Below, in pieces: positions 1-64,000 of a stretch of DNA of 64,000 nt. The position numbers were made by a program, and so were the translations under genes. Under the pieces are notes generated by a model. The model was given only the letters and a program-made list of their open reading frames with translations. It was not told the origin of the DNA and ran no database searches. The DNA is taken from positions 124,001-188,000 of the forward strand of contig NZ_NQOU01000004.1 in NCBI RefSeq assembly GCF_003576595.1. The letters run 5' to 3'. Source of the stretch: Neopusillimonas maritima. Its GTDB lineage: Bacteria; Pseudomonadota; Gammaproteobacteria; Burkholderiales; Burkholderiaceae_B. Every line of letters begins with the position of its first letter. Position 1 is the first letter of the stretch.

Positions 1-1
1 C

Positions 2-988
2 CACCCCATGAAGCCGGATGTGGAAAAAGAATGGAAAGCCACCTACCCTGAACGCCGCAAGTTTGCGCGCCAGTCGGGCTTCGGCCACAACCAGGTCAGC
101 AACCACCAATCGGGTAAAGAGGTTAGCAACGAAGAACGCCGGGCCGAACTGGAACGACGCTGGGACCTGGGTGGCCTTTACATGATGCGCGCCTTCAAGG
201 ATATTCTGACCGACCCCGAAGTGAATCATGAGGCGGCGGAGTTTGTGCGCAACAAAATCCGCAGTATTGTGAAAGATCCGGAAACGGCGGAAGCACTATG
301 CCCCCCTGGAGAGCTTTACATCGGCACAAAACGTTTATGTTCAGGAACGCAATACTACGAAACGTTTAACCGCGACAACGTGTCGCTGGTTAATGTGCGC
401 AAGAACGCCATCGACCGCATCACCCCGAAAGGCGTATTGCTGCAAGACGGCACGGAGTACGAACTGGATATGATTATTTTTGCCACCGGCTTCGACGCCA
501 TGACCGGCGCGATGAATCGTATCAATCCGGTGGGACGTAACGGCCGCCGGCTTAAAGACGAGTGGGCGGCGGGCCCGCGCACTTACCTGGGCATGACCGT
601 GAACGGTTTTCCCAATATGTTCATCATCGCCGGCCCCGGCAGCCCGTCGGTGTTCAGCAATATGGTGACATCCATTGAGCAACACGTGGAATGGGTAACC
701 GATTGCGCAAAATACATGGAGGCCCATAATATCGCCACCATTGAAGCCTCTGTCGAGGCTCAGGACACCTGGACGGAGCATGTAACAGAAGCCGCCAACC
801 GAACGCTTTACGCCTACTCCAAAGACACGTGGTTTTATGGTTCAAACACACCCGGCAAACCCGTTGTGTTCATGCCGTATGTTGGCGGGGTTGGCAATTA
901 TTACCAACGTATTTTGAAAGTCGCGCAGGACGGCTACGAAGGTTACACACTTAGTCCGGCAACACAATCTTCCAACAAAGTAGCTTAG
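2..988 (+). CDS. Baeyer-Villiger-type flavin monooxygenase, C-terminal part (5' truncated by window)
   Basis: The reading frame is open to the first base of the window, so the N-terminal FAD-binding Rossmann domain lies outside; an internal Met occurs at base 8. The visible 326 residues match the C-terminal two thirds of class B flavin monooxygenases of the cyclohexanone/phenylacetone monooxygenase type. The ATGFDAMTGA segment is the conserved ATG-motif region, and the following PNMFIIAGPGSPS and VFSNM segments are typical of the family. These enzymes use NADPH and FAD to insert oxygen into ketones, giving esters or lactones. The gene is followed 66 bp later by a TRAP solute receptor on the same strand, so it may belong to the same catabolic unit. 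The substrate cannot be read from the sequence; family confidence is high. Confidence 0.85.
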   Translation, partial: HPMKPDVEKEWKATYPERRKFARQSGFGHNQVSNHQSGKEVSNEERRAELERRWDLGGLYMMRAFKDILTDPEVNHEAAEFVRNKIRSIVKDPETAEALCPPGELYIGTKRLCSGTQYYETFNRDNVSLVNVRKNAIDRITPKGVLLQDGTEYELDMIIFATGFDAMTGAMNRINPVGRNGRRLKDEWAAGPRTYLGMTVNGFPNMFIIAGPGSPSVFSNMVTSIEQHVEWVTDCAKYMEAHNIATIEASVEAQDTWTEHVTEAANRTLYAYSKDTWFYGSNTPGKPVVFMPYVGGVGNYYQRILKVAQDGYEGYTLSPATQSSNKVA

Positions 989-1054
989 GCATCGTGCCAT
1001 CAGGTTATCGCAACGATGGCGGTAACCCCTTTATAACCAAATCAGGATGAGACA

Positions 1055-2095
1055 ATGAAGACAAAGCTTTTATCTAAATTGCTGTTAAGCGCCTGCCTGG
1101 CAGCGCCCATGGCCATGACCGCACACGCAGCGGAAGAAACCTACGAAATGCGGGTTGGCAATATTACGTCAAATGACGCGCAAGAGCGCAGCGGCCAGAT
1201 TTTTATCGACCTGGTCGAGAAAAAATCGGGCGGCAAAATCAAAGGCAAGCTTTATTCAGGTGGTTCGCTGGGCAGTAACGACGAAGTGATGCGCGGCCTG
1301 CGACTGGGCTCCATTCAAGGCAACATCAACCCCAGCGGTTACCTGAGCCAGTTTGTAGCCCAGGCCGGTGTACTGACACTGCCATGGCTTTTCCCCGGCA
1401 AGAATGCGGAAGAGCAAATCGAAAACATCACCAATATCATGGAAGGCCAGGCCGGCGACAAGATCAAGGAGCTTGCCGACGAACGCGGCTTCCATGTGGT
1501 GTCTTTGTTTGGGTTGGGACCCAACCAAATCTATCTGCGCGAGTACGACAAGAGTAAAAGCGTAATGGAGAATCTGCAGGATAAACGGATTCGTACCATT
1601 GGTGGCCAAGAGCACACCCAAACCGTCAATGATTGGGGTGCACGCGCCATTCATATGTCCTTGCCCGAGGTCTACACCTCAATTCAGCAAGGCGTGCTGG
1701 ACGGCTTCGACTTACCCGCCGCCGTAACAGTGCGGTTGAAATATCATGAGCAAGCACCTAACGTCCTGCTAACCAACCACATCGTGCTTACGCAATACAT
1801 TGCGGTTAGTAAAGCCTGGTACGACTCTTTACCCGACGACCTGAAGAAAGCGGTTGATGAAGCCGGCAAAGAAACCGAGGCACTGGGAACTCAGGAGTAC
1901 GTTGACGAGCAAAACGAAGCGCTTAACCTGTTGGCTTCAAATGACAAGTTCACCGTTATTGAGTTAACTGACGCCGACCGCGCCGCCCTTCAAAAACTGA
2001 ACAAAGAAGGTGTGTGGGCCGAGGTGGCGAAGAACCCCGCCAAAGCGGAAATGCTCAAACTGCTTGAAGAAGATATCAAGAAACTGGCCAAGTAA
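1055..2095 (+). CDS. dctP: TRAP transporter substrate-binding protein, DctP family
   Basis: A 346-residue periplasmic solute receptor of a tripartite ATP-independent transporter. A signal peptide is clear: a Lys-rich start, a hydrophobic stretch and an AHA-type cleavage site near residue 26. The mature part has the family pattern, with a YSGGSLGSNDEVMRGLR segment near residue 68 and conserved DGFD and NHIVLT segments in the second lobe. It would capture an organic anion and hand it to the DctQ/DctM permease encoded next. The length is usual for the family. The gap to dctQ (110 bp) contains a strong hairpin, which may explain higher expression of the receptor than of the permease. The ligand is unknown; the neighbouring monooxygenase suggests an organic acid linked to ketone or ring degradation. 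Confidence 0.93.
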   Translation: MKTKLLSKLLLSACLAAPMAMTAHAAEETYEMRVGNITSNDAQERSGQIFIDLVEKKSGGKIKGKLYSGGSLGSNDEVMRGLRLGSIQGNINPSGYLSQFVAQAGVLTLPWLFPGKNAEEQIENITNIMEGQAGDKIKELADERGFHVVSLFGLGPNQIYLREYDKSKSVMENLQDKRIRTIGGQEHTQTVNDWGARAIHMSLPEVYTSIQQGVLDGFDLPAAVTVRLKYHEQAPNVLLTNHIVLTQYIAVSKAWYDSLPDDLKKAVDEAGKETEALGTQEYVDEQNEALNLLASNDKFTVIELTDADRAALQKLNKEGVWAEVAKNPAKAEMLKLLEEDIKKLAK

Positions 2096-2111
2096 CGTTT
2101 TGGCATAATAG

Positions 2112-2141
2112 CGCCCCCTCTCCTGATCAGGTTTGGGGGCG
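2112..2141 (+). terminator. Intra-operon hairpin between dctP and dctQ
   Basis: CGCCCCC (2112-2118) pairs with GGGGGCG (2135-2141). The 16-nt loop contains a second perfect palindrome, CCTGATCAGG (2122-2131). Only a short T-rich tail follows, so it is more likely a processing or attenuation hairpin than a full terminator. It lies where a stabilising stem-loop behind a receptor gene is often found. Confidence 0.5.
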
Positions 2142-2205
2142 TTCTTGACTCGCGTGCACCGGCGAGCGACATTATTGAACCCACTTCTTCATTTCGGACA
2201 TTATC

Positions 2206-2778
2206 GTGACCCCATCCGACAACTCGGCACCGCCGTCATCACCAGGCCTATTCTCGCGCATCGACCGCGCATGCTTTGCCGTGCTTAAGTTTCTGGCCGG
2301 CCTAAGTTTCTTGCTGATGATTTTTTCCGTCTTTATCTCAGTTGCGTTGCGTGAGGTTGGGCTCATGCCCTATCCATGGGTTGAAGAAGTTTCGCGCTAC
2401 CTGGTTGTATGGTCGGTTTTTCTAAGCGCCGCGGTTCTGGCCCGCCGCAACGAACATATCAGCATCGACGTCTTCTACGCGCATGTGTCCCGCCCCGTCC
2501 GCAAACTCATCAACATCGCTTCCGCACTATTGGGCGTTGTCCTTATCGGTTACTTCGCCTACATGGGCTGGGGTTTTTCATATACGGCATATCGCTTTAA
2601 CGATATGAGCCTGAGCGGCTACATACCCGTTTGGCTGGCCTACGCAGCCATTCCTGTGGGCTTGGGGTTGACCGCGCTTGCCTATCTGTTGTGGGGGGTC
2701 GATATTCTCGGCAATCGTACAAACGAACCCGATTCCGCCACCGACATTATCAACATACAACAAGGCATTCAAAAATGA
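2206..2778 (+). CDS. dctQ: TRAP transporter small permease, DctQ family
   Basis: A 190-residue inner-membrane protein with four predicted hydrophobic segments (about residues 25-50, 60-80, 100-120 and 140-165), the standard topology of the small TRAP subunit. The WVEEVSRYLVVWSVFLSAA segment around the second helix is characteristic of DctQ. It forms the membrane complex with DctM and is driven by an ion gradient. Its TGA stop overlaps the ATG of dctM (ATGA), indicating translational coupling. It follows the dctP receptor on the same strand. Length is normal. Confidence 0.92.
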   Translation: MTPSDNSAPPSSPGLFSRIDRACFAVLKFLAGLSFLLMIFSVFISVALREVGLMPYPWVEEVSRYLVVWSVFLSAAVLARRNEHISIDVFYAHVSRPVRKLINIASALLGVVLIGYFAYMGWGFSYTAYRFNDMSLSGYIPVWLAYAAIPVGLGLTALAYLLWGVDILGNRTNEPDSATDIINIQQGIQK

Positions 2779-4058
2779 TCTCCGTCGGCGCCACCCTTCT
2801 TGTTATCCTGCTGCTGATATTGGGCTTTCCTTTGTGGCTGGTTTTTCTGTCTGCAGGCTTTGCCCTGTTAACGTTAACGGGCGCAGGCATTCCACCCGAC
2901 ATGCTGGCTTCACGCATGTTCAGCAGCCTGAATGTCTATGCGTTACTGGCCGTGCCGGGTTTTATTTTTGCTGCCGAACTGATGGTGCGAGGCGGCATGT
3001 CGAACCGGCTCATTAACTGGGTAACCGTTTTGCTCGGCCGCGTTCCCGGGGGCGTACCCGTCACGACGATTGTAGCGAGCGAAGTTTTCGGGGCGATATC
3101 GGGGTCAAGCACCGCCACGGTGGCCGGTATCGGTAAGGTACTTTATCCAGGCTTAAGGCAAAGCGGTTACGGCGAGAATTTTTCGCTGGGCCTGATTACC
3201 TCAATGGGCGCGATTGCAGTCATTGTGCCGCCCAGCATCACCATGATTCTTTATGGGGCGGTCGCCTCCGTTTCAGTGGGCGACTTGTTTCTTGCGGGCA
3301 TCGGCCCAGCCATATTAATCGGCATCCTGATTACGTTGTACTGCATCTGGTATGCCCTTCGCCACTCCATCACATCGGAAGCCGGAAAATGGGACGCCGC
3401 AGCCGTTTGGCGGGAAACCAAAAGTGCAGCCTGGACGCTGGGCGCACCCGTTATCATCTTTGGCGGCATCTATTCCGGATTTTTCACGCCGACCGAAGCC
3501 TCAATGGTGTTAAGCGTCTATGCATTAATCGTTACCACTTGCATTTATCGCGACCTGTCGTTCAAAGGCGTGTGGGAAGTGGCGGTTGAAGCTGCGCTGC
3601 TTACCGGAAAAATCTTCACTATTGTCGCCGCCGCGTCGGTCTTTTCGGTGGTTCTCGTCATTGAAAACATCCCCGACACCATGGTTGGAGCGCTCACCGG
3701 CTGGAACATGAGCCCATTCATGATTTTGCTGATGCTCAACCTGATTCTGTTGATTGCCGGTATGTTCATGGACCCCAACTCAGCCATCGTGGTGCTGGTT
3801 CCTTTGCTGCTGCCCATCGCCGTTGCCGCCGGAATCGACATGATTCATTTCGGCATCATCATGACGGTTAACCTGGCCATTGGCATGTTTACCCCGCCGT
3901 TTGGTTTGAACCTGTTTGTCAGTACCAGCATATTCAATGTTTCAGTAGGAAAAGTCGTACGTGGCGTTATTCCCTTTATTTTGGTTTACCTGGTTTCGTT
4001 ACTTGTCATTTCCTACGTACCCGACATTTCCCTGTGGATTCCAAATGCGTTGAAATAG
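2775..4058 (+). CDS. dctM: TRAP transporter large permease, DctM family
   Basis: A 427-residue polytopic permease with about a dozen hydrophobic segments. The start is placed at 2775 because MISVGATLLVILLLILGFPL is a typical DctM N-terminus and the ATG overlaps the dctQ stop. An upstream start at 2631 in the same frame would add 48 hydrophilic residues that do not resemble the family. Family hallmarks include the SGSSTATVAGIG segment near residue 110, IPPSITMI, and the C-terminal TPPFGLNLFV. It carries the substrate using a sodium or proton gradient. It is the last gene of the TRAP unit and is followed by a terminator. Confidence 0.94.
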   Translation: MISVGATLLVILLLILGFPLWLVFLSAGFALLTLTGAGIPPDMLASRMFSSLNVYALLAVPGFIFAAELMVRGGMSNRLINWVTVLLGRVPGGVPVTTIVASEVFGAISGSSTATVAGIGKVLYPGLRQSGYGENFSLGLITSMGAIAVIVPPSITMILYGAVASVSVGDLFLAGIGPAILIGILITLYCIWYALRHSITSEAGKWDAAAVWRETKSAAWTLGAPVIIFGGIYSGFFTPTEASMVLSVYALIVTTCIYRDLSFKGVWEVAVEAALLTGKIFTIVAAASVFSVVLVIENIPDTMVGALTGWNMSPFMILLMLNLILLIAGMFMDPNSAIVVLVPLLLPIAVAAGIDMIHFGIIMTVNLAIGMFTPPFGLNLFVSTSIFNVSVGKVVRGVIPFILVYLVSLLVISYVPDISLWIPNALK

Positions 4059-4082
4059 TGCAATAGCCGTCAACCAACTCTG

Positions 4083-4111
4083 AAACAGGTGCTTGTGCGC
4101 CTGTTTTTTTT
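4083..4111 (+). terminator. Rho-independent terminator after dctM
   Basis: ACAGGTGC and GCGCCTGT form an 8-bp stem (one G-U pair) around a TTGT loop, followed by an uninterrupted run of T (4104-4111). It lies 25 bp after the dctM stop and separates the TRAP unit from the nicX-like operon. Confidence 0.8.
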
Positions 4112-4123
4112 CGTCGGAACAGC

Positions 4124-4168
4124 TTGACGCAAGGATAATTCATATTTAATATTCGACTAGTTAGTCGA
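4124..4168 (+). promoter_or_regulatory. Promoter and operator upstream of the nicX-like gene
   Basis: A sigma70-like -35 TTGACG (4124-4129), a 17-bp spacer and a -10 TAATAT (4147-4152) precede the gene. Directly after the -10, TCGACTA and TAGTCGA (4153-4159 and 4162-4168) form an inverted repeat with a 2-bp centre. A repressor bound there would cover the transcription start. The CGACTAGTTA core matches 8 of 10 bases of the decamer array at 23915, so a MarR-type repressor is plausible. This was found by eye and is not verified. Confidence 0.55.
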
Positions 4169-4202
4169 TTTATTATTTAAATCGTACCTGACAGGATTTA
4201 AT

Positions 4203-5240
4203 ATGAAAGTCCAAGAGAAGTGGATCCAGGCATTCGAAACTGTTTTCCGCAAATGCAAAGTCGAGCCCGGCGAAATCGTTCGCTTGCTGTGCGAAACGGA
4301 AAGCCGAAGCATCAACGTACAACTGGCTGAGCTTGCGTTGGCGCGCATGGGTGCGGTTCCCGTACAAATCACGGTACCTTCTCTGCCCGTTACCACACCC
4401 GTGCCCGTTCGCTCCACAGGCGCCTCGCATGTCGTTCAAAACATGCCGCCGGTAATCAACGCGCTATCGGGGCAGGGGTTGGTTGTCGATCTCACGGTAG
4501 AGGGCTTATTGCATTCACCTGAGTTACCCCATATTCTTGAATCCGGCGCACGTGTACTAATGGTCAGCAACGAGCACCCGGAAATACTCGAACGCCTCAC
4601 CACCACGCTGGACCTGACCAAACCCGTTAAAAACGGCGTACGCATGCTGGCAAAAAGCAAATACATGCGAGTGTCTTCGGCTGCCGGAACGGCGCTCGAC
4701 ATCAACCTGGAGGGCGCCAAAGTCGGCGGCGTATGGGGCGGCGCCGACCGTCCTGGTCTTGTCCAGCATTGGCCGGGCGGCCTTTGCCTTGCATTTCCGT
4801 CCCGTGGGTCGGTAAATGGAAAGCTGGTACTGAACATCGGCGACGTTAACCTTACTTTCAAACGTTACCTGGAGACGCCGGTTACCCTGCATATCGAAAA
4901 CGATTACATCACCCGCATTGAAGGCACCGGTCTTGATGCCGAACTGATGCGCAGTTACATGCAGGCCTGGCAAGACCGCGATGCCTACGCAGTAAGCCAC
5001 GTAGGTTGGGGAATGAACCCACAGGCACGCTGGGATGCCCTGCAGATGTTCGACAAAAACGATACGAATGGCACCGAACTGCGCGCGTTCGCGGGCAACT
5101 TCTTGTATTCAACCGGCGCAAATGATGTGGCGGGGCGACACACACTGGGTCATTTCGACCTGCCCATGCGCAATTGCACCGTTGAATTGGACGGCGTGGT
5201 GATTGTTGATGAAGGCAAGCTATGCGACGTCTTCCAGTAA
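4203..5240 (+). CDS. nicX: 2,5-dihydroxypyridine 5,6-dioxygenase-like protein (NicX family, M29-peptidase fold)
   Basis: A 345-residue cytoplasmic protein of the NicX family. NicX is a mononuclear iron(II) dioxygenase that opens 2,5-dihydroxypyridine to N-formylmaleamate in nicotinate and nicotine breakdown. The three iron ligands of NicX (two His and one Asp, His-265/His-318/Asp-320 in the Pseudomonas enzyme as I recall it) have counterparts here at His-266 (SHVGWGMNP), His-317 and Asp-319 (GHFDLPM). The ARWDAL and STGAND segments also fit. Length agrees with NicX (about 350). AGGA lies 9 bp before the ATG. The next gene, an alpha/beta hydrolase overlapping by 19 bp, sits where NicD (N-formylmaleamate deformylase) would be expected. 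An alternative is a related M29-type aminopeptidase, but the ligand spacing and partner favour the dioxygenase. The exact substrate is inferred. Confidence 0.8.
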   Translation: MKVQEKWIQAFETVFRKCKVEPGEIVRLLCETESRSINVQLAELALARMGAVPVQITVPSLPVTTPVPVRSTGASHVVQNMPPVINALSGQGLVVDLTVEGLLHSPELPHILESGARVLMVSNEHPEILERLTTTLDLTKPVKNGVRMLAKSKYMRVSSAAGTALDINLEGAKVGGVWGGADRPGLVQHWPGGLCLAFPSRGSVNGKLVLNIGDVNLTFKRYLETPVTLHIENDYITRIEGTGLDAELMRSYMQAWQDRDAYAVSHVGWGMNPQARWDALQMFDKNDTNGTELRAFAGNFLYSTGANDVAGRHTLGHFDLPMRNCTVELDGVVIVDEGKLCDVFQ

Positions 5241-6037
5241 ATACCGTGCCTACCTGGCTGGCATCGGGCCACAATCGAACGCCATTAATCCTGCTTCACG
5301 GCATGGGGTCCACTGCTAGTGTCTGGCTGCCGCAATTAGATGCATTTGGCCCATCGCGCCAGGTTATTGCCTGGACAATGCCCGGCTATGGCCAGTCGCC
5401 CATATTGCCCGCTTTAAGTTGGAGCAACCTGGCGGCTGCGCTGGCCAACATGCTGGACACTTTAAGCATCAACAAGGCACACATTCTGGGCCATTCAATC
5501 GGCGGCATGGTGGCACAAGAGTTCTATCATCATTTCCCCTGCCGCGTAGCCAGCCTGATACTCTCATCAACCAGCGCAGGTTTCGGCAGCGCCGACCCGG
5601 AATGGAAAGAGACATTTCTTCGCCAACGCACCGAGCCTTTGTCGCAATTCGAGAGCTTTGCCCAGGCCGCGCCGGTACTGCTCGACCACTTTCTGGGGCC
5701 AGGAACATCACCTGCAATGCGCAACCTTGCCACATTATCGGCACGCGCTATCGAGCGCGAGCGTTATATCGATTACATGCGTCTACTGGTCACGTTCGAC
5801 CGCAAAACAGAACTGGGCAACATCACGGTTCCCACACTGCTGCTGGCCGGAGAACTGGACGACCAGGCGCCTCCTAAAGGCATGCAGCGCATGGCAAACC
5901 GACTGCCCAACGCAAGCCTGCACCAATTCCTGCAAACCAAGCACATGGCCAATCTGGAGTCGCCCGACGCATTCAACCGTGTCGTGACCGATTTTCTGGC
6001 CTCTATATGTACCTCAACATGCCGCAACGCGGCATAA
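5222..6037 (+). CDS. Alpha/beta hydrolase, candidate N-formylmaleamate deformylase (NicD-like)
   Basis: A 271-residue single-domain alpha/beta hydrolase. The oxyanion segment LLHGMGS is near residue 24. The nucleophile elbow GHSIGG places the Ser at 92, acidic residues Asp-213/214 follow strand 7 (GELDD), and His-241 (KHM) completes the triad. The gene begins inside the 3' end of the nicX-like gene, with GAAGG six bases before the ATG, so the two are translationally coupled. In nicotinate degraders NicD is an alpha/beta hydrolase that removes formate from the NicX product, and this is the best contextual hypothesis here. Sequence alone would also allow other C-C or ester hydrolases. Confidence 0.75.
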   Translation: MRRLPVNTVPTWLASGHNRTPLILLHGMGSTASVWLPQLDAFGPSRQVIAWTMPGYGQSPILPALSWSNLAAALANMLDTLSINKAHILGHSIGGMVAQEFYHHFPCRVASLILSSTSAGFGSADPEWKETFLRQRTEPLSQFESFAQAAPVLLDHFLGPGTSPAMRNLATLSARAIERERYIDYMRLLVTFDRKTELGNITVPTLLLAGELDDQAPPKGMQRMANRLPNASLHQFLQTKHMANLESPDAFNRVVTDFLASICTSTCRNAA

Positions 6038-6062
6038 GCAAAACACGCAACAGGATCCCTTT

Positions 6063-7322
6063 ATGGACAGCAGCTACCTGAATGAATACGCCCACTCCGC
6101 CGACAGCAATGCCCTGTTCAACGGCGCCCCCCTTACCGGGCAGCAAAAAGAACTGATCGCCAAAGTAGATGAGTACGGCGTGAAATGGGCGGAACGCGCA
6201 TTCAAACACGACCTTGAAGCCAGCTTCCCTACCGAGAATTACAACGACCTGAAAAACATGGGGTTCCTGGCCCTGTGCGTGCCCAAACGCCTGGGGGGAC
6301 TGGGTGCCGACTACCGAACATATGCTTTGGTGGCGACGCGCATTTCATACTATTGCGCCAGCACGGCCAACACGTTCAACATGCATAATGCCAATTCGCT
6401 TTGGACCGCCGACATGGTGGATGCACTGGAACTCACATCCGAACAACGTGAAAGCCACGAGCACAATCGCACCATTCACTACAACAACATGCTCGAAGGC
6501 AAAATCTATTCACAACCTTTTTCGGAAGGCAGTGGGGCCGCGGCAGGCAAACACCCCTTCGGCACCATCACCACACGTTCAGGCGACGGCTGGATCATTA
6601 ACGGCAAGAAGATTTTTGCATCGTTATCCGGCTCTGCAGACTACTACGGCGTGCTCTGTACTGAAGATATTCCTGGCGCCACGTTAGCCGACACCATGTT
6701 CATGGCCATTCCGGCCGATGCGCCCGGCGTATCGGTGGTGGGCGACTGGGACCCAATGGGCATGCGCGGAACCGTATCCCGTACCTTGATTTTCAAAGAT
6801 GTGTTTGTGCCCGATACCGCACAACTGATGCCGCGCGGCGTATACATAAAAGCGGCCTCAAAATATCCGCATATGTTCATGACGCTCACCCCCACTTACA
6901 TGGGGCTCGCTCAGGCAGCGTACGATTTCGCCGTTGCCTATTTGCGTGGTGAAGTCGCCGGCGTTAACGTTAAACGGCGCATGTACCCCACCAAACAATA
7001 CAGCATCGCCGAAATGTACATTAAGCTGCAACAGGCGTGGGCTTTGTTCCACCGGGCCACCTCGGAATTCAAGCGCAGCCCCTCGCGTGAAGAACGCATG
7101 CGCGCCTACGCGTGTCAGTATACTGTTATGGAATATTGTGCTGAAATTTGCTCAGCGGCAGTGCGCGTATGCGGCGGTCAAGCCATGCTTAAAACCTTTC
7201 CGCTGGAACGCATGTATCGCGACAGCCGCTGCGGCGCGCTCATGCTGCCCTGGACATCTGAAATCTGCATCGATCGCCTGGGCCGAGGCCTGCTCTACAA
7301 GGAGGGTGAACGTGATGATTGA
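6063..7322 (+). CDS. Acyl-CoA dehydrogenase-fold flavoprotein, probable oxygenase of a two-component monooxygenase
   Basis: A 419-residue protein with the three-part acyl-CoA dehydrogenase fold: an N-terminal helical domain (GFLALCVPKRLGGLG about residues 63-77), a central beta domain (GWIINGKKIFAS, MGMRGTVSRTLIFKDVFVP) and a C-terminal helical domain (RVCGGQAML). The position of the catalytic Glu in the usual YEGTSEI motif is replaced (MLPWTSEI, so Glu becomes Pro), which argues against dehydrogenase activity. The neighbouring gene, overlapping by 8 bp, is a flavin reductase. The pair therefore resembles two-component, reduced-flavin-dependent monooxygenases. It could hydroxylate the ring substrate that feeds the NicX-like dioxygenase. 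The substrate is unknown. Confidence 0.78.
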   Translation: MDSSYLNEYAHSADSNALFNGAPLTGQQKELIAKVDEYGVKWAERAFKHDLEASFPTENYNDLKNMGFLALCVPKRLGGLGADYRTYALVATRISYYCASTANTFNMHNANSLWTADMVDALELTSEQRESHEHNRTIHYNNMLEGKIYSQPFSEGSGAAAGKHPFGTITTRSGDGWIINGKKIFASLSGSADYYGVLCTEDIPGATLADTMFMAIPADAPGVSVVGDWDPMGMRGTVSRTLIFKDVFVPDTAQLMPRGVYIKAASKYPHMFMTLTPTYMGLAQAAYDFAVAYLRGEVAGVNVKRRMYPTKQYSIAEMYIKLQQAWALFHRATSEFKRSPSREERMRAYACQYTVMEYCAEICSAAVRVCGGQAMLKTFPLERMYRDSRCGALMLPWTSEICIDRLGRGLLYKEGERDD

Positions 7323-7800
7323 AGCCAAACCGGAGTTGCGTCACGCATTCGGGCGATTCGCTACCGGTATCGCCGTTGTCACTACACTGAATGAAGAGAA
7401 CGAACCCTACGGGCTCACCATCAACTCGTTCGCTAGCGTCTCCATGGCTCCTCCCATGATTAGCTGGAATGTCATACGCGGCTCCACGGCACATAACACC
7501 ATTTGCCAGACAAAGCGTTTTGTTATCAACATTCTGGCGAAAGAGCAACGCCATATTGCCCAGCAAATGACCGGCCCCATCGAGCACCGCTTTCATTGTT
7601 TGGCCTGTGAATGGTCCGACAGCGGCCTGCCGGTTATCCCCGGTGCCCTGGCCACATTCGTGTGCTCCACTCACGCCTTGGTCGAGGCGGGTGATCACGA
7701 CATTGTGCTAGGTATTGTGAACGACTTTTCCCATCGCGACGGCGCCCCCCTCGTGTACTGGAAAGGGGAGTATGCTAGCGCCATGCACGATTCCGTATAA
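7315..7800 (+). CDS. Flavin reductase (NAD(P)H:FMN/FAD oxidoreductase) component
   Basis: A 161-residue protein of the flavin-reductase-like family. It has the typical start RHAFGRFATGIAVVTT, then the GLTINSFASVSMAPPMISW flavin-binding block and the terminal ALVYWKGEY region with the conserved hydrophobic/aromatic pattern. The start chosen is the ATG at 7315, with GGAGGG 8 bp upstream; a GTG at 7312 is also possible. It overlaps the end of the oxygenase gene by 8 bp, so the proteins are probably made in step. It would supply reduced flavin to the upstream oxygenase. Confidence 0.87.
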   Translation: MIEAKPELRHAFGRFATGIAVVTTLNEENEPYGLTINSFASVSMAPPMISWNVIRGSTAHNTICQTKRFVINILAKEQRHIAQQMTGPIEHRFHCLACEWSDSGLPVIPGALATFVCSTHALVEAGDHDIVLGIVNDFSHRDGAPLVYWKGEYASAMHDSV

Positions 7801-7801
7801 G

Positions 7802-7844
7802 ACTTTATATTTAAAGTGTTGTTGTAAAACCTGATAACGTTATC
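7802..7844 (+). promoter_or_regulatory. Two inverted repeats before the orphan binding-protein gene
   Basis: ACTTTA-TATT-TAAAGT (7802-7817) begins two bases after the flavin reductase stop. A perfect 12-bp palindrome, GATAACGTTATC (7833-7844), lies 20 bp before the next ATG. They may be an operator or transcript-end structures; there is no T run to support a terminator. An AAGGAGAC ribosome binding site follows. Confidence 0.4.
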
Positions 7845-7863
7845 CAAAACAAGGAGACACTCC

Positions 7864-9009
7864 ATGCAACTGCGTTCCAAACTTCTGGCTTTGGCAGCCG
7901 GGCTTGCTTTCGCCGCCTCTGCCCAGGCCGACATCAAAATCGGTGTTATTTCGTCGGCAACCGGGCCGGTTTCATTAATTGGTATTCCGCAAAAGAACAC
8001 GGTCGCTTTAATGCCAACCGAAATTGCGGGCGAAAAAGTGGAGTACATCACATTCGACGACGCCAGTGACCCCAGCAATACCGTCACACTCATCAAAAAA
8101 CTGATTTCGGAAGAAAACATTGACGCTTTGGTAGGCCCCTCAAGCTCACCCAACGCAATGGCGGTTCTCGACTTCATCGCCGAAGCAAAAGTCCCCACCC
8201 TGGCGCCGGTAGGCACAATTGCAATTGTGCTTCCCATGGATGACAAACGCCGCTGGGTTTTCAAGACCACCCAGAACGACGGCCTGGTTGCCGACAAGCT
8301 CTTCAAGCACATGAAGGAAACAGGCAAGAAAACCGTTGGCTTCATTGGTACCGGCGATACTTTCGGGGAGACCTGGTACAAAGTTGCGCAAGACTACGCC
8401 AAAAAATACGGTATTGAAATCGTCGCCAACGAGCGCTTCAAGCGCCCCGATACATCGGTAACAGGCCAGGCTCTGAAAGTGCTATCGGCCAAACCCGATG
8501 CCGTGCTTATTGCTGCGCCCGGCGGCCCGGCCGTATTACCGCAGGCAACTCTCACCGACATGGGCTACAAGGGTACTTTCTATCAAACTCACGGCGCGGC
8601 TTTGAAAGAGTTCATCAAACTCGGCGGTAAAAAAGTTGAAGGTACGATTCTGGGCGGCAGCCTGATGCTGGCACCTGAAGACGCCCCCGACAGCAACCCC
8701 GCCAAGAAGGTCGCGCTTGAGTACATCAACGCATACAAAGACAAATACGGTGAAGTCCCGGCAACCTTCGGTGGCAACATGTACGATGCCGGCTTGCTGC
8801 TCGAACGAGCCGTGCCCGCCGCATTGAAGAAAGGCGAACCAGGCTCTGAGGCATTCCGTGTTGCCTTGCGCGACGAGCTGGAAAAAGTCAAAGACCTGGC
8901 CGGCACTCAAGGTGTTTACAACATGACACCGGAAGACCACAGCGGCTTTGACGAGCGTGGCGTTGAGCTGCTTACCATTGAGAACGGCGAATTCCAACTG
9001 GTTAAATAA
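7864..9009 (+). CDS. ABC transporter substrate-binding protein, Leu/Ile/Val-binding (type 1) family
   Basis: A 381-residue periplasmic receptor. The signal peptide ends at ASAQA near residue 22 and the mature protein starts DIKIGVISSATGP, the standard opening of Liv-type receptors. ALVGPSSSPNAMAV (about residues 94-107) is the ligand-binding edge of lobe 1, and the C-terminal region carries FGGNMYDAGLLL. It is preceded by AAGGAGAC at a good distance. No permease or ATPase gene is next to it, so it must use membrane components encoded elsewhere, possibly one of the Liv systems further along the window. It may bind the ring compound degraded by the upstream enzymes. Confidence 0.92.
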   Translation: MQLRSKLLALAAGLAFAASAQADIKIGVISSATGPVSLIGIPQKNTVALMPTEIAGEKVEYITFDDASDPSNTVTLIKKLISEENIDALVGPSSSPNAMAVLDFIAEAKVPTLAPVGTIAIVLPMDDKRRWVFKTTQNDGLVADKLFKHMKETGKKTVGFIGTGDTFGETWYKVAQDYAKKYGIEIVANERFKRPDTSVTGQALKVLSAKPDAVLIAAPGGPAVLPQATLTDMGYKGTFYQTHGAALKEFIKLGGKKVEGTILGGSLMLAPEDAPDSNPAKKVALEYINAYKDKYGEVPATFGGNMYDAGLLLERAVPAALKKGEPGSEAFRVALRDELEKVKDLAGTQGVYNMTPEDHSGFDERGVELLTIENGEFQLVK

Positions 9010-9041
9010 GCACCAACCCTCCATCCGTTTTCTGCAGTTTC

Positions 9042-9067
9042 GGATCCGGCCGCCTCAGGCCGGATCC
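9042..9067 (+). terminator. Perfect 10-bp stem-loop after the orphan binding-protein gene
   Basis: GGATCCGGCC and GGCCGGATCC pair perfectly around a 6-nt loop. The stem starts 33 bp after the stop codon and 19 bp before the next gene. There is no T run on either side, so an intrinsic terminator is unlikely. A 3'-end stabilising or partial-attenuation hairpin is more probable. Confidence 0.55.
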
Positions 9068-9085
9068 CCCTCCCAAGCCAACACC

Positions 9086-10114
9086 ATGACTCACGCATCC
9101 AAGCTATTTGCGCTTCTATGCAATGCATACGGCGCGCCTCCACACATCCAAACAGTGGCTCTGCCCGCAGCGGCACCGCTGAGTGAAAACGACGTGCGTC
9201 TGCAAGTGCATTATGCAGCGTTCAATTTCACAGACCACCTTTTGGTTCAGGGTCGCTACCAAGACAAACCCGACATCCCCTTTGTCCCAGGACTCGATGC
9301 CGCAGGAGTGGTGCTGGAAGCCGGTGCAAACGTAACGCAATTCAAACCCGGCGATCAAGTCGTTTCAAGCGGCGTGGTTGGGGCCTGGGCATCGCAGCTG
9401 ACCGCCCCGGCCCATCGATTGGTTCACATACCGCCCGGGTTAAGCCAGGCACATGCCGTGGCCTCAATCAATTCACATTTAACCGCATATCACGGCCTGG
9501 TCGATCGTGCCCAATTGAAAGCGGGGGAGCGCGTATTAGTGTTGGGCGCGAACGGCGCGGTAGGCAAAGCCTGTATTCAAATTGCAGAACATTTCGGCGC
9601 CCGTGTCGTGACCGTTGAACGCCACGACACAAACCAATTGGCAATCAAAGACCTCACCCACCCCACTACGGCAACAATAATCGATAAAACAGCGTTGAAA
9701 GCGGGAATCCGAACGGTACTGGGTCGCCACGGTGCCGACATCGTCGTCGACCCTGTTGGTGATTTCTACACCGAAGCGGCGGTGCGCAACCTGGCCTGGC
9801 GCGGCCGACTATTGATTGTGGGCTTTGCCGCCGGCGACATACCAAAAATTTCAACCAACTTGTTGCTGCTTAAAGGTGCATCTTTGGCAGGCGTTTATTG
9901 CGGCGGCCTGCTCTTTCAAGAGACACCATCGTTCACCCGCCAAATGGCCGACATGTTTCAGTTAATGGCAAACGGCGTGTTAACGCCATTGCCCTATGAA
10001 AGCATGCCGGCACACGACTTCAAACCAATATGGTCCCGCTTTTCCTGCGCCGAAAAAGGCAGCAAAATACTCCTTAACTTTCAAACCGAAACGGGCAATA
10101 CAAATGAGCAGTGA
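9086..10114 (+). CDS. Zinc-free medium-chain dehydrogenase/reductase, quinone oxidoreductase (NADPH) family
   Basis: A 342-residue oxidoreductase. The N-terminal GroES-like half carries FVPGLDAAGVVLEAGANV and FKPGDQVVSS. The central Rossmann fold carries LVLGANGAVGKACIQIAEHF with the NADPH-binding AxGxxG-type turn. Catalytic zinc ligands are absent, as in QOR and crotonyl-type reductases. The start at 9086 gives the typical N-terminus; longer in-frame starts would run through the hairpin region. The end overlaps the acyl-CoA ligase gene by 11 bp. It may reduce an enoyl or quinone intermediate made from the CoA ester of the next gene; the substrate is unknown. Confidence 0.85.
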   Translation: MTHASKLFALLCNAYGAPPHIQTVALPAAAPLSENDVRLQVHYAAFNFTDHLLVQGRYQDKPDIPFVPGLDAAGVVLEAGANVTQFKPGDQVVSSGVVGAWASQLTAPAHRLVHIPPGLSQAHAVASINSHLTAYHGLVDRAQLKAGERVLVLGANGAVGKACIQIAEHFGARVVTVERHDTNQLAIKDLTHPTTATIIDKTALKAGIRTVLGRHGADIVVDPVGDFYTEAAVRNLAWRGRLLIVGFAAGDIPKISTNLLLLKGASLAGVYCGGLLFQETPSFTRQMADMFQLMANGVLTPLPYESMPAHDFKPIWSRFSCAEKGSKILLNFQTETGNTNEQ

Positions 10115-12005
10115 AGAGTTAGACACGCTGATTGCAATTCAGAATCAACGCCCTGATGCCCCCTTCCGAAAGCTTGAGTTCGCCCCGGTTAGTATCGCAC
10201 TGACCGCCCGCGAAGACGGCACCCAGCTGCTGATCAACCGGCAGCCCCTGGGCCCCCTGCCGGTTCAGCAGATTGGAGAGTATTTGCGCTTGCACGCCCG
10301 GAACCGGCCTGAGCAGGTCTTTCTGGCCGAGCCGGCAGCCGACGAGGGCAATTGGCACACATTAAGCTACGCGCAAGCGCTGGCTAAAGTGAATGCGTTA
10401 TCGCAATGGTTATTGAATCAGTCTTTGCCCGCTGAACAGCCGATTTTTATCTTAAGCGAAAACAGTATTAATCAGGCGCTCTTGCAATTTGCCGCCATGC
10501 AGGTTGGCATTCCGGTCATGCCTTTGTCGGCCGCTTACAGCTTAATGTCAAAAACCTGCGGCAAAATTGCCGACCTCACACAGCGCTTTGTCCCCGCGCT
10601 TATTTACGCTGAAGAGGGTGAACGTTTTCAAACGGCTATTCAGGTCGCGCAAAAGCACGCGCCCCACGCCAAAGTTTTGTGCCATCGCCCCGGCCCAATT
10701 ACCCAAGCCGCACAATTAAATGACGCATTCGCAACGACGCCGACAATCAAGGTTGATGAAGCCTTCAATAAGGTTAACCACGACACGATTGCACGGCTGT
10801 TGCTGACATCAGGATCCACAGGCAGCCCAAAAGCGGTCATCATGACGCAACGCAATATCATTGCCTCGGGCGTACTGTGGGACCAAGTCTGGCCTTTCCT
10901 GAAAACACAACCGCCCATTATGCTCGACTGGCTCCCATGGAACCACACGGCCGGCGCACACGGCGCGTTAGCCATGGTACTGCGCCATGGCGGCACGCTG
11001 TACCTGGACGACGGCAGGCCTGTACCCAAGCTCATCGACCGAACCATTCGACACCTTCGCGAGATTAAACCGAATGTCATGGTGAACGTACCGCGGGGGC
11101 TTGATATGCTGGTTGCGGCCATAGAAGAAAATCCCGAGGCCGCAAAAGATATTTTTACCAATCTGCAAATTATCGTTTACGGCGGGGCGGCGCTTTCCAC
11201 TCAAACATTGCTGAAACTCGAGCAACTCAGCGCGCAGGCAACCGGTAAACGTATCCCTATTTCCGCTTCGCTGGGCTCAACCGAAACAACCATGCCCGCC
11301 ACACTCATATGGTGGCCGCCCCAAATACTGGGCACGCTGGGCTTGCCGGCGCCAGGGGTCGAAGCCAAGCTGATTCCAAACGAGGATCGATACGAGATTC
11401 GTTTTCGCGGACCCAACATCACGCCCGGTTACTTCAATGACCTGCAGGCCAACGAAAAAAGTTTCGACGAAGAGGGGTTCTTGAAAACCGGGGACGCAGT
11501 GCAATGGGTGAACCCAAACGACCCTACCCAAGGCCTGGTGTATGCCGGACGCATGTCGGAAAACTTCAAGCTGACCAGCGGGACCTGGGTGTCGGTGGCC
11601 ACCGTTCGCGGGCATTTATTGCCCCAGCTTCACCCCTTTGTTTCCGACGCGGTTCTAACCGGACACAACGCCGAACAACTGGGCGCCCTCCTTTTCCTGA
11701 ATGCGCATCAAATCCGCAAACGTTTCCCGGAACTGAAAGATGCCACCGACCCAGCGCTTACAACCTACCCGCCGTTACTTGAACAACTGGCGCAAGGCAT
11801 AGAGCGACACAACCAAAACTACCCGGGCAGCAGCACCCGAATCTGTCGCGCCTTGTTGCTCGATTCGCCACCCAGCATTGATGACAATGAAATCACCGAC
11901 AAAGGCTACATTAATCAATCGGGTGTATTGAAAAAGCGTTCCCTCTCGGTAAAGCGGCTGTATGAATGCAAGGCCTCGGCGGGCGACTGCCTGGTTTGCA
12001 ACTAG
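10104..12005 (+). CDS. AMP-dependent acyl/aryl-CoA synthetase, feruloyl-CoA synthetase-like
   Basis: A 633-residue adenylate-forming enzyme. The P-loop LLTSGSTGSPKAV (about residues 232-244) binds ATP, WLPWNHTAG follows, and STETTMPAT and TGDAVQW are the later adenylation motifs. The closing part YAGRMSENFKLTSGTWVSV and its length resemble feruloyl-CoA synthetase-type ligases, which lack the common C-terminal domain ending. The start at 10104 (MSSEELDTL) overlaps the preceding stop; an in-frame start at 9996 would add unrelated residues. It would activate an aromatic or aliphatic acid to its CoA thioester in the cytoplasm. It lies in a run with an MDR, a GST and a TetR regulator. Confidence 0.85.
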   Translation: MSSEELDTLIAIQNQRPDAPFRKLEFAPVSIALTAREDGTQLLINRQPLGPLPVQQIGEYLRLHARNRPEQVFLAEPAADEGNWHTLSYAQALAKVNALSQWLLNQSLPAEQPIFILSENSINQALLQFAAMQVGIPVMPLSAAYSLMSKTCGKIADLTQRFVPALIYAEEGERFQTAIQVAQKHAPHAKVLCHRPGPITQAAQLNDAFATTPTIKVDEAFNKVNHDTIARLLLTSGSTGSPKAVIMTQRNIIASGVLWDQVWPFLKTQPPIMLDWLPWNHTAGAHGALAMVLRHGGTLYLDDGRPVPKLIDRTIRHLREIKPNVMVNVPRGLDMLVAAIEENPEAAKDIFTNLQIIVYGGAALSTQTLLKLEQLSAQATGKRIPISASLGSTETTMPATLIWWPPQILGTLGLPAPGVEAKLIPNEDRYEIRFRGPNITPGYFNDLQANEKSFDEEGFLKTGDAVQWVNPNDPTQGLVYAGRMSENFKLTSGTWVSVATVRGHLLPQLHPFVSDAVLTGHNAEQLGALLFLNAHQIRKRFPELKDATDPALTTYPPLLEQLAQGIERHNQNYPGSSTRICRALLLDSPPSIDDNEITDKGYINQSGVLKKRSLSVKRLYECKASAGDCLVCN

Positions 12006-12014
12006 GGAGAAATA

Positions 12015-12677
12015 ATGCACGAACCCGCACGCCTTTTCGGCACCCCCCTAAGCAACTACTACAACAAGGTGAAAATTGCTTTGATCGAATTGGAGCGCCC
12101 CTTCACGGAAGTACTGCATTTGCCTGGCGAACAATGGCCCGACAAGGGCAGCCCAAGCGGAAAAATTCCGTTCCTGGAAACCGCAGACGGCTTCATTTAC
12201 GAGTCGCAGGCAATCGTCGAATACCTTGAGGACACGACACCGGACCACTCATGCTACCCTTCTTCCGCGACGGAAAAAGCACGTTGCCGGGAACTGACTC
12301 AAACGATTGAGTTGTACATTGAACTGCCCGCCCGCAGACTTTACCCCGCCGCTTTTTGGGGTCGCCCATTCCAGCAAAACCTGGCCGATGAGGTGCTTCA
12401 GGAAGTTTCGCATGGCTTGCGTATATTAGGCCGGCGCGCATTGTTTAGCCCATGGATTGGCGGCAACAACTTCACCCACGCCGACGCGGCCTCATGGACT
12501 CATTTAACAACCGTCAGCAACGCACTGCGTGCACTTAAACAGCCCGATGTTCTAAGCGAAGGAATACCCAACCTTCGCGATTACCTTAAGCACGCATTGA
12601 CCCGCCCAAGTATCGAACGCGCTGACAACGACTTACGCCAGGCATGGCACAATCGCAACCAGAAAACGACTTCCTAA
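12015..12677 (+). CDS. Glutathione S-transferase family protein
   Basis: A 220-residue GST. The thioredoxin-like N-terminal domain starts LFGTPLSNYYNKVKIALIE; the GSH-binding cis-Pro and ES motif are seen in GKIPFLE and IYESQAIVEYLED (about residues 50-75). The all-helical C-terminal domain has the NFTHADAASW capping segment. It begins 9 bp after the CoA ligase stop, so it is part of the same operon. Possible roles are conjugation or isomerisation of a ring-cleavage product. The substrate is not deducible. Confidence 0.85.
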   Translation: MHEPARLFGTPLSNYYNKVKIALIELERPFTEVLHLPGEQWPDKGSPSGKIPFLETADGFIYESQAIVEYLEDTTPDHSCYPSSATEKARCRELTQTIELYIELPARRLYPAAFWGRPFQQNLADEVLQEVSHGLRILGRRALFSPWIGGNNFTHADAASWTHLTTVSNALRALKQPDVLSEGIPNLRDYLKHALTRPSIERADNDLRQAWHNRNQKTTS

Positions 12678-12695
12678 TCTAACAGGCACAACATT

Positions 12696-13307
12696 ATGGC
12701 GCGCACCCGAGCACTGGATTATGAAGACCGCAAGAAAGATATTCTGAAAGCGGCGGCGGTTCTATTTGCCCGCAAGGGTTATAGCGAAACCCTGCTGGAA
12801 GACATCGCGGAACAATGCGGCATGAAAAAATCGTCGCTTTATCATTATCACCGTTCAAAACACGCCATCCTGCATAGCCTGATCAGCTGGAAAATTGAAG
12901 ACCTGGCCTGGAAGGTTGAAGCGGCGGTTGAGCAAGAGCAAAGCGCCGAAAAAAAACTGCGCGCGTTCACGCAAACCCTGGTCAGCGAATACATTCGCGT
13001 TCCGGAGGAGGTAACCGTGCTGCTCACGCAAATGCGCTATTTGAATCGTCCTGCAATGCGGTCGGTTATTGTTATTCAGGAACGCATTATCAACCGGGCG
13101 GTAATATTGATTCAAGCCTTGCGCCCCGATGTGGAAATGACCCGCAAAAAGGTCACTGCGCTGGCCATGATGTATTTTGGCATGACCAACTGGATCCACG
13201 TTTGGTACAAACCTTCAGGCTCCATTAAACCGGCAGATCTTTCTGCATTAATAGTGGATACGTTTGTGAATGGCGTACAGAATTTGCCGGTTGAGCAGTT
13301 GAACTAG
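12696..13307 (+). CDS. TetR/AcrR family transcriptional regulator
   Basis: A 203-residue repressor-type protein. The N-terminal helix-turn-helix runs from about residue 14 to 60 (ILKAAAVLFARKGYSETLLE, IAEQCGMKKSSLYHYHRSKH). The remainder is an all-helical ligand-binding domain like that of FadR/KstR-type TetR proteins that sense acyl-CoA or aromatic-CoA compounds. It is the last gene of the operon, 18 bp after the GST, and probably controls it. Its stop overlaps the convergent MFS gene by 4 bp. Confidence 0.9.
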   Translation: MARTRALDYEDRKKDILKAAAVLFARKGYSETLLEDIAEQCGMKKSSLYHYHRSKHAILHSLISWKIEDLAWKVEAAVEQEQSAEKKLRAFTQTLVSEYIRVPEEVTVLLTQMRYLNRPAMRSVIVIQERIINRAVILIQALRPDVEMTRKKVTALAMMYFGMTNWIHVWYKPSGSIKPADLSALIVDTFVNGVQNLPVEQLN

Positions 13308-14551
13308 CGCCCCTGCATACGCACCAGAAACTGGCGCCCGAGGCGGGTGGAAATTGCCAGACCAATAAGCGAACAGACGGCGGGAATTGTCCAGGCCATC
13401 GACCATCCGCCGGCCAGCGTGGCCACCCACGCAACCAACGGCGGCCCGGAAAACTGCCCCATTGCCATTCCTTGCTGCATCCAGCCCATGGTCGGCGCCA
13501 ACGTACGACGCGAAGGGGCCAACTCCATCACCATGTAATACAAAGTGGCGGGAATCAGGCCGCCTGTCGCCGAAAACAAAACAATCAGCGCCAATTGCAA
13601 CGCAGTGGGGATCGGAAAAGCAAAAGCCAGGAAGGCACACACACCCATGGCCACGAAAGCAAAGTTATTCAACCAGTGGGGCTTCCATCCACGGTGCAAC
13701 AAACGTCCCGCCGAGAAACTGCCCACGGCATTGCCCGCAGCAATGACGGTTGTCATGGCACCCGCCATAAAGCCGGAAAACCCCGCTTCCACATAAATGG
13801 TAGGCATGAAGGCAACAATGGCCATCCATTGACCGGAATACACCGCGAAACATAAACCCAGAAACCAGACATTCAAAGAGCTCAGGGTTTCCATCGCCAG
13901 AGCGAAAAACGAAGGTTTCTTTTCTAGCGGCGTGCCCGGTTTCGAACTTTGTTTCTGTGCCTCTGGGGCGGGGTCGGGTGGAATCTTGCGCCACACTATA
14001 TAAGCGACGGCCGCCGTCAATATCGACAAGATCCACCACAAGGCGCGCCATCCGCTTAAGCTTAGAATCAGCGAGCCGCCCAACAAGGCAATGACTGTCG
14101 CAATAGGCACATAGCCACCCCAAACTCCCAGAATACGGCTTAAAAACGCCGTGTCTACCAGGCGTCGAATCAATGCCGGAGCCGGCATGGTTACCATTAG
14201 AAAGCCCACCCCTTCCATCACGCGAAAACCCAGTACGGCAGTGCGCATATCAATGGTGGGTGCCAAAAACGAACCAATCGACAACAGTGTTAAGCCAATC
14301 AAGACACAGCGGCGCAAACCTATTTTTTCGGCAAACAAACCGACAATCAGGCCCAGAAACATACCCGCTGTTTGCACCATGGAAAGCAAAAAACCCGACT
14401 CCACCAGCGTCAGGCCCAATTGTGCCTGCAACACAGGCAAGGATGGAGGCAGCTTCCAAACATGTAAGCCGGCCACGACGCCGGCAATTACGACCAGATA
14501 AGCCAATCGGTTTGAAGCGCCGCTTGCGGGCGCGACGGTGGGAGTCATCAT
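13304..14551 (-). CDS. MFS transporter
   Basis: A 415-residue polytopic protein with about 12 hydrophobic segments and a cytoplasmic loop near residues 195-215. It belongs to the major facilitator superfamily; the early LVESGFLLSMVQTAGMFLGLIVGLF and LRRCVLIG segments fit the MFS loop 2-3 signature region. It likely exchanges a small organic anion or drug with protons; the direction is not clear. Two adjacent ATGs open the frame (14551 and 14548). It is divergent from a second MFS gene and convergent with the TetR gene. Confidence 0.87.
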   Translation of the reverse strand: MMTPTVAPASGASNRLAYLVVIAGVVAGLHVWKLPPSLPVLQAQLGLTLVESGFLLSMVQTAGMFLGLIVGLFAEKIGLRRCVLIGLTLLSIGSFLAPTIDMRTAVLGFRVMEGVGFLMVTMPAPALIRRLVDTAFLSRILGVWGGYVPIATVIALLGGSLILSLSGWRALWWILSILTAAVAYIVWRKIPPDPAPEAQKQSSKPGTPLEKKPSFFALAMETLSSLNVWFLGLCFAVYSGQWMAIVAFMPTIYVEAGFSGFMAGAMTTVIAAGNAVGSFSAGRLLHRGWKPHWLNNFAFVAMGVCAFLAFAFPIPTALQLALIVLFSATGGLIPATLYYMVMELAPSRRTLAPTMGWMQQGMAMGQFSGPPLVAWVATLAGGWSMAWTIPAVCSLIGLAISTRLGRQFLVRMQGR

Positions 14552-14634
14552 AAACGGTAGATAAATGAACGGGCATCAATAGACGCCACATTAAATCACA
14601 ATGTCTTCATTTTGAATAAACGCTACAACAAACT

Positions 14635-14673
14635 TTGGCAATCGCGCCACAAAGGCGCATAATGTGGCACATT
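14635..14673 (+). promoter_or_regulatory. Candidate promoter and operator for the rightward MFS gene
   Basis: TTGGCA (14635-14640), a 17-bp spacer and CATAAT (14658-14663) resemble a sigma70 promoter. The spacer contains GCGCC-ACAAA-GGCGC (14644-14658) and the -10 overlaps AATGTG-G-CACATT (14661-14673), an odd palindrome with 6-bp arms. The site lies between the two divergent MFS genes. This was identified by eye. Confidence 0.45.
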
Positions 14674-14709
14674 GAATAAATTGAGACAAAGTTTTTGTAG
14701 CTGGTTGTC

Positions 14710-15960
14710 ATGCAGAACTCTTCAAATGCTTCAACCCGCCGGGAAACCGCCGCTTCCAGCCCCCCTGCCGCCGGCAACGGAAGCCTGAAATCAAAGCTTT
14801 TCCTGGTTTTTGTTATTGTTTTTATCGCAGCCAACCTGCGCACGGCCTCTATTGCGGTGGGGCCGGTCATCGAATCCATTCAGGCCAACCTGTCGCTGTC
14901 GGGCTCCGCGGTGGGTTTGCTTCTTACCCTACCCATTCTTTGCTACGGCGCATTTGCACCACTTGCGCCCAAAATGTTGCGCTATACGTCGGCCGAACAT
15001 CTCATTCTTGTAGGTTGCATCATTTTCGCGTTCGGTTTGGTGCTACGCAGCCTGTTCGGCACCTTCGGCCTCTACTCCGGCACACTGATCGCCGGCGCCG
15101 GCACCAGCGTTGTCATGGTGGTGCTGCCCGCCATTATCAAGAAAAACTTTCCCGATAAAGCCGGCATGATGATGGGGTTTTATTCCACCGCGCTCTGTTT
15201 GGGCGCTACGATTGCCGCCGCATTCACGGTACCGCTTGAAAATGTGCCGGGAAGCGATTGGCGTTGGGCGCTGGGCTTTTGGACACTGCCGCTGATCGTC
15301 TCCATCTTCATGTGGGTACCCTACACAAAAGGACAAAAACCGAATACATCGCGGGCCCGCTCAGCGTCGCCCCGGCTTCGCAAATGCTGGCTGGCTTGGC
15401 AGGTCTCACTGTTTATGGGCATCCAGTCTTCAATCGCTTACTGTGTATTCGGCTGGCTGCCGGTGATGCTCATTGAACGCGGCATGACGGCCCTGGCTGC
15501 CGGTTTCATCTTGTCTATTACGCTGGGTGTGCAACTTATTACGTCGCTCACTGCACCCTGGATTGCCACACGTGGTAAAGACCAACGCGCTACGATTGCC
15601 GTCATGCTGTCAATGGCTGTGTTCGGGCTCATGACCACCATTTACGGGTCGATGAGCCTAATGTGGCTATGGGCCACTGTTTTGGGGCTGGGGCTGGGCG
15701 GCATGTTCAGCATTGCCCTGTCGCTACTCGTGTTGCGGGCACCCACCCCTCAGTTGGCAGCGTCGCTTTCCGGCATGGCACAGGGTGTGGGCTACATCGT
15801 GGCCGCCATCGGGCCGGTGATTGTCGGGCTTTTGCACGAGCTTACAGGTGGGTGGGACGCCGTTGCCGTGTTCTACCTGATCCTTGTGAGCGGCTCATGC
15901 TTTTTTGGTATGGGGGCCGGGCGCGCCAAATACGTTAGCTCGCCTGACTCAGACTCTTAA
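14710..15960 (+). CDS. MFS transporter, CynX/NimT-like
   Basis: A 416-residue membrane protein with about 12 predicted helices after a 30-residue polar N-terminus. The opening helix FIAANLRTASIAVGPVIESI and the loop LSLSGSAVGLLLTLPILCYG resemble the cyanate/2-nitroimidazole (CynX/NimT) group of MFS carriers. Conserved LRT and GP motifs in helix 1 support this. The transported compound is unknown; the group includes carriers of small anions and aromatic acids. The 3' end overlaps the convergent ferredoxin reductase gene by 26 bp, leaving no room for a separate terminator. Confidence 0.85.
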   Translation: MQNSSNASTRRETAASSPPAAGNGSLKSKLFLVFVIVFIAANLRTASIAVGPVIESIQANLSLSGSAVGLLLTLPILCYGAFAPLAPKMLRYTSAEHLILVGCIIFAFGLVLRSLFGTFGLYSGTLIAGAGTSVVMVVLPAIIKKNFPDKAGMMMGFYSTALCLGATIAAAFTVPLENVPGSDWRWALGFWTLPLIVSIFMWVPYTKGQKPNTSRARSASPRLRKCWLAWQVSLFMGIQSSIAYCVFGWLPVMLIERGMTALAAGFILSITLGVQLITSLTAPWIATRGKDQRATIAVMLSMAVFGLMTTIYGSMSLMWLWATVLGLGLGGMFSIALSLLVLRAPTPQLAASLSGMAQGVGYIVAAIGPVIVGLLHELTGGWDAVAVFYLILVSGSCFFGMGAGRAKYVSSPDSDS

Positions 15961-17155
15961 GCGCCACCTGCGGGTCGGCCGCTTGCTCAGGTTCAACCTC
16001 AATCGCCGATGAAATCAGCTTCCGGGCCGCCATATGATCGGCCGGCATATTTACCGACTCGGTACAAGTCAGTTTATTGTCGTCGAAATACAGTACAGAA
16101 AACTTATCGTCGGCAGGGTTGCCACGCACCAACCGCACATGCGAAGCATGGGGGACCCCGGCAATTTGAATTCGTACCCCCCCCTGGTCGGACCAAAACC
16201 AGGGCAAGGCGGTATAAGGCACTGGATCATCAAAAATAGCGCGTGCAGCACAACGCGCCTGGTCATTGGCATTCTGAACCGACTCCAGACGCAGGTGGCA
16301 ATTCAGCGCCTGGTAGGGGAAGTTGGTGCAATCGCCAATGGCATAAATCGACTCATCGGATGTTTGCATGAAACGATTGACCAGAATACCGTTGTCGCAC
16401 TCCAAACCCGCTTCCTGGGCTAATTCAACGTTGGGTACGGCACCGATACCCACCACGACCACATCGGCGTCATAGCGCGTATCCCCCACCCATGCCGCAG
16501 TGATTCGTCCGTCTTTCTCATCGACCTTATCGACCTTGGCGTCGAGCAAAATCTCAACCCCTTCACTACGGTGTTTGTGCAAAAGGTACTCTGAGACCTC
16601 AACCGAAACCGAACGGCCCAGTAGCCGGGGCGCCGCCTCCAGCACACTGACATTCTTACCCATGGCACGCGAAGTGGCGGCAATTTCCAGCCCAATGAAC
16701 CCACCGCCGATCACCAATACATTGCGTGCATCGCCTATTTGCGCACGCAAACCGTTGGCATCGTCGATATTGCGCAAGGTAAACACATTTGAATAGCGGT
16801 TTTTATCGAAAAGGTCGTGCGCCCGCGCCCGCGTACCGATAGCCAAGACCAACACATCGTAGGAAAACGTATCGCCTGAATTCACCGAGATCGACTTTTC
16901 CTCACGATGAATCGCCGTAACGCAGCTATTCATGTGAATATTGATCTGGTTATCGGCGTAGAAACTGGCAGGCCGCAACCATGCGGGTTGTGGCTCAGCT
17001 TCCTTGATATAGGTTTTCGACAAAGGCGGACGCTGATACGGCAAATGTGTCTCTTCCGTGATCAGCGTAATCTCAACCGCTTGCTTGGTCTCCAATACCG
17101 ACGCGCAGAACTGCGCCGCGGCGTGTCCACCTCCGGCCACAACAATTTTCTTCAC
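15935..17155 (-). CDS. Ferredoxin reductase of a P450 system (FAD, NAD(P)H)
   Basis: A 406-residue protein of the putidaredoxin/palustrisredoxin reductase type. An FAD-binding GGGHAAAQFCASVL turn is at the N-terminus, the NADH-binding Rossmann segment VLVIGGGFIGLEIAA is near residue 147, and the second FAD motif YAIGDCTNFP is near residue 270. The start is GTG at 17155, overlapping the TGA of the MarR gene (GTGA). It is the last gene in an operon with a P450 and a [2Fe-2S] ferredoxin and should pass electrons from NAD(P)H to that ferredoxin. It is the only such reductase visible in the window, so it may also serve the second P450 at 55961. Confidence 0.9.
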   Translation of the reverse strand: MKKIVVAGGGHAAAQFCASVLETKQAVEITLITEETHLPYQRPPLSKTYIKEAEPQPAWLRPASFYADNQINIHMNSCVTAIHREEKSISVNSGDTFSYDVLVLAIGTRARAHDLFDKNRYSNVFTLRNIDDANGLRAQIGDARNVLVIGGGFIGLEIAATSRAMGKNVSVLEAAPRLLGRSVSVEVSEYLLHKHRSEGVEILLDAKVDKVDEKDGRITAAWVGDTRYDADVVVVGIGAVPNVELAQEAGLECDNGILVNRFMQTSDESIYAIGDCTNFPYQALNCHLRLESVQNANDQARCAARAIFDDPVPYTALPWFWSDQGGVRIQIAGVPHASHVRLVRGNPADDKFSVLYFDDNKLTCTESVNMPADHMAARKLISSAIEVEPEQAADPQVALKSLSQAS

Positions 17156-17721
17156 AACTTTTTCCTTTCATTATCAGCTTCACGTTCGCCTATATGATGC
17201 TCACGCAAATAACGTTGGGTCGCCCTTTCCACTTCCGGCAAATTGGCATGCAAGCGCAAAAGCATATGGGTTAAGGCATCGGCCTCTTGCTGCGAAAGAC
17301 ACCCTATAAAAGCGCGTTGCCGCTCTAACGCAATGGCCTTGATTTGATTATGCTTTTGCCAACCCAGTTCGGTGAGGGTCGCGTAACGCACGCGCCCATC
17401 TTTCGGGTCGTGCGAAAACGTAATCAACCCCTTTTCATGCATGCTTTTAAAACAACGGCTCACGGAACCCTTATCCATACCGATCAGCTTGCACACCATG
17501 TTAACCGACACTTTTTCTTCAAGCGCGAGCATGACCAGAACACGCCATATTTCGATCCCCACACCGAAGTGGCGACGGTAAACCGCCGCCGCGCCGGACG
17601 CCAACTTGGTGGCGATGAAAGTAAAGTAAGCAGGGTGGTAGGTTTCCAGCTCGATACCTTGAGCTCGCGGGCCGGCGTTGTCGGCCGCCGGGCGCGCTTC
17701 CTTCTGTTTGACCAAGACCAT
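17152..17721 (-). CDS. MarR family transcriptional regulator
   Basis: A 189-residue regulator with a winged helix-turn-helix at about residues 60-130: VSVNMVCKLIGMDKGSVSRC is the recognition region and KDGRVRYATLTELG the wing. MarR proteins bind short palindromes as dimers and are released by aromatic ligands. The gene lies inside the P450 operon between the ferredoxin and the ferredoxin reductase. It is the natural candidate for binding the four palindromic decamers in front of the operon at 23915-23972. The N-terminal tail of about 25 residues is longer than usual and polar. Confidence 0.9.
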   Translation of the reverse strand: MVLVKQKEARPAADNAGPRAQGIELETYHPAYFTFIATKLASGAAAVYRRHFGVGIEIWRVLVMLALEEKVSVNMVCKLIGMDKGSVSRCFKSMHEKGLITFSHDPKDGRVRYATLTELGWQKHNQIKAIALERQRAFIGCLSQQEADALTHMLLRLHANLPEVERATQRYLREHHIGEREADNERKKL

Positions 17722-17738
17722 TCCCTTCCTTGCTGAAT

Positions 17739-18062
17739 CTATTGTTGCGATTCAGGCAAATATACCGTGATTTCATCACCGTCATCTGTTACGAACAATT
17801 GACAGCTTAAACGGCTGGTTTCCTGAACCGGGCTGGTGGTGCACTCCAGCATTTCCTCTTCCGGCGCCGATTTGGGGTCGAACTTGCCGACGTCTTTTTC
17901 GTCGACATAAACATGACAGGTCGCACACATAGCCGACCCACCGCACTCCCCAACAATACCATCCACACCGCCGTTTACGGCGGCTTGCATCAGGTTCACG
18001 CCCGGTGACACATCCAATTCCGTTACCGTGCCTTCAGCACTAATGTATTTAACAACAGCCAC
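17739..18062 (-). CDS. [2Fe-2S] ferredoxin, putidaredoxin/adrenodoxin type (P450 partner)
   Basis: A 107-residue ferredoxin. The cluster ligands are the Cys residues in ECGGSAMCATCHVYV (C-x5-C-x2-C) and the final Cys in SRLSCQ. The start is placed at GTG 18062 (AAAGG 7 bp upstream), which gives the same length as the second ferredoxin at 55595; a TTG further upstream is less likely. It lies 18 bp after the P450 gene and would shuttle single electrons from the FAD reductase to the P450 haem. It is closely similar to the other ferredoxin in the window. Confidence 0.92.
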   Translation of the reverse strand: MAVVKYISAEGTVTELDVSPGVNLMQAAVNGGVDGIVGECGGSAMCATCHVYVDEKDVGKFDPKSAPEEEMLECTTSPVQETSRLSCQLFVTDDGDEITVYLPESQQ

Positions 18063-18080
18063 TTTTCTACCTTTCAAAAA

Positions 18081-19298
18081 TCAACGTGGAACCAGCCGCA
18101 CCGGCAAAGAGTCCAGCGCGCGCAATGTATTGTTCAAACGACGCGTAGGCTCGCCAATTTGTTCAATTCGCTTTACCTTGTTGGCCAGCGCAGTGAGAAT
18201 CAACTCGCCCTCGAGGCGCGCAATGGCTTGCCCCACACAACCATGGATACCGGTTCCGAACGCCATGTGCCCGGTTGCCTTGCGGTCGATGTCGAACACA
18301 TCGGGATTTTCCCATTTGCGTGGATCGCGATTCGCCGCCGCCAAAAAGAACAAGACCTTGTCATTCTCTTTCATGGGCGCACCGGCAAACTCAACATCGC
18401 GATTCACGGTGCGGAAAAACGTTTGAACCGAAGACTCAAAGCGCAGCGTTTCTTCAAATGCAGGCCGTGCACGTTTGGGTTCGGCCGCCAGTTTATCGTA
18501 TTGCTCCGGAAACTGAGCAAAACAATATATTGCATTACCGATACCGTTCACCGTAGTGTCAACGCCTGCCGACAAGAAGGAACGTACCAGCATCGGCGCT
18601 TCTTCCAACGTAATCTCACCTGCGTCGGCTGCTTGGTAAATTTGATCTCCGAACCCGCCGGGGCGCAGTTCTTCACGCCGGCATTTGTTCATAATCCACT
18701 CGCGCACGGGCTCATACTTTTCAACTGCACGCTGAAAAATATGATTACGCGGCCCGAACGAGTTGAACACCATGTCGCCGTACAACAATAAAATTTCGCG
18801 CTCGTCGTCGGCCAGGCCAAGCGCATCCGGAAAGACTCGCAAGGGATACACTTTGGCCAAATCGTTCACCGCATCGATTTCCCCTTGCTCCAACAAGCGG
18901 TCGATCAATGCTTCCGCCTTCTCTTGAAAGTCGCCGCGAATCTGCTGCACGACCTTGGGCGACAGGATACGCGAGAGAATGGCCCGCGCCTTGGTGTGAT
19001 CAGGTGGGTCTGCCTCCAGAATCAGGCTGGGCGGGCGAAACGGTTTTTCCACGCGGAAGTTGGCCAGCCCCACCCCGGCGGATGAAATAAAGTTTTCCCA
19101 ATCACTGAGCCCGGCTTTTACCTGTTCGTAACGCGTGAACGCCCATAAGCCGTAGCTGTCCAGCCACACAGCCTCGCCTGCTTCACGCATTTGCTCGTGA
19201 TACGGATAGGGCATGGTAAGGAAATCGTCGCCGAATGGGTCAATATCCAGGCGCGGAACGGAGTCCGGTGGTGTTGTGGTTGAAGTTGAGGTAGTCAT
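18081..19298 (-). CDS. Cytochrome P450, CYP199A-like
   Basis: A 405-residue soluble bacterial P450. The haem-ligand Cys-354 is in FGTGIHGCVGQ, the I-helix oxygen-activation motif is AGVDTT (residues 244-249), and the ExxR pair is Glu-283/Arg-286. The overall sequence closely resembles CYP199A enzymes of Rhodopseudomonas, which oxidise para-substituted benzoates. Residues equivalent to the substrate-carboxylate anchors of CYP199A4, as I recall them, are present: Arg-88 and Ser-91 in FRPPS, and Arg-239 and Ser-240 in LVRSFLS. The start at 19298 has AGGAGAC directly upstream. It is cotranscribed with a Liv importer, ferredoxin, MarR and reductase. The likely substrate is an aromatic carboxylate such as 4-methoxy- or 4-alkylbenzoate; this is inference. 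Confidence 0.9.
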   Translation of the reverse strand: MTTSTSTTTPPDSVPRLDIDPFGDDFLTMPYPYHEQMREAGEAVWLDSYGLWAFTRYEQVKAGLSDWENFISSAGVGLANFRVEKPFRPPSLILEADPPDHTKARAILSRILSPKVVQQIRGDFQEKAEALIDRLLEQGEIDAVNDLAKVYPLRVFPDALGLADDEREILLLYGDMVFNSFGPRNHIFQRAVEKYEPVREWIMNKCRREELRPGGFGDQIYQAADAGEITLEEAPMLVRSFLSAGVDTTVNGIGNAIYCFAQFPEQYDKLAAEPKRARPAFEETLRFESSVQTFFRTVNRDVEFAGAPMKENDKVLFFLAAANRDPRKWENPDVFDIDRKATGHMAFGTGIHGCVGQAIARLEGELILTALANKVKRIEQIGEPTRRLNNTLRALDSLPVRLVPR

Positions 19299-19325
19299 TT
19301 TGTCTCCTGTCAGAATGGGCTGCAT

Positions 19326-20033
19326 CTATTCCGCAACCGCAATGTAGCGGTCGAGAATGGTGGGGTTATTTATAAGCTCGGCTGTGCCGCTTTCATGAAC
19401 AACCGCCCCGTGATCCAGCACCAGGGCACGCTGCGCAAACTTCAGCGCCTCTTGTACTTTTTGCTCTACTAAAACAATCGCCACATGCTGCTCCCGACTG
19501 AGCTTGTCGAAAGCATGCATCAATTCTTCACAAATAATGGGCGCCAGCCCTTCCAAAGGTTCATCGAGCAATAACAATTGCGGCTCGCCCAGTAAAGTTC
19601 GCGCCACCGACAGCATTTGTTGCTCGCCGCCCGACAAGGCCTGACCGCCATTGTTGCGACGCTCATAAAGACGGGGAAACAACTCATACGCTTTTTGCAC
19701 CTCTGAACGCGGCCGGTTACGTAAACCTGCAATCAGGTTTTCCTCTACCGTAAGAGAGGGAAAAACGTCTCGTGTTTGCGGTACATAACCAATACCCCTT
19801 CGGGCACGTTCAACCGTGCTAAGGCGCGTAATATCATGCCCCTGCCAGTACACCGAACCCGCGCGATATTGAGTCAAATTCATCACGCTTTTCAACGTGG
19901 TGGATTTGCCCACACCATTGCGGCCCAACAAACACACCCGCTCGCCTGGCGCAACGGAAAACGACACTTCGTGCAAAACAGTCAGCGGACCGTATCCGGC
20001 TTCCAGCGCTTTAACCTCCAGGAGCATACTCAT
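19326..20033 (-). CDS. livF: Branched-chain-type ABC importer ATP-binding protein LivF (system 1)
   Basis: A 235-residue ATPase: Walker A GRNGVGKST, Q-loop region YVPQTRDVFPSLTVEENL, signature LSGGEQQM and Walker B LLLLDEPLEGLAP. The Tyr-Val-Pro-Gln-Thr and EGLAP features are typical of LivF rather than LivG. It overlaps livG by 4 bp and lies 27 bp before the P450 gene. This links uptake and oxidation in one transcript. Confidence 0.93.
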   Translation of the reverse strand: MSMLLEVKALEAGYGPLTVLHEVSFSVAPGERVCLLGRNGVGKSTTLKSVMNLTQYRAGSVYWQGHDITRLSTVERARRGIGYVPQTRDVFPSLTVEENLIAGLRNRPRSEVQKAYELFPRLYERRNNGGQALSGGEQQMLSVARTLLGEPQLLLLDEPLEGLAPIICEELMHAFDKLSREQHVAIVLVEQKVQEALKFAQRALVLDHGAVVHESGTAELINNPTILDRYIAVAE

Positions 20034-20779
20034 ACTTGCGCCTCGCTTCCAAGATACACCTGTCGCACCACTTCGTTACGTCGAATTTCATCGGGCGTCC
20101 CGTCGGCCAGCACTGCGCCGTTTGCAAGCACCAAAATTCGTTGGGCAAAGCGAAAAACCAAATCCATATCATGCTCAATAATGACAACCGCCAAATCCGC
20201 CGGCAATTTATCCAATGCATCCAGAACCAGTTGCGCCTCGGAGCGCGGCACACCGGCCATCGGTTCATCAAGCAAAAGTACTTTCGGCTTCAAGGCCAGC
20301 GCCAATGCAATCTCAACCAGGCGTTGATCACCGTACGCCATCTCGGCAGGCGAGTGCCGGGCAACACGCGACAATTGCAAGTCGGCCAAAATGTGCTCGG
20401 CCTCCTCAATAACCGCCGTGTAGGCATTCTTGTTGCGCCACATATGCCCAATAGACCCATCGCGCTGATGAATGGCCAGCGCCACCTGGTCCAGCGCGGG
20501 GATGTCCGGCGCCAGGCGCGAAATCTGAAAGGTACGAATCAGGCCGTGACCCACCCGGCGATGGCTGGGCCACTCAGTGACGTTGACGCCGTTTAAATGA
20601 ATGCGGCCGCTATCGGAACGCAATACCCCGCCAATTTGATTAACCAGCGTTGTTTTACCGGCGCCGTTAGGGCCGATAATCGCCATGCGCTCACCGGCGC
20701 TCAGCGCAAAGGTCACGTCATCGGTAACCGTCAGCCCGCCAAAAGCTTTGTTTAAATGCTCAACCTGCAGCACAGTCAT
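20030..20779 (-). CDS. livG: Branched-chain-type ABC importer ATP-binding protein LivG (system 1)
   Basis: A 249-residue ATPase with Walker A GPNGAGKTT, the degenerate signature AYGDQRLVEIA seen in LivG proteins, and Walker B VLLLDEPMAGV followed by the H-loop in IIEHDMD. It pairs with LivF to power the LivHM permease. It overlaps both neighbours by 4 bp. Confidence 0.93.
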   Translation of the reverse strand: MTVLQVEHLNKAFGGLTVTDDVTFALSAGERMAIIGPNGAGKTTLVNQIGGVLRSDSGRIHLNGVNVTEWPSHRRVGHGLIRTFQISRLAPDIPALDQVALAIHQRDGSIGHMWRNKNAYTAVIEEAEHILADLQLSRVARHSPAEMAYGDQRLVEIALALALKPKVLLLDEPMAGVPRSEAQLVLDALDKLPADLAVVIIEHDMDLVFRFAQRILVLANGAVLADGTPDEIRRNEVVRQVYLGSEAQV

Positions 20780-21774
20780 GTGCCCCTCCCGATCAAAGAA
20801 AGCACGTTACGGCCAATGCGATTCATAAAACGGTTCAAGATCCCTTTGGGCAGGAATACGACCAACATGAGCAAGCCACCAATCACAAACAGCCAATGGA
20901 ACGGGTTCGCCGTGGCGGCGTAGTGGTGAATAACTGAATATAAAGTCGTACCAATAATGGCGCCGTTCAAGGTACCCAATCCGCCCAGTACCAACATGAC
21001 CAAAGCCTCTGCTGACAGTTCAAAGCCAAGGCTGTCAAGGCTCACCACTTGTGTCACCTGGGCGGACAGCGCACCGGCCACACCGGCAAAAAAGCCGGCA
21101 ATCACATACAGACGCACCAAATGCGGATAGATCCGGGTGCCGTTTGCCGCCATACGCTCGCGGTTCTCGCGAATACCAACACAACACAAACCAAATGGCG
21201 AGCGCATAATCCGGCGCAGTACGGCATAGCAAACCAGCATTGCGATCATGCTGTACCAGTAACCGGTCACACCGAACATATCGAAGTTGAACTGCCCAAG
21301 AAGCGGTGAAATGTCGTAGCCCGTTAAGCCGTTATCACCGCCCGTTATCCCTTGAAAGCTATTGGCAAGGCTTTGCAGAATTAACGTAACGGCAATCGTT
21401 AACATCAGAAACGCCAACCCTTGGTAACGCACCAGGAAAAGACCGGATATAAAGGCAATCAGCGCACCCGAACCGGCCCCCACCAGCAAGCCAAGCAATG
21501 GATCGGGCGAAAAATGTTTGGCGAACAGACCCGCACTGTAAGCCCCCATGCCGAACATGGCGGCATGGCCTAATGTCGGCAAACCGGCGTAACCCGTTAC
21601 CAAGTCCAGCGACATGACCAAAATGGCCATAATGGCGATATGGGTCAACATGAGAAGGCTGCCTGGTAAAAACCAATACAGCGCGAACATCACTACCAGT
21701 GCCAGGACATAGCCCAGCCAGGCAAAGCGTGCCCTGTTTGCACCGGCACCTAAGGAATATGAAGCAATAGGCAT
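20776..21774 (-). CDS. livM: Branched-chain-type ABC importer permease LivM (system 1)
   Basis: A 332-residue inner-membrane permease with 8-10 hydrophobic segments. The family signature SLDLVTGYAGLPTLGHAAMFGMGAY is split over helices 2-3, and LGGLGTLNGAIIGT near residue 275 is the conserved cytoplasmic coupling loop. It shares one base with the livH stop region and 4 bp with livG. Confidence 0.92.
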   Translation of the reverse strand: MPIASYSLGAGANRARFAWLGYVLALVVMFALYWFLPGSLLMLTHIAIMAILVMSLDLVTGYAGLPTLGHAAMFGMGAYSAGLFAKHFSPDPLLGLLVGAGSGALIAFISGLFLVRYQGLAFLMLTIAVTLILQSLANSFQGITGGDNGLTGYDISPLLGQFNFDMFGVTGYWYSMIAMLVCYAVLRRIMRSPFGLCCVGIRENRERMAANGTRIYPHLVRLYVIAGFFAGVAGALSAQVTQVVSLDSLGFELSAEALVMLVLGGLGTLNGAIIGTTLYSVIHHYAATANPFHWLFVIGGLLMLVVFLPKGILNRFMNRIGRNVLSLIGRGT

Positions 21775-22634
21775 CAGTGTCTCCGCAAAATACCTTCAGG
21801 GCGCCAGGCTAAAAGCAGAATCATGGCGACATAAAAGAAAAACGTACCGAAGTCGGAAGCCAGATACCTTCCCGCGGTATCAATAACCCCCAGCACAAGC
21901 GCCGCAATCAGGGTTCCAGACACGCTGCCAAGCCCCCCTACCGATACCACGACCAACATCAGCACCAAATACTTCAAGGGATAATAGGGCTCCAGCGGCA
22001 TCAGCTCCGCCCCCAGCGCCCCCCCAAGCGCGGCCAGACCGGCCCCGAAAGCGAAGGTGGCGCATTGAACCAAACGAATATTGATGCCCAGAGAGGACGA
22101 CATGGGTGCGTTATCAACTGAAGCCCTGAGCCAGATACCGAATCGAGTCTTGGCGATGATGAGCCACAACAAAAGAACAACGACCAACCCCATTAAGATG
22201 ACAAACACACGTTGCGTGGGCAAGGTCCGATCACCCAAAGACATGGAACCATCAAGCCACTCGGGCAATGGAATTAGCTGAATGTAAGGCCCGGCCAACA
22301 AGTTGGCCAGGGCAATAGCCGCAAACGTAAAACCGATCGTAAACAGCACCTGCTCCAGCTCAGTACGTTTGTACAGAAACCGGAAAACAAAGGTTTCAAG
22401 CAGTGCAGCCAAAACGACAGCAGCCAGAACGGCCAGCACCAAGGCAGCCAAAAACGGATAACCTTCCTCACGCACCAGCCAGGCAGCAACGTAACCACCG
22501 GCCATGGCAAAAGCCCCATGCGCAAGATTGATGAACCGCATCAGGCCCATCGTGACGGACAAGCCTACTGAGATGATGAAAAGCACCATCCCGTAGACAA
22601 TGCCGTCTATCAGAATATTACTGAAGAGCTGCAC
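21774..22634 (-). CDS. livH: Branched-chain-type ABC importer permease LivH (system 1)
   Basis: A 286-residue permease. INLAHGAFAMAGGYVA near residue 36 and VGGLGSVSGTLIAAL near residue 230 are LivH hallmarks, and about eight hydrophobic segments are seen. It is the first membrane gene after the receptor (28-bp gap) and is followed by livM with a one-base overlap. Confidence 0.92.
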   Translation of the reverse strand: MQLFSNILIDGIVYGMVLFIISVGLSVTMGLMRFINLAHGAFAMAGGYVAAWLVREEGYPFLAALVLAVLAAVVLAALLETFVFRFLYKRTELEQVLFTIGFTFAAIALANLLAGPYIQLIPLPEWLDGSMSLGDRTLPTQRVFVILMGLVVVLLLWLIIAKTRFGIWLRASVDNAPMSSSLGINIRLVQCATFAFGAGLAALGGALGAELMPLEPYYPLKYLVLMLVVVSVGGLGSVSGTLIAALVLGVIDTAGRYLASDFGTFFFYVAMILLLAWRPEGILRRH

Positions 22635-22662
22635 GCCCGAACCCCTTGTTTCTACATTGTTA

Positions 22663-23829
22663 TTACTTTTTCAGACCGTGGTCGGGCTGCATGCCGAAAT
22701 TTTCGATCTCGGTATTCACAAGAATGTCGCCATCGCGCTCAACTTCGCGCAAATAGACGTTCTGAGTGATATGGCGGGTTTCGGGATCGATCTTGGCAGG
22801 GCCGCGAGGGCTTTCCCACTCATAGCCTTTAATCGCTTCAATGGCCTTGTCACCGTCTTTCTTGCCGTCAGTCGCTTCAACCATCTTGTGAATGATGTGC
22901 ATGCCATCGTAGGCACCCACGGACGCATAGTTTTCCAGTGCATCGGCCGCCTGTGCTTTCATGGCCTTTTTGAATTCACGATTGGCGTCTGAGTCGTGCG
23001 CGGCCGAATAGTGAAACGCGGTCTTCAAACCCAGTGCGGCATCGCCGAACTTCTGCAAATCGAACTCATCCATTTCCGCAGTGCCAAGGAACTCGATTCC
23101 CGCTTCACGCAAACCGTTCTCGTTATAGGCATTCACGAAACCCAAACTGGGTGGGCCGCCAGGAAGAAAGACATAAACCGCTTCGGCACCCGATGCCTTG
23201 ATACGCTGCGCAAACGGACTGAAGTCATTGGTATTAAGCGGCATGCGAATGCTTTCAACCACCTCGCCGCCCAAACGGGTGAACTCTTCCTTGAATGCGG
23301 TCTCCCCATCGACACCCGGCGCATAATCGCTTACGGCTGTGACCACTTTCTTAATACCTTGCTCGTGCGCCCAACGTGCAATAGGCACAGTCACCTGCCA
23401 CAAGGTGTAGGAAGTTCTGACGAGATAATCGGATTTCGGGGTAATGGACGACGTAGCCGCATTAAAAATGACCGTGGGCGTTTTTGATTCCTGCACCAAA
23501 GGCGCAACCGCCATGGCATTGGGCGTAAACACGATACCGCCGAGATAATCGACACGATCGCTCACGATCAATTCCTGGGCGGCGGTTTTTACACCACTGG
23601 GATTCGGCCCACCGCTGTCACGATAAATGATTTCGATATCGTGGCCGGCAAACTTGCCCCCTTGCTGTTTCAAATAAGACTCGGCACCATCTTTGAATAA
23701 CTTGCCATAGTGTGCAAACGGACCCGAGAAAGGGCCAATAATACCCACTTTAACCGTATCGGCGTGAGCAAAACCGGTGATAGAGGCGGCCATCAATGCG
23801 ATGGCGCCCAAACGAAGCGCTTTCTTCAT
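22663..23829 (-). CDS. ABC transporter substrate-binding protein, Liv type (system 1), first gene of the P450 operon
   Basis: A 388-residue periplasmic receptor. The start at 23829 (MKKALRLGAIALMAASITG) gives a clean signal peptide with cleavage after FAHA and has AGGAGAC 4 bp upstream. Longer in-frame translation would add 22 unlike residues. The mature start TVKVGIIGPFSGPFA and IVFTPNAMAVAP fit the Leu/Ile/Val-binding family. It leads an operon that continues through livHMGF into the P450, ferredoxin, MarR and reductase genes, so its ligand is probably the P450 substrate, an aromatic acid. Confidence 0.93.
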   Translation of the reverse strand: MKKALRLGAIALMAASITGFAHADTVKVGIIGPFSGPFAHYGKLFKDGAESYLKQQGGKFAGHDIEIIYRDSGGPNPSGVKTAAQELIVSDRVDYLGGIVFTPNAMAVAPLVQESKTPTVIFNAATSSITPKSDYLVRTSYTLWQVTVPIARWAHEQGIKKVVTAVSDYAPGVDGETAFKEEFTRLGGEVVESIRMPLNTNDFSPFAQRIKASGAEAVYVFLPGGPPSLGFVNAYNENGLREAGIEFLGTAEMDEFDLQKFGDAALGLKTAFHYSAAHDSDANREFKKAMKAQAADALENYASVGAYDGMHIIHKMVEATDGKKDGDKAIEAIKGYEWESPRGPAKIDPETRHITQNVYLREVERDGDILVNTEIENFGMQPDHGLKK

Positions 23830-23904
23830 TTTGTCTCCTGATTTATTAATTTTCGTGCACAGGAAGTGCGCATAACAACGCCACTTTTCTGCCACTTGAA
23901 GATC

Positions 23905-23933
23905 AGTCTAAATTCAACTAGTTGGTATGTCAA
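23905..23933 (-). promoter_or_regulatory. Sigma70 promoter of the Liv-P450 operon
   Basis: On the minus strand, TTGACA (23928-23933) and TAGACT (23905-23910) are separated by exactly 17 bp. The expected transcript start is close to 23898, giving a leader of about 70 nt with AGGAGAC before the ATG at 23829. The spacer and the -35 are occupied by decamers of the operator array. Confidence 0.7.
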
Positions 23934-23972
23934 CTAGTTGAATCACCAACAAGTTGCAATCACAACATGTTG
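23915..23972. repeat. Four palindromic decamers at 16-bp pitch (operator array)
   Basis: CAACTAGTTG (23915), CAACTAGTTG (23931), CAACAAGTTG (23947) and CAACATGTTG (23963) are spaced exactly 16 bp start to start, separated by 6-bp linkers of unrelated sequence. All share CAAC-NN-GTTG dyad arms. The first lies inside the promoter spacer and the second overlaps the -35. This is what a cooperatively binding dimeric repressor array would look like. The MarR encoded in the operon is the candidate binder. Confidence 0.8.
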
Positions 23973-24071
23973 ACATATCAAACAAATGGCGCGCACACTC
24001 GACGCCGACTGGACGCAATCAGGCACACCGCCTAATATGCCTATCATTGCCTGCACGCGAATTAAATACAC

Positions 24072-25475
24072 ATGGGTTTTACGCGATCACTTCAAACCGC
24101 CTGGCTAACCGAAGCGGTTCGTCTTTATGAAATCAAGAACGGCCGCTGTGAAGATGCACAGGAAACCCGACAAGCAATCACCCAAGGCAAAACACTGGAA
24201 GCGCGCCTGAGTATTCGCGCAAATGCGTTGGCCGAAAAGCTCTCGTTCACACCCAAGGCCAACGTCATTGCCTCACAAGCCCGCTGGGTGCTTTCCGGGC
24301 TGCTGTTACTGGGCATTTTGGGCGGCGTTTCAGCTGCCGTCAGCGCGCTGGGCAGCGGGCAGCAACCGGTGAACCTCTTGGTTGCCTTGCTGACCTTGCT
24401 TGGCCTGCACCTTGTCACCCTGGTGCTTTGGGTTATTTCACTACAAGTGGATACCGCCGGACCACCCGGCTTGGGCAAAGTATGGCTGGCCCTGACGCGC
24501 AAGCTGAATAAACAGGCAGACAACCGCCTGCTGGTGCAGGGGTTGACCAGCACACTGAATCGCACCGGGGCACTTAAACCCACCCTAAGCGTGGTGAGCC
24601 ATGCCATTTGGGCAAGCCTGATGGTTGCCGTCATCCTTACGCTGCTTGTCCTGCTTTCCGCGAGGCAGTATCAATTCCAATGGGAAACCACCTTGCTGGG
24701 GTCGGGCGTTTTTTTGCAATTCACCCAAATACTGGGGTGGCTTCCCTCATTATTGGGCTTTGCAACGCCCGACTCAACCCTTATTGAGACCAGCATCGGC
24801 TCGCCCTCCCCGCTTGCCGATGCCGGCATCGTGTGGTCAAGCTGGTTAATCGGTTGCGTTTTGGTTTATGGCTTTATTCCGCGTGCCGCTCTTATGTTGA
24901 TCTGCATGCGGTGGGCGCAGCGCAGTATTCGGCTCACGCCGATTGACACCACCTTACCCGGTTATATAAACCTGCGCCCACATCTTATGCCGGAAAGCCA
25001 GGTGATCGGCATCGACCGCCCTGCCCCGCAAACGCTCTCGCCCACGAAGCCGACCACCGCCGCCGCCTCTTTTGACCACACCAAACCCTTTGCCATATTG
25101 GGCCTGGAGTTAACCGTTGACACCCCCTGGCCGCCCATCGCTTTAGGGCAAACAGGAAGCGATTTGGGGCGTGTCGACTCACGCGAGCAGCGCAACCAGG
25201 TTTTGCAAACGTTAGAAGCACGCCGGCCTGAACAGATCATTACCGTGTGTGATGCCAGCCAAACACCCGACCGTGGCACTTTGCATTTCCTGCAACAGTT
25301 AGCCGCAGCCGGCTCAAACCTGTATGTTGTCGTGCAACCCAGTCAACCCGAAAACAATCGCGACTGGGTCTGGCAGGAACAGATAGAACACCTTCCCGCC
25401 AATTCAATACACATAAGCCCCAACCTGCAAACATTGCTCGGCACCCAAGCCAAGCAGCCCAATCATGCAAGCTAA
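24072..25475 (+). CDS. DUF2868 domain-containing membrane protein
   Basis: A 467-residue protein of unknown function. After a polar N-terminal 75 residues it has two to four hydrophobic segments (about 80-100, 108-130, 185-205, 260-285), then a soluble C-terminal domain of about 170 residues. The pattern and the partner gene fit the DUF2868 family, which in betaproteobacteria is normally followed by a DUF3482 GTPase. The next gene is exactly that and overlaps by 11 bp. I assign no function beyond a likely membrane partner of the GTPase. Confidence 0.8.
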   Translation: MGFTRSLQTAWLTEAVRLYEIKNGRCEDAQETRQAITQGKTLEARLSIRANALAEKLSFTPKANVIASQARWVLSGLLLLGILGGVSAAVSALGSGQQPVNLLVALLTLLGLHLVTLVLWVISLQVDTAGPPGLGKVWLALTRKLNKQADNRLLVQGLTSTLNRTGALKPTLSVVSHAIWASLMVAVILTLLVLLSARQYQFQWETTLLGSGVFLQFTQILGWLPSLLGFATPDSTLIETSIGSPSPLADAGIVWSSWLIGCVLVYGFIPRAALMLICMRWAQRSIRLTPIDTTLPGYINLRPHLMPESQVIGIDRPAPQTLSPTKPTTAAASFDHTKPFAILGLELTVDTPWPPIALGQTGSDLGRVDSREQRNQVLQTLEARRPEQIITVCDASQTPDRGTLHFLQQLAAAGSNLYVVVQPSQPENNRDWVWQEQIEHLPANSIHISPNLQTLLGTQAKQPNHAS

Positions 25476-26850
25476 TTCAATCATTCCGCTCAAGCTGGCC
25501 GTTGTCGGGCACACCAATACAGGCAAAACGTCGTTACTGCGAACGCTGACGCGTGACCCAAATTTTGGGCAGGTTGACAATCGACCGGGCACAACACGGC
25601 ACGTGGAAACGGTTAGCTTGCAGATTACGCCGGATATTGCAATTCAGCTTCTGGATACGCCGGGGCTTGAAGAAGCAATGGAACTCGGTGCACTCATCGA
25701 CCAAATCAGCCCACCGGCAACGCGTATTGACGGGCCGGAGAGGATTCAACGCTTCCTTCAATCGACTGAAGGAGTGCAGCGCTTTGAACAGGAGGCACGC
25801 GTATTGCAGGGGCTGCTAACCTGCCAGGCAGGCTTATACGTTATAGATGCGCGCGACCCCGTTTTAAGCAAGCACAAGGAAGAATTGGCTATTTTGGCGC
25901 AGTGCGGTCGCCCACTGCTGCCCGTGCTTAATTTCATACATGCTCCCGGACAGCGCACCCATGAGTGGCGCCAGGCCTTGTCACGCTTGAACCTGCACGC
26001 AATCGTTGAGTTCGACACGGTGGCACCGGCACTGAACGGCGAAGACCAGTTATACGACAAGCTTGCCCTCTTGCTGGATTCATTTTCCAGTTTGTTGAAA
26101 AAAATAAAAGCCAGTGTCGCGGAGCAAAAGAAAAAGCGCCATGAAGATGCATTAATGCTCATCGCCGACCTGCTGATCGACGCCGCCGCTTTCCGGCTAA
26201 CAGCGTCCCCCGATAAGAAAGAAATCGACGTGACCACCCAACAATTGCGGGACACCATCCGGCAACGCGAACAGCAATGCGTCGCGCTATTGCTTCAACG
26301 GTTCAACTTTCGCAGCGAAGACTACCTAGATCAGGCCTTACCACTGGAAGGGGAAAAATGGGGCATGGACTTATTCAGCCCCCAGGCCCTTAAAGATGCG
26401 GGTGTCGAGGTCGGCCTGGGTGCCGCAACAGGGGCTGCAGCCGGCTTTACGGTAGACCTGGTTACGGGCGGATTAAGCCTGGGCGCCGGAACGCTGGCCG
26501 GCGCCGCCGCAGGCGGTTTATGGCAAGGGGCCGAGCGATATGGCCGGCGCCTGTTGGAGCGTTTACGCGGTTACCGCGAAATCAGCCTGAACGACCAGGT
26601 CTTGCGCGTGCTGGCTGCACGGCAATTAACATTGCTTGGCGCACTGGAACGGCGCGGGCACGCGGCAACTCAACCGATAGAAATCAAGATGAATGAACAC
26701 GCTATCGTACAAAACAAACAATTGCCCGATCCACTGCAAGAAGCCCGCGCCAACCCGGATTGGTCAAGCATGAGTGCAACGCACGAAAGCTCACCCAGAC
26801 GCCGCCGACGCGTCACTGAACTAGCGCAGCAACTCGCACAGGAAGACTAA
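25465..26850 (+). CDS. GTPase with DUF3482 domain
   Basis: A 461-residue P-loop GTPase. G1 is GHTNTGKTS (residues 14-22), G3 is LLDTPGLEEAM near residue 62, and a G4-like region lies near VLNFIHAPG. The middle is helical and charged (KKIKASVAEQKKKRHE). A glycine/alanine-rich stretch around residues 315-355 (GLGAATGAAAGFTVD, GLSLGAGTLAGAAAGG) looks like a glycine-zipper membrane-interacting hairpin. It is cotranscribed with the DUF2868 protein. The family is annotated but its cellular role is not known to me. Confidence 0.83.
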   Translation: MQANSIIPLKLAVVGHTNTGKTSLLRTLTRDPNFGQVDNRPGTTRHVETVSLQITPDIAIQLLDTPGLEEAMELGALIDQISPPATRIDGPERIQRFLQSTEGVQRFEQEARVLQGLLTCQAGLYVIDARDPVLSKHKEELAILAQCGRPLLPVLNFIHAPGQRTHEWRQALSRLNLHAIVEFDTVAPALNGEDQLYDKLALLLDSFSSLLKKIKASVAEQKKKRHEDALMLIADLLIDAAAFRLTASPDKKEIDVTTQQLRDTIRQREQQCVALLLQRFNFRSEDYLDQALPLEGEKWGMDLFSPQALKDAGVEVGLGAATGAAAGFTVDLVTGGLSLGAGTLAGAAAGGLWQGAERYGRRLLERLRGYREISLNDQVLRVLAARQLTLLGALERRGHAATQPIEIKMNEHAIVQNKQLPDPLQEARANPDWSSMSATHESSPRRRRRVTELAQQLAQED

Positions 26851-27551
26851 TCGCGTTTCGGGCTGTTCAGCCCCGCCTGCACCGCAGGGCGCGCCTCGAA
26901 TGCCCTCAATGCCCGAGAGACCTCAGGAAAATCAGCCATACCAAGCAGCTCACTTGCCTCATAAAAATGAACTGCGCTGCGAACCCACGGGAAGATGGCA
27001 ATATCGACTAAAGAATAATCTTCACCCATTACCCACGGACGCCCGGTTAAACGCTGATTCAAAACATTCAGCAAACGACGTGACTCGCTGACATAGCGAT
27101 CGCGTGGCCGCTTGTCTTCGTACTCTTTTCCGGCAAACTTGTGAAAGAACCCCACTTGACCAAACATGGGGCCGATACCGCCCATTTGGAACATCAACCA
27201 TTGAATGGCGTGATAGCGCCCGGCCGGGTCTTGCGGAATCAACTTACCCGTTTTATCGGCCAGATACAGCAAAATCGCACCCGACTCAAACAAAGCCAGC
27301 GGCTTTCCGTCGGGGCCGTCCGGATCGATCATGGCCGGAATTTTGTTATTGGGGTTCAGCGACAAGAACTCAGGCGACAATTGGTCATTCTCCTGAAACC
27401 GAACCAGATGCGGTTCGTAAGGCAAACCCAGCTCTTCAAGCATAATGGACGCCTTGGCACCATTCGGTGTGGGCAGAGAATACAACTGAATCAGGTCGGG
27501 ATGCTGCGCCGGCCACTTCTGGGTAATAGGAAAAGCAGATAAATCGTGCAT
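26847..27551 (-). CDS. Glutathione S-transferase family protein, YghU/YfcG-like
   Basis: A 234-residue GST with the Nu-class pattern of disulfide-bond oxidoreductases: LYSLPTPNGAKASIMLEELG at the N-terminal domain, the NNKIPAM cis-Pro loop and the FESGAILLYLADK glutathione-binding ES motif. C-terminal helices contain YSLVDIAIFPWV. The ATG at 27551 is preferred; an upstream TTG at 27587 would add 12 residues. It converges with the DUF3482 gene with a 4-bp overlap. Confidence 0.87.
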   Translation of the reverse strand: MHDLSAFPITQKWPAQHPDLIQLYSLPTPNGAKASIMLEELGLPYEPHLVRFQENDQLSPEFLSLNPNNKIPAMIDPDGPDGKPLALFESGAILLYLADKTGKLIPQDPAGRYHAIQWLMFQMGGIGPMFGQVGFFHKFAGKEYEDKRPRDRYVSESRRLLNVLNQRLTGRPWVMGEDYSLVDIAIFPWVRSAVHFYEASELLGMADFPEVSRALRAFEARPAVQAGLNSPKRD

Positions 27552-27597
27552 GAATTTAGAAGCCTTGAAATGAATGTATTGAAACAACGATACAGCG

Positions 27598-28842
27598 TTA
27601 ATATTCGGCTGAACGCCCGGTTAAAGCCACACCCATTCGTAACAAAGCGTGAGCCCCGGCGTCAAGCCAGCGAGTCCACCATGATACTTTCTCCCACACA
27701 AGGGGTGTAACGTGTTGGCTGCTTGACTTTATCTCCGCTTCCAAACGAAGCCGCAAATCGCGGGCAAAATCCTTGTCATCAATATAGACGTTGGCCTCCC
27801 TGGCCAATAACAAACTGAATGGATCCATATTGGCCGAACCAACCATCGCCCGGTCGTCGATCACTGCAACTTTGGCATGCAGATAACTTGGCAAGTACTC
27901 ATAGATTTCGATACCTTGTGCCAGCAAAGTGCCATACATGCTCCGGCAGGCGCGAAACTGCAACGCGTACTCGGAGCGCCCCTGCAAAAGCAAACGCACG
28001 CAAACGCGCCGGGCTGCGGCGTCTTGCAAAGCCTTTTTCAAAGCCCTGCTCGGTAAAAAATAGGAATTGGCAATCAACACATACTGCGTCGCACGATTAA
28101 TGGCGCTGATATAGGCATGTTCAATTAACTTGCGATAACGCACGTTGTCCCGAAAGAGTACCGCCGCGCGCAATGAACCCGCCCCCTTTTTGGCACGATC
28201 TGAAACGCCGCCCCTTCTACGGCGCCAGGAACGCAAACGCTTGTAAAAAGAGGCCCAGTTCTCGCGTTGGCGCCAAGCCATTTTGGCCCATAGTGCAACT
28301 TGGGCATCGCGCAAATCATTCACCACAGGGCCTTGAACCCGTACCGCAAAATCAAAACGCGGTTTCGGGCCATAACCATCGATAGGCACATCAACCAAAT
28401 CATCGTGCACATTAATGCCGCCTACGAAGGCAAGCTCCTGGTCGATAACCACCACTTTGCGATGCAAACGCCGCAATCGGCGCAAACTGAAACGATACGA
28501 ACCTATTCCGCGCGGTTCGGGCCGGTAAACGCGAAATTGAGCACCCATTGCCGAAAATCGGCGCTGTAACTCGGGAATATGCTCAAAGCTGCCAAAACCA
28601 TCAACCACAACACGCACTTTTACGCCTCGCTCACAGGCCTGAGACAAATGGCGTAAAACACCATAACCCGTTTCATCAAGATTGAAGATATAGGTTTCAA
28701 GATGAACGCTATAGCAGGCTTGATCAATTTCCTCGCATAAAGCCGGGAAATAGGCCTGACCGTTCTGCAATAAAGCAATTTCATTGCCCTCACGCCAAAG
28801 GGCGAAATCAGCATAATGCCGGGCTCCTGAACGCAATCGCAT
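27598..28842 (-). CDS. clsB: Cardiolipin synthase B-like phospholipase D family protein
   Basis: A 414-residue PLD-superfamily enzyme with two HKD motifs: HRKVVVIDQELAFVGGINVH near residue 127 and HAKVAVIDDRAMVGSANMDP near residue 330. No N-terminal membrane helices are seen, as in ClsB. It would transfer phosphatidyl groups to make cardiolipin. AAGGAGG precedes the ATG. The next gene upstream, 16 bp away, is an EEP-family phosphodiesterase, an arrangement also known from related betaproteobacteria. Confidence 0.9.
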   Translation of the reverse strand: MRLRSGARHYADFALWREGNEIALLQNGQAYFPALCEEIDQACYSVHLETYIFNLDETGYGVLRHLSQACERGVKVRVVVDGFGSFEHIPELQRRFSAMGAQFRVYRPEPRGIGSYRFSLRRLRRLHRKVVVIDQELAFVGGINVHDDLVDVPIDGYGPKPRFDFAVRVQGPVVNDLRDAQVALWAKMAWRQRENWASFYKRLRSWRRRRGGVSDRAKKGAGSLRAAVLFRDNVRYRKLIEHAYISAINRATQYVLIANSYFLPSRALKKALQDAAARRVCVRLLLQGRSEYALQFRACRSMYGTLLAQGIEIYEYLPSYLHAKVAVIDDRAMVGSANMDPFSLLLAREANVYIDDKDFARDLRLRLEAEIKSSSQHVTPLVWEKVSWWTRWLDAGAHALLRMGVALTGRSAEY

Positions 28843-28858
28843 AGCGCCTCCTTGCCCT

Positions 28859-29719
28859 TCAGGGTAATTCCAGTTCCGTCAGGATAGGGGCATGATCCGA
28901 CAGCTGCGTCCAGGGCTTGCCATGCAGAACACGGGCGTGGCGCACCGCGAACCCGCGCTGATAAATACGGTCGAGACGAAACCAGGGAAAAACAGCAGGA
29001 AAAGTGCGCGGCGGCGGAGTCATGCGGGCCAGGCCGTTTACACCCAATTCACGGGATTTGCGCGGTAACGGATTATGGCTGCCGAACATGCGAAACGATT
29101 GGCCCAGGTTACGAAAGGACTCAGGCAAAGTAAGCGGCCCCGTTTGAGCGGCATGAGGCGCCACCGAAAACACTTCATAAAGGTTTAATTGTTTAACGAA
29201 CATCGGTGCCAGACGATTGTTCCAGTCATTGAAGTCACCGGCGATAAGTAAAGGGGCGTGTGCAGGAACAAGACGTTTAATCCGGTCAACCAACGCCTGA
29301 GTCTGACGCGAGCGCCCTCCCGCGAACAAACCCAGATGAACAACGAAGCAATGCACATCTTGATCGTTAATAGACAAAATTGCGTGCAGCAAACCGCGTT
29401 GCTCCAAACGGTGATCCGAGACATCTTCGTTTTCATAATTCAATACCGGAAAACGCGACAGCAGCGCATTCCCATGATCGGTATGTTTACGAACCGCGTT
29501 GCAGCCGTAACATACCTGCATGTTTAACGCGGCTGCCAACGACTCGTGTTGCGCATCGAGTGTGGATTGACGCTGATTGCGGCCTTGAACTTCCTGCAGG
29601 AACAACAGATCGGGGCGCAAGCCGTAAAGCCCTAGCCGCAACTGCGACAATGACTCGCGGGCTCCCATGGCCGAACGCCCCTTATGAATGTTGTAACTGA
29701 CAACTCTAAGTACGGACAC
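28859..29719 (-). CDS. Endonuclease/exonuclease/phosphatase (EEP) family protein
   Basis: A 286-residue EEP-fold phosphodiesterase. VVSYNIHKG, LFLQEVQG, LIAGDFNDW and the terminal LSDHAPILTEL are the metal- and phosphate-binding motifs in order. The GTG at 29719 is chosen because AAAGGGG lies 6 bp upstream; a TTG at 29725 is the alternative. It is immediately upstream of clsB, suggesting a role in membrane-lipid or nucleotide metabolism; the substrate is unknown. Confidence 0.85.
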   Translation of the reverse strand: MSVLRVVSYNIHKGRSAMGARESLSQLRLGLYGLRPDLLFLQEVQGRNQRQSTLDAQHESLAAALNMQVCYGCNAVRKHTDHGNALLSRFPVLNYENEDVSDHRLEQRGLLHAILSINDQDVHCFVVHLGLFAGGRSRQTQALVDRIKRLVPAHAPLLIAGDFNDWNNRLAPMFVKQLNLYEVFSVAPHAAQTGPLTLPESFRNLGQSFRMFGSHNPLPRKSRELGVNGLARMTPPPRTFPAVFPWFRLDRIYQRGFAVRHARVLHGKPWTQLSDHAPILTELELP

Positions 29720-29758
29720 GGCCAACCCCTTTGCGATTTACGACATCACGTTACACCC

Positions 29759-31552
29759 TTATGAAGGGCTTTCCACCTTACGCAAACGAATATGCAATTC
29801 GCGCAGTTGCTTTTCATCAACCGGCGACGGTGCCTGGGTAAGGAGGCATTGCGCACGTTGGGTTTTAGGGAAGGCAATAACGTCGCGAATTGATTCGGAG
29901 CCGGTCATCATGGTGACCAGCCGATCCAGACCGAACGCCACCCCACCATGCGGGGGCGCGCCGTATTGCAGGGCGTCGAGCAGGAAGCCAAATTTTTCCT
30001 GCGCTTCTTCCGGGCCGATATTCAAAGCACGGAACACCTTGCTTTGCACGTCGGCACGGTGAATACGCACGGAACCCCCGCCCACTTCCCAACCATTAAG
30101 TACCATATCGTACGCTTTGGCCAGCGCCGCACCAGGTTCGGATTCCAAGAGTTCTTCGTGACCGTCTTTCGGGCTGGTAAACGGATGGTGGGCGGCGAAA
30201 TAGCGGCCCTCTTCAGTGTCGTACTCGAACATGGGAAAATCAACCACCCAAAGCGGCTTCCATCCACTTTCGAACAAACCGTTCTCTTTACCGAAATCAC
30301 TGTGACCGATTTTCACGCGCAAAGCACCCATTGCATCGTTCACCACTTTGGTTTTATCTGCACCGAAGAAGATCAGATCACCCGATTGGGCGCCGGTGCG
30401 CTCAATAAGCGCCGTTAGCGCCTGCTGATGAATATTTTTCACGATAGGCGACTGCAAGCCTTCGGGAATCGCGGCCGCATCGTTAACCTTGATGTAAGCC
30501 AAGCCCTTGGCGCCATAGATGCCCACGAATCGTGTGTAAGCATCGATCTCACTGCGAGGCAGGCTGCCACCACCCCGCACCCGCATGGCCACGACACGGC
30601 AGGCCTCATCGTTCGCAGGAGCGGAGAAAACCTTGAACTCAACCTCTTTCATAATGTCGGAGATATCGGTGAACTCCAGCTTAACCCGCAGGTCTGGCTT
30701 GTCGGAACCGAAACGGCGCATCGCCTCGGCCCAGGTCATAGTGGGGAAGGATTCAGGCAAATCAACGTCTTGCACTGTCTTGAAGACATGACGCATCAAA
30801 CCTTCGAATATCTCGCGAATTTGCTCTTCATTCAGGAAAGAGGTTTCGCAGTCGATCTGGGTGAACTCCGGCTGCCGGTCTGCGCGCAAGTCTTCGTCGC
30901 GAAAGCATTTGGTAATTTGGTAATAACGGTCAAACCCGGACACCATTAACATCTGCTTGAACAGCTGGGGCGACTGCGGCAAAGCAAAAAACTCGCCCGC
31001 ATTCACGCGCGAAGGAACCAGGTAATCGCGCGCCCCTTCCGGTGTGCTTTTAGTCAACATCGGAGTTTCAATATCCACAAAACCCAGGTCATCCAGATAG
31101 CGGCGCACTGCCATTGAAACGCGATAGCGAAGCATTAGGTTGCGCTGCATTTGCGGGCGACGCAAATCGAGTACACGGTGAGTGAGTCGGGTGGTCTCTG
31201 AAAGATTTTCATCGTCCAGCTGAAACGGCGGTGTAACCGAGGCATTCAGGATTTCAATATCACGACACAAAATCTCAACGTCGCCCGAGGCCAGATCGGC
31301 ATTGGTGGTGCCTTCAGGGCGCAAACGTACTAGACCGGTAAGCTTCAGGCAATATTCATTACGAATGCGCTCAGCGGTCGCGAACGCCTCTACGTTATCG
31401 GGATCCACCACAACCTGGGCCAGCCCTGCGCGGTCACGCAAGTCGATAAAAATTACGCCACCATGATCGCGACGACGATGCACCCAGCCAAACAAGGTGA
31501 CGGTTTGGTCCAGTTGATCGCGACCAACCTCGCCGGTGTAGCAAGTACGCAT
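29759..31552 (-). CDS. aspS: Aspartyl-tRNA synthetase (possibly non-discriminating Asp/Asn)
   Basis: A 597-residue bacterial-type AspRS. It has an N-terminal OB-fold anticodon-binding domain ([20 protein letters not shown]), class II motif 2 [19 protein letters not shown], an inserted GAD domain (about residues 285-415) and motif 3 [15 protein letters not shown]. The ATG at 31552 (MRTCYTGEV) matches the usual start; a TTG 13 codons upstream overlaps the DUF502 stop and is unlikely. It charges tRNA-Asp in the cytoplasm. The DUF502 and FmdB genes upstream form a conserved neighbourhood. Confidence 0.97.
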
Positions 31553-31587
31553 GTGGGAATACTCCGTATTAATTCGTTTTGGTTTAA

Positions 31588-32211
31588 TCAAGACTTCTTG
31601 TTTTCGGTGTCGGACGGCACGCTGCCCCCGGGTGCAACCACACCCATGGACACAATATACTTAAGCGCCGTGTCGACGCTCATGTTAAGTACATGAACAT
31701 CGTCACGCGGCAGCATCAGAAAAAAACCTGATGTGGGATTAGGGGTGGTTGGCACATAAACACTCACATACCCCGGACCAAGCTTATCGGCCACCTCACC
31801 ACCGGGCGCACCGGTTAAAAAAGCAATGGTCCAGGCGCCCTGACGGGGGTACTGGACCAGGACAGCTTCACGGAAGGCTTGCCCGCTGGGCGATAAAACA
31901 GTATCACTAACCTGTTTGACCGAATTATAAATGGAACGCACCAAAGGGATCCGACCCAGCAACCATTCCCAGCGTCCGACCAGGGCCTGGCCGATAAAAT
32001 TGGCGCCGGCCAGCCCCGTTAAAAACACAACAACAATAACCAATAACAGTTGAAAGCCCGGGATGGCATAACCGAACAACGACTGAGACGTCAGAAACGC
32101 GGGCACCACGCTTTCCAGCGTTGTAAAGACCAGCGCCAAAACCCAGATCGTGATAACAAGCGGGATCCAAATCAGCAACCCGGTGACGAAATAACGTTTA
32201 AAGCCGCGCAT
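31588..32211 (-). CDS. DUF502 family membrane protein
   Basis: A 207-residue protein with two N-terminal transmembrane helices (about residues 8-32 and 48-75), then a soluble domain with [14 protein letters not shown] and the C-terminal block [19 protein letters not shown]. These segments identify the DUF502 family, widespread in proteobacteria and of unknown function. It sits between FmdB and aspS in the same direction. Confidence 0.9.
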
Positions 32212-32256
32212 AACCTTGCCTATCTCGGGCGCCTGGTGGCAAGCGAGTAAAGAAAA

Positions 32257-32532
32257 TCAAGCCGCCGGGGTTGAAGTTGATGTGCCAGACGCCGATGAGC
32301 CCGAACCCGAGCTCTCGGATGCCGCCGCAGCACTTGCGGGCTTGGTTCCGTTATTGCGGAAATCCGTTACGTACCAGCCCGACCCTTTCAATTGAAAACC
32401 GGCAGCGGTGACCTGCTTGGCATAAGTTGATTTGCCGCAGGCAGGACAATCGGTTAACGGAGAGTCAGACATTTTCTGCAACACATCTTGCGCGTGACCG
32501 CAGTCTGTGCACCGATAAGCATAAATAGGCAC
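32257..32532 (-). CDS. FmdB-type zinc ribbon protein
   Basis: A 91-residue small protein. Residues 1-45 form the zinc ribbon, with CTDCG and CPACG Cys pairs and the invariant PIYAYRC start; the last 25 residues are a low-complexity Ser/Ala/Gly/Thr tail. Translation probably starts at GTG 32532, where family members begin, with AGGGGTG upstream. The function is unproven; the family name comes from a putative regulator of formamidase genes. Confidence 0.9.
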   Translation of the reverse strand: MPIYAYRCTDCGHAQDVLQKMSDSPLTDCPACGKSTYAKQVTAAGFQLKGSGWYVTDFRNNGTKPASAAAASESSGSGSSASGTSTSTPAA

Positions 32533-32737
32533 GAGAACACCCCTAAGAAACAAGAATTGACGACTGAGCCAGCCAAACCGACAGATTTTAGCGGTTTTTG
32601 CCGATTTGCTCCTGTTCGACCCGTTACAAATAAAACGTGTCTCGACCTAGATGGGGTTTAAAGCGCCAATTGCAAGCAACCAAACAAAAGTTGCAGTATC
32701 CTAAGGGGTTCAAATCCTTTTTTTTAGGAACAGCGGG

Positions 32738-33958
32738 ATGACGAGCCTGAACCCCCAACCCTATACGTTTTCACAACGCGCGCAAAAAATTACCAGCTCA
32801 ACGATTCGTGAAATTCTTAAAGTCACTGAGCGACCGGAAATTATTTCTTTTGCCGGCGGGCTGCCCGCCCCTAAGGGCTTTCCTATCGACATAATTTACG
32901 CCGCTTATGAAAAGGTGTTGAACCATAACGGAAAGGCCGCGCTGCAATATGGGCCCACGGAAGGCTATCGCCCGCTGCGCGAATGGGTGGCGCAAGATTT
33001 GAAGCGTGTGGGGGCTCACGATGTCAATGTCGACCAGGTTCTGATCGTCTCCGGCTCGCAACAGGCGCTCGACCTGCTTGGAAAGCTCTTTATCGACCCC
33101 GGCAGCAAAGTATTGGTCGAGGCGCCCAGCTATCTTGGCGCGCTGCAATCGTTTTCGCTTTACGAACCAAACTACGTTGCGGTCCCAACCGACGACAAAG
33201 GCCTCATTCCGGAAGGCCTGACAGACGATCGCGTTGCACATGCCCGCTTCATCTACGCCCTGCCGAACTTCCAGAACCCAACAGGGCGCACTTTGAACCT
33301 GGAGCGTCGCAAAGCACTCGTGAAGCGCTGTGCCGAAGCAAACCTGCCCATTATTGAAGACGACCCATACGGCGACCTGCGTTACGCCGGCGAACCACTG
33401 CCCGGGTTATTAGGCCTGGGGCGGGAAGTTGGGGCTACCGTGATCCGGCTGGGCAGCTTTTCGAAAGTACTGGCGCCGGGCCTGCGTCTGGGCTATATCG
33501 TGGCGCCGGAAGCCATTATTGCCAAACTGGTGCAAATTAAACAGGCCACCGACCTGCATACGGCCACGCTAACCCAAATGGCGGTTTACGAAACAATCCA
33601 CGAAGGTTTCCTGAACTTTCATTTGCCGGCGGTGCGTGAAATTTACAAAGAACAATGCGGCTATATGCTGGAAGCCATGCAAGAGTTTTTCCCTGCATCG
33701 GCCAAGTGGACACGCCCCGAAGGCGGGATGTTCATTTGGGTAACGCTGCCCGAACACATCGACGCCTACGAACTGCTTAGCCGCGCCATCAAGAAACATG
33801 TTGCATTTGTGCCGGGTGAACCGTTCTATGCCGGCGCCGAACCTGTGCGCAACACCTTACGCTTAAGTTTTGTCACCGTCTCAAAAGAACGGATTCGGGA
33901 AGGCATCGAAATTCTGGGCCGCCTTATCGCTGAAAGCGCGGTCAGCAAAGCAGCGTGA
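32738..33958 (+). CDS. PLP-dependent aminotransferase, class I/II (2-aminoadipate/aromatic type)
   Basis: A 406-residue fold-type I aminotransferase without a GntR domain. Motifs are GGLPAPKGFP near residue 40, YGPTEGYRPLREW, GSQQALDLLGK, PNFQNPTGRT, EDDPYGDLRY and the PLP-Lys in LGSFSKVLAPGLRLGY (about residue 241). It resembles 2-aminoadipate or multi-substrate aminotransferases. It is preceded by a 205-bp region with no gene and overlaps ubiA by the GTGA junction. Confidence 0.9.
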   Translation: MTSLNPQPYTFSQRAQKITSSTIREILKVTERPEIISFAGGLPAPKGFPIDIIYAAYEKVLNHNGKAALQYGPTEGYRPLREWVAQDLKRVGAHDVNVDQVLIVSGSQQALDLLGKLFIDPGSKVLVEAPSYLGALQSFSLYEPNYVAVPTDDKGLIPEGLTDDRVAHARFIYALPNFQNPTGRTLNLERRKALVKRCAEANLPIIEDDPYGDLRYAGEPLPGLLGLGREVGATVIRLGSFSKVLAPGLRLGYIVAPEAIIAKLVQIKQATDLHTATLTQMAVYETIHEGFLNFHLPAVREIYKEQCGYMLEAMQEFFPASAKWTRPEGGMFIWVTLPEHIDAYELLSRAIKKHVAFVPGEPFYAGAEPVRNTLRLSFVTVSKERIREGIEILGRLIAESAVSKAA

Positions 33959-34881
33959 AAACCGGACGTGATCCGGGCCTGCCCGACCTGTCGGACATGC
34001 GTCACGACGACTGGGTCGCGCACTATTTGCCTGCTTCCTGGGGGCCGTATGCGCGCCTGTGCCGCCTCGACCGGCCAGTAGGAACTTGGCTAACCCTGCT
34101 GCCTTGCCTGGCCGCCTTGGTACAGGCCGCCGATGGCTGGCCCACCCTCTTCCGGCTGTTTATTTTCTCGCTGGGCGCGCTGCTCATGCGCGGCGTTGGT
34201 TGCACCATTAATGATATTTTCGATCGCGACATCGACAAAATGGTGGAGCGCACCCGTTTCCGGCCCCTAACCAGCGGCCAGATCACCCTTAAGCAAGCGC
34301 TTGTTTTTTTAGTTGCCCAATTGGTGGTGTGCGCCCTTTTATTGCTGGCTATTAACGAATACAGCCGGTGGCTGGCGCTGGCACTCGTCCCCATCGTGAT
34401 TATCTACCCGCTGTGCAAGCGGTTCACTTATTGGCCGCAAGTTGTGCTGGGCATTGGCTTTAACTGGGGTATGTTAATGGCGTGGTCCGACACCCAAAAC
34501 ACGATCCCCCCGGCAGGCATTGCCCTTTGGGTGGGTGCGGTTCTATGGCAAGTGGGTTACGACACCATTTACGCTTATGTCGACGTCCATGACGACCTGA
34601 AACTCGGCGTGAAGTCGGCCGCCATGCGGTTCGCAGAACACGGTAAACTATGGATCAGCGGTATTTACGCCGTCACGCTGGCGCTGTGGATTTACAGTGG
34701 TTTTGCGCTGAATTTATCCTGGCCCTATTTTGTGATCATGGCGGTTATTGGCGCACACTTTGCCTGGCAAATGTATGTTTTCAGTATTTCACGCCCCGAC
34801 CATAATTTCATGTTGTTCAGGTCGAATATGGTGGTCGGCGTGTTAATCATTGCGGCGTCGCTCGCAGGCACACTGCTTTAG
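33955..34881 (+). CDS. ubiA: 4-hydroxybenzoate polyprenyltransferase UbiA
   Basis: A 308-residue membrane prenyltransferase of ubiquinone synthesis. The first aspartate motif is NDIFDRDID within CTINDIFDRDID (near residue 85) and the second is in YAYVDVHDDLKLGVKS (near residue 208). Eight or nine hydrophobic segments are seen. Translation starts at GTG 33955, overlapping the aminotransferase stop; an ATG 14 codons later is an alternative. It attaches the polyprenyl tail to 4-hydroxybenzoate at the inner membrane. Confidence 0.95.
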   Translation: MKTGRDPGLPDLSDMRHDDWVAHYLPASWGPYARLCRLDRPVGTWLTLLPCLAALVQAADGWPTLFRLFIFSLGALLMRGVGCTINDIFDRDIDKMVERTRFRPLTSGQITLKQALVFLVAQLVVCALLLLAINEYSRWLALALVPIVIIYPLCKRFTYWPQVVLGIGFNWGMLMAWSDTQNTIPPAGIALWVGAVLWQVGYDTIYAYVDVHDDLKLGVKSAAMRFAEHGKLWISGIYAVTLALWIYSGFALNLSWPYFVIMAVIGAHFAWQMYVFSISRPDHNFMLFRSNMVVGVLIIAASLAGTLL

Positions 34882-34906
34882 CATTTAATTCATCATAAAA
34901 CCGGCG

Positions 34907-34926
34907 GCCAGGCCAACACGCCTGGC
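34907..34926 (+). terminator. Stem-loop between ubiA and the antiporter gene
   Basis: GCCAGGC and GCCTGGC form a perfect 7-bp stem around CAACAC, 25 bp after the ubiA stop. There is no T run, so termination would be Rho-dependent or absent. Confidence 0.4.
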
Positions 34927-34948
34927 GCCTAACAAAAAGGTTCGATTC

Positions 34949-36244
34949 ATGCCCAGTTTTATCGAAGCACTGGCAACCTTTCTTTTTGCCGTTGCCATTA
35001 TCCATACCTTTTCAGTTCCGGTTTTCGCCCGGCTGGCAAACAAAAACGGACCCCATTCAGGCCTTTGGCATATGTTGGCCGAGGTCGAAGCCGTATTCGG
35101 CGTATGGGCATTCGCGTTAGTTGTCTTCATGATTGTCAGTGTCGGCGCATCCGATGCCGTCAGCTATATCGACTCGCGAAACTTCACCGAGCCGGCTTTC
35201 GTCTTTGCCATTATGGTGGTGGCGGCCAGTAAACCGATCCTTGATTTAGTCGGTGTATCCGTTCGATACATTGCCCGACTCCTGCCCATGCGTATGGAAG
35301 TGGCCATGTTCTTCGTCACCATGTCGATCGTGCCACTGGCCGGCTCATTCATTACCGAGCCCGCCGCCATGACCTTGGCCGCCCTATTGTTGCGCGACGC
35401 TTACTTCCGTCGCTCTGGGCAGTCCGGTTTCAAGTACATGACGCTCGGTGTGTTGTTCGTTAACATTTCCATTGGCGGGGTGCTAACCGCTTATGCAGCC
35501 CCTCCCGTACTCATGGTGGCGTCCACTTTCGGCTGGGATACCGCCTACATGAGCACCCACTTCGGCTGGCGTGCCATTATTGCAGTCTTTATCAACGCCA
35601 CCCTGCTTACCCTGATTGTGCGCAAGTACCTGGTTAGCAAGGAAATCGGCACAGGCCGTGGCGTTAACGAAGACGACGAAGGCTCCAACCGTCGCCCTCG
35701 TGCGCCACTTATCGTCATGGCCATTCACCTGGCCTTCCTGGTAGCCATTGTTCTTACTGCTCACCACCCAGCCATGTTCCTGGGCCTGCTGATGCTGTTT
35801 ATCGGCTATGCCGAAGCGTACAAGCGTTTCCAGAACCAGTTGCTCATTAAAGAAGGCTTAATGGTTGGCTTCTTCCTGGCCGGCCTGGTTGTTCTGGGTG
35901 GCATGCAAAAATGGTGGCTGCAAGACCTGCTGGGCGGCCTTTCGCCCACCATACTGTTCTGGGGTGCAACGGCTTTAACGGCCCTTACCGACAACGCCGC
36001 ACTGACGTATCTGGGTTCTTTGGTGGAAGGCACCAGCGACCTGTGGCGCTATATGCTGGTGGCGGGCGCGGTAACCGGCGGTGGCTTAACGGTGATTGCC
36101 AACGCCCCCAACCCGGCCGGCTTTGCCATTTTGAAAGGCACCTTTCCCGATGGCGCCATTTCGCCCTTGAAGTTGTTGCTGTCGGCACTGGTGCCGACGT
36201 TCATTGCCGCCTTCATGTTCCTGCTGCCGAATTCTTTCAGCTAA
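34949..36244 (+). CDS. Putative Na+/H+ antiporter (PF07399-type membrane protein)
   Basis: A 431-residue protein with about 11 hydrophobic segments. Segments such as GSFITEPAAMTLAALLLRD, GGVLTAYAAPPVLMVA, ALTDNAALTYLGS and VIANAPNPAGFAIL fit the ion-transporter-like putative Na+/H+ antiporter family. Acidic residues within helices (TEPAA, TDNAA) could bind the cation. It would work in the inner membrane for pH or sodium homeostasis. Activity is inferred from family only. Confidence 0.83.
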   Translation: MPSFIEALATFLFAVAIIHTFSVPVFARLANKNGPHSGLWHMLAEVEAVFGVWAFALVVFMIVSVGASDAVSYIDSRNFTEPAFVFAIMVVAASKPILDLVGVSVRYIARLLPMRMEVAMFFVTMSIVPLAGSFITEPAAMTLAALLLRDAYFRRSGQSGFKYMTLGVLFVNISIGGVLTAYAAPPVLMVASTFGWDTAYMSTHFGWRAIIAVFINATLLTLIVRKYLVSKEIGTGRGVNEDDEGSNRRPRAPLIVMAIHLAFLVAIVLTAHHPAMFLGLLMLFIGYAEAYKRFQNQLLIKEGLMVGFFLAGLVVLGGMQKWWLQDLLGGLSPTILFWGATALTALTDNAALTYLGSLVEGTSDLWRYMLVAGAVTGGGLTVIANAPNPAGFAILKGTFPDGAISPLKLLLSALVPTFIAAFMFLLPNSFS

Positions 36245-36263
36245 TCGCTGAAGGGCGCGCGGG

Positions 36264-36377
36264 TTATTTGTTCGAACGGTCTTTGCGCAGCATGCGCACA
36301 AGCCACACAAAAAGTGTAATGGAACAAATCAAACCCGCGCCCAGCAGGGCAAGAACAATTACTTCACCGGTTGTCAT
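36264..36377 (-). CDS. Small hypothetical single-pass membrane protein (37 aa)
   Basis: A short frame on the minus strand encodes 37 residues: a polar start (MTTGE), a continuous hydrophobic helix of about 20 residues and a basic tail (RMLRKDRSNK). This is the layout of a small inner-membrane protein with the C-terminus inside. It fills the gap between the antiporter and the class II aldolase gene, 32 bp downstream of the latter on the same strand. No strong ribosome binding site is seen and I do not recognise a family. Confidence 0.4.
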   Translation of the reverse strand: MTTGEVIVLALLGAGLICSITLFVWLVRMLRKDRSNK

Positions 36378-36409
36378 TCAAGTACCCAGCCATCCCATTA
36401 TTAAGGGCG

Positions 36410-37162
36410 CTACCACGAGGCGCCTTTTTCTTCATGCATTTTACGCACCATTGCGTTAAAAAAACGGTCGGCGAAAGCACCTTCACGAATCAACATAGCG
36501 GTTAGGTCGGCGCACCGTTGACGCACCTCATTCGCCAACACCGTTTCCTCACCCTGCATCGACGCCGCCTGACACTGAATTTCGGCCGCGCGTTGCACTG
36601 TCCAAAGCAAGAAGAATGCCGTTTCAACGGAACGTTCGCCCACCGCCACCCCGTGATTGCGCAGAACCAGCACATGCTTGCTTCCAAGGCTGCTTAGCAT
36701 ACGCGCCTTTTCATCGTCGAAAAGCGTAATCCCTTCAAAATCGTGATACGCCACACGACCGAACAACTGCGCACCATAAAAGTTATTGTGATCAAAGCCG
36801 GCTTGCTTTTGCGCTACAGCTGAAATAGGGGTCGTGTGCGTATGAATCAAGCACTGAATATCTTCGCGGGCACCATGCACTGCACTGTGAAGGGCAAAAC
36901 CGGCGGGATTTGCATCGAACTCTGAAGGAACCGCCTTATTGCCTTCAAGATCGACTTTCAAAAGATTCGCCGGGGTGACTTCACTGTAATTTAGCCCGAA
37001 GGGATTCACCAGGTAATGATGGTCCGGCAGACGCAAGGAAATATGATTGAAGATCGTTTCCGTCCATCCAAAAAAATCCACCAACCGATAACAATAGGCA
37101 AGCTTTTCGCGCCGGTCCCACTCTTGGTCGGTGCAATCAATGGTTTGTTTCATGCTTGTCAT
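36410..37162 (-). CDS. Class II aldolase/adducin family protein
   Basis: A 250-residue protein of the fuculose-1-phosphate aldolase/adducin fold. The zinc site His residues are in CLIHTHTTP (about residue 113) and in VLRNHGVAVG (about residue 172); the family NHIS and NPFG segments come earlier. It could cleave or decarboxylate a hydroxylated acid. The ATG overlaps the stop of the ketopantoate reductase-like gene by 4 bp, so the two act together. The substrate is unknown. Confidence 0.88.
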   Translation of the reverse strand: MTSMKQTIDCTDQEWDRREKLAYCYRLVDFFGWTETIFNHISLRLPDHHYLVNPFGLNYSEVTPANLLKVDLEGNKAVPSEFDANPAGFALHSAVHGAREDIQCLIHTHTTPISAVAQKQAGFDHNNFYGAQLFGRVAYHDFEGITLFDDEKARMLSSLGSKHVLVLRNHGVAVGERSVETAFFLLWTVQRAAEIQCQAASMQGEETVLANEVRQRCADLTAMLIREGAFADRFFNAMVRKMHEEKGASW

Positions 37163-38163
37163 GCGTTTACCACCTCTATTTCACGCTGTTGCCCTAAAAA
37201 CCGCGCCATCGACACAATATCGCGCGTAACCGGCATGGCAATATCCATCAGGTCTGCCAACTCCATAAACGCATCGCCAATCGCCGCCAGTTCAAGTGTG
37301 ATGCCCTTGTCGAAATCCTGCAGCATGGACGTTCGCACCGCACCCATGCCGGCCGCCAGCTCCATGAACGTATGAGGGTCATACTGAATTCGGGCCCCAT
37401 ACGCAGCAGCCACCGTTAACCCCTCGTGCAGGATCTTGATCGCAATACGCTTTAAACCAGGATCAGTGTAAATATCCTGCAGTGTGGCTCGCGCCACCAC
37501 AGACAGTGGGTTGGACGTTAAATTGGCAATCATTTTGGCCCACAGCGGGTCGCGAATTTGGTCGGTTACCCGCGCTTCAATCCCACTGGCCTCGAACACT
37601 GTTTTTATTCGATCAAGTCGTGCTGAATACGTATTGTTCGGTTCACCAAAAATCAGCAGATGCGGTGTGGACGACTTCACCACCCCGGGTGCCGTCACTT
37701 CCGAAGTAATAAACACCACACATCCCACCACATGCTTGAGCGGAACCATCTTCGCCAGTTCGCCGCTTGAATCGAGCGCCTGCACCGTGCGGCCATCGAA
37801 TTGCCCCCCGATACCGTGAAAGTACCACCACGGTACGCCATTCACCATAGGAACCACCACGGTATCCGGCCCGATAATAGGCTGCAAGTCGGGCAGAATT
37901 CGGGCCAACGACTGCGCTTTCGTACAAACAAAAATAATATCTTGCACGCCAAACTCGCCTGCCCGGCTGCTAGCCCGCACCGGAGCGAGGTGTTCGCCTT
38001 CAAGATCGGCAAGCGTAATCCCATTTGCGGTAATTGCCTTTAAGGCGGCGCCACGCGCCAACACATTTACAGAGACTCCGGCCATGGCCAGCCGTGCAGC
38101 AACCGTACAACCAATCGCGCCCGCACCGGCAACACATACCTTTAACGTTCCTGCATTTGCCAT
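37159..38163 (-). CDS. 2-dehydropantoate 2-reductase family protein (PanE/ApbA-like)
   Basis: A 334-residue NADPH-dependent reductase. The N-terminal Rossmann turn is GAGAIGCTVAARLAMAG, and a VCTKAQ segment follows near residue 83. The C-terminal helical domain includes the catalytic-Lys region near LWAKMIANLTSNPLSV. PanE reduces ketopantoate to pantoate in pantothenate synthesis. However, the class II aldolase partner and the absence of other pan genes suggest a catabolic paralogue acting on another 2-keto acid. Confidence 0.87.
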   Translation of the reverse strand: MANAGTLKVCVAGAGAIGCTVAARLAMAGVSVNVLARGAALKAITANGITLADLEGEHLAPVRASSRAGEFGVQDIIFVCTKAQSLARILPDLQPIIGPDTVVVPMVNGVPWWYFHGIGGQFDGRTVQALDSSGELAKMVPLKHVVGCVVFITSEVTAPGVVKSSTPHLLIFGEPNNTYSARLDRIKTVFEASGIEARVTDQIRDPLWAKMIANLTSNPLSVVARATLQDIYTDPGLKRIAIKILHEGLTVAAAYGARIQYDPHTFMELAAGMGAVRTSMLQDFDKGITLELAAIGDAFMELADLMDIAMPVTRDIVSMARFLGQQREIEVVNA

Positions 38164-38271
38164 TTAACCTCCTTGGGCGTCGAATCGTTATTGTTCTAAA
38201 AATATTTTACTCTTGAAATATTCCGCCGCACCAACAAGATCGCTTAAACTTCTGACTTTAGGCGCATCACT

Positions 38272-38898
38272 TTGGATACACTTCCCGAAGGCTTTCTAAA
38301 CGACCTGGAAACACAGGGCTGGGCCTATTGCGACACACTCATTTGCGACTCATTGCGGGCCCAGTTACTGGACATTGCGGGCCTGTTTTGGAAGCGTGGT
38401 CTTTTCCACGCCGCCCATATCGGCCATCTGGCCACAAAAAAGGCCGACCCGGTAATACGGGGCGACCAGATATGCTGGCTTGACGCACACATGCCACAGG
38501 CGGCCATACAGGATTTTCTGGCTTTCGCCACCCACCTGCAGAACACACTGAATGCGACTTACTTTCTGGGTTTACGCAGCCAGGAGTTTCACTTTGCCCA
38601 TTACGAACCAGGCTTTGGCTATAAAAAACACCTGGATCAGCATCGTAACAACCCACACCGAAAGATCTCAGTCGTTTTATACCTGAACGAAAACTGGACG
38701 GCCGACGACGGCGGAGAGTTGTGCCTGTATGGACCCGAAAACACCCCGATTGAACAAGCCACCCGGCTTATTCCGGCGCCGGGCAGGCTTGTTGTCTTCC
38801 GCAGTGATTTGGTCTGGCATGAGGTCTTGCCGGGGCGCAAACCCCGTTGGAGTCTGACCGGCTGGCTGCGCGACGACTTTTTGCTATCAAACGGTTAG
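38272..38898 (+). CDS. 2-oxoglutarate/Fe(II)-dependent dioxygenase, prolyl 4-hydroxylase-like
   Basis: A 208-residue double-stranded beta-helix oxygenase. The iron ligands are His and Asp in YKKHLDQH (about residue 123) and the distal His in LVWHEVLP (about residue 183). The Arg in KPRWSLTGWLR, ten residues on, would bind 2-oxoglutarate. No ATG exists before residue 74, so a TTG start at 38272 is used, just after an in-frame stop region. It is divergent from the panE-like gene and overlaps livF (system 2) by 12 bp tail to tail. The protein or small-molecule substrate is unknown. Confidence 0.83.
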   Translation: MDTLPEGFLNDLETQGWAYCDTLICDSLRAQLLDIAGLFWKRGLFHAAHIGHLATKKADPVIRGDQICWLDAHMPQAAIQDFLAFATHLQNTLNATYFLGLRSQEFHFAHYEPGFGYKKHLDQHRNNPHRKISVVLYLNENWTADDGGELCLYGPENTPIEQATRLIPAPGRLVVFRSDLVWHEVLPGRKPRWSLTGWLRDDFLLSNG

Positions 38899-39621
38899 GT
38901 ATGCGCGGCGCACCTCTTCGTTGTCGGCCAGCTCCTGCATGGAAGCCTGGTAGACCATCTGCCCTTTTTCAAGAACATAGGCACGATCGGACACCAACTC
39001 GGCAAAATGCATGTTCTGCTCAGAAAGCAAAATACTGACGCCGCGCTCTTTAAGCTCCATAATCATCTGCACCATCTGCTCAACAATCACCGGAGCAACC
39101 CCTTCGGAGGGCTCATCAAGCAGAACAAGAAAGGGATTGCCCATTAGCGCACGGGCGACCGTTAGCATTTGCTGTTCGCCACCGCTCATTCGCCCACCGG
39201 GGCGATGCGGCATTTCGCCCAAATTGGGAAACAGCTTGAACAGTTGCTCATGGGTCCACTCGGGTGCGGCGCTCCCGTCACTCCAGCTTCTGGGGGGCTG
39301 ACGCCCTACCGACAAATTCTCCATCACCGTCAGGTCAGTGAAGATGCGGCGGTCTTCGGGCACGAAAGCCAACCCCAGGCGCGCGGCATGGTACGGTTCG
39401 GTTTTCGAGATATCGTGCCCCAGAAAGCGAATGTCGCCACGCCGCTTATCAAGCATCCCCATAATGGTTTTAAGCGTAGTGGATTTGCCGGCTCCATTGC
39501 GCCCCATCAGGGCAACCACCTCGCCGCGATTCACATGCAAATCAAACCCGAACAGAATTTGAGCCGCGCCATACCAGGCCTCCAGGCGCTTGGCCTCTAA
39601 CAATATTTGCGCGCCGCTCAT
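38887..39621 (-). CDS. livF: Branched-chain-type ABC importer ATP-binding protein LivF (system 2)
   Basis: A 244-residue ATPase with Walker A GRNGAGKST, signature MSGGEQQM, Walker B LVLLDEPSEGVAP and the EQNMHFAELV H-loop region. It is the last gene of the second Liv operon and overlaps livG by 4 bp. Confidence 0.93.
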   Translation of the reverse strand: MSGAQILLEAKRLEAWYGAAQILFGFDLHVNRGEVVALMGRNGAGKSTTLKTIMGMLDKRRGDIRFLGHDISKTEPYHAARLGLAFVPEDRRIFTDLTVMENLSVGRQPPRSWSDGSAAPEWTHEQLFKLFPNLGEMPHRPGGRMSGGEQQMLTVARALMGNPFLVLLDEPSEGVAPVIVEQMVQMIMELKERGVSILLSEQNMHFAELVSDRAYVLEKGQMVYQASMQELADNEEVRRAYLTV

Positions 39622-40400
39622 TCAGCCGACTCCTTTTGCAATGTTTTCTTTTCAAACGTTTTCCCGGTGCCGAAGTAGACTTCCTGTACCTTGGGATGGT
39701 CACGAATTTCGTCCGGCTTGCCTTCGGCAATGAGCCTTCCCCGCGCCAACACGATCATGCGATCTGCATAGGCAAAAACCACATCCATGCTGTGCTCCGT
39801 GAAAAGCACGGCCATATCGCGATCGATGACCAACTGCTTGGTCAGGGCCATAAGGTCGTTACGCTCTTTGGGGGCCATGCCCGCTGTTGGCTCGTCCATA
39901 AGCAATAACTTCGGATCATTGGCAATGGCAATCGCCAACTCCACCCGCTTGACGTCACCATAGGCCAGTTCGCTGCAAGGTCGATCGGCTTGTTCGGCCA
40001 TACCCACCTGCGCCAACAAATCCATGGCTTCCTGCCGCTTGTGGCCGGTAGCGCGCCGCCAGGTGGCAAGCAAGAGGTTATCTGACGACAGCAACGCAAG
40101 CTGCACGTTCTCGACCACGGTAAACGAAGAAAAGGTGGCGGCGATCTGAAATGTACGGCCCACACCCATGCGCCAGATATCTCGCGGCGGCATACCAATG
40201 AGCTCTTTACCATTGAGCTTGATGGAACCCCGATCTGCTTTCAACTGCCCATTCACCATATTGAAAGTGGTGGACTTGCCTGCACCGTTGGGCCCGATTA
40301 AAGCCAGCAACTCGCCTGAATGCAATTCGAAATTAATACCATCAACGGCTTTTACCCCGCCGAACGATTTACCTAAACCGGTTACTGATAACAAACTCAT
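39618..40400 (-). CDS. livG: Branched-chain-type ABC importer ATP-binding protein LivG (system 2)
   Basis: A 260-residue ATPase with Walker A GPNGAGKST, LivG-type signature AYGDVKRVELA and Walker B LLLMDEPTAGMAP, followed by TEHSMDVVF. It has an extra C-terminal tail of about 15 charged residues. It overlaps the fused permease gene by 4 bp. Confidence 0.93.
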   Translation of the reverse strand: MSLLSVTGLGKSFGGVKAVDGINFELHSGELLALIGPNGAGKSTTFNMVNGQLKADRGSIKLNGKELIGMPPRDIWRMGVGRTFQIAATFSSFTVVENVQLALLSSDNLLLATWRRATGHKRQEAMDLLAQVGMAEQADRPCSELAYGDVKRVELAIAIANDPKLLLMDEPTAGMAPKERNDLMALTKQLVIDRDMAVLFTEHSMDVVFAYADRMIVLARGRLIAEGKPDEIRDHPKVQEVYFGTGKTFEKKTLQKESAE

Positions 40401-42313
40401 GATGCCCTCCCGGCTTGCGCTGACCCAGCCGGCTTACGACTGAAATGCTCAACCACTTGTTTAATGGTTCCGGCAATACCCAGCGGGAACAGCAGCACCA
40501 GAATCAGGATAATGCCGCCCAACATGGCGCGCCAGAAATCGGTGTTGCGCGCCACCGTATCATGCAGCCACGTAAACGACACCGCGCCCACAATCGGCCC
40601 CATCAAGTTCTGCATACCACCCAGCAACACCATGACCAGGCCGTCGATCGAGCGGTTTACATAAAGTGTCTCGGGCGCAATACTTCCTTTCGAAAAGGCA
40701 AACAGTGACCCTGCCAGACCCGCCACAATACCGCCGTAAACAAAGCCGTACCAGTGAATTCGCTTCACATTGATGCCAATTGCATCGGCACGCAGCGGCG
40801 AGTCTCGACCGGCCCGCATGGCGTAACCAAACGGCGAGAACAACACACGTCGCAACCACAATATCCCCACCAGGGTGAGCCCCAATGTCAGGTAGTAATA
40901 AGTGGTTTTATCCGACAACCATTCCGACGGCCACACACCGGTTAAGCCGTTACTGCCGCCGGTAAAGTCATCCCACTGGAACACAACCGCCCACACAATC
41001 TGGGCGACGGCCAGTGTCAACATGGCCAGGTACACGCCACTTAGGCGAACTGCGAACCAGCCGAAAATAAGCGCGCCAATGCCGGCAACAACCGGCCCTA
41101 AGACCAGTGCAAGTTCCATGGGGACGCCCAACGTTTTAACCAGCAACGCCGCACCGTAAGCCCCCAAACCAAAGTAAGCCGCATGGCCGAACGAGTGCAT
41201 GCCGCCCGGACCCATAATGAAATACAAACTGGTGGCGAAAAGGCTTGCTATGAGAATGTCATTCAGCAGTACGGTGAGGTACGGGAAATCCGAGAAAATT
41301 TCAGGCGTTGCAACCAGGAACAATACCAAAATAGCCGCGCCGATTTTGAAAGCTTTACTGGCTGGAATCAACGGCATCTCCCCCGCATTGGCATTATGCC
41401 CTGCGGAAGGCGCCCTGCCCAGCAAACCCCATGGTCGGATGATCAACACGACCGCCATCACCAGGAATTCAACCACCAGCGTTAGCTTCGAGAATGAAAT
41501 CTCGAAGCCGAATATTTCGACCAAACCCAGCCACATACAGATAGCTTTAAGCTCGGCAATTAATAACGCAGCAATGTAAGCACCGGTGATGGAACCCATG
41601 CCACCCACCACCACGATGACAAAAGCGGCGCCAATAATATGGATATCCATTTCAAGGTTGGCCGGCTCACGCGGCAGTTGCAAAGCGCCGCCCAGTGCAG
41701 CCAAAGCAGCGCCCAAGGCAAATACCGCCGTAAACAACCAGGCTTGGTTCACCCCTAACGCACTGACCATAGAGCGATCTTGCGTTGCTGCGCGTACCAG
41801 CGTGCCCCATTTTGTGCGTGTTAACAATAACCACAACAAACCCAGGAACACGGGGCCCACGGCAATCAGGAACAAGTCATATTCGGGAAACTGCCGGCCC
41901 AAAATTTCAACGGCGCCTTCCAGGCCCGGCGCACGCGGGCCAAGCAGTTCTTCCGGCCCCCAGAACCATAAAACGGCATCGCGCACCATTAAGGCAACGG
42001 CAAACGTGGCCAGCAACTGGAACAATTCCGGCGCGTGATAAATACGACGTAACAGGAAAATTTCAATCAGTGCGCCAAAGACGCCCACCAGGATCGCCGC
42101 CAAAACAATGGCCGGCCAAAAGCCCAGCGAATCTTCCAAATGCATCACCAACGAATACGCAACATATATACCGACCATATAAAATGAGCCGTGTGCGAAG
42201 TTAACGATGCGGGTAACACCAAAAATCAATGACAACCCTGCGGCGACCAGAAAAAGCGACGACGCGCCTGCCAGGCCGTTCAGTAGCTGAACCAAAAATC
42301 CTGAGAAATCCAT
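40397..42313 (-). CDS. Fused LivH-LivM permease of a branched-chain-type ABC importer (system 2)
   Basis: A 638-residue permease in which both membrane subunits are one chain. Residues 1-295 are LivH-like (NFAHGSFYMVGIYVA near residue 38, VGGMGSITGAYIAALL near residue 235). Residues 320-620 are LivM-like (GPGGMHSFGHAAYFGLGAYGA near residue 365, LLGGMQNLMGPIVGA near residue 570). About 16-18 hydrophobic segments are expected. The linker around residues 295-315 is polar. Such fusions exist in some aromatic-acid and amino-acid transporters, unlike the separate subunits of the other two systems here. Confidence 0.92.
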   Translation of the reverse strand: MDFSGFLVQLLNGLAGASSLFLVAAGLSLIFGVTRIVNFAHGSFYMVGIYVAYSLVMHLEDSLGFWPAIVLAAILVGVFGALIEIFLLRRIYHAPELFQLLATFAVALMVRDAVLWFWGPEELLGPRAPGLEGAVEILGRQFPEYDLFLIAVGPVFLGLLWLLLTRTKWGTLVRAATQDRSMVSALGVNQAWLFTAVFALGAALAALGGALQLPREPANLEMDIHIIGAAFVIVVVGGMGSITGAYIAALLIAELKAICMWLGLVEIFGFEISFSKLTLVVEFLVMAVVLIIRPWGLLGRAPSAGHNANAGEMPLIPASKAFKIGAAILVLFLVATPEIFSDFPYLTVLLNDILIASLFATSLYFIMGPGGMHSFGHAAYFGLGAYGAALLVKTLGVPMELALVLGPVVAGIGALIFGWFAVRLSGVYLAMLTLAVAQIVWAVVFQWDDFTGGSNGLTGVWPSEWLSDKTTYYYLTLGLTLVGILWLRRVLFSPFGYAMRAGRDSPLRADAIGINVKRIHWYGFVYGGIVAGLAGSLFAFSKGSIAPETLYVNRSIDGLVMVLLGGMQNLMGPIVGAVSFTWLHDTVARNTDFWRAMLGGIILILVLLFPLGIAGTIKQVVEHFSRKPAGSAQAGRAS

Positions 42314-42388
42314 GGGAACCTGCTGCTGGTTAGATCAAATGGGCGGGGACACCGGCTTGAAAGGCGCCCCCGCATCTAGGACGGTCTT

Positions 42389-43600
42389 TTAGCCGTCTTT
42401 ACGCAATTGCTTGACAACGTCGTCGGGCGGCTGCAACTCTTCACCCGGAATGTATTCGCCTTCAGGCATCACGCCGCGGTTATTTTCCACTGCCAACTTG
42501 CCTACGTGAATTCCCATGGTCGACTGGTTATCAAGTTCACGGAACTTAACCGGGCCAAACGGTGTCACGAACTCCAGTCCCTTGAAAGCCTTGATCAGCG
42601 CTTCCGTGTCGGTTGAGCCGGCTTTTTCAATACCTGCAGCCAGCGCCATAACCGTGGAATAACCAATCACCGAATTCAAGCGCGGATAGTCATCGTACTT
42701 TTCTTCGTAGGCCTTGATGAACGCATCATGCTCCGGCGTATCAATTGATGTATAGGGATAGCCGGTGACAATCCAGCCGTCCGGCGCATCAGCACGCAGT
42801 GGGTCGAGGTATTCAGGCTCGCCCGTCAGCAAGCTCACAACAGTGCGTCCTTCGAACAAACCCCGTGTTTTGCCTTCGCGCGCAAACTTGGTGAGGTCAG
42901 GCCCGAACAATACGTTGAAAATTGCATCGGGCTTGGCATCAGCCAGTGCCTGTACAGCCGGTCCTGGATCAAGGCGACCAAAAGGCGGCGCCTGTTCAGC
43001 AACGAACTCGACATCGGGTTGCAAACGCTTTAGCTCAGCCTTGAATGACGCGACAGCGGCCTGACCGTATTCATAGTTAGGGTAAATGAGCGCCCAGCGC
43101 TTCTTGTTTGCAGCTGCCGCAGCAGGCGCAACGGACGCGGCCAATGCGTGAGTACCTGCACGCAAGCGGTAGGTGTAACGGTTGCCGTTATCCCACACCA
43201 CTTTGTCACTTAACGGGCCCGAAGCCAGGAAGAAACGTTCACGCTGCTTGGCAAAGTCGGTTACGGCCAAACCAACGTGCGATAGCGTCACGCCGGCCAG
43301 AATATCGACGTTATCCCGTGAAATCAGTTCCTCGGCAATTCGCACAGCATCGCCGGCATTGGCGTTGTCGTCGCGAAAAATGGTTTCCAGCTTCTTACCC
43401 AACACGCCGCCTTTTGCATTGACCTGCTCTTGCGCCAGCTCCCACCCTTTTTTATAGGGCTCCAAGTTGGCCGGCAACGTTTTATAGCTGTTGATTTCAC
43501 CAATAAGAATGGTGTCTTTCTCTGCGGCGGCGTGGCCTGAGTAGGCCGCTAACCCGACTGTCATCGCTGCGGCAACAGTCATTTGTTTGAATAACTTCAT
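42389..43600 (-). CDS. ABC transporter substrate-binding protein, Liv type (system 2)
   Basis: A 403-residue periplasmic receptor. The signal peptide (MKLFKQMTVAAAMTVGLAAYS) ends after HAAA. The mature protein begins DTILIGEINSYK, and DILAGVTLSHVGLAV is the ligand-proximal loop. The ATG at 43600 has GGGAGAT upstream. It precedes the fused permease by 75 bp. The GVTLSHVG and GRLDPGPAVQAL features resemble receptors found with aromatic or amide catabolism, but the ligand is unknown. Confidence 0.92.
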   Translation of the reverse strand: MKLFKQMTVAAAMTVGLAAYSGHAAAEKDTILIGEINSYKTLPANLEPYKKGWELAQEQVNAKGGVLGKKLETIFRDDNANAGDAVRIAEELISRDNVDILAGVTLSHVGLAVTDFAKQRERFFLASGPLSDKVVWDNGNRYTYRLRAGTHALAASVAPAAAAANKKRWALIYPNYEYGQAAVASFKAELKRLQPDVEFVAEQAPPFGRLDPGPAVQALADAKPDAIFNVLFGPDLTKFAREGKTRGLFEGRTVVSLLTGEPEYLDPLRADAPDGWIVTGYPYTSIDTPEHDAFIKAYEEKYDDYPRLNSVIGYSTVMALAAGIEKAGSTDTEALIKAFKGLEFVTPFGPVKFRELDNQSTMGIHVGKLAVENNRGVMPEGEYIPGEELQPPDDVVKQLRKDG

Positions 43601-43888
43601 CACTTATCTCCCGATAGCTCTTCATGAGCCGGTTAGGCATGTAATACAGCACTACACAACTGACTTCATTAATGCACACAACCATCGCAGGCCGCGTCGT
43701 ACAACAGTTTCGGGCCACCTTAAATGTAGCGGCTACCGAAAATAATTGTAGTGAGCACTAAAGACAAAAAAATACTAAGGGAAATAAATGCGTGGCGCAA
43801 TGTGGGTTTTTCCCACCTTTTTAACTTTTCTGATTAAAGTATGTAATTATTTGTAACGTTCAGTGCAGGGAATTTTGCACGTGATGCC

Positions 43889-44941
43889 TTAGATTGAACA
43901 CATGATATCGGCGCCCGACGCAGCAATGCCCGCTTTATCCTTTGCCCAGGCCACTTCCATATCGCGCGGCAGGGTCACACCGTTTTTAACCGCCAACACT
44001 TCCGCCATAATGCTCACTGCAATTTCAGAGGGTGTTTTGCTACCGATAAAAATGCCGATAGGGCCGCGCAAACGCTGCAACGACGCTTCGGTTTGATCGA
44101 AATGCTCAATCATGCGCTGACGGCGCGCCGTATTATTGCTACGCGAGCCGATCGCCCCAATGTAGAACGCCTCGGTCTCCAATGCTTCCAGCAAGGCCAG
44201 ATCGTCCAGCTTCGGGTCGTGCGTTAAGGCAATAATGCACGAGCGCCGATCGGCCTTGAACGCCGTAACGACATCGTCGGGCATGTCAGACACCACTTTA
44301 ACCCCCGGCACCGACCAACTCCCACGATACTCCTCGCGCGGATCGCATACCGTCACATCAAACCCATTGAACAAAGCCATGGTGGCAAGATATTCCGTCA
44401 GTTGGCCCGCGCCAATCAGCAACATGCGGTAAGCCGGGCCAAAAGTATTGACCAGCACAGCATCATCAATTAACAAAGCTTGCGGCAACTCGGCGGGCGC
44501 TATATGCACTTGCCCCGTTGCCAACTCAACTTGACGACGCATTAAATGCCCGGTTTCCAGTTGCGTGATTAATGTGGTCAGCGCCTGGGCGTCGGCGTCG
44601 AACTCAAGCAGAAGCTCAAGGGTTCCTCCGCACGGCAAGCCAAACCGGTGAGCTTCATCGGCCTTAATGCCATATTTCAGAAAACGGGGCGGCCCGTGCG
44701 GCATTTCCTCTTGCTCAGGATTGCCTGCATATGCTTGCGAAAACCGGAAAACCAGATCGTCTTCAATGCAACCACCCGACACAGACCCCACCACTGAGCC
44801 GTCTTCGCACATGGCCATAATGGATCCAACCGGGCGGGGTGATGACCCCCAGGTGCGCACAACCGTTGCCAGCAACGCCCGCTTGCCCGATTGGCGCCAA
44901 TCACGCAATGCGCGCAAAACAACCAGATCCAGATTCTCCAT
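43889..44941 (-). CDS. XdhC/CoxI family protein (molybdenum hydroxylase maturation)
   Basis: A 350-residue protein. The N-terminal XdhC domain holds TWGSSPRPVGS and VSGGCIEDDLVF; the C-terminal Rossmann-like domain holds LIGAGQLTEYLA and IGSRSNNTARR. XdhC proteins bind and insert sulfurated molybdenum cofactor into xanthine dehydrogenase-type enzymes. No molybdenum hydroxylase gene is present in the window, so its client lies elsewhere. The start at 44941 has AGGTG upstream; a TTG at 44959 is less likely. Confidence 0.87.
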   Translation of the reverse strand: MENLDLVVLRALRDWRQSGKRALLATVVRTWGSSPRPVGSIMAMCEDGSVVGSVSGGCIEDDLVFRFSQAYAGNPEQEEMPHGPPRFLKYGIKADEAHRFGLPCGGTLELLLEFDADAQALTTLITQLETGHLMRRQVELATGQVHIAPAELPQALLIDDAVLVNTFGPAYRMLLIGAGQLTEYLATMALFNGFDVTVCDPREEYRGSWSVPGVKVVSDMPDDVVTAFKADRRSCIIALTHDPKLDDLALLEALETEAFYIGAIGSRSNNTARRQRMIEHFDQTEASLQRLRGPIGIFIGSKTPSEIAVSIMAEVLAVKNGVTLPRDMEVAWAKDKAGIAASGADIMCSI

Positions 44942-44967
44942 GCTTTCACCTGCTACCAATACATTTT

Positions 44968-45780
44968 TTACGGCTTAACAAACTTCAGCGTCATGCGGTC
45001 GCTCTCGCCAATGGCCAGGTATTTGTCGCGATTCGCTTCTTTATTGCGCAAACTGGGGGGCAAGGCCCAAACACCGCCAGGGTGATCGGCCGTATCTTTT
45101 GGATTCGCATTTACCTCGGACTTTTCAGCCAGACGAAAACCCACGCTTTCAGCCATTTTGATGACATACGACTCATGCATGTAGCCCGAACTTGCCGTGG
45201 CGTCTTGCTCACGATCTTCAGGCAAACGGTGCTCAACCACGCCGAAAACACCGCCGGGTTTCAAAGCGGTATAGGCACTGCGGAAAATATCACGCATGAC
45301 CGGCTCGCCATAACTCATCCAGTTATGCAAATTGCGAAACGTCAATACCATATCGGCAGAACCGGGCTTGGCATACTGAAGCTGCTCGGGCGGCTCGAAA
45401 ACCGTGACCTTGGCTCGATCGAAAAGGGCTGGCTTACTTGCGAGTTTTTCCTGGAAAACAGCCGCATAGCGCCGATAATTCGCGCGGCTTGATTCAGGGT
45501 TATAAACCCCTGCAATATATTGACCTTTGTCGCGCAAATACGGCGCCAGAATTTCGGTATACCAGCCGCCGCCGGGGGTTAACTCCACCACTGTCATATT
45601 GGGTTGAATACCGAAGAACATCAGCGTTTCGTATGGGTTGCGCCAAGCATCACGCGCGGTGTTCTTTTCCAGGCGCTGGTCGCTGTTAACGGCAGCTTTC
45701 AACGCGGTGTCGGCATACGCAGGTGCGCTGAACACCAGCCCGGCAACAAAGGGCAACACGGCCAATAACCACTTTCTCAT
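44968..45780 (-). CDS. Exported class I SAM-dependent methyltransferase-like protein
   Basis: A 270-residue protein that begins with a strong signal peptide (MRKWLLAVLPFVAGLVFSAP, cleavage near AYA-DTA). It then shows a class I methyltransferase core: motif I VVELTPGGGWYTEIL (about residue 62), an acidic/DMVLTFRNLHNW motif IV region and LKPGGVFGVVEHR as motif VI-like strand. Proteins of this kind (predicted methyltransferases with export signals) occur in proteobacteria. The periplasm is not known to contain SAM, so a methylation role is uncertain. Confidence 0.82.
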   Translation of the reverse strand: MRKWLLAVLPFVAGLVFSAPAYADTALKAAVNSDQRLEKNTARDAWRNPYETLMFFGIQPNMTVVELTPGGGWYTEILAPYLRDKGQYIAGVYNPESSRANYRRYAAVFQEKLASKPALFDRAKVTVFEPPEQLQYAKPGSADMVLTFRNLHNWMSYGEPVMRDIFRSAYTALKPGGVFGVVEHRLPEDREQDATASSGYMHESYVIKMAESVGFRLAEKSEVNANPKDTADHPGGVWALPPSLRNKEANRDKYLAIGESDRMTLKFVKP

Positions 45781-45831
45781 TTTGCTTCTTTTCCCATTGG
45801 TTTTCCTATCAAAACAACTATACACCCAGAC

Positions 45832-47433
45832 TTACACCTGGAGCACTGTTTCGCATTGGTGCGCCGCCTGCAAAAGCAATGCATCGCCCCCTTTTAACCC
45901 GGCCAGCTGCAACCCCACCGGAAAGCCCTCGGCATCGCGCCCGCAAGGTAAGGAAATTGCCGGCACCCCGGTTAAATTGAACGGCAGTGTCAAACGCGTC
46001 AAAACCGATCGCAGCGGTATGGATTTCCCATGACTTTCCAGCACCGCCTGCGGATCACACGCACCGGTTACGGTGGTGGGGGTCACAATGGCATCCGCCC
46101 CATTCAGTAAAGGAGCCTCAAGTGCCTCGGCCAGCACGCGGCGCAAACGCTGCGCCTTAATATAATCAATAGCACGAATAAACTGGCCCGCTTCAAGACG
46201 GGTGCGCACTTCCCGACCCATGACATGCGCCTGCTGCAAGCCCAACTCTTCGTGTGCCTGTGTGGCTTCCGACGCCATCGTGAAATGCTGCAAAGTGGGT
46301 GACATATCGAGCGCCGGCAACACACCACGTTCAATTTTCACGCCCGCCGACTCAAGACGCGCCAGCGCTGACTCGAACGCGGTCAGCACACTCGGCTCGA
46401 TCAGATCAAAACTGTAATTGGTGGGGCAAAACAGCCTCAGCTGAGAAGCACTGCCAAATTGCAAAGGTTGCCAATACGACTGTGCGTCGTGCCCTGACAT
46501 TATCGCCGTGACCCAGGCGGCATCAACCGTTGTATGAGCGAACACCCCCACGTGGTCTAGGGACCACGCCAATGGCACTAAGTCTTCGCGCGAAACGAGG
46601 TCGTAAGAGCCTTTGTAACCCACCACGCCGCACATCGCCGCCGGCATGCGCGCCGAGCCGGCGGTATCCGTGCCCAAGGCAATATCCGCCATCCCCGTTG
46701 CCAAAGCCACGGCCGAACCTCCGCTGGAGCCACCCGGCGAACGGGTCGAATCCTGTGGATGTCCCACCGAACCGTAATGCGGGTTGTCAGACACTCCGCC
46801 ATAACAAAGTTCATGCAGATTGGTCATGCCAATAACAATCGCTCCGGCAGATTCAAGGGCGACAACACAAGGCGCACTTTCTTGCGGCACAACCGATGCC
46901 AGAGACTCAGAGCCGGCCCGCATCGGCAAACCCGCCACCGGAATGCAATCTTTCACCGCCACCACAACACCCGCCATCGGGCCACAATGCCGACCGGCTT
47001 GAATCTGCCGCTGTAATTCTTGCGCTTTGGTCAGCGCCCCCTCATGATCAACAAACAAAAACGCATTCAAGTCAGACCGCGCCTTGATACGGTCGAGGCA
47101 AGCCTGAACATGCTCAACCGGATCCAGCCGGCCCTCTTTAATGCGGGCCACATGTGCCGCCAAACGACCTTTCTTGATCAACTCATCTGCTTGAGTGCCA
47201 CCCGCAACACGCGCCCGAAACAAGTCAGACCTTGCACCGGCCTGGGGTAAACCAAAAGGGTCGCTGGCGCGGCAAGACAATGCCGCGAGCTTGTCGTTAT
47301 CAGAAAGGTTACGCTCAATACGCGCACACCAATCATCCAACCGGTCGCTATGATGCAGTTGATAAAACTCTGATGCGGCAGCAATATAGCGACGTAATGC
47401 GTCTGCTCGTTCCAATGGTGCCTGGCCAGCCAT
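45832..47433 (-). CDS. Amidase signature family hydrolase (first copy)
   Basis: A 533-residue amidase-signature enzyme. The Ser-cisSer-Lys triad is visible: Lys in VVVAVKDCIPV (about residue 158), cis-Ser in GGSSGGSAVA (about residue 234) and the nucleophile Ser in LGTDTAGSARMP (about residue 257). The N-terminal 100 residues form an extra helical domain also present in the next amidase. It cleaves a carboxylic amide. It ends the minus-strand run containing tphB and the tph genes, with a 71-bp gap to the second amidase; AGGAGAC precedes the ATG. Confidence 0.88.
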   Translation of the reverse strand: MAGQAPLERADALRRYIAAASEFYQLHHSDRLDDWCARIERNLSDNDKLAALSCRASDPFGLPQAGARSDLFRARVAGGTQADELIKKGRLAAHVARIKEGRLDPVEHVQACLDRIKARSDLNAFLFVDHEGALTKAQELQRQIQAGRHCGPMAGVVVAVKDCIPVAGLPMRAGSESLASVVPQESAPCVVALESAGAIVIGMTNLHELCYGGVSDNPHYGSVGHPQDSTRSPGGSSGGSAVALATGMADIALGTDTAGSARMPAAMCGVVGYKGSYDLVSREDLVPLAWSLDHVGVFAHTTVDAAWVTAIMSGHDAQSYWQPLQFGSASQLRLFCPTNYSFDLIEPSVLTAFESALARLESAGVKIERGVLPALDMSPTLQHFTMASEATQAHEELGLQQAHVMGREVRTRLEAGQFIRAIDYIKAQRLRRVLAEALEAPLLNGADAIVTPTTVTGACDPQAVLESHGKSIPLRSVLTRLTLPFNLTGVPAISLPCGRDAEGFPVGLQLAGLKGGDALLLQAAHQCETVLQV

Positions 47434-47504
47434 ACGGGGTCTCCTGATATCGTTTTAGGTAGCGACCAAAGCGTTACACAATCAGGAACGGCTTTCAAGT
47501 CTTA

Positions 47505-49076
47505 TCAACAGGCCTGGCGCTCCAGTATGCCGGCAAAGCCGTGCGCCACTTGCAATAGAAACGCATCATCGCCGCACGGTGCCGCTATTTGCAAGCCAAC
47601 CGGAAAGCCGTCGGCATCGGTACCGCAGGGAATTGAAATAGCGGGCATTCCTGTTAAGTTAAAAGGCATGGTTAGCCGCGTTAACGCCGGGTGAATCGGC
47701 AATGACGTACCCCCAACGTCGATATGGCGCGCCAGTTTGGGCGCCCCCACCGGCACGGTTGGCGTGAGCAATACACGGGGGCCATCCAGTAATGTCGTTA
47801 AAGACTGGCGTAACTGGTTACGTAAGCGCTGCGCCTTAATGTAATCAACCGCCCTGATAAATTGACCGGCCTCAAGGCGTGTTCGCACTTCCTCGCCCAA
47901 ACCCTCGGGATGCAAAAGCGCCCGATCAAGGTGCAACTGACCTGCCTCGGCACACAGCGTCATGAACTGAAGTGTGGGCGCCAAATCAAGCTCGGGCACA
48001 GTGGCGCGCAATACATCCACACCTTCATTACGTAACTGTTCAACTACATTGTTAAAGGCCTTGGCCACGCCCGGATCGAGAATATCGAAAAAAAAGTTCT
48101 CGGGAATCACAACCTGCACATTCGGCAACGCCAACGGTTGCGCCAGCCGCGGTGCCGTGCACGCAGACCCCGTCATAATGTCGGTGAGTACAGCCGCTTG
48201 TTCCACTGTTTTTGCAAAAACGCCGACATGGTCAAGCGACCATCCCAACGGCAACATGCCATCGCACGAAATCAAACCATAACTGGGTTTGAATCCAACA
48301 ATGCCGCACAAGGCAGCCGGCATACGCACTGAACCGGCGGTGTCGGTGCCCAAAGCCGCATCCGCCATGCCGGTTGCCACCGCCACCGCCGACCCCCCGC
48401 TGGAACCGCCGGGGACCCGCTCTGGGTCGGCAGGATGACCCACCCGGCCAACATGCGGATTATCGGTTGTCGCGCCATAGGCAAGTTCATGCATGGTTGT
48501 CATCCCCAGCACAATCGCCCCTGCCGCCTCCAGACGCGTAACACACGGTGCGCTGCTATCCGGGGTAAACGCCGGTATTGCCCGCGTTCCCGACGTCATC
48601 GGCATACCCTGCACTTCAAAGCAATCTTTAATCGCCAGCGTCACCCCGGCCAAGACACCCTCCTGTTGCGATCGCGAACGAAACGCGTCAACCAAACGGG
48701 CTTTTTCGTAAGCCGACTCCGCCGCAATATGCTGAAAAGCATTCAATTCGGGACGCGACTGAATCTGCGCCAAGCCTTGTTCAACATTATTGACGGCGCT
48801 GAAAGACGATGCGTCGAGGCCGAACGCACGCTGCGCCAACGACTCAACGCCCAACGTGGCGGTCGCGCACACGCCGGCGCGTGCCGATGTCGGCAAACCA
48901 ATCGGGTCGGCATCATAAAAACAAGCCGCCGAGCTGATTCGCTGCATGTCAGGCAAGTGCATACCCAAACGCGCCACCCAAGCCGGCTGTTGTTCCGGAT
49001 GGGCCACATCGAAAAGCTGCGTTGCGCTTGAAACATAATCCCCAAGCGTTTTGAGATCGAAGGGAACGCGGGTCAT
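47505..49076 (-). CDS. Amidase signature family hydrolase (second copy)
   Basis: A 523-residue paralogue of the neighbouring amidase with the same layout: Lys in LAIKDCFEV, cis-Ser in GGSSGGSAVAVATG, nucleophile Ser in LGTDTAGSVRMPAALCG. Both share the N-terminal helical extension and the QFIRAxDYIKAQRLR segment. The start at 49076 has AGGAGAC upstream. It lies 31 bp after tphB on the same strand. Two tandem amidases next to terephthalate genes suggest hydrolysis of an aromatic amide such as terephthalamate. That is inference; family members also act on other amides. Confidence 0.88.
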   Translation of the reverse strand: MTRVPFDLKTLGDYVSSATQLFDVAHPEQQPAWVARLGMHLPDMQRISSAACFYDADPIGLPTSARAGVCATATLGVESLAQRAFGLDASSFSAVNNVEQGLAQIQSRPELNAFQHIAAESAYEKARLVDAFRSRSQQEGVLAGVTLAIKDCFEVQGMPMTSGTRAIPAFTPDSSAPCVTRLEAAGAIVLGMTTMHELAYGATTDNPHVGRVGHPADPERVPGGSSGGSAVAVATGMADAALGTDTAGSVRMPAALCGIVGFKPSYGLISCDGMLPLGWSLDHVGVFAKTVEQAAVLTDIMTGSACTAPRLAQPLALPNVQVVIPENFFFDILDPGVAKAFNNVVEQLRNEGVDVLRATVPELDLAPTLQFMTLCAEAGQLHLDRALLHPEGLGEEVRTRLEAGQFIRAVDYIKAQRLRNQLRQSLTTLLDGPRVLLTPTVPVGAPKLARHIDVGGTSLPIHPALTRLTMPFNLTGMPAISIPCGTDADGFPVGLQIAAPCGDDAFLLQVAHGFAGILERQAC

Positions 49077-49107
49077 GCGATGTGTCTCCTGAATAAAGCC
49101 GCCTGGA

Positions 49108-50091
49108 TTAAGCAGCGCCGTTCGCACTTAATAAAGCGAAGGTTTCAATCACTGAAGCCGGATCGGCGATGCCCTTGCCTGCAATATCATGAGCAGAACC
49201 ATGACCAACACTGGAAAAGCGCACAGGTGTGCCAATAGTAAGCGCACTGGCACGCAAAGGGCTCAACAGTTTGATTGGAATATGGCCCTGATCATGAAAC
49301 GGAGCCAGGTACACATCGTGACGGCGATGCGCAAGCAAAACATCGGCACCCACCGGCCCGCTAACGACATAACCTTGGTCAATTAAACGTTGCACCATGG
49401 GTACCGCAATACACTCATCTTCCCGGCCAAACAAGCCCCCCTCGCCGGCATGAGGGTTAATTCCCATAACAGCCAGATGCGGCGCTTGCACACCCAAACC
49501 TTTTGTTGCCTCGATTGCCGCAACAGCCGCACTTTCAAACAGTTCCGGTGTCATTCTGGCCAGGGCAGACTGTACACTTTCATGCAGAGTGACATGGGCA
49601 ATACGTAACCCACCCGCGACCAGCATAAGAAAGACTTTATCGGCGGGGGTACCGGTTAAGCGGGCAATTAGCCCCGGATAACCGGAAAACGCAATACCGG
49701 CCTGATGAACGGCGGTTTCAGAATGAGGGCAACCAATAACGGCTTCAACCCGGCCGCTTTGGGCCAGTTCAACCGCTTTACACACGTATGCAACGGTTGC
49801 CTCGCCGGCTGCAGCCGAAACCTCGCCGGGCTTAAAACAGGCGGCAGACAAAGCCTGCACCGGCTCATAAACCAGACACCTCTCAGTTGAAGCCTCCCCT
49901 TTGCACCATTGGGAGAAACTTAGAAGCGCGCAATCCTTATCGTATTGCGTCAGGTAATGCGCAATCACATGCGCATCCCCAACCAACACAGGCTGCGCAC
50001 CCCGCCCTTGCAGCGACAAAGCGGCTTTCACCGCAATTTCAGGCCCAATCCCGTTGGGGTCGCCAATCGCAATCGCAATACAAGGGTTCAT
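49108..50091 (-). CDS. tphB: TphB-like dihydrodiol dehydrogenase (PdxA family)
   Basis: A 327-residue PdxA-fold oxidoreductase. The start IAIGDPNGIGPEI, metal-binding His residues in VTLHESV, INPHAGEG and FHDQGHIPIK, and SSVGHGSAHDIAGKG are family motifs. The CPHSETAVHQAGIAFSGYP segment is very like TphB of terephthalate degraders rather than the vitamin B6 enzyme. TphB oxidises and decarboxylates the cis-dihydrodiol of terephthalate to protocatechuate. The gene follows the second tphA3-like gene by 13 bp, which supports this role over pyridoxine synthesis. Confidence 0.85.
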   Translation of the reverse strand: MNPCIAIAIGDPNGIGPEIAVKAALSLQGRGAQPVLVGDAHVIAHYLTQYDKDCALLSFSQWCKGEASTERCLVYEPVQALSAACFKPGEVSAAAGEATVAYVCKAVELAQSGRVEAVIGCPHSETAVHQAGIAFSGYPGLIARLTGTPADKVFLMLVAGGLRIAHVTLHESVQSALARMTPELFESAAVAAIEATKGLGVQAPHLAVMGINPHAGEGGLFGREDECIAVPMVQRLIDQGYVVSGPVGADVLLAHRRHDVYLAPFHDQGHIPIKLLSPLRASALTIGTPVRFSSVGHGSAHDIAGKGIADPASVIETFALLSANGAA

Positions 50092-50104
50092 CTACGTCTC
50101 ATGG

Positions 50105-50581
50105 TTACAGGGGAATCGCCAACAGGGTGTCAATCGCAATACTGTCGCAAACCACCTGGCGTTTTTCAATGGCCAGTTCGCTGCCTTGTATCAATAACTG
50201 GTCAACGTACTTACCTGATGCAAACAAGCTCATTTCACCCGTACGCATCGTTCGGGTAACCAGAAATGGCGTTTCCGCTTGGATGGTTCTTTCGCCAACA
50301 CTATTAATCAATGGTGTTCCAACGATATGCCTGTAGCGATGGCGCTCATATATGTTGGCCTCCCGCAGGGCATTCACACGATCATGCAACATATTTCGGC
50401 TATCGGCATAAATAAGAACTGCAGGCCTTTGCTTTTGATAATTTTCAGCTGTCGTAATTTTGTACAGACATTGCTCAGTAAAAAAACGTGGCCATATCTC
50501 GAGATTATCCTCATCGAGGCTGGCGACGTAGCGAGCATTTAACTGACTCAGCTCATTGATATGTACTTGTGTAGCGCTCAT
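50105..50581 (-). CDS. tphA3: Second terephthalate dioxygenase small (beta) subunit-like protein
   Basis: A 158-residue beta subunit of a Rieske-type dioxygenase (SnoaL/NTF2-like fold). ALREANIYERHRYRHIVG and the ending VCDSIAIDTLLAIPL are almost the same as in the tphA3 gene at 51612; the two proteins look about 60% identical by eye. The ATG overlaps the reductase stop by 4 bp. Terephthalate operons normally carry one small subunit, so this is an extra paralogue, perhaps tuning substrate range or stability. Its codon use and composition resemble the reductase and the genes upstream of it in the operon rather than tphB. Confidence 0.88.
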   Translation of the reverse strand: MSATQVHINELSQLNARYVASLDEDNLEIWPRFFTEQCLYKITTAENYQKQRPAVLIYADSRNMLHDRVNALREANIYERHRYRHIVGTPLINSVGERTIQAETPFLVTRTMRTGEMSLFASGKYVDQLLIQGSELAIEKRQVVCDSIAIDTLLAIPL

Positions 50582-51582
50582 AATTCCGACGACATGACAA
50601 AAGCATCGCAATAAAAACTGTTGCCGGGTAGATCCCTGAGCTGCATGAAATCCTTTCGAGCCGCATTAACCATTGCCGGAACGCCACATACATATACATC
50701 AACGCTCTCCAGGCTTGCAAAATCGTCCATAACCGCGTTGTGCACCAAACCTTCGCGGTCGACACCATTTTTCTCTTCAGACAGCACGGGAACAAACGTA
50801 AAATTAGGAAAGCGGCTCGCCCACTTTTGCGCGAGGCTGGCCAAATAGATATCCACCTTTCGGCGCCCACCCCAATATAAATACACGGGTACTGAGGGGA
50901 AGCCCGATTTCATAAGCGTTTCGATGATTGACTTAACTGGTGCAAACCCGGTTCCGCTTACAACAAACAACAACGGCTTGCTAATCTCTCGAAGATAGAA
51001 ACTGCCAAGAGGAAGCTCTATACTAAGGTAATCACCAACGCACGCCGTTTCCTCAAGATAAGAAGAGAACGCCCCTCCGGGAACGTGTCTTACATGCAAT
51101 TGAACAGAATCCGTTTGATGCGAAGGGCTTGCCATCGAGTAACTTCGAAAACCGCCTTCTTGTAGTTGGATATTAAGGTACTGCCCCGCTTTAAATTTCA
51201 CCCTAACACCCGCGGGAAAGCGCAAACTCAGAATACTGACGTCGTCAGTAACTCGATCAAGTTTGTAAAGTTTGGCGCGGACTTTCTTGACCGCATCGGG
51301 ATCCATACGGTCAATGGATGTCACTTGAATTGTTAAATCGGTTTCAGCCCGGGCCTGACAAAATAAAGTCCAGCCATTCGATCTCTCTTCGTCAGTCAGA
51401 GCACCCGGCTCCCTGTCAAACGCAATGCTGCCTTCTTTAACAACACCTTTGCAACTCCCGCACACGCCATTACGGCACGAATAAGGTAACGCGTATCCAG
51501 CCCGCTTGGCCGATTCGAGAATTGTTTGACCGCTCTCGCACTCAAAAACAATATCCGTACCATCAACGATCACTTTAGTCAT
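50578..51582 (-). CDS. tphA1: Terephthalate dioxygenase reductase component (TphA1-like)
   Basis: A 334-residue flavo-iron-sulfur reductase. Residues 1-90 are a plant-type [2Fe-2S] domain with PYSCRNGVCGSCKG and a fourth Cys in TLFCQAR. Residues 95-200 bind FAD (FRSYSMASPSHQTDS), and the rest binds NAD(P)H (GTGFAPVKSIIE). Domain order and length match TphA1 of Comamonas. It passes electrons from NADH to the Rieske oxygenase. It is placed between the two small-subunit genes. Confidence 0.92.
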   Translation of the reverse strand: MTKVIVDGTDIVFECESGQTILESAKRAGYALPYSCRNGVCGSCKGVVKEGSIAFDREPGALTDEERSNGWTLFCQARAETDLTIQVTSIDRMDPDAVKKVRAKLYKLDRVTDDVSILSLRFPAGVRVKFKAGQYLNIQLQEGGFRSYSMASPSHQTDSVQLHVRHVPGGAFSSYLEETACVGDYLSIELPLGSFYLREISKPLLFVVSGTGFAPVKSIIETLMKSGFPSVPVYLYWGGRRKVDIYLASLAQKWASRFPNFTFVPVLSEEKNGVDREGLVHNAVMDDFASLESVDVYVCGVPAMVNAARKDFMQLRDLPGNSFYCDAFVMSSEL

Positions 51583-51611
51583 GAGCCTTGCTTATTCCTT
51601 GCACAAACATC

Positions 51612-52079
51612 TTACAAAGGGATGGCCAGCAAAGTATCAATGCTAATACTGTCGCAAACCACTACACGCTTCTTGAGTCGAATCCCCGAAGCTGTTCGGA
51701 CTAACTCATCAACATATTTCCCGGTTGCGAACATGCTGATTTCGCCACCCCGCATGATGCGACTTACAAAAAACGCGGTTTCGCAAGCGATCACTTCCTG
51801 ACCGTCTTCGATAAGCGGCATGCCGATTAAATGGCGGTAGCGATGGCTTTCGTATATGTTCGCCTCTCTAAGGGCACTAATGCGGTCGCTGAGCATCCCT
51901 TTACTATTGGCGTATATCAACCCGGCGGGCCGACCAGCCTCATAATTTTCAACGGTGGTCACCTTGTACAGGCAATGATCAATAAAAAAGTTTGGCCACG
52001 CCTCAAGCCGGTCACCGTCTATGCATGCGGCATAAGCGGTATTAAACTTGTTAATTTCTTCAAAAATAGATTCACTCAT
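51612..52079 (-). CDS. tphA3: Terephthalate dioxygenase small (beta) subunit (TphA3-like)
   Basis: A 155-residue small subunit. FNTAYAACIDGDRLEAWPNF, ISALREANIYESHRYRHLIG and VCDSISIDTLLAIPL follow the TphA3 sequence of known terephthalate degraders closely. It has no cofactor and forms the structural base of the alpha3beta3 oxygenase. It starts 3 bp after the tphA2 stop, the usual arrangement. Confidence 0.92.
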   Translation of the reverse strand: MSESIFEEINKFNTAYAACIDGDRLEAWPNFFIDHCLYKVTTVENYEAGRPAGLIYANSKGMLSDRISALREANIYESHRYRHLIGMPLIEDGQEVIACETAFFVSRIMRGGEISMFATGKYVDELVRTASGIRLKKRVVVCDSISIDTLLAIPL

Positions 52080-52082
52080 GCG

Positions 52083-53333
52083 TTAAAGCCCCATATGACT
52101 TCTATAAGCGTGCCAGAACCCTCGCACCGATGTTTCCGTCGCACGATAATCTGCGCTTTCAATATTGACCCCCCCCATTTGCACGACGCTATATTGGTCG
52201 GAGGCACATTGAATGCCTCTTTGAACGAAACCGCCAACCGCTCCATCCTCCATCGATACAAACCCTGAAGCACCAATCAAATTGGACTGCTTTAGCCGCA
52301 TTTCTTCTAGTTCGGCACTATCGTCTTCAAAACCGATGTATGTCCAGTTCAGCTCGGTTGACTCAACGCCTTTTGGAAGAATTTGCCGAACCGCGATGCT
52401 ATTTTGAATTTGCTGCAAAACAAACCCTGGAAATACCGACAATATCTGCAAGGTGACGCCATCACCGAACTCATCCACACCTTCAAGCAAGCTGGGGTCC
52501 GCTAACCGATAATCATCTTTATCTGATCTAAGCTTTTCTTTCTGATATTCCTCACTTTCGGAACTCTTTTTATCAATGACCGAGTAACTTACGTGATGAG
52601 CGCCGGTATCACTAACGATAACCCCACCTCGTTGAGATAAACGATTGATTTTGAATGTCGTGAAAAACACATGCAACAAGCTCGCATGGTAAGTATCTTT
52701 TACATTTTCAAAGTACAGCTTCCAATTGTTGGGAAGCATTTGTTTAAATTTTCCCAATACACGAATCGGCTTATGCAACACTCGTTCGATTCGACCCAGA
52801 ATTTCCTCACCCAGATAATCCTCAATTGAAGGTACATCTTCATCCAGACTACCAAACACAATTCCGCAAACAGTGGCAACACGCAGTTTGCGCGGATCAT
52901 AGTGTTCTTTCTGAAAGTCTGCAGGCATTCCACCTTTTCCGCCAACCCCATTCTGAAAAGCGATTCCTTTGAGGCTACCGGATAAGTCATAACTCCAGGC
53001 ATGGTAAACACATGTCAATTCAGACGCGTTCCCACTATCAGTGATCGCTATAAGCGCTCCTCGATGAGCACATCTATTTTCAAAGGCATAAATTTCGCCA
53101 TCCTGGTCCCTCGTAACCACAACCGGCATTTCACCTACAAAAGTAGTGATGTAATCACCAGCATTGGGAATCTCAGCCTCAAGACACAAATACCCCCAGG
53201 TAGGCCCCTGATAAATCTTTTCCTGTTCTTGCCTCAAGATCTCGGGATGCTGATATACCCAGTAAGGAATGTGAGACGTATCTTCATCCCACTTCAGGCT
53301 CGTATGATTGTTTTCAAACTCTAATTTGTTCAT
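52083..53333 (-). CDS. tphA2: Terephthalate 1,2-dioxygenase large (alpha) subunit (TphA2-like)
   Basis: A 416-residue Rieske oxygenase. The [2Fe-2S] ligands are Cys-88/His-90 (RCAHRG) and Cys-108/His-111 (CVYHAW). The catalytic iron ligands are His-216 and His-221 in DTYHASLLH, with bridging Asp-213 and a later acidic ligand probably in SMEDGAV. Long stretches ([59 protein letters not shown]) agree with TphA2 of Comamonas as I remember it. Arginines 316, 397 and 404 lie where carboxylate-binding arginines would be expected. It would add O2 across the ring of terephthalate or a near analogue. Confidence 0.93.
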
Positions 53334-53356
53334 TTACGACTCTGCTCAACAATTTA

Positions 53357-54787
53357 TCAACATGCCTCAGTGACAAACTTGGTAACAACGTAGCCATCGA
53401 AAGTTTCTGTCCCACCTTCGCTACCAATGCCACTATCTTTGACGCCGCCCAAAGGTGTTTCTGCCAACGCTATACCAAAGTGATTAACGTTGACCATGCC
53501 CGCCTCAAGGTTTGTCGACATAAAACTGGCTCGTTTTAAAGATTTTGTGAAAACGTATGACGCCAAACCATACGGAAGGCTATTTGCTCGCCTGAGCACG
53601 TCGTCAATCGTGTCAAAATGCGTAATCGGAACAACGGGGCCAAATGGTTCATTGACCATAATGTCAGCATCATCACTTACATCAGCTAAAACCGTAGGGC
53701 TGAAAAAATAGCCTTTCTCAAAATTTGCGGGCTGAGCTGCGACAACCTGTGCACCACGTTTTGTCGCGTCGTCGACCAAATGCTGCATTGCTTCGACACG
53801 ACGCCGATGCGCCAACGGCCCCATCTTTGTGGCTGGGTCCAGTCCATCACCAACGCGCAAATCCGCTATTGCACTGCAAAATTTATCAATAAAACTTTGA
53901 TAAACCGGCTTTTGAATGTAAAAACGACTAGGCGCAATACATACTTGACCAGCATTTCGCATTTTCAAACTCACCAACAGTGCAACTGCAGCGTCAATAT
54001 CTGCATCGTCGAATACGACAACCGGTGAATGACCTCCCAACTCCATGGTGATCCGTTTCATGTGTGCACCGGCCAACGACGCCAAGTGTTTACCCACAGG
54101 AACCGACCCAGTGAACGAAACCTTCCGAACGATTGGCGAAGTAAGCAAATGCTGTGACACTTCCGGTGGGTTACCCCACACAATATTGAGACAACCTGGC
54201 GGCAGGCCAGCATCTTCAAATATCTGCGCAAGCGCAACAACCGCACTAGGCGCATCTTCCGGCCCTTTTAGAACCAGAGTGCAACCTGCCCCCAAGGCAG
54301 CAACCATTTTGCGTATCGCTTGGTTGTAGGGAAAGTTCCATGGAGTGAAAGCAACACAAACCCCTACGGGCTCTTTCGTCACGAACTGCCTGACCCCCTC
54401 AACCCTTGGCGGAATAGTGCGCCCATATATCCGCCGGCATTCCTCAGCATGCCATTCAGCTTGTTCTGCACAGTTCAAAATCTCTATCCGTGCTTCTGCC
54501 AAAGGCTTACCCATATCAAGGGTTATATTGCGCGCTATTTCATCGACCCGTTCACGTGTTAATTCGGCCACCTTGCGCAATATTTTTGACCGCTCGAGAG
54601 GAGAGGAACGACGCCACGACTGATATGCCTTATGTGCTGCACCAAGTGCCAAATCCAGATCCTTAGCCGTCGCCGTTGGCAACTTTCCGATCACCTCCTC
54701 AGTAGCCGGATTCACGACGTCCAGGCAATCCCTTTGATCAGCACCAATAAAATGGCCATCGATATACAACGAAAGTTCTGTGTACAT
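53357..54787 (-). CDS. NAD(P)-dependent aldehyde dehydrogenase
   Basis: A 476-residue ALDH-superfamily enzyme resembling succinate-semialdehyde and aromatic aldehyde dehydrogenases. FTPWNFPYNQA is the cofactor site, Glu in TMELGGHSP the general base, and Cys in GQVCIAPSRF the nucleophile. In this operon it lies between an SDR and tphA2, so oxidation of a para-formylbenzoate-type aldehyde to the dicarboxylate is a reasonable hypothesis. The stop is 23 bp before the tphA2 start in transcription order. Confidence 0.9.
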   Translation of the reverse strand: MYTELSLYIDGHFIGADQRDCLDVVNPATEEVIGKLPTATAKDLDLALGAAHKAYQSWRRSSPLERSKILRKVAELTRERVDEIARNITLDMGKPLAEARIEILNCAEQAEWHAEECRRIYGRTIPPRVEGVRQFVTKEPVGVCVAFTPWNFPYNQAIRKMVAALGAGCTLVLKGPEDAPSAVVALAQIFEDAGLPPGCLNIVWGNPPEVSQHLLTSPIVRKVSFTGSVPVGKHLASLAGAHMKRITMELGGHSPVVVFDDADIDAAVALLVSLKMRNAGQVCIAPSRFYIQKPVYQSFIDKFCSAIADLRVGDGLDPATKMGPLAHRRRVEAMQHLVDDATKRGAQVVAAQPANFEKGYFFSPTVLADVSDDADIMVNEPFGPVVPITHFDTIDDVLRRANSLPYGLASYVFTKSLKRASFMSTNLEAGMVNVNHFGIALAETPLGGVKDSGIGSEGGTETFDGYVVTKFVTEAC

Positions 54788-54802
54788 ATTTAATCCCTGG
54801 TT

Positions 54803-55558
54803 TTAAAGGAACACAGAGCCACCGTCGACTGCCAAAGTCTGTCCGGTAATGAATCCAGCGGCATCCGAGATCAGGAAGTTGAGTGCGCCCGTCAAGTCCT
54901 CAGGAACTTGATCTCGTTGAATCGAACGCGAAAGCTTGCGCGTTACGTCACCCATTTGCGAATGCAGGTCGTTTTTCAACACACCATCAGACAGCGTAAA
55001 ACCTGGCGCAATTGCATTGACAGTAATACCTGCACCACCCAGCTCGCGGGCCAGCGAACGGGTAAAGGCAATGACCGCACCCTTGCTCGCAACATAATGC
55101 GACATATTAGGAGGCCCTTTAATGGGGACAGTGGACGCAATATTAACGATCCTCCCCCAACTGTTCTCACGCATGGATGGAGCCACTGCTTTAGCGCATA
55201 TGAACGGACCCAGAGTATTGACCTCCATCACCCTCATCCATTCCTCATTTGAGATCTCCTCGAATGGACGCAAGGTCAAATTGGTAAAGAGCCCTGCATT
55301 GTTTACTAACGCATCGATTCGCCCGAATTTCACCAACGACTGCTTAACCATATTGTTAACATCATCGCTATTGACAACATCGACCTTTACACCAAGCGCA
55401 TCGCTGCCCTGATCAATAAGACTGTTTGCCGCCTCTTCACTTCCGTTCAAGTCTGCAATAACGATCTTGTGGCCCTCTGACGACAAACTTTGCGCGAATT
55501 TGAACCCAATACCACTTGCACCGCCCGTAACAATCACTACTTTTGAACTTTCTTTCAT
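54803..55558 (-). CDS. Short-chain dehydrogenase/reductase (SDR)
   Basis: A 251-residue classical SDR. The TGGASGIGFKFAQSL cofactor turn is at residue 11, an acidic residue at the end of strand 2 (VIADLNG) favours NAD(H), NNAGLF follows, and the YVASKGA active-site Tyr/Lys is near residue 158. Its position between ferredoxin/P450 and the aldehyde dehydrogenase suggests it oxidises a benzylic alcohol, such as 4-(hydroxymethyl)benzoate, to the aldehyde. That is inference. Confidence 0.9.
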   Translation of the reverse strand: MKESSKVVIVTGGASGIGFKFAQSLSSEGHKIVIADLNGSEEAANSLIDQGSDALGVKVDVVNSDDVNNMVKQSLVKFGRIDALVNNAGLFTNLTLRPFEEISNEEWMRVMEVNTLGPFICAKAVAPSMRENSWGRIVNIASTVPIKGPPNMSHYVASKGAVIAFTRSLARELGGAGITVNAIAPGFTLSDGVLKNDLHSQMGDVTRKLSRSIQRDQVPEDLTGALNFLISDAAGFITGQTLAVDGGSVFL

Positions 55559-55594
55559 TTTCTTAACTCAAATTAATGCTCTTTGATCGAATGG

Positions 55595-55918
55595 TTAAAC
55601 CTGATGAGACGGTATATGCACAACGAACTCATCTATATCGCCTGACATAACAAGTTGACAGGACAGACGACTAGTCTCTTTGCGCTCACTCGCGGCACTT
55701 TCGATCATTTCCACTTCAACATCCGCGATCGGCGGCACCAAATGTGTCGATGCCGGATCGACAAAAACGTGACAGGTCGCACACATTGCAGAGCCACCAC
55801 ACTCCGCCACAATGCCGTCAACTGAATTGGAAACTGCGGCTTGCATAACGGTGACCCCCGGTGCAACCTCAATAACGTCTCGGCTACCATCGGGTTGAAC
55901 ATAAGTTACTTTTGTCAT
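55595..55918 (-). CDS. [2Fe-2S] ferredoxin, P450 partner (second copy)
   Basis: A 107-residue ferredoxin with Cys ligands in ECGGSAMCATCHVFV and SRLSCQ. It has the same length and clear similarity to the ferredoxin at 17739. It lies 42 bp downstream of the second P450 gene. No reductase gene is nearby, so it probably accepts electrons from the reductase at 15935 or one encoded elsewhere. Confidence 0.93.
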   Translation of the reverse strand: MTKVTYVQPDGSRDVIEVAPGVTVMQAAVSNSVDGIVAECGGSAMCATCHVFVDPASTHLVPPIADVEVEMIESAASERKETSRLSCQLVMSGDIDEFVVHIPSHQV

Positions 55919-55960
55919 ATCTCTCTTCTTGCTGAATCAGTAATAAGAAATGGTGCTGCT

Positions 55961-57172
55961 CTATAGCGCTACTACACGTGCCGGGATTTGCTTGAATCCT
56001 CGGACGGTGTTGTTGTAATGTCGCACGGGTTCGCCCATCAGTTCGATTGAACGTACTTTTTTCGCGAACGCACGCAGAAGGATATCGCCCTCTAATCGCG
56101 CCATCATTTGGCCCGCACACCCATGGATACCAGTTCCAAACCCGATGTGACCCGTTGCTTTTCTTGACACATCGAACTTATCGGGGTCTGTCCAGCGCCG
56201 GGGATCCCTATTTGCAGAGCCAACAAACACGCAAATTTTCTGGTTCGCATCCATTTCTATGCCCGCCACCTCTACCGGCTTGGTGGTTGTCCGATAAAAT
56301 GAATGAAAAGTCGGCTCGAACCGAATGACTTCCTCAATCGCCTGCCGAGCCAACTGCGGGTTTTCTCTGAGAACTTCGTATTGGTCGGGATACTTGGCGA
56401 AACAAAGCATTGCATTGCAAAGCGTAAATACGGTGGTATCAAGCCCTGCAGAAAGCAGCGTGCGTACCAGCATTCCTGCTTCTTCATGGGTTATTTCTCC
56501 CGCATCCGCCGCTTTATAAAGGTCAGAACCCAAACCATTGGGAGTCAGATTTTCTCTTTGGCATACATTGTTGATCCACTTCACCGACTCTTCAGCTTTA
56601 GCCAAGCGAGAAGTGAAGCGCTCATTCATAGGGCCAAATCCGTTGAACACCATATCACCATAAGGCAGTAAATTCTCCCTTCCCTCGGCAGGTAATCCAA
56701 CCGCATCTGCAAATACTTTGAGCGGGTAAGCTTCACTAAAATCTTTTGCGGCGTCGAAATGTCCCATTTGAATAATCTTGTCTACCAAAGCGTCAGCTTC
56801 AGCCTCGAACGTTTCGCGCAATCTTCCAATCGACGCTGGCGATAATACTCTGGCCACAACCTTACGCGTTCTTGCGTGATGAGGTGGATCAGCCTCCAAG
56901 ATAATGCTCGGTTTGCGCCATGGCTTTTCAGTATTGAAGTTAGTTAGCCCCACCCCTGCGCCGGAGCAAAATGTATGCGCATCAGACAAGACTGCATGCA
57001 CCTCATCGTGTCGGCCTAGCGCATAAGCACCGTAGCGCTCCAGCAACACAACGGGCCCAGCTTCTCGAAGCTGCTCATAATAAGGATAAGGATCAATCAG
57101 AACCTCCTCCGCGTATGGATCAAAATCAGTAACGGGTACTGTATCCTTTGTAAAAGTGGCCAAACTAACCAT
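55961..57172 (-). CDS. Cytochrome P450, CYP199A-like (second copy)
   Basis: A 403-residue soluble P450. Haem Cys-352 is in FGTGIHGCAGQ, the I-helix motif is AGLDTT (residues 242-247), and ExxR is Glu-281/Arg-284. It resembles CYP199A enzymes and the first P450 of the window. Carboxylate-anchor positions are Arg-86 and Ser-89 in WRKPS and Arg-237, with Thr-238 replacing Ser, in LVRTLLS. It leads the operon that continues to ferredoxin, SDR, aldehyde dehydrogenase and tph genes; AGGAGGAGAC precedes the ATG. The context suggests methyl or ether oxidation of a para-substituted benzoate, giving a terephthalate precursor. Confidence 0.9.
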   Translation of the reverse strand: MVSLATFTKDTVPVTDFDPYAEEVLIDPYPYYEQLREAGPVVLLERYGAYALGRHDEVHAVLSDAHTFCSGAGVGLTNFNTEKPWRKPSIILEADPPHHARTRKVVARVLSPASIGRLRETFEAEADALVDKIIQMGHFDAAKDFSEAYPLKVFADAVGLPAEGRENLLPYGDMVFNGFGPMNERFTSRLAKAEESVKWINNVCQRENLTPNGLGSDLYKAADAGEITHEEAGMLVRTLLSAGLDTTVFTLCNAMLCFAKYPDQYEVLRENPQLARQAIEEVIRFEPTFHSFYRTTTKPVEVAGIEMDANQKICVFVGSANRDPRRWTDPDKFDVSRKATGHIGFGTGIHGCAGQMMARLEGDILLRAFAKKVRSIELMGEPVRHYNNTVRGFKQIPARVVAL

Positions 57173-57247
57173 GCGTTCGTCTCCTCCTAGCTGAATAACT
57201 TCCGCAGCACTTTGCGTTAAGCATTCGCACTACCATTGCCTATTTAT

Positions 57248-57307
57248 TGCGCACAAGTTTAGGGAAGGATATACTTGCCGTCAAAGAAATCGATCATTTT
57301 GTGCGCA
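57248..57307. promoter_or_regulatory. Divergent control region: P450-tph promoter flanked by inverted repeat
   Basis: On the minus strand, TTGACG (57279-57284), a 17-bp spacer and TAAACT (57256-57261) form a sigma70-like promoter pointing to the P450 gene. The 9-bp arms TGCGCACAA (57248-57256) and TTGTGCGCA (57299-57307) are perfect inverted copies on either side, 51 bp apart centre to centre, about five helical turns. This fits looping or paired binding by the divergent IclR regulator. Confidence 0.6.
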
Positions 57308-57327
57308 TAGCGAATAAAGGCGAGGAC

Positions 57328-58149
57328 GTGGCTAAGTCAACTCATCACAACGACGTAAACACCCAACAAGATACCCATCTCCCAAAAGACAGATCAAATG
57401 AAGATAAAGAGTACGTCGCCGGGCTCGAAAAAGGCCTTTCAATCATCGAGGCTTTCGGTATTAAAAACACGCCCCTTACGTTGAGTGAAGCTGCCGAGAT
57501 TACTGGCCATTCACGTGCCTCGGCCAGAAGGTCTCTATTAACCCTACAAAAATTAGGTTATGTGGAATGCGACGACAAGCTGTTCCGTCTTGCACCCCGG
57601 GTACTTAGGCTCGGCCATGCTTATTTAACATCAACCGCTTTAGCACGCACAATTCAGCCCACACTTGAAGCAATTAGCGAACGGACGAATGAGTCGAGCT
57701 CCTTTGCCGTTCTGGATGGTTCCGACGCCGTGTTCGTGGCAAGAGCAGCAACCCGCAGAAGCCTTTCAAACGGATTGGGACTTGGTTCGAGACTGCCTGC
57801 CTACTGTGCGGCAACTGGTAGGGTATTGCTAGCAGACCTTGACCCCGACGAAGCAAAAACCCGCCTCGAGCGAAAGCCTCGTCAGAAGCTCACGCCCAAT
57901 ACGCGCATCGACATCCCCACGTTAATGTCATACTTGAATGAAGTACGAAGAGTCGGCTACGCGATCAGTGATGAGGAACTGGAGCTGGGTGTCCGATCAC
58001 TTGCTGTACCGGTTAGAGACCAAAAAGGCCAAACCATTGGATCAATCAGCATCGTCAGCTCGACGTCAAGACGAAGCCTTGAGAACATGATCGAAAACCT
58101 GCTGCCCGAACTTGAAAGAGCACGGTGGATGGTTGCATCGTTGATCTAA
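57328..58149 (+). CDS. IclR family transcriptional regulator
   Basis: A regulator of about 273 residues. A winged helix-turn-helix (LSEAAEITGHSRASARRSLL) lies near residue 55 and an IclR effector domain follows (SFAVLDGSDAVFVARA, LPAYCAATGRVLLA, AISDEELELGVRSLAVPV). It resembles PcaU/PobR/PcaR-type regulators of aromatic pathways. The start is uncertain: GTG at 57328 has AAAGG 7 bp upstream and is used here; GTG 57301 and TTG 57247 lie in the promoter/repeat region. It is divergent from the P450-tph operon and probably controls it in response to terephthalate or an intermediate. Confidence 0.88.
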   Translation: MAKSTHHNDVNTQQDTHLPKDRSNEDKEYVAGLEKGLSIIEAFGIKNTPLTLSEAAEITGHSRASARRSLLTLQKLGYVECDDKLFRLAPRVLRLGHAYLTSTALARTIQPTLEAISERTNESSSFAVLDGSDAVFVARAATRRSLSNGLGLGSRLPAYCAATGRVLLADLDPDEAKTRLERKPRQKLTPNTRIDIPTLMSYLNEVRRVGYAISDEELELGVRSLAVPVRDQKGQTIGSISIVSSTSRRSLENMIENLLPELERARWMVASLI

Positions 58150-58157
58150 TAAGTATC

Positions 58158-58871
58158 TTACACACCAAGAAGGGTTTTAAGCCTGTCGGCGTCAGACAAT
58201 AACTCTGAACTTGAACCCTCAAAAACAATCATACCTTTGACCATAATCAGGTTTCGTGTACTGATTTCTGTAATCGCCTCAAAATTCTTGTCAACGATTA
58301 TCGTCGCGATACCAGACTCTCGAATAGCTGCTATGATCCGCCAAATTTCCTTGGCAATTAAGGGCGCCAATCCTTCAGTAGCTTCATCCAGAATTAACAA
58401 ATCCGGGTTAGTCATCAAGGCTCGCCCAATACTCAGCATTTGTTGCTCCCCCCCCGATAACTGAGCGCCACCATTACTCAGCCGCTCCCTTAATCGCGGA
58501 AAAGAGTCTAGAACCCTGTCATAAGTCCAGTCAAGACGCCCATCTGATCCCGGACGCGCTCCGAGCAATAGATTCTCTTTCACCGACAAGTTGGGAAAGA
58601 TACCACGCCCTTCAGGAACGTAGGCTATCCCCATGCATGCTACCTTATAGGTAGGCATACTCTTGCCTGACCTACCCTTAACAAAAACCTCTCCCTCCCG
58701 CGGCCGCACCACACCAACCAAACTTTTTATCAACGTGGATTTACCCATACCGTTGCGGCCCATCAGCCCAACGGTTTCACCACGCGAGATCGTGAAGTCT
58801 ATCCCGTGCAAAATATGGCTCTGGCCATAATATGAATGAATTCCATGAGCACTCACTAATGCTTCTGACAT
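58158..58871 (-). CDS. livF: Branched-chain-type ABC importer ATP-binding protein LivF (system 3)
   Basis: A 237-residue ATPase with Walker A GRNGMGKST, signature LSGGEQQM and Walker B LLILDEATEGLAP. A Lys (VDKNFEAI) stands near the H-loop, where the other LivF proteins here have Glu-Gln, an unusual substitution. It is convergent with the IclR gene (8-bp gap) and last in the third Liv operon. Confidence 0.92.
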   Translation of the reverse strand: MSEALVSAHGIHSYYGQSHILHGIDFTISRGETVGLMGRNGMGKSTLIKSLVGVVRPREGEVFVKGRSGKSMPTYKVACMGIAYVPEGRGIFPNLSVKENLLLGARPGSDGRLDWTYDRVLDSFPRLRERLSNGGAQLSGGEQQMLSIGRALMTNPDLLILDEATEGLAPLIAKEIWRIIAAIRESGIATIIVDKNFEAITEISTRNLIMVKGMIVFEGSSSELLSDADRLKTLLGV

Positions 58872-58884
58872 ATTGCATCAACCT

Positions 58885-59628
58885 TTAGTGTCCGAAATAA
58901 GCTTGCTGAACCTCGGCGCTGGCACGTACCCGATCGGGCGTGTCCGTCATCAGGACAGATCCATTTACCATCACCGTAATAATGTCTGCAATGGCAAATA
59001 CGGCATCCATATCATGCTCCACCAGCAAAATACCATGTGTCTTTACAAGCTTTTTAAGCAGATCGATCATTTGAAAAGACTCTTCCGAACCCATTCCTGC
59101 GAGCGGCTCATCGAGCAACAAAACGCTCGGTTGCGTCGCAAGAACAATCGCTAACTCAAGCTGCCTTTGCTCACCATGAGATAATGCACTGGCAACCCGG
59201 CTTTCATAACCCTCTAATCCTGTTTCCCAAATCGCTTTCTCAGCAAGATTCTTATAGGGCTCATAATTGCTCGCGCTAGAAAAAACGGCGCCTAAGCGGG
59301 GCTCACGAGATTGCGCGGCCAAACGACAATTCTCCAGCACCGTAAACGTCGGAAAGATATTGGTTTTCTGATAGCTGCGACCAATTCCCAGCAGAGAACG
59401 CTCATTTGGTTGCAAATGTGTCACATCGAGATTACCCAAAAACACCGAGCCACTTGAGCAGGTTAAGTCGCCGGACAACATATTGATCAGGGTCGATTTT
59501 CCAGCACCATTCGGGCCGAGAATCGCATGCGTTTTACCTTTATAAACAGACAACGACACATTGTCGTTCGCAACCAGACCCCCAAAATGCTTGGATACAT
59601 TTTCTGCTCTTAGCAACACATCGTTCAT
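58885..59628 (-). CDS. livG: Branched-chain-type ABC importer ATP-binding protein LivG (system 3)
   Basis: A 247-residue ATPase with Walker A GPNGAGKST, LivG-like signature LSHGEQRQLELA and Walker B VLLLDEPLAGMG, then VEHDMDAVF. It shares one base with livM. Composition is A+T-richer than the Liv genes of systems 1 and 2. Confidence 0.93.
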   Translation of the reverse strand: MNDVLLRAENVSKHFGGLVANDNVSLSVYKGKTHAILGPNGAGKSTLINMLSGDLTCSSGSVFLGNLDVTHLQPNERSLLGIGRSYQKTNIFPTFTVLENCRLAAQSREPRLGAVFSSASNYEPYKNLAEKAIWETGLEGYESRVASALSHGEQRQLELAIVLATQPSVLLLDEPLAGMGSEESFQMIDLLKKLVKTHGILLVEHDMDAVFAIADIITVMVNGSVLMTDTPDRVRASAEVQQAYFGH

Positions 59629-60593
59629 TACGCTTTCCCAACAAGTGCTTTAAACCGGCTGGGTAACGAAGCCAATCCACCCGGCAAGAACAAAACAAAT
59701 AATACAATCGTTATGCCAAGCCACAGTTGCCACCAATCGGTATATGTCATGAAAACGTCTTTAAGCAAAATGAAGGCGAACGCCCCCACTATGCCGCCAA
59801 CAAATTGACCCATACCACCAAATATCAACATAAGCAGGACATCTGCCGATTTATGCCAGGACAAAAGCTCCGGATTAACACCGTAACTTTGGGCAGCAAA
59901 CAAGTAACCAGCCAAAGAAGCAAAAACGCTTGCAATGACAAAAACAATCAACTTATAACGAAAAACAGGAAAACCAATTGACAGCATTCGATGCTCATTT
60001 ATTTTTATACCCTGCACCGCGCGCCCTAAAGGTGACCTCAAGAAAAACCACAATAAAACAACAGAGAAAAACAGCGCTGCCAAAATGAAGTAATACATGG
60101 TCAGAGGGTTTTCCAAATCCAGCAAAACCCAATTACCTATTTCCAACGTAGGCCGCGCATAGAGATTCAAACCATCCGTACTTCCACCAATGGCTGGAAC
60201 ATCATGCACAAGAAAATAAAACACTTGCGCAAATGCCAAAGTCACCATGATGAAATAAATGCCCTTGGTCCTTAAAACAAACAAGCCAACGATAAAGGAA
60301 AGTACTGCTGCGGCGATCAGCGCAACGGGCAACGTGATCCAAAAACTGTCGGTAACTTGATAATGAGTGGAAAGGAGCGCAAACGCATATGCGCCTACTC
60401 CAAACCATGCCGCATGCCCAAAGCTGATTAAACCCGCGTACCCCACCAGCAAATCCAGGCTGACTGCAAATAACGCTAGTATCACGATTCGGGACACCAT
60501 GTCATTGTAGAAATCAAACCCAAGCGTCGGGAACAACAATAAAGCGATAAACATCACCGCCAAAAGCACATATTTATTTTTGCTTTCTACCAT
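59628..60593 (-). CDS. livM: Branched-chain-type ABC importer permease LivM (system 3)
   Basis: A permease of about 321 residues with 8-10 hydrophobic segments and the LivM signature SLDLLVGYAGLISFGHAAWF near residue 45, plus IFGGMGQFVGGIVGA near residue 255. The start is placed at ATG 60593 (GGTGAG upstream); a GTG at 60602 overlapping the livH stop is the alternative. Confidence 0.91.
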   Translation of the reverse strand: MVESKNKYVLLAVMFIALLLFPTLGFDFYNDMVSRIVILALFAVSLDLLVGYAGLISFGHAAWFGVGAYAFALLSTHYQVTDSFWITLPVALIAAAVLSFIVGLFVLRTKGIYFIMVTLAFAQVFYFLVHDVPAIGGSTDGLNLYARPTLEIGNWVLLDLENPLTMYYFILAALFFSVVLLWFFLRSPLGRAVQGIKINEHRMLSIGFPVFRYKLIVFVIASVFASLAGYLFAAQSYGVNPELLSWHKSADVLLMLIFGGMGQFVGGIVGAFAFILLKDVFMTYTDWWQLWLGITIVLFVLFLPGGLASLPSRFKALVGKA

Positions 60594-60598
60594 CAGTC

Positions 60599-61468
60599 TC
60601 ACCGCTTAAAAATTCCGTCAGGTCGCCACAATAAAACCATGGCCATAATTATGTAGGTCAGCATCCCCGCTACACTCGGGAAAAACACGCTGCCAAAAGT
60701 GTCTGCAAATGCAATGACCATAGCCGCAAACAAGGCACCCCAAACAGAACCGATTCCCCCTATCACAACCACGACAAAACTTACAATCAACACTTCCATG
60801 CCCATCCCTGGCGCAACCGCCGAGGCCGGCGCGTTGATCATGCCCGCGAACGCGGCAAGCCCTACCCCGAGAGAAAACACGAGACGATTGACCATGCTGA
60901 TATTGACTCCCAGAACTTCAGCCATACCACTATTTGTCGCCCCCGCTCGAATCATCGACCCGATGCGCGTTCGGTTAATTAATATATACATACCAATGGC
61001 GACCAAAACGCACACCCCGGACATAAACAGGCGATAGAACGGGTAAGACATAATGTCTCCGAGCGGTATGGAGAAATTCAGCCAAGCGGGGACATCAATG
61101 GAGTGAACTTCGTCACCGACGAAAATGCTGCGCAGCTCTTCAAATATCAAAATCAAGCCATAGCTCAAGAGAACCTGCTCAAGGTGATCTCTTTTATAAA
61201 GGTGCTTAAATAATGCCCACTCCAGAAGGGCGCCAATGATGACGCTTAAAATTGCCCCCAATATTACTGCGACGAAAAAATTTCCTGTAAGGCCAGTTAT
61301 GGTGAACGCAAAATATGCACCCATCATATAGAAACTGCCATGCGCAATATTAATAACGCCCATCACACCAAATATAAGCGTAAGGCCACTTGCTATTAGA
61401 AACAAAAGCAATCCATACTGAATTGCGTTCAATGCCTGGATTAATAGTGACCCTAACAATATATCCAT
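60599..61468 (-). CDS. livH: Branched-chain-type ABC importer permease LivH (system 3)
   Basis: A 289-residue permease with the LivH signature INIAHGSFYMMGAYFA near residue 39 and VIGGIGSVWGALFAA near residue 235. It follows the receptor gene after a 100-bp gap and is coupled to livM. Confidence 0.92.
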   Translation of the reverse strand: MDILLGSLLIQALNAIQYGLLLFLIASGLTLIFGVMGVINIAHGSFYMMGAYFAFTITGLTGNFFVAVILGAILSVIIGALLEWALFKHLYKRDHLEQVLLSYGLILIFEELRSIFVGDEVHSIDVPAWLNFSIPLGDIMSYPFYRLFMSGVCVLVAIGMYILINRTRIGSMIRAGATNSGMAEVLGVNISMVNRLVFSLGVGLAAFAGMINAPASAVAPGMGMEVLIVSFVVVVIGGIGSVWGALFAAMVIAFADTFGSVFFPSVAGMLTYIIMAMVLLWRPDGIFKR

Positions 61469-61568
61469 AATAGATTCTTCGATTTTTAATCGGGTGTTTC
61501 AAGCAAACAAAAAGACAAACGACCGCCGTTTTAAGACGACCGCTTGTCAAGGAGTAGCCGTTAAGATG

Positions 61569-62726
61569 TTACCGTTTGCAATCAGGGGAAGGGTCAGCCA
61601 GCGCTTCCACAGCAATACCCACCATGACATTCTGATCACCACGTGCTTCACGAATATACATATTCATGACAGGGTTATGTGATTTGGAAAATGACAGGGG
61701 CCCGCGAGGACTATCAAGCTTAGCGTTTTCCATCGCGCGAATCATGTCTTCTTTCTTGGAGGTATCCCCGTTGACTGCCTCAAGGCCCGCGATGAACAAC
61801 TGCGCAGAATCATAACCCTGTACCGCAAACACATCAGGGGTTTCGCCATGGGCCTTCTTGTATGCCTCGATAAAGGCCTGATTTTTGGGGTTATCCAATC
61901 CATCGGCGTAATGCAATGCCGTCAGCATCCCCTGTGCAGAACTTCCTTGCGCCTCGAGCGTACCCTCTGTGAGGAATGCACCATATAAAGGGATCTTGTC
62001 TTTCAAGCCCGATGCTTCGTAGTCTTTTGTTAATTTCACCTGAGCAGCGCCTGCCACAAATGCATAAACAGCATCGGGTTGAAGTGTTGCAATTTCCGTG
62101 AGCAATGGCTGGAACTCAGTATTGGGGAAAGGAAGAGACAGATGCTTCAGCACCTTACCGCCACCCGCCTCGAAGGCTTCCTTGAAGCCCGCTGTTTGCT
62201 CGTCTCCGGCTGCGTAATTCCACGCCAAAGAAACAGCGGTTTTATGTTTTTGAGCCATTAATGCACCAACAGCATAGCCAGCTTGCCAATTAGAGAAAGA
62301 AGCTCTGAAGATGTTTGGTGAACATAAGGCGCCGGTTAACTCGTTTGCGCCAGCATTGGGAATAATCATTAGCGCACCCGTGTTCTTGGCCACGCGCGCC
62401 ATCGTTAACGCAACACCAGAATGCACCGTACCCACAAGTACATCGACATTGTCGCGACGGATCAATTTATTGGCGTTCTCGTTTGCCTTCGCAGGAGCCG
62501 ACTCATCGTCCAACTCAACATACTCGATGGTCCGGCCTGCGATTTTTCCACCCTTCTGATCAATCGCCAGCTTAAAACCATTAGTAATATTTTGACCCAA
62601 CTCGGCGAACGTCCCGGAATATGGCAACATCAGCCCGACTTTCACGTCGTCGGCAGCATACGCCCCAACAGACGTGCAAGTCAGTGCAACTGCTGCTAGC
62701 AAACGTAATGAAAATTTGCGTCGCAT
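61569..62726 (-). CDS. ABC transporter substrate-binding protein, Liv type (system 3)
   Basis: A 385-residue periplasmic receptor. The signal peptide (MRRKFSLRLLAAVALTCTSV, cleavage near AYA) is followed by DVKVGLMLPYSGTFAELG. DVLVGTVHSGVALTMARV and FVAGAAQVKLTKDYE resemble receptors of aromatic-acid importers. GAGGAGAC lies upstream of the ATG. Placed beside the IclR/tph genes, it probably binds terephthalate or its precursor. Ligand assignment is inference. Confidence 0.92.
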   Translation of the reverse strand: MRRKFSLRLLAAVALTCTSVGAYAADDVKVGLMLPYSGTFAELGQNITNGFKLAIDQKGGKIAGRTIEYVELDDESAPAKANENANKLIRRDNVDVLVGTVHSGVALTMARVAKNTGALMIIPNAGANELTGALCSPNIFRASFSNWQAGYAVGALMAQKHKTAVSLAWNYAAGDEQTAGFKEAFEAGGGKVLKHLSLPFPNTEFQPLLTEIATLQPDAVYAFVAGAAQVKLTKDYEASGLKDKIPLYGAFLTEGTLEAQGSSAQGMLTALHYADGLDNPKNQAFIEAYKKAHGETPDVFAVQGYDSAQLFIAGLEAVNGDTSKKEDMIRAMENAKLDSPRGPLSFSKSHNPVMNMYIREARGDQNVMVGIAVEALADPSPDCKR

Positions 62727-62906
62727 AAATGTGTCTCCTCAATTTATTAAGTTCAATACCGCTAATCGCCCTCAAATAGTGTCTATTCTTGTAGTGCTTC
62801 TATCGTATAGCTCGTGCTTCAGGGGGCGCTAACAGGTTCAAAGTGTATGTTTCGCCACTTTTTAGTGTCAACGATTTCGGAACATTTATGCGCTATGCGA
62901 ACAATC

Positions 62907-63935
62907 TTATGTGGCATCCTCCTCGATTTTGTTCATCTCAGTTTTCACAACCGCTACCTCGGTCCATGCAGAGCCCTGTACTCCAAACGGTTGCGTAACC
63001 GGCTGCGGCGTTAAGTTAGTAGCCAATCGCAACATGTCGGGTCGCGAATAATGCCCCGCCGAATCGCATGCATACTTCAGGAACACTATTTCAGATAAGT
63101 CCACATCGGCAACCAGGATGGTTTCGTCATCGGTATTCGGCCCGGCCAACATACGTCCGGTTGGCGACACAATCGCGCTCCAGCCACCGCCCGTGCGAAT
63201 CATGTCCGGCTGGTCAACCAAGTCAAGCCGCTTGAGCACCTCATCATCAATCCGCGAACTGGCATTCACCACAAAGCATTGCCCCGCCCAGGCATGGTAG
63301 CGTGCCGCCGTTTCCACTACGTTGTTAAAGAAACCGGAATTGGGATCGTGCGTGAGCGCCGAAATACCGGGCCAGCACCCGATATGAATTTGCTGGCGCT
63401 GGCTAATGAGCGCATAACGCGCAAGATCCATGGTGTGTTCCCAACAAATCAACCCACCCATTCGGCCAATATCCGTATCGAATACGGGAAGATCGGAGCC
63501 ATCCCCGCGGCCCCAGATAGTGCGCTCAACGTGCGTGGGCTGCAGTTTGCGATGCCGCCCCATAATGGCACCGGTGCGATCGAAATACAGTTGGGTGTTG
63601 TACAGCGTACCGCCATCGCGTTCCGATACGCCCAGCACCACATACACACCGGCACGTCGGGCCGCCGCGCCGATGCGGTCGGTGGCTTCGGTACCTACTT
63701 CAACACTATTTGTGAAAAGCTCGTAATACAGTGGCGCACCCCGCGTAGGCGTATGCGTCCAGATCCAGAACGGATAACCAGGCACAAAGGTTTCGGGAAA
63801 TGCCACCAAGTCCGCGCCCTGCTCGGCCGACTCCTCAATTAAGCGACATGCCTTTTCAATTGACGCTTCCCGGTTCAGGAATACCGATGCCGCATGCACT
63901 GCCGCCGCACGAAATTTCGGAAAAGTATCAGCCAT
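62907..63935 (-). CDS. Nitrilase
   Basis: A 342-residue carbon-nitrogen hydrolase of the true nitrilase branch. The catalytic triad is Glu-48 (FPETF), Lys-130 (HRKLQPTH) and Cys-164 (LICWEH). The CWEH segment and HRKLQPTHVER are characteristic of nitrilases that convert nitriles to carboxylates plus ammonia. AAGGAGG lies before the ATG. It has its own upstream region and a G+C closer to the rest of the chromosome than the Liv system 3 genes. An aromatic nitrile such as 4-cyanobenzoate or tolunitrile would fit the neighbours, but this is speculation. Confidence 0.93.
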   Translation of the reverse strand: MADTFPKFRAAAVHAASVFLNREASIEKACRLIEESAEQGADLVAFPETFVPGYPFWIWTHTPTRGAPLYYELFTNSVEVGTEATDRIGAAARRAGVYVVLGVSERDGGTLYNTQLYFDRTGAIMGRHRKLQPTHVERTIWGRGDGSDLPVFDTDIGRMGGLICWEHTMDLARYALISQRQQIHIGCWPGISALTHDPNSGFFNNVVETAARYHAWAGQCFVVNASSRIDDEVLKRLDLVDQPDMIRTGGGWSAIVSPTGRMLAGPNTDDETILVADVDLSEIVFLKYACDSAGHYSRPDMLRLATNLTPQPVTQPFGVQGSAWTEVAVVKTEMNKIEEDAT

Positions 63936-63952
63936 TTTGCCTCCTTTTGAAT

Positions 63953-63965
63953 TAGCACCGTGCTA
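63953..63965 (-). promoter_or_regulatory. Odd palindrome upstream of the nitrilase gene
   Basis: TAGCAC-C-GTGCTA has perfect 6-bp arms and lies 18 bp before the nitrilase start codon, upstream of its ribosome binding site. It may be an operator. No other support is available at the window edge. Confidence 0.35.
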
Positions 63966-64000
63966 TACATTGCACGCGTTTTATAACAATACTGCACTAG

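Follow-up and report, generated by a model that had tools for sequence, protein, structure and literature searches.

Aryl methyl groups are oxidized to carboxylates in Corynebacterium glutamicum by the CreHIJEFGDC system, in which a P450 acts with its redox partners and alcohol and aldehyde dehydrogenases on 4-alkylphenyl phosphates, and not via terephthalate. The terephthalate (Tph) clusters of Comamonas sp. E6 and KF1 include TphC. Among cytochromes P450, identity to members of more than 40% is the rule for placement in a family and identity of at least 55% for placement in a subfamily. CYP199A4 acts on 4-methylbenzoate; no report of this activity was found in the literature searched. In the sections of PMC11530827 consulted, PbdA and CYP199A4 hydroxylate p-ethylbenzoate, and identity among CYP199A members goes down to 51%. 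The TsaMBCD system, as described in part of PMC10579966, carries out methyl oxidation, alcohol oxidation by a short-chain dehydrogenase (SDR) and aldehyde oxidation by an aldehyde dehydrogenase (ALDH), after which protocatechuate is reached.

The window analyzed here is a stretch of 64,000 nucleotides from Neopusillimonas maritima, with these features:

49108..50091, minus strand: TphB, dihydrodiol dehydrogenase of the PdxA family (4ATY match)
50105..50581, minus strand: another beta subunit of the TphA3 type (sharing 57% identity with copy 1)
50578..51582, minus strand: TphA1-type reductase (Fer2, FAD and NAD domains)
51612..52079, minus strand: TphA3 beta subunit, copy 1 (7Q04 beta, 6.3e-47)
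52083..53333, minus strand: predicted TphA2, terephthalate 1,2-dioxygenase alpha subunit (PDB matches, contact residues)
53357..54787, minus strand: aldehyde dehydrogenase (SSADH-like), proposed 4-formylbenzoate dehydrogenase (Pfam, operon orthologues)
54803..55558, minus strand: classical SDR, proposed 4-hydroxymethylbenzoate dehydrogenase (motifs, operon orthologues)
55595..55918, minus strand: putidaredoxin-like [2Fe-2S] ferredoxin, proposed P450 electron donor (PDB match, cysteines, orthologues)
55961..57172, minus strand: CYP199-type cytochrome P450 (P450a), proposed p-toluate methyl hydroxylase (PDB matches, residues, heme motif)
57247..58149, plus strand: IclR/PcaR-PobR-type regulator, TphR-like (TIGR02431, 301.8 bits vs a cut-off of 284.75)
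57301..57315, minus strand: candidate operator ATTCGCTATGCGCAC, 16 bp before the TTGACG of the P450 promoter
58158..62726, minus strand: ABC transporter of the branched-chain type, with a binding protein, two permeases and two ATPases, proposed to import aromatic acids (orthologues)
62888..62902, minus strand: candidate operator GTTCGCATAGCGCAT, 16 bp before the TTGACA of the transporter promoter

The minus strand carries nine closely spaced genes from 57172 to 49108, and since their eight intergenic gaps measure only -4 to +42 bp they are likely to form a single transcription unit. The original prediction, a minus-strand P450, ferredoxin, SDR, ALDH and three TphA parts followed by tphB, is borne out in content and order. 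Its extent (50105-57172) holds the genes named ahead of tphB, but the unit runs on through tphB to 49108, and besides TphA1, TphA2 and TphA3 the stretch 50105-50581 encodes an additional TphA3-like beta subunit. The ATG of this second gene, at 50581, gives a 4 bp overlap with the tphA1 stop, and its protein is 100% identical in another genome of the same genus (G003). Third-position GC content (GC3) is 0.43-0.53 in the P450-to-tphB and transporter genes and 0.58-0.61 in the measured amidase, XdhC-side, nitrilase and second-P450 genes. Composition, promoter architecture and linkage in two other lineages (G586 and G108) tie the ABC transporter (58158-62726) and the divergent regulator to the operon. 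Amidase genes come after tphB, which they overlap by 20 bp, and differ from the operon in composition. A nitrile-to-toluate entry by way of the nitrilase (62907) and both amidases (45832-49127) was considered and set aside, as their GC3 (0.59-0.60) is unlike that of the operon; no counterpart of either amidase was found in the G108 and G586 stretches searched. The idea is kept as a weak one because there is a 42% nitrilase upstream in G586.

TphA2 matches 7VJU (1.2e-186, 66% identity) and the terephthalate dioxygenase (TPADO) chain 7Q04 (3.3e-186), and it keeps all five terephthalate-contact residues (N224, S243, I290, R309 and R390), whose roles are taken from the part of PMC9060491 consulted, as well as H210, H215 and D356. 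The sequence pattern that marks a TPADO, N224, S243 and R390 with R309 and I290, is thus present, and the protein is predicted to be a terephthalate 1,2-dioxygenase alpha subunit. The best NCBIfam names for the Rieske genes of the window are AndAc, AndAd and BenC, all below their cut-offs (452/750, 148/230 and 230/430 bits, respectively); on account of these scores and of the far better matches to TPADO chains, an anthranilate or benzoate dioxygenase identity was rejected. Homologues of TphA1 adjoin tphA2 and tphA3 in G108 (46%) and G586 (43%). TphB matches the terephthalate cis-dihydrodiol dehydrogenase 4ATY (2.1e-87), with chains labelled 4-hydroxythreonine-4-phosphate dehydrogenase scoring marginally better (2.7e-88); at 235 of 290 bits it falls under the PdxA equivalog cut-off, as a PdxA-family relative of 4ATY. 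Genes for a protocatechuate 4,5-dioxygenase (LigAB, L074:13794-15049) are found 8 kb beyond the window end.

The P450 that opens the unit has as its best PDB matches CYP199A2 (1.2e-140, 53% identity) and CYP199A4 (4.3e-137, 50%), and at about 50% identity to solved chains the fold is clear. With the heme-thiolate motif FGTGIHGCAG and more than 40% identity it belongs to the CYP199 family, while its 53% and 50% fall under the 55% subfamily rule for CYP199A; given that CYP199A members with only 51% identity to one another are described, it may still belong to that subfamily. Relative to CYP199A2 and CYP199A4 it keeps R92, S95, L98, F182, F185, R243, A248, T252, F298 and C358, which include the carboxylate anchors (R92, S95, R243) and the pocket phenylalanines (F182, F185, F298), with roles as given in the parts of PMC11530827 and PMC11854964 consulted. 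It departs from both at T244, F295, H296 and S297, residues that may adapt the fold of a p-methoxybenzoate demethylase to hydroxylating a methyl group. Among the carboxylate-binding residues Arg92, Ser95 and Ser244 of CYP199A, the first two are kept and the third is Thr in all four members of the P450a clade. The adjoining ferredoxin has putidaredoxin as its best PDB match (1.2e-30), carries four cysteines (40, 46, 49 and 87), and has orthologues of 60-64% identity immediately 3′ of the P450 gene in G108 and G586. No ferredoxin reductase is encoded in the window operon, and P450a is likely fed by the reductase at 15935-17155, which adjoins a second P450. This second CYP199A-like P450 of the same genome carries S244 and V295 and is a candidate ordinary p-methoxybenzoate demethylase; its kind is accompanied by a ferredoxin reductase and a binding protein, with no tph, in Alcaligenaceae and G108-family contexts.

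The SDR carries TGX3GXG, NNAG, an Asp after beta2 and an aligned Asn-Ser-Tyr-Lys set, the signature of classical NAD-dependent SDRs of the TsaC kind, and is 65-73% identical to the operon SDRs of G586 and G108, its best plasmid match reaching 51%. It was not assigned as TsaC, since the small gate residue (Gly146 in TsaC) is replaced by Ile; in the SDRs of the window, G003, G108 and G586 alike, this Ile comes four residues past the catalytic Ser, the position having been mapped by Ser-Tyr spacing alone. The ALDH (Pfam Aldedh, 4.2e-158) is 67-68% identical to the operon ALDHs, a likeness not diagnostic by itself because an ALDH of Cupriavidus metallidurans is equally close (67%).

Two further Burkholderiales lineages, G108 and G586, have orthologous P450, ferredoxin, SDR and ALDH genes (60-73%) linked to tphA2, tphA3, tphA1 and tphB, and the IclR regulator and the transporter are co-linked with them across all three. 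In G003 the set is present from the P450 through TphB with 95-100% protein identity; no P450a was found in G001 or G002, of the same genus. This recurrence argues that the grouping is not due to chance. In G108 and G586 the gene order is rearranged, with a ferredoxin reductase between the ferredoxin and the SDR. The P450a proteins form one clade (support 1.0), in which T244, H296 and S297 occur in four of four members vs none of the 28 other CYP199s compared, and in all four genomes tphA2 lies 1.6-9.5 kb from the P450 (9.5 kb in G586). No match to tphA2, tphA3 or tphB at E <= 1e-5 was found in 26 other CYP199 contexts (5.6-10.0 kb per side), a count that leaves out the 38-42% matches (G019 and G056; four places), the 29-33% matches, G1030, and 1224 of the 1226 plasmid records that matched a P450 (H1 and H3 were examined), and in which a layout like that of G586 could escape the scan for tphA2, not that for SDR or ALDH. 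The SDR and ALDH matches in these contexts are all distant, with an SDR at 32-33% in two and ALDH pieces at 34-39% in two.

Regarding control, the regulator is 68-75% identical to regulators adjoining tph in E. caeni and Herminiimonas. Its first ~23 codons have no in-frame counterpart in G003, and the true start probably lies downstream of 57316. A 15-bp palindrome lies exactly 16 bp ahead of TTGAC at the P450 and ABC-transporter promoters, as well as at tph promoters elsewhere. The operator-N16-TTGAC arrangement has seven distinct matches in loci that total 1.06 Mb and are redundant in part, all at tph, P450 or binding-protein promoters of tph clusters, the rule having been derived from some of the sites that it then matched. 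Both candidate operators of the window have two mismatches to the palindrome, and as the palindrome at two mismatches is by itself about as frequent there as chance predicts (33 found vs 31.55 expected), they are distinguished solely by the fixed TTGAC spacing. Orthologues of the transporter form part of the operon in G586 (57-68%) and lie in the downstream part of the cluster in G108 (48-67%).

From the gene set, residues, conserved linkage and operator geometry read in the DNA, we infer a substrate, a chain of reactions, an import step and a mode of control; the locus is probably a P450-started catabolic regulon leading from p-toluate through terephthalate to protocatechuate. The ABC transporter would import para-toluate (4-methylbenzoate), and P450a, with electrons passed on by a ferredoxin reductase through the ferredoxin of the operon, would hydroxylate the para-methyl group. 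The SDR would then oxidize the alcohol to 4-formylbenzoate, and the ALDH would convert this into terephthalate. TphA1A2A3 would produce the cis-dihydrodiol and TphB protocatechuate, to be cleaved by the protocatechuate 4,5-dioxygenase of the same genome. The TphR-like IclR protein would activate the P450-tph and transporter operons via the matched operators. The earlier proposal that the P450, SDR and ALDH take CH3 to COOH before Tph completes the path is the simplest account, given that these genes co-travel with tph in three lineages despite rearranged order, that the P450 keeps the carboxylate anchors and TphA2 the terephthalate motif, and that a tph-type operator and promoter stand upstream of the P450 operon. 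Its scope of para-substituted benzoates in general was too wide, as an SDR, an ALDH and a TPADO together best fit a para-methyl group.

Other readings must be weighed against this one. Demethylation of p-methoxybenzoate yields 4-hydroxybenzoate, outside the Tph route, and a product that bypasses Tph is one reason why it is unlikely that P450a is an ordinary CYP199A O-demethylase of p-methoxybenzoate (anisate or veratrate), located by tph incidentally, with the SDR and ALDH serving formaldehyde or unrelated alcohols. The identity to CYP199A2 and CYP199A4 and the shared carboxylate anchors do favor that view, and CYP199A enzymes are mainly p-methoxybenzoate demethylases in the part of PMC11530827 consulted; against it stand the linkage of P450a to SDR, ALDH and Tph repeated in three lineages, the four clade residues unlike those of CYP199A2/A4, and the second CYP199A-like P450 already in the genome, of a kind found without tph. 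It is also quite improbable that terephthalate is formed here chiefly from something other than p-toluate, such as 4-hydroxymethylbenzoate, 4-ethylbenzoate or monomethyl terephthalate, p-toluate being no more than a side substrate. The para-group is not fixed by sequence, and the p-ethylbenzoate activity of PbdA and CYP199A4 would suit this reading; nonetheless, an SDR, an ALDH and a para-dicarboxylate-specific dioxygenase suit a one-carbon para-group, demethylation of a methyl ester requires neither dehydrogenase, and V295F would add bulk where Val288 lines the pocket of PbdA, as far as the source consulted describes it, favoring a small group.

Less probable still is that methyl hydroxylation in vivo is performed by a VanA/TsaM-type Rieske monooxygenase encoded elsewhere, with P450a serving some other substrate of the regulon. 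The tph cluster of G108 does hold such a gene, adjoining tphB and with its own SDR and ALDH, and the present genome has four homologues of that protein (67-73%). However, none of these four, nor any of the 16 own-genome matches to it, lies in the window cluster; its best solved relative is the dicamba demethylase DdmC, its identity with TsaM being putative; and among the homologues looked for in G586 between P450 and tphA1 there is no gene of this kind. At least in G108 a Rieske enzyme could achieve the same oxidation, and because of that gene and the four close homologues P450a may not be the sole candidate methyl oxidizer. Returning to the P450-started route, we lean, with less assurance, towards a wider proposal: the P450a clade would be a new branch of CYP199 dedicated to hydroxylating para-methylbenzoate, which takes over the step of the Rieske TsaM with the help of a ferredoxin, SDR and ALDH of its own. 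Three or more Burkholderiales lineages would have brought it together with tph behind a TphR-type operator, and the outcome would be a p-toluate regulon that is mobile, complete in itself and equipped with an ABC importer. If true, there would be a second way into p-toluate degradation, by a P450, for which the parts and the control sequence are all available, a ready catalyst set for turning p-toluic into terephthalic acid would be on offer, and the promoter rule (palindrome, 16 bp, TTGAC) might be used for finding terephthalate regulons.

Compared with the described systems, the proposed chemistry is the same as that of TsaMBCD plus Tph of Comamonas testosteroni, which acts on p-toluate and p-toluenesulfonate. 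That route starts with the Rieske oxygenase TsaM and the reductase TsaB, whereas the window has a CYP199-type P450 and a ferredoxin; in addition, the SDR gate residue is unlike that described for TsaC. CYP199A2, CYP199A4 and PbdA are P450s of para-substituted benzoates, and P450a shares their carboxylate anchors and Phe pocket at 50-53% identity to the first two, but it forms a separate clade found in tph clusters rather than alone. The Comamonas sp. E6 and KF1 clusters have in common with the window TphA2, A3, A1 and B, the full terephthalate motif and an IclR regulator, and differ from it in that here a P450 module lies within the unit, an ABC transporter takes the place of TphC and a second TphA3 is present. 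Finally, CreHIJEFGDC resembles the route proposed for the window in pairing a P450 with dehydrogenases for the conversion of a methyl group into a carboxylate, and differs in its substrate and in doing so without terephthalate.

Nine genes, with intergenic gaps of -4 to +42 bp, make up the operon, which spans 57172 to 49108 (minus strand) in the order P450, ferredoxin, SDR, ALDH, tphA2, tphA3, tphA1, another tphA3 and, last, tphB; the P450, ferredoxin, SDR, ALDH and TphA set followed by tphB, as claimed in the original prediction, are all present, as identified by structure and profile matches. Among solved chains, the P450 (P450a; 55961-57172, minus strand) is best matched by CYP199A2/A4 and the ferredoxin by putidaredoxin, while TphA2 and TphA3 match 7VJU and 7Q04, both structures of terephthalate dioxygenase, and TphB matches 4ATY. 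By profile and sequence matches, the ALDH is of a common SSADH-like kind, a point against its proposed role. An anthranilate/benzoate dioxygenase identity for the Rieske parts (NCBIfam names) was rejected, with scores below the cut-offs. Upstream of the operon, a divergent gene encodes an IclR protein that exceeds the PcaR/PcaU/PobR profile cut-off, and branched-chain-type ABC transporter genes lie beyond it. GC3 is 0.43-0.53 in the P450-to-tphB and transporter genes versus 0.59-0.61 in the genes for the amidases, the nitrilase and the second P450; because of this departure the block looks acquired. The second tphA3 copy was seen in this genus only, among the tph loci examined. The accompanying features are:

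50105-50581, minus strand: another TphA3-like beta subunit (57% identity to copy 1), translationally coupled to tphA1
45832-49127, minus strand: two amidases directly 3' of tphB, the first overlapping tphB by 20 bp by ORF limits; GC3 higher
62907-63935, minus strand: Nit6803-family nitrilase adjoining the transporter; composition unlike the island

In the contexts compared, association with tph genes was confined to the clade of this P450. P450 matches were sought in overlapping samples of 101 relatives, 14 chosen genomes, 399 genomes of the order, 200 of the G108 family, 369 of the class and 398 of the phylum, and P450a-clade members were found in four genomes only: the window genome, G003 from the same genus, and two other Burkholderiales (G108 and G586). 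In a tree of 32 CYP199 sequences these four form a clade with support of 1.0, adjoining G1174 with support of only 0.45. In all four genomes, 1.6 to 9.5 kb separate tphA2 from the P450, while neither tphA2 nor a tphA3 or tphB match occurs in any of 26 other CYP199 contexts (5.6-10.0 kb per side), and just three of the 26 have distant SDR or ALDH matches. Conversely, P450a is found in a minority of tph carriers (3 of 14 genomes chosen for tphA2); in the stretches compared, neither Eoetvoesiella caeni nor a Herminiimonas MAG, both tph carriers, has a P450 or operon-kind SDR or ALDH orthologues.

A search of genomes for the same gene order, as originally proposed, recovered the entire block in G003 (all proteins, P450 through TphB, 95-100% identical) and the gene set, in a different order, in G108 and G586. 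G108, from another family, has IclR, A2, A3, A1, P450, ferredoxin, ferredoxin reductase, SDR, ALDH, a DctP-type binding protein and TphB (P450 69%, ferredoxin 60%, SDR 73% and ALDH 68% identical to the window proteins). G586, of the same family as G108, has on one strand P450, ferredoxin, ferredoxin reductase, SDR, ALDH, the same ABC transporter, A2, A3, B and A1 (P450 65%, ferredoxin 64%, SDR 65% and ALDH 67%). Gene orders differ among lineages, so simple inheritance in place does not account for the grouping, which is either maintained by selection or has been assembled anew. The region L053:732-6474, which precedes the G586 operon, is reminiscent of an aniline-type dioxygenase cluster: it holds genes for a LigXa-type Rieske protein and a glutamine-synthetase-like protein, a ferredoxin/reductase region, and a nitrilase gene. 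A 42% relative of the window nitrilase sits upstream of that operon.

In the control regions, an exact GTTCG-N5-CGAAC palindrome lies between regulator and first gene in G108 and G586. Allowing up to two mismatches and requiring TTGAC exactly 16 bp downstream, a scan of 1.06 Mb of partly redundant loci returned seven distinct sites:

Window: P450 promoter and transporter promoter, both also in G003
G108 and G586: first promoter of each
Herminiimonas: tphA2 promoter and binding-protein promoter
E. caeni: one binding-protein promoter

In the five main loci, seven palindromes lie at 16 bp from TTGAC versus two across all 24 remaining spacings between 6 and 30, a count that is descriptive because some of these sites also served to derive the rule; at two mismatches and free of the spacing requirement, the palindrome occurs at chance level in the window. 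The operator-N16-TTGAC rule common to P450 and tph promoters suggests recruitment of the P450 into the terephthalate regulon. The IclR gene probably does not begin at its listed TTG: at 57247-57330 (plus strand) G003 has no open frame, and the candidate operator falls within that stretch.

Residue conservation was compared for both the dioxygenase and the P450. According to excerpts of PMC9060491, R309, R390, S243, N224 and I290 contact or recognise terephthalate. The window TphA2 has the full set, as do its counterparts in G003, G108, G586, E. caeni, the Herminiimonas MAG and G190, which makes terephthalate very probably the substrate of the ring dioxygenase. In G235, position 224 is Ser; of the five residues, a 40% paralogue in the window genome keeps R309 alone. 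PMC11530827 and PMC11854964 list carboxylate contacts Arg92, Ser95 and Ser244 (CYP199A4 numbering) and pocket residues Leu98, Phe182, Phe185 and Ala248 and, in PbdA numbering, Phe291 and Val288. P450a keeps all of these except Ser244, which is Thr, and Val295, which is Phe. It should therefore accept a benzoate with a para substituent, and its pocket is probably narrower around that group. T244, H296 and S297 occur in 4/4 clade members and 0/28 other CYP199s, and F295 in 4/4 and 1/28; in all, 18 columns are invariant within the clade and found in none of the other 28, and these are markers, not proof of function, because any old clade would show such columns.

Counting against the P450-led reading, the window operon has no ferredoxin reductase of its own, and a Rieske oxygenase lies beside tphB in G108. 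The loci concerned, with the second P450, are:

15935-17155: ferredoxin reductase, beside the second CYP199
18081-19325, minus strand: second CYP199-type P450, 52% identical to P450a, with S244/V295
L044:1892-5232, minus strand (G108, between tphB and transporter genes): VanA/TsaM-type Rieske monooxygenase accompanied by a separate ALDH (ALDH2) and SDR (SDR2)

The second P450, whose kin are accompanied by a ferredoxin in most of the contexts compared, and in many also by a LivJ-type binding protein and a reductase, is probably an ordinary p-methoxybenzoate demethylase. Because the G108 oxygenase set adjoins tphB and the window genome holds four relatives of that oxygenase (67-73%), a Rieske route may coexist with the P450 route; the closest solved chain to this candidate TsaM-like oxygenase is DdmC.

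Protocatechuate cleavage genes are found ~8 kb past the window end, beside another branched-chain-type ABC transporter:

L074:13794-15049, minus strand: LigAB protocatechuate 4,5-dioxygenase, alpha subunit over the cut-off (207 versus 141 bits)

Contig 23 carries two neighbouring PF00775 genes that may encode a 3,4-dioxygenase.

In the open-access literature searched, no description of a P450-tph operon and no paper on CYP199A4 with 4-methylbenzoic acid was found, and the one match linking methylbenzoate and terephthalate to CYP199A or a P450 concerns the Rieske protein TsaM. A further point against the reading is that, by our own mapping, the window SDR has Ile in place of the small gate residue of TsaC. 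TsaM, TsaC and TsaD together convert 4-methylbenzoate to 1,4-benzenedicarboxylate, according to an excerpt of PMC10579966. By analogy with TsaMBCD, the Rieske-started p-toluate route of Comamonas testosteroni, we infer that the P450 and ferredoxin would oxidize CH3 to CH2OH, the SDR CH2OH to CHO, and the ALDH CHO to COOH, giving terephthalate, which Tph would convert to protocatechuate.
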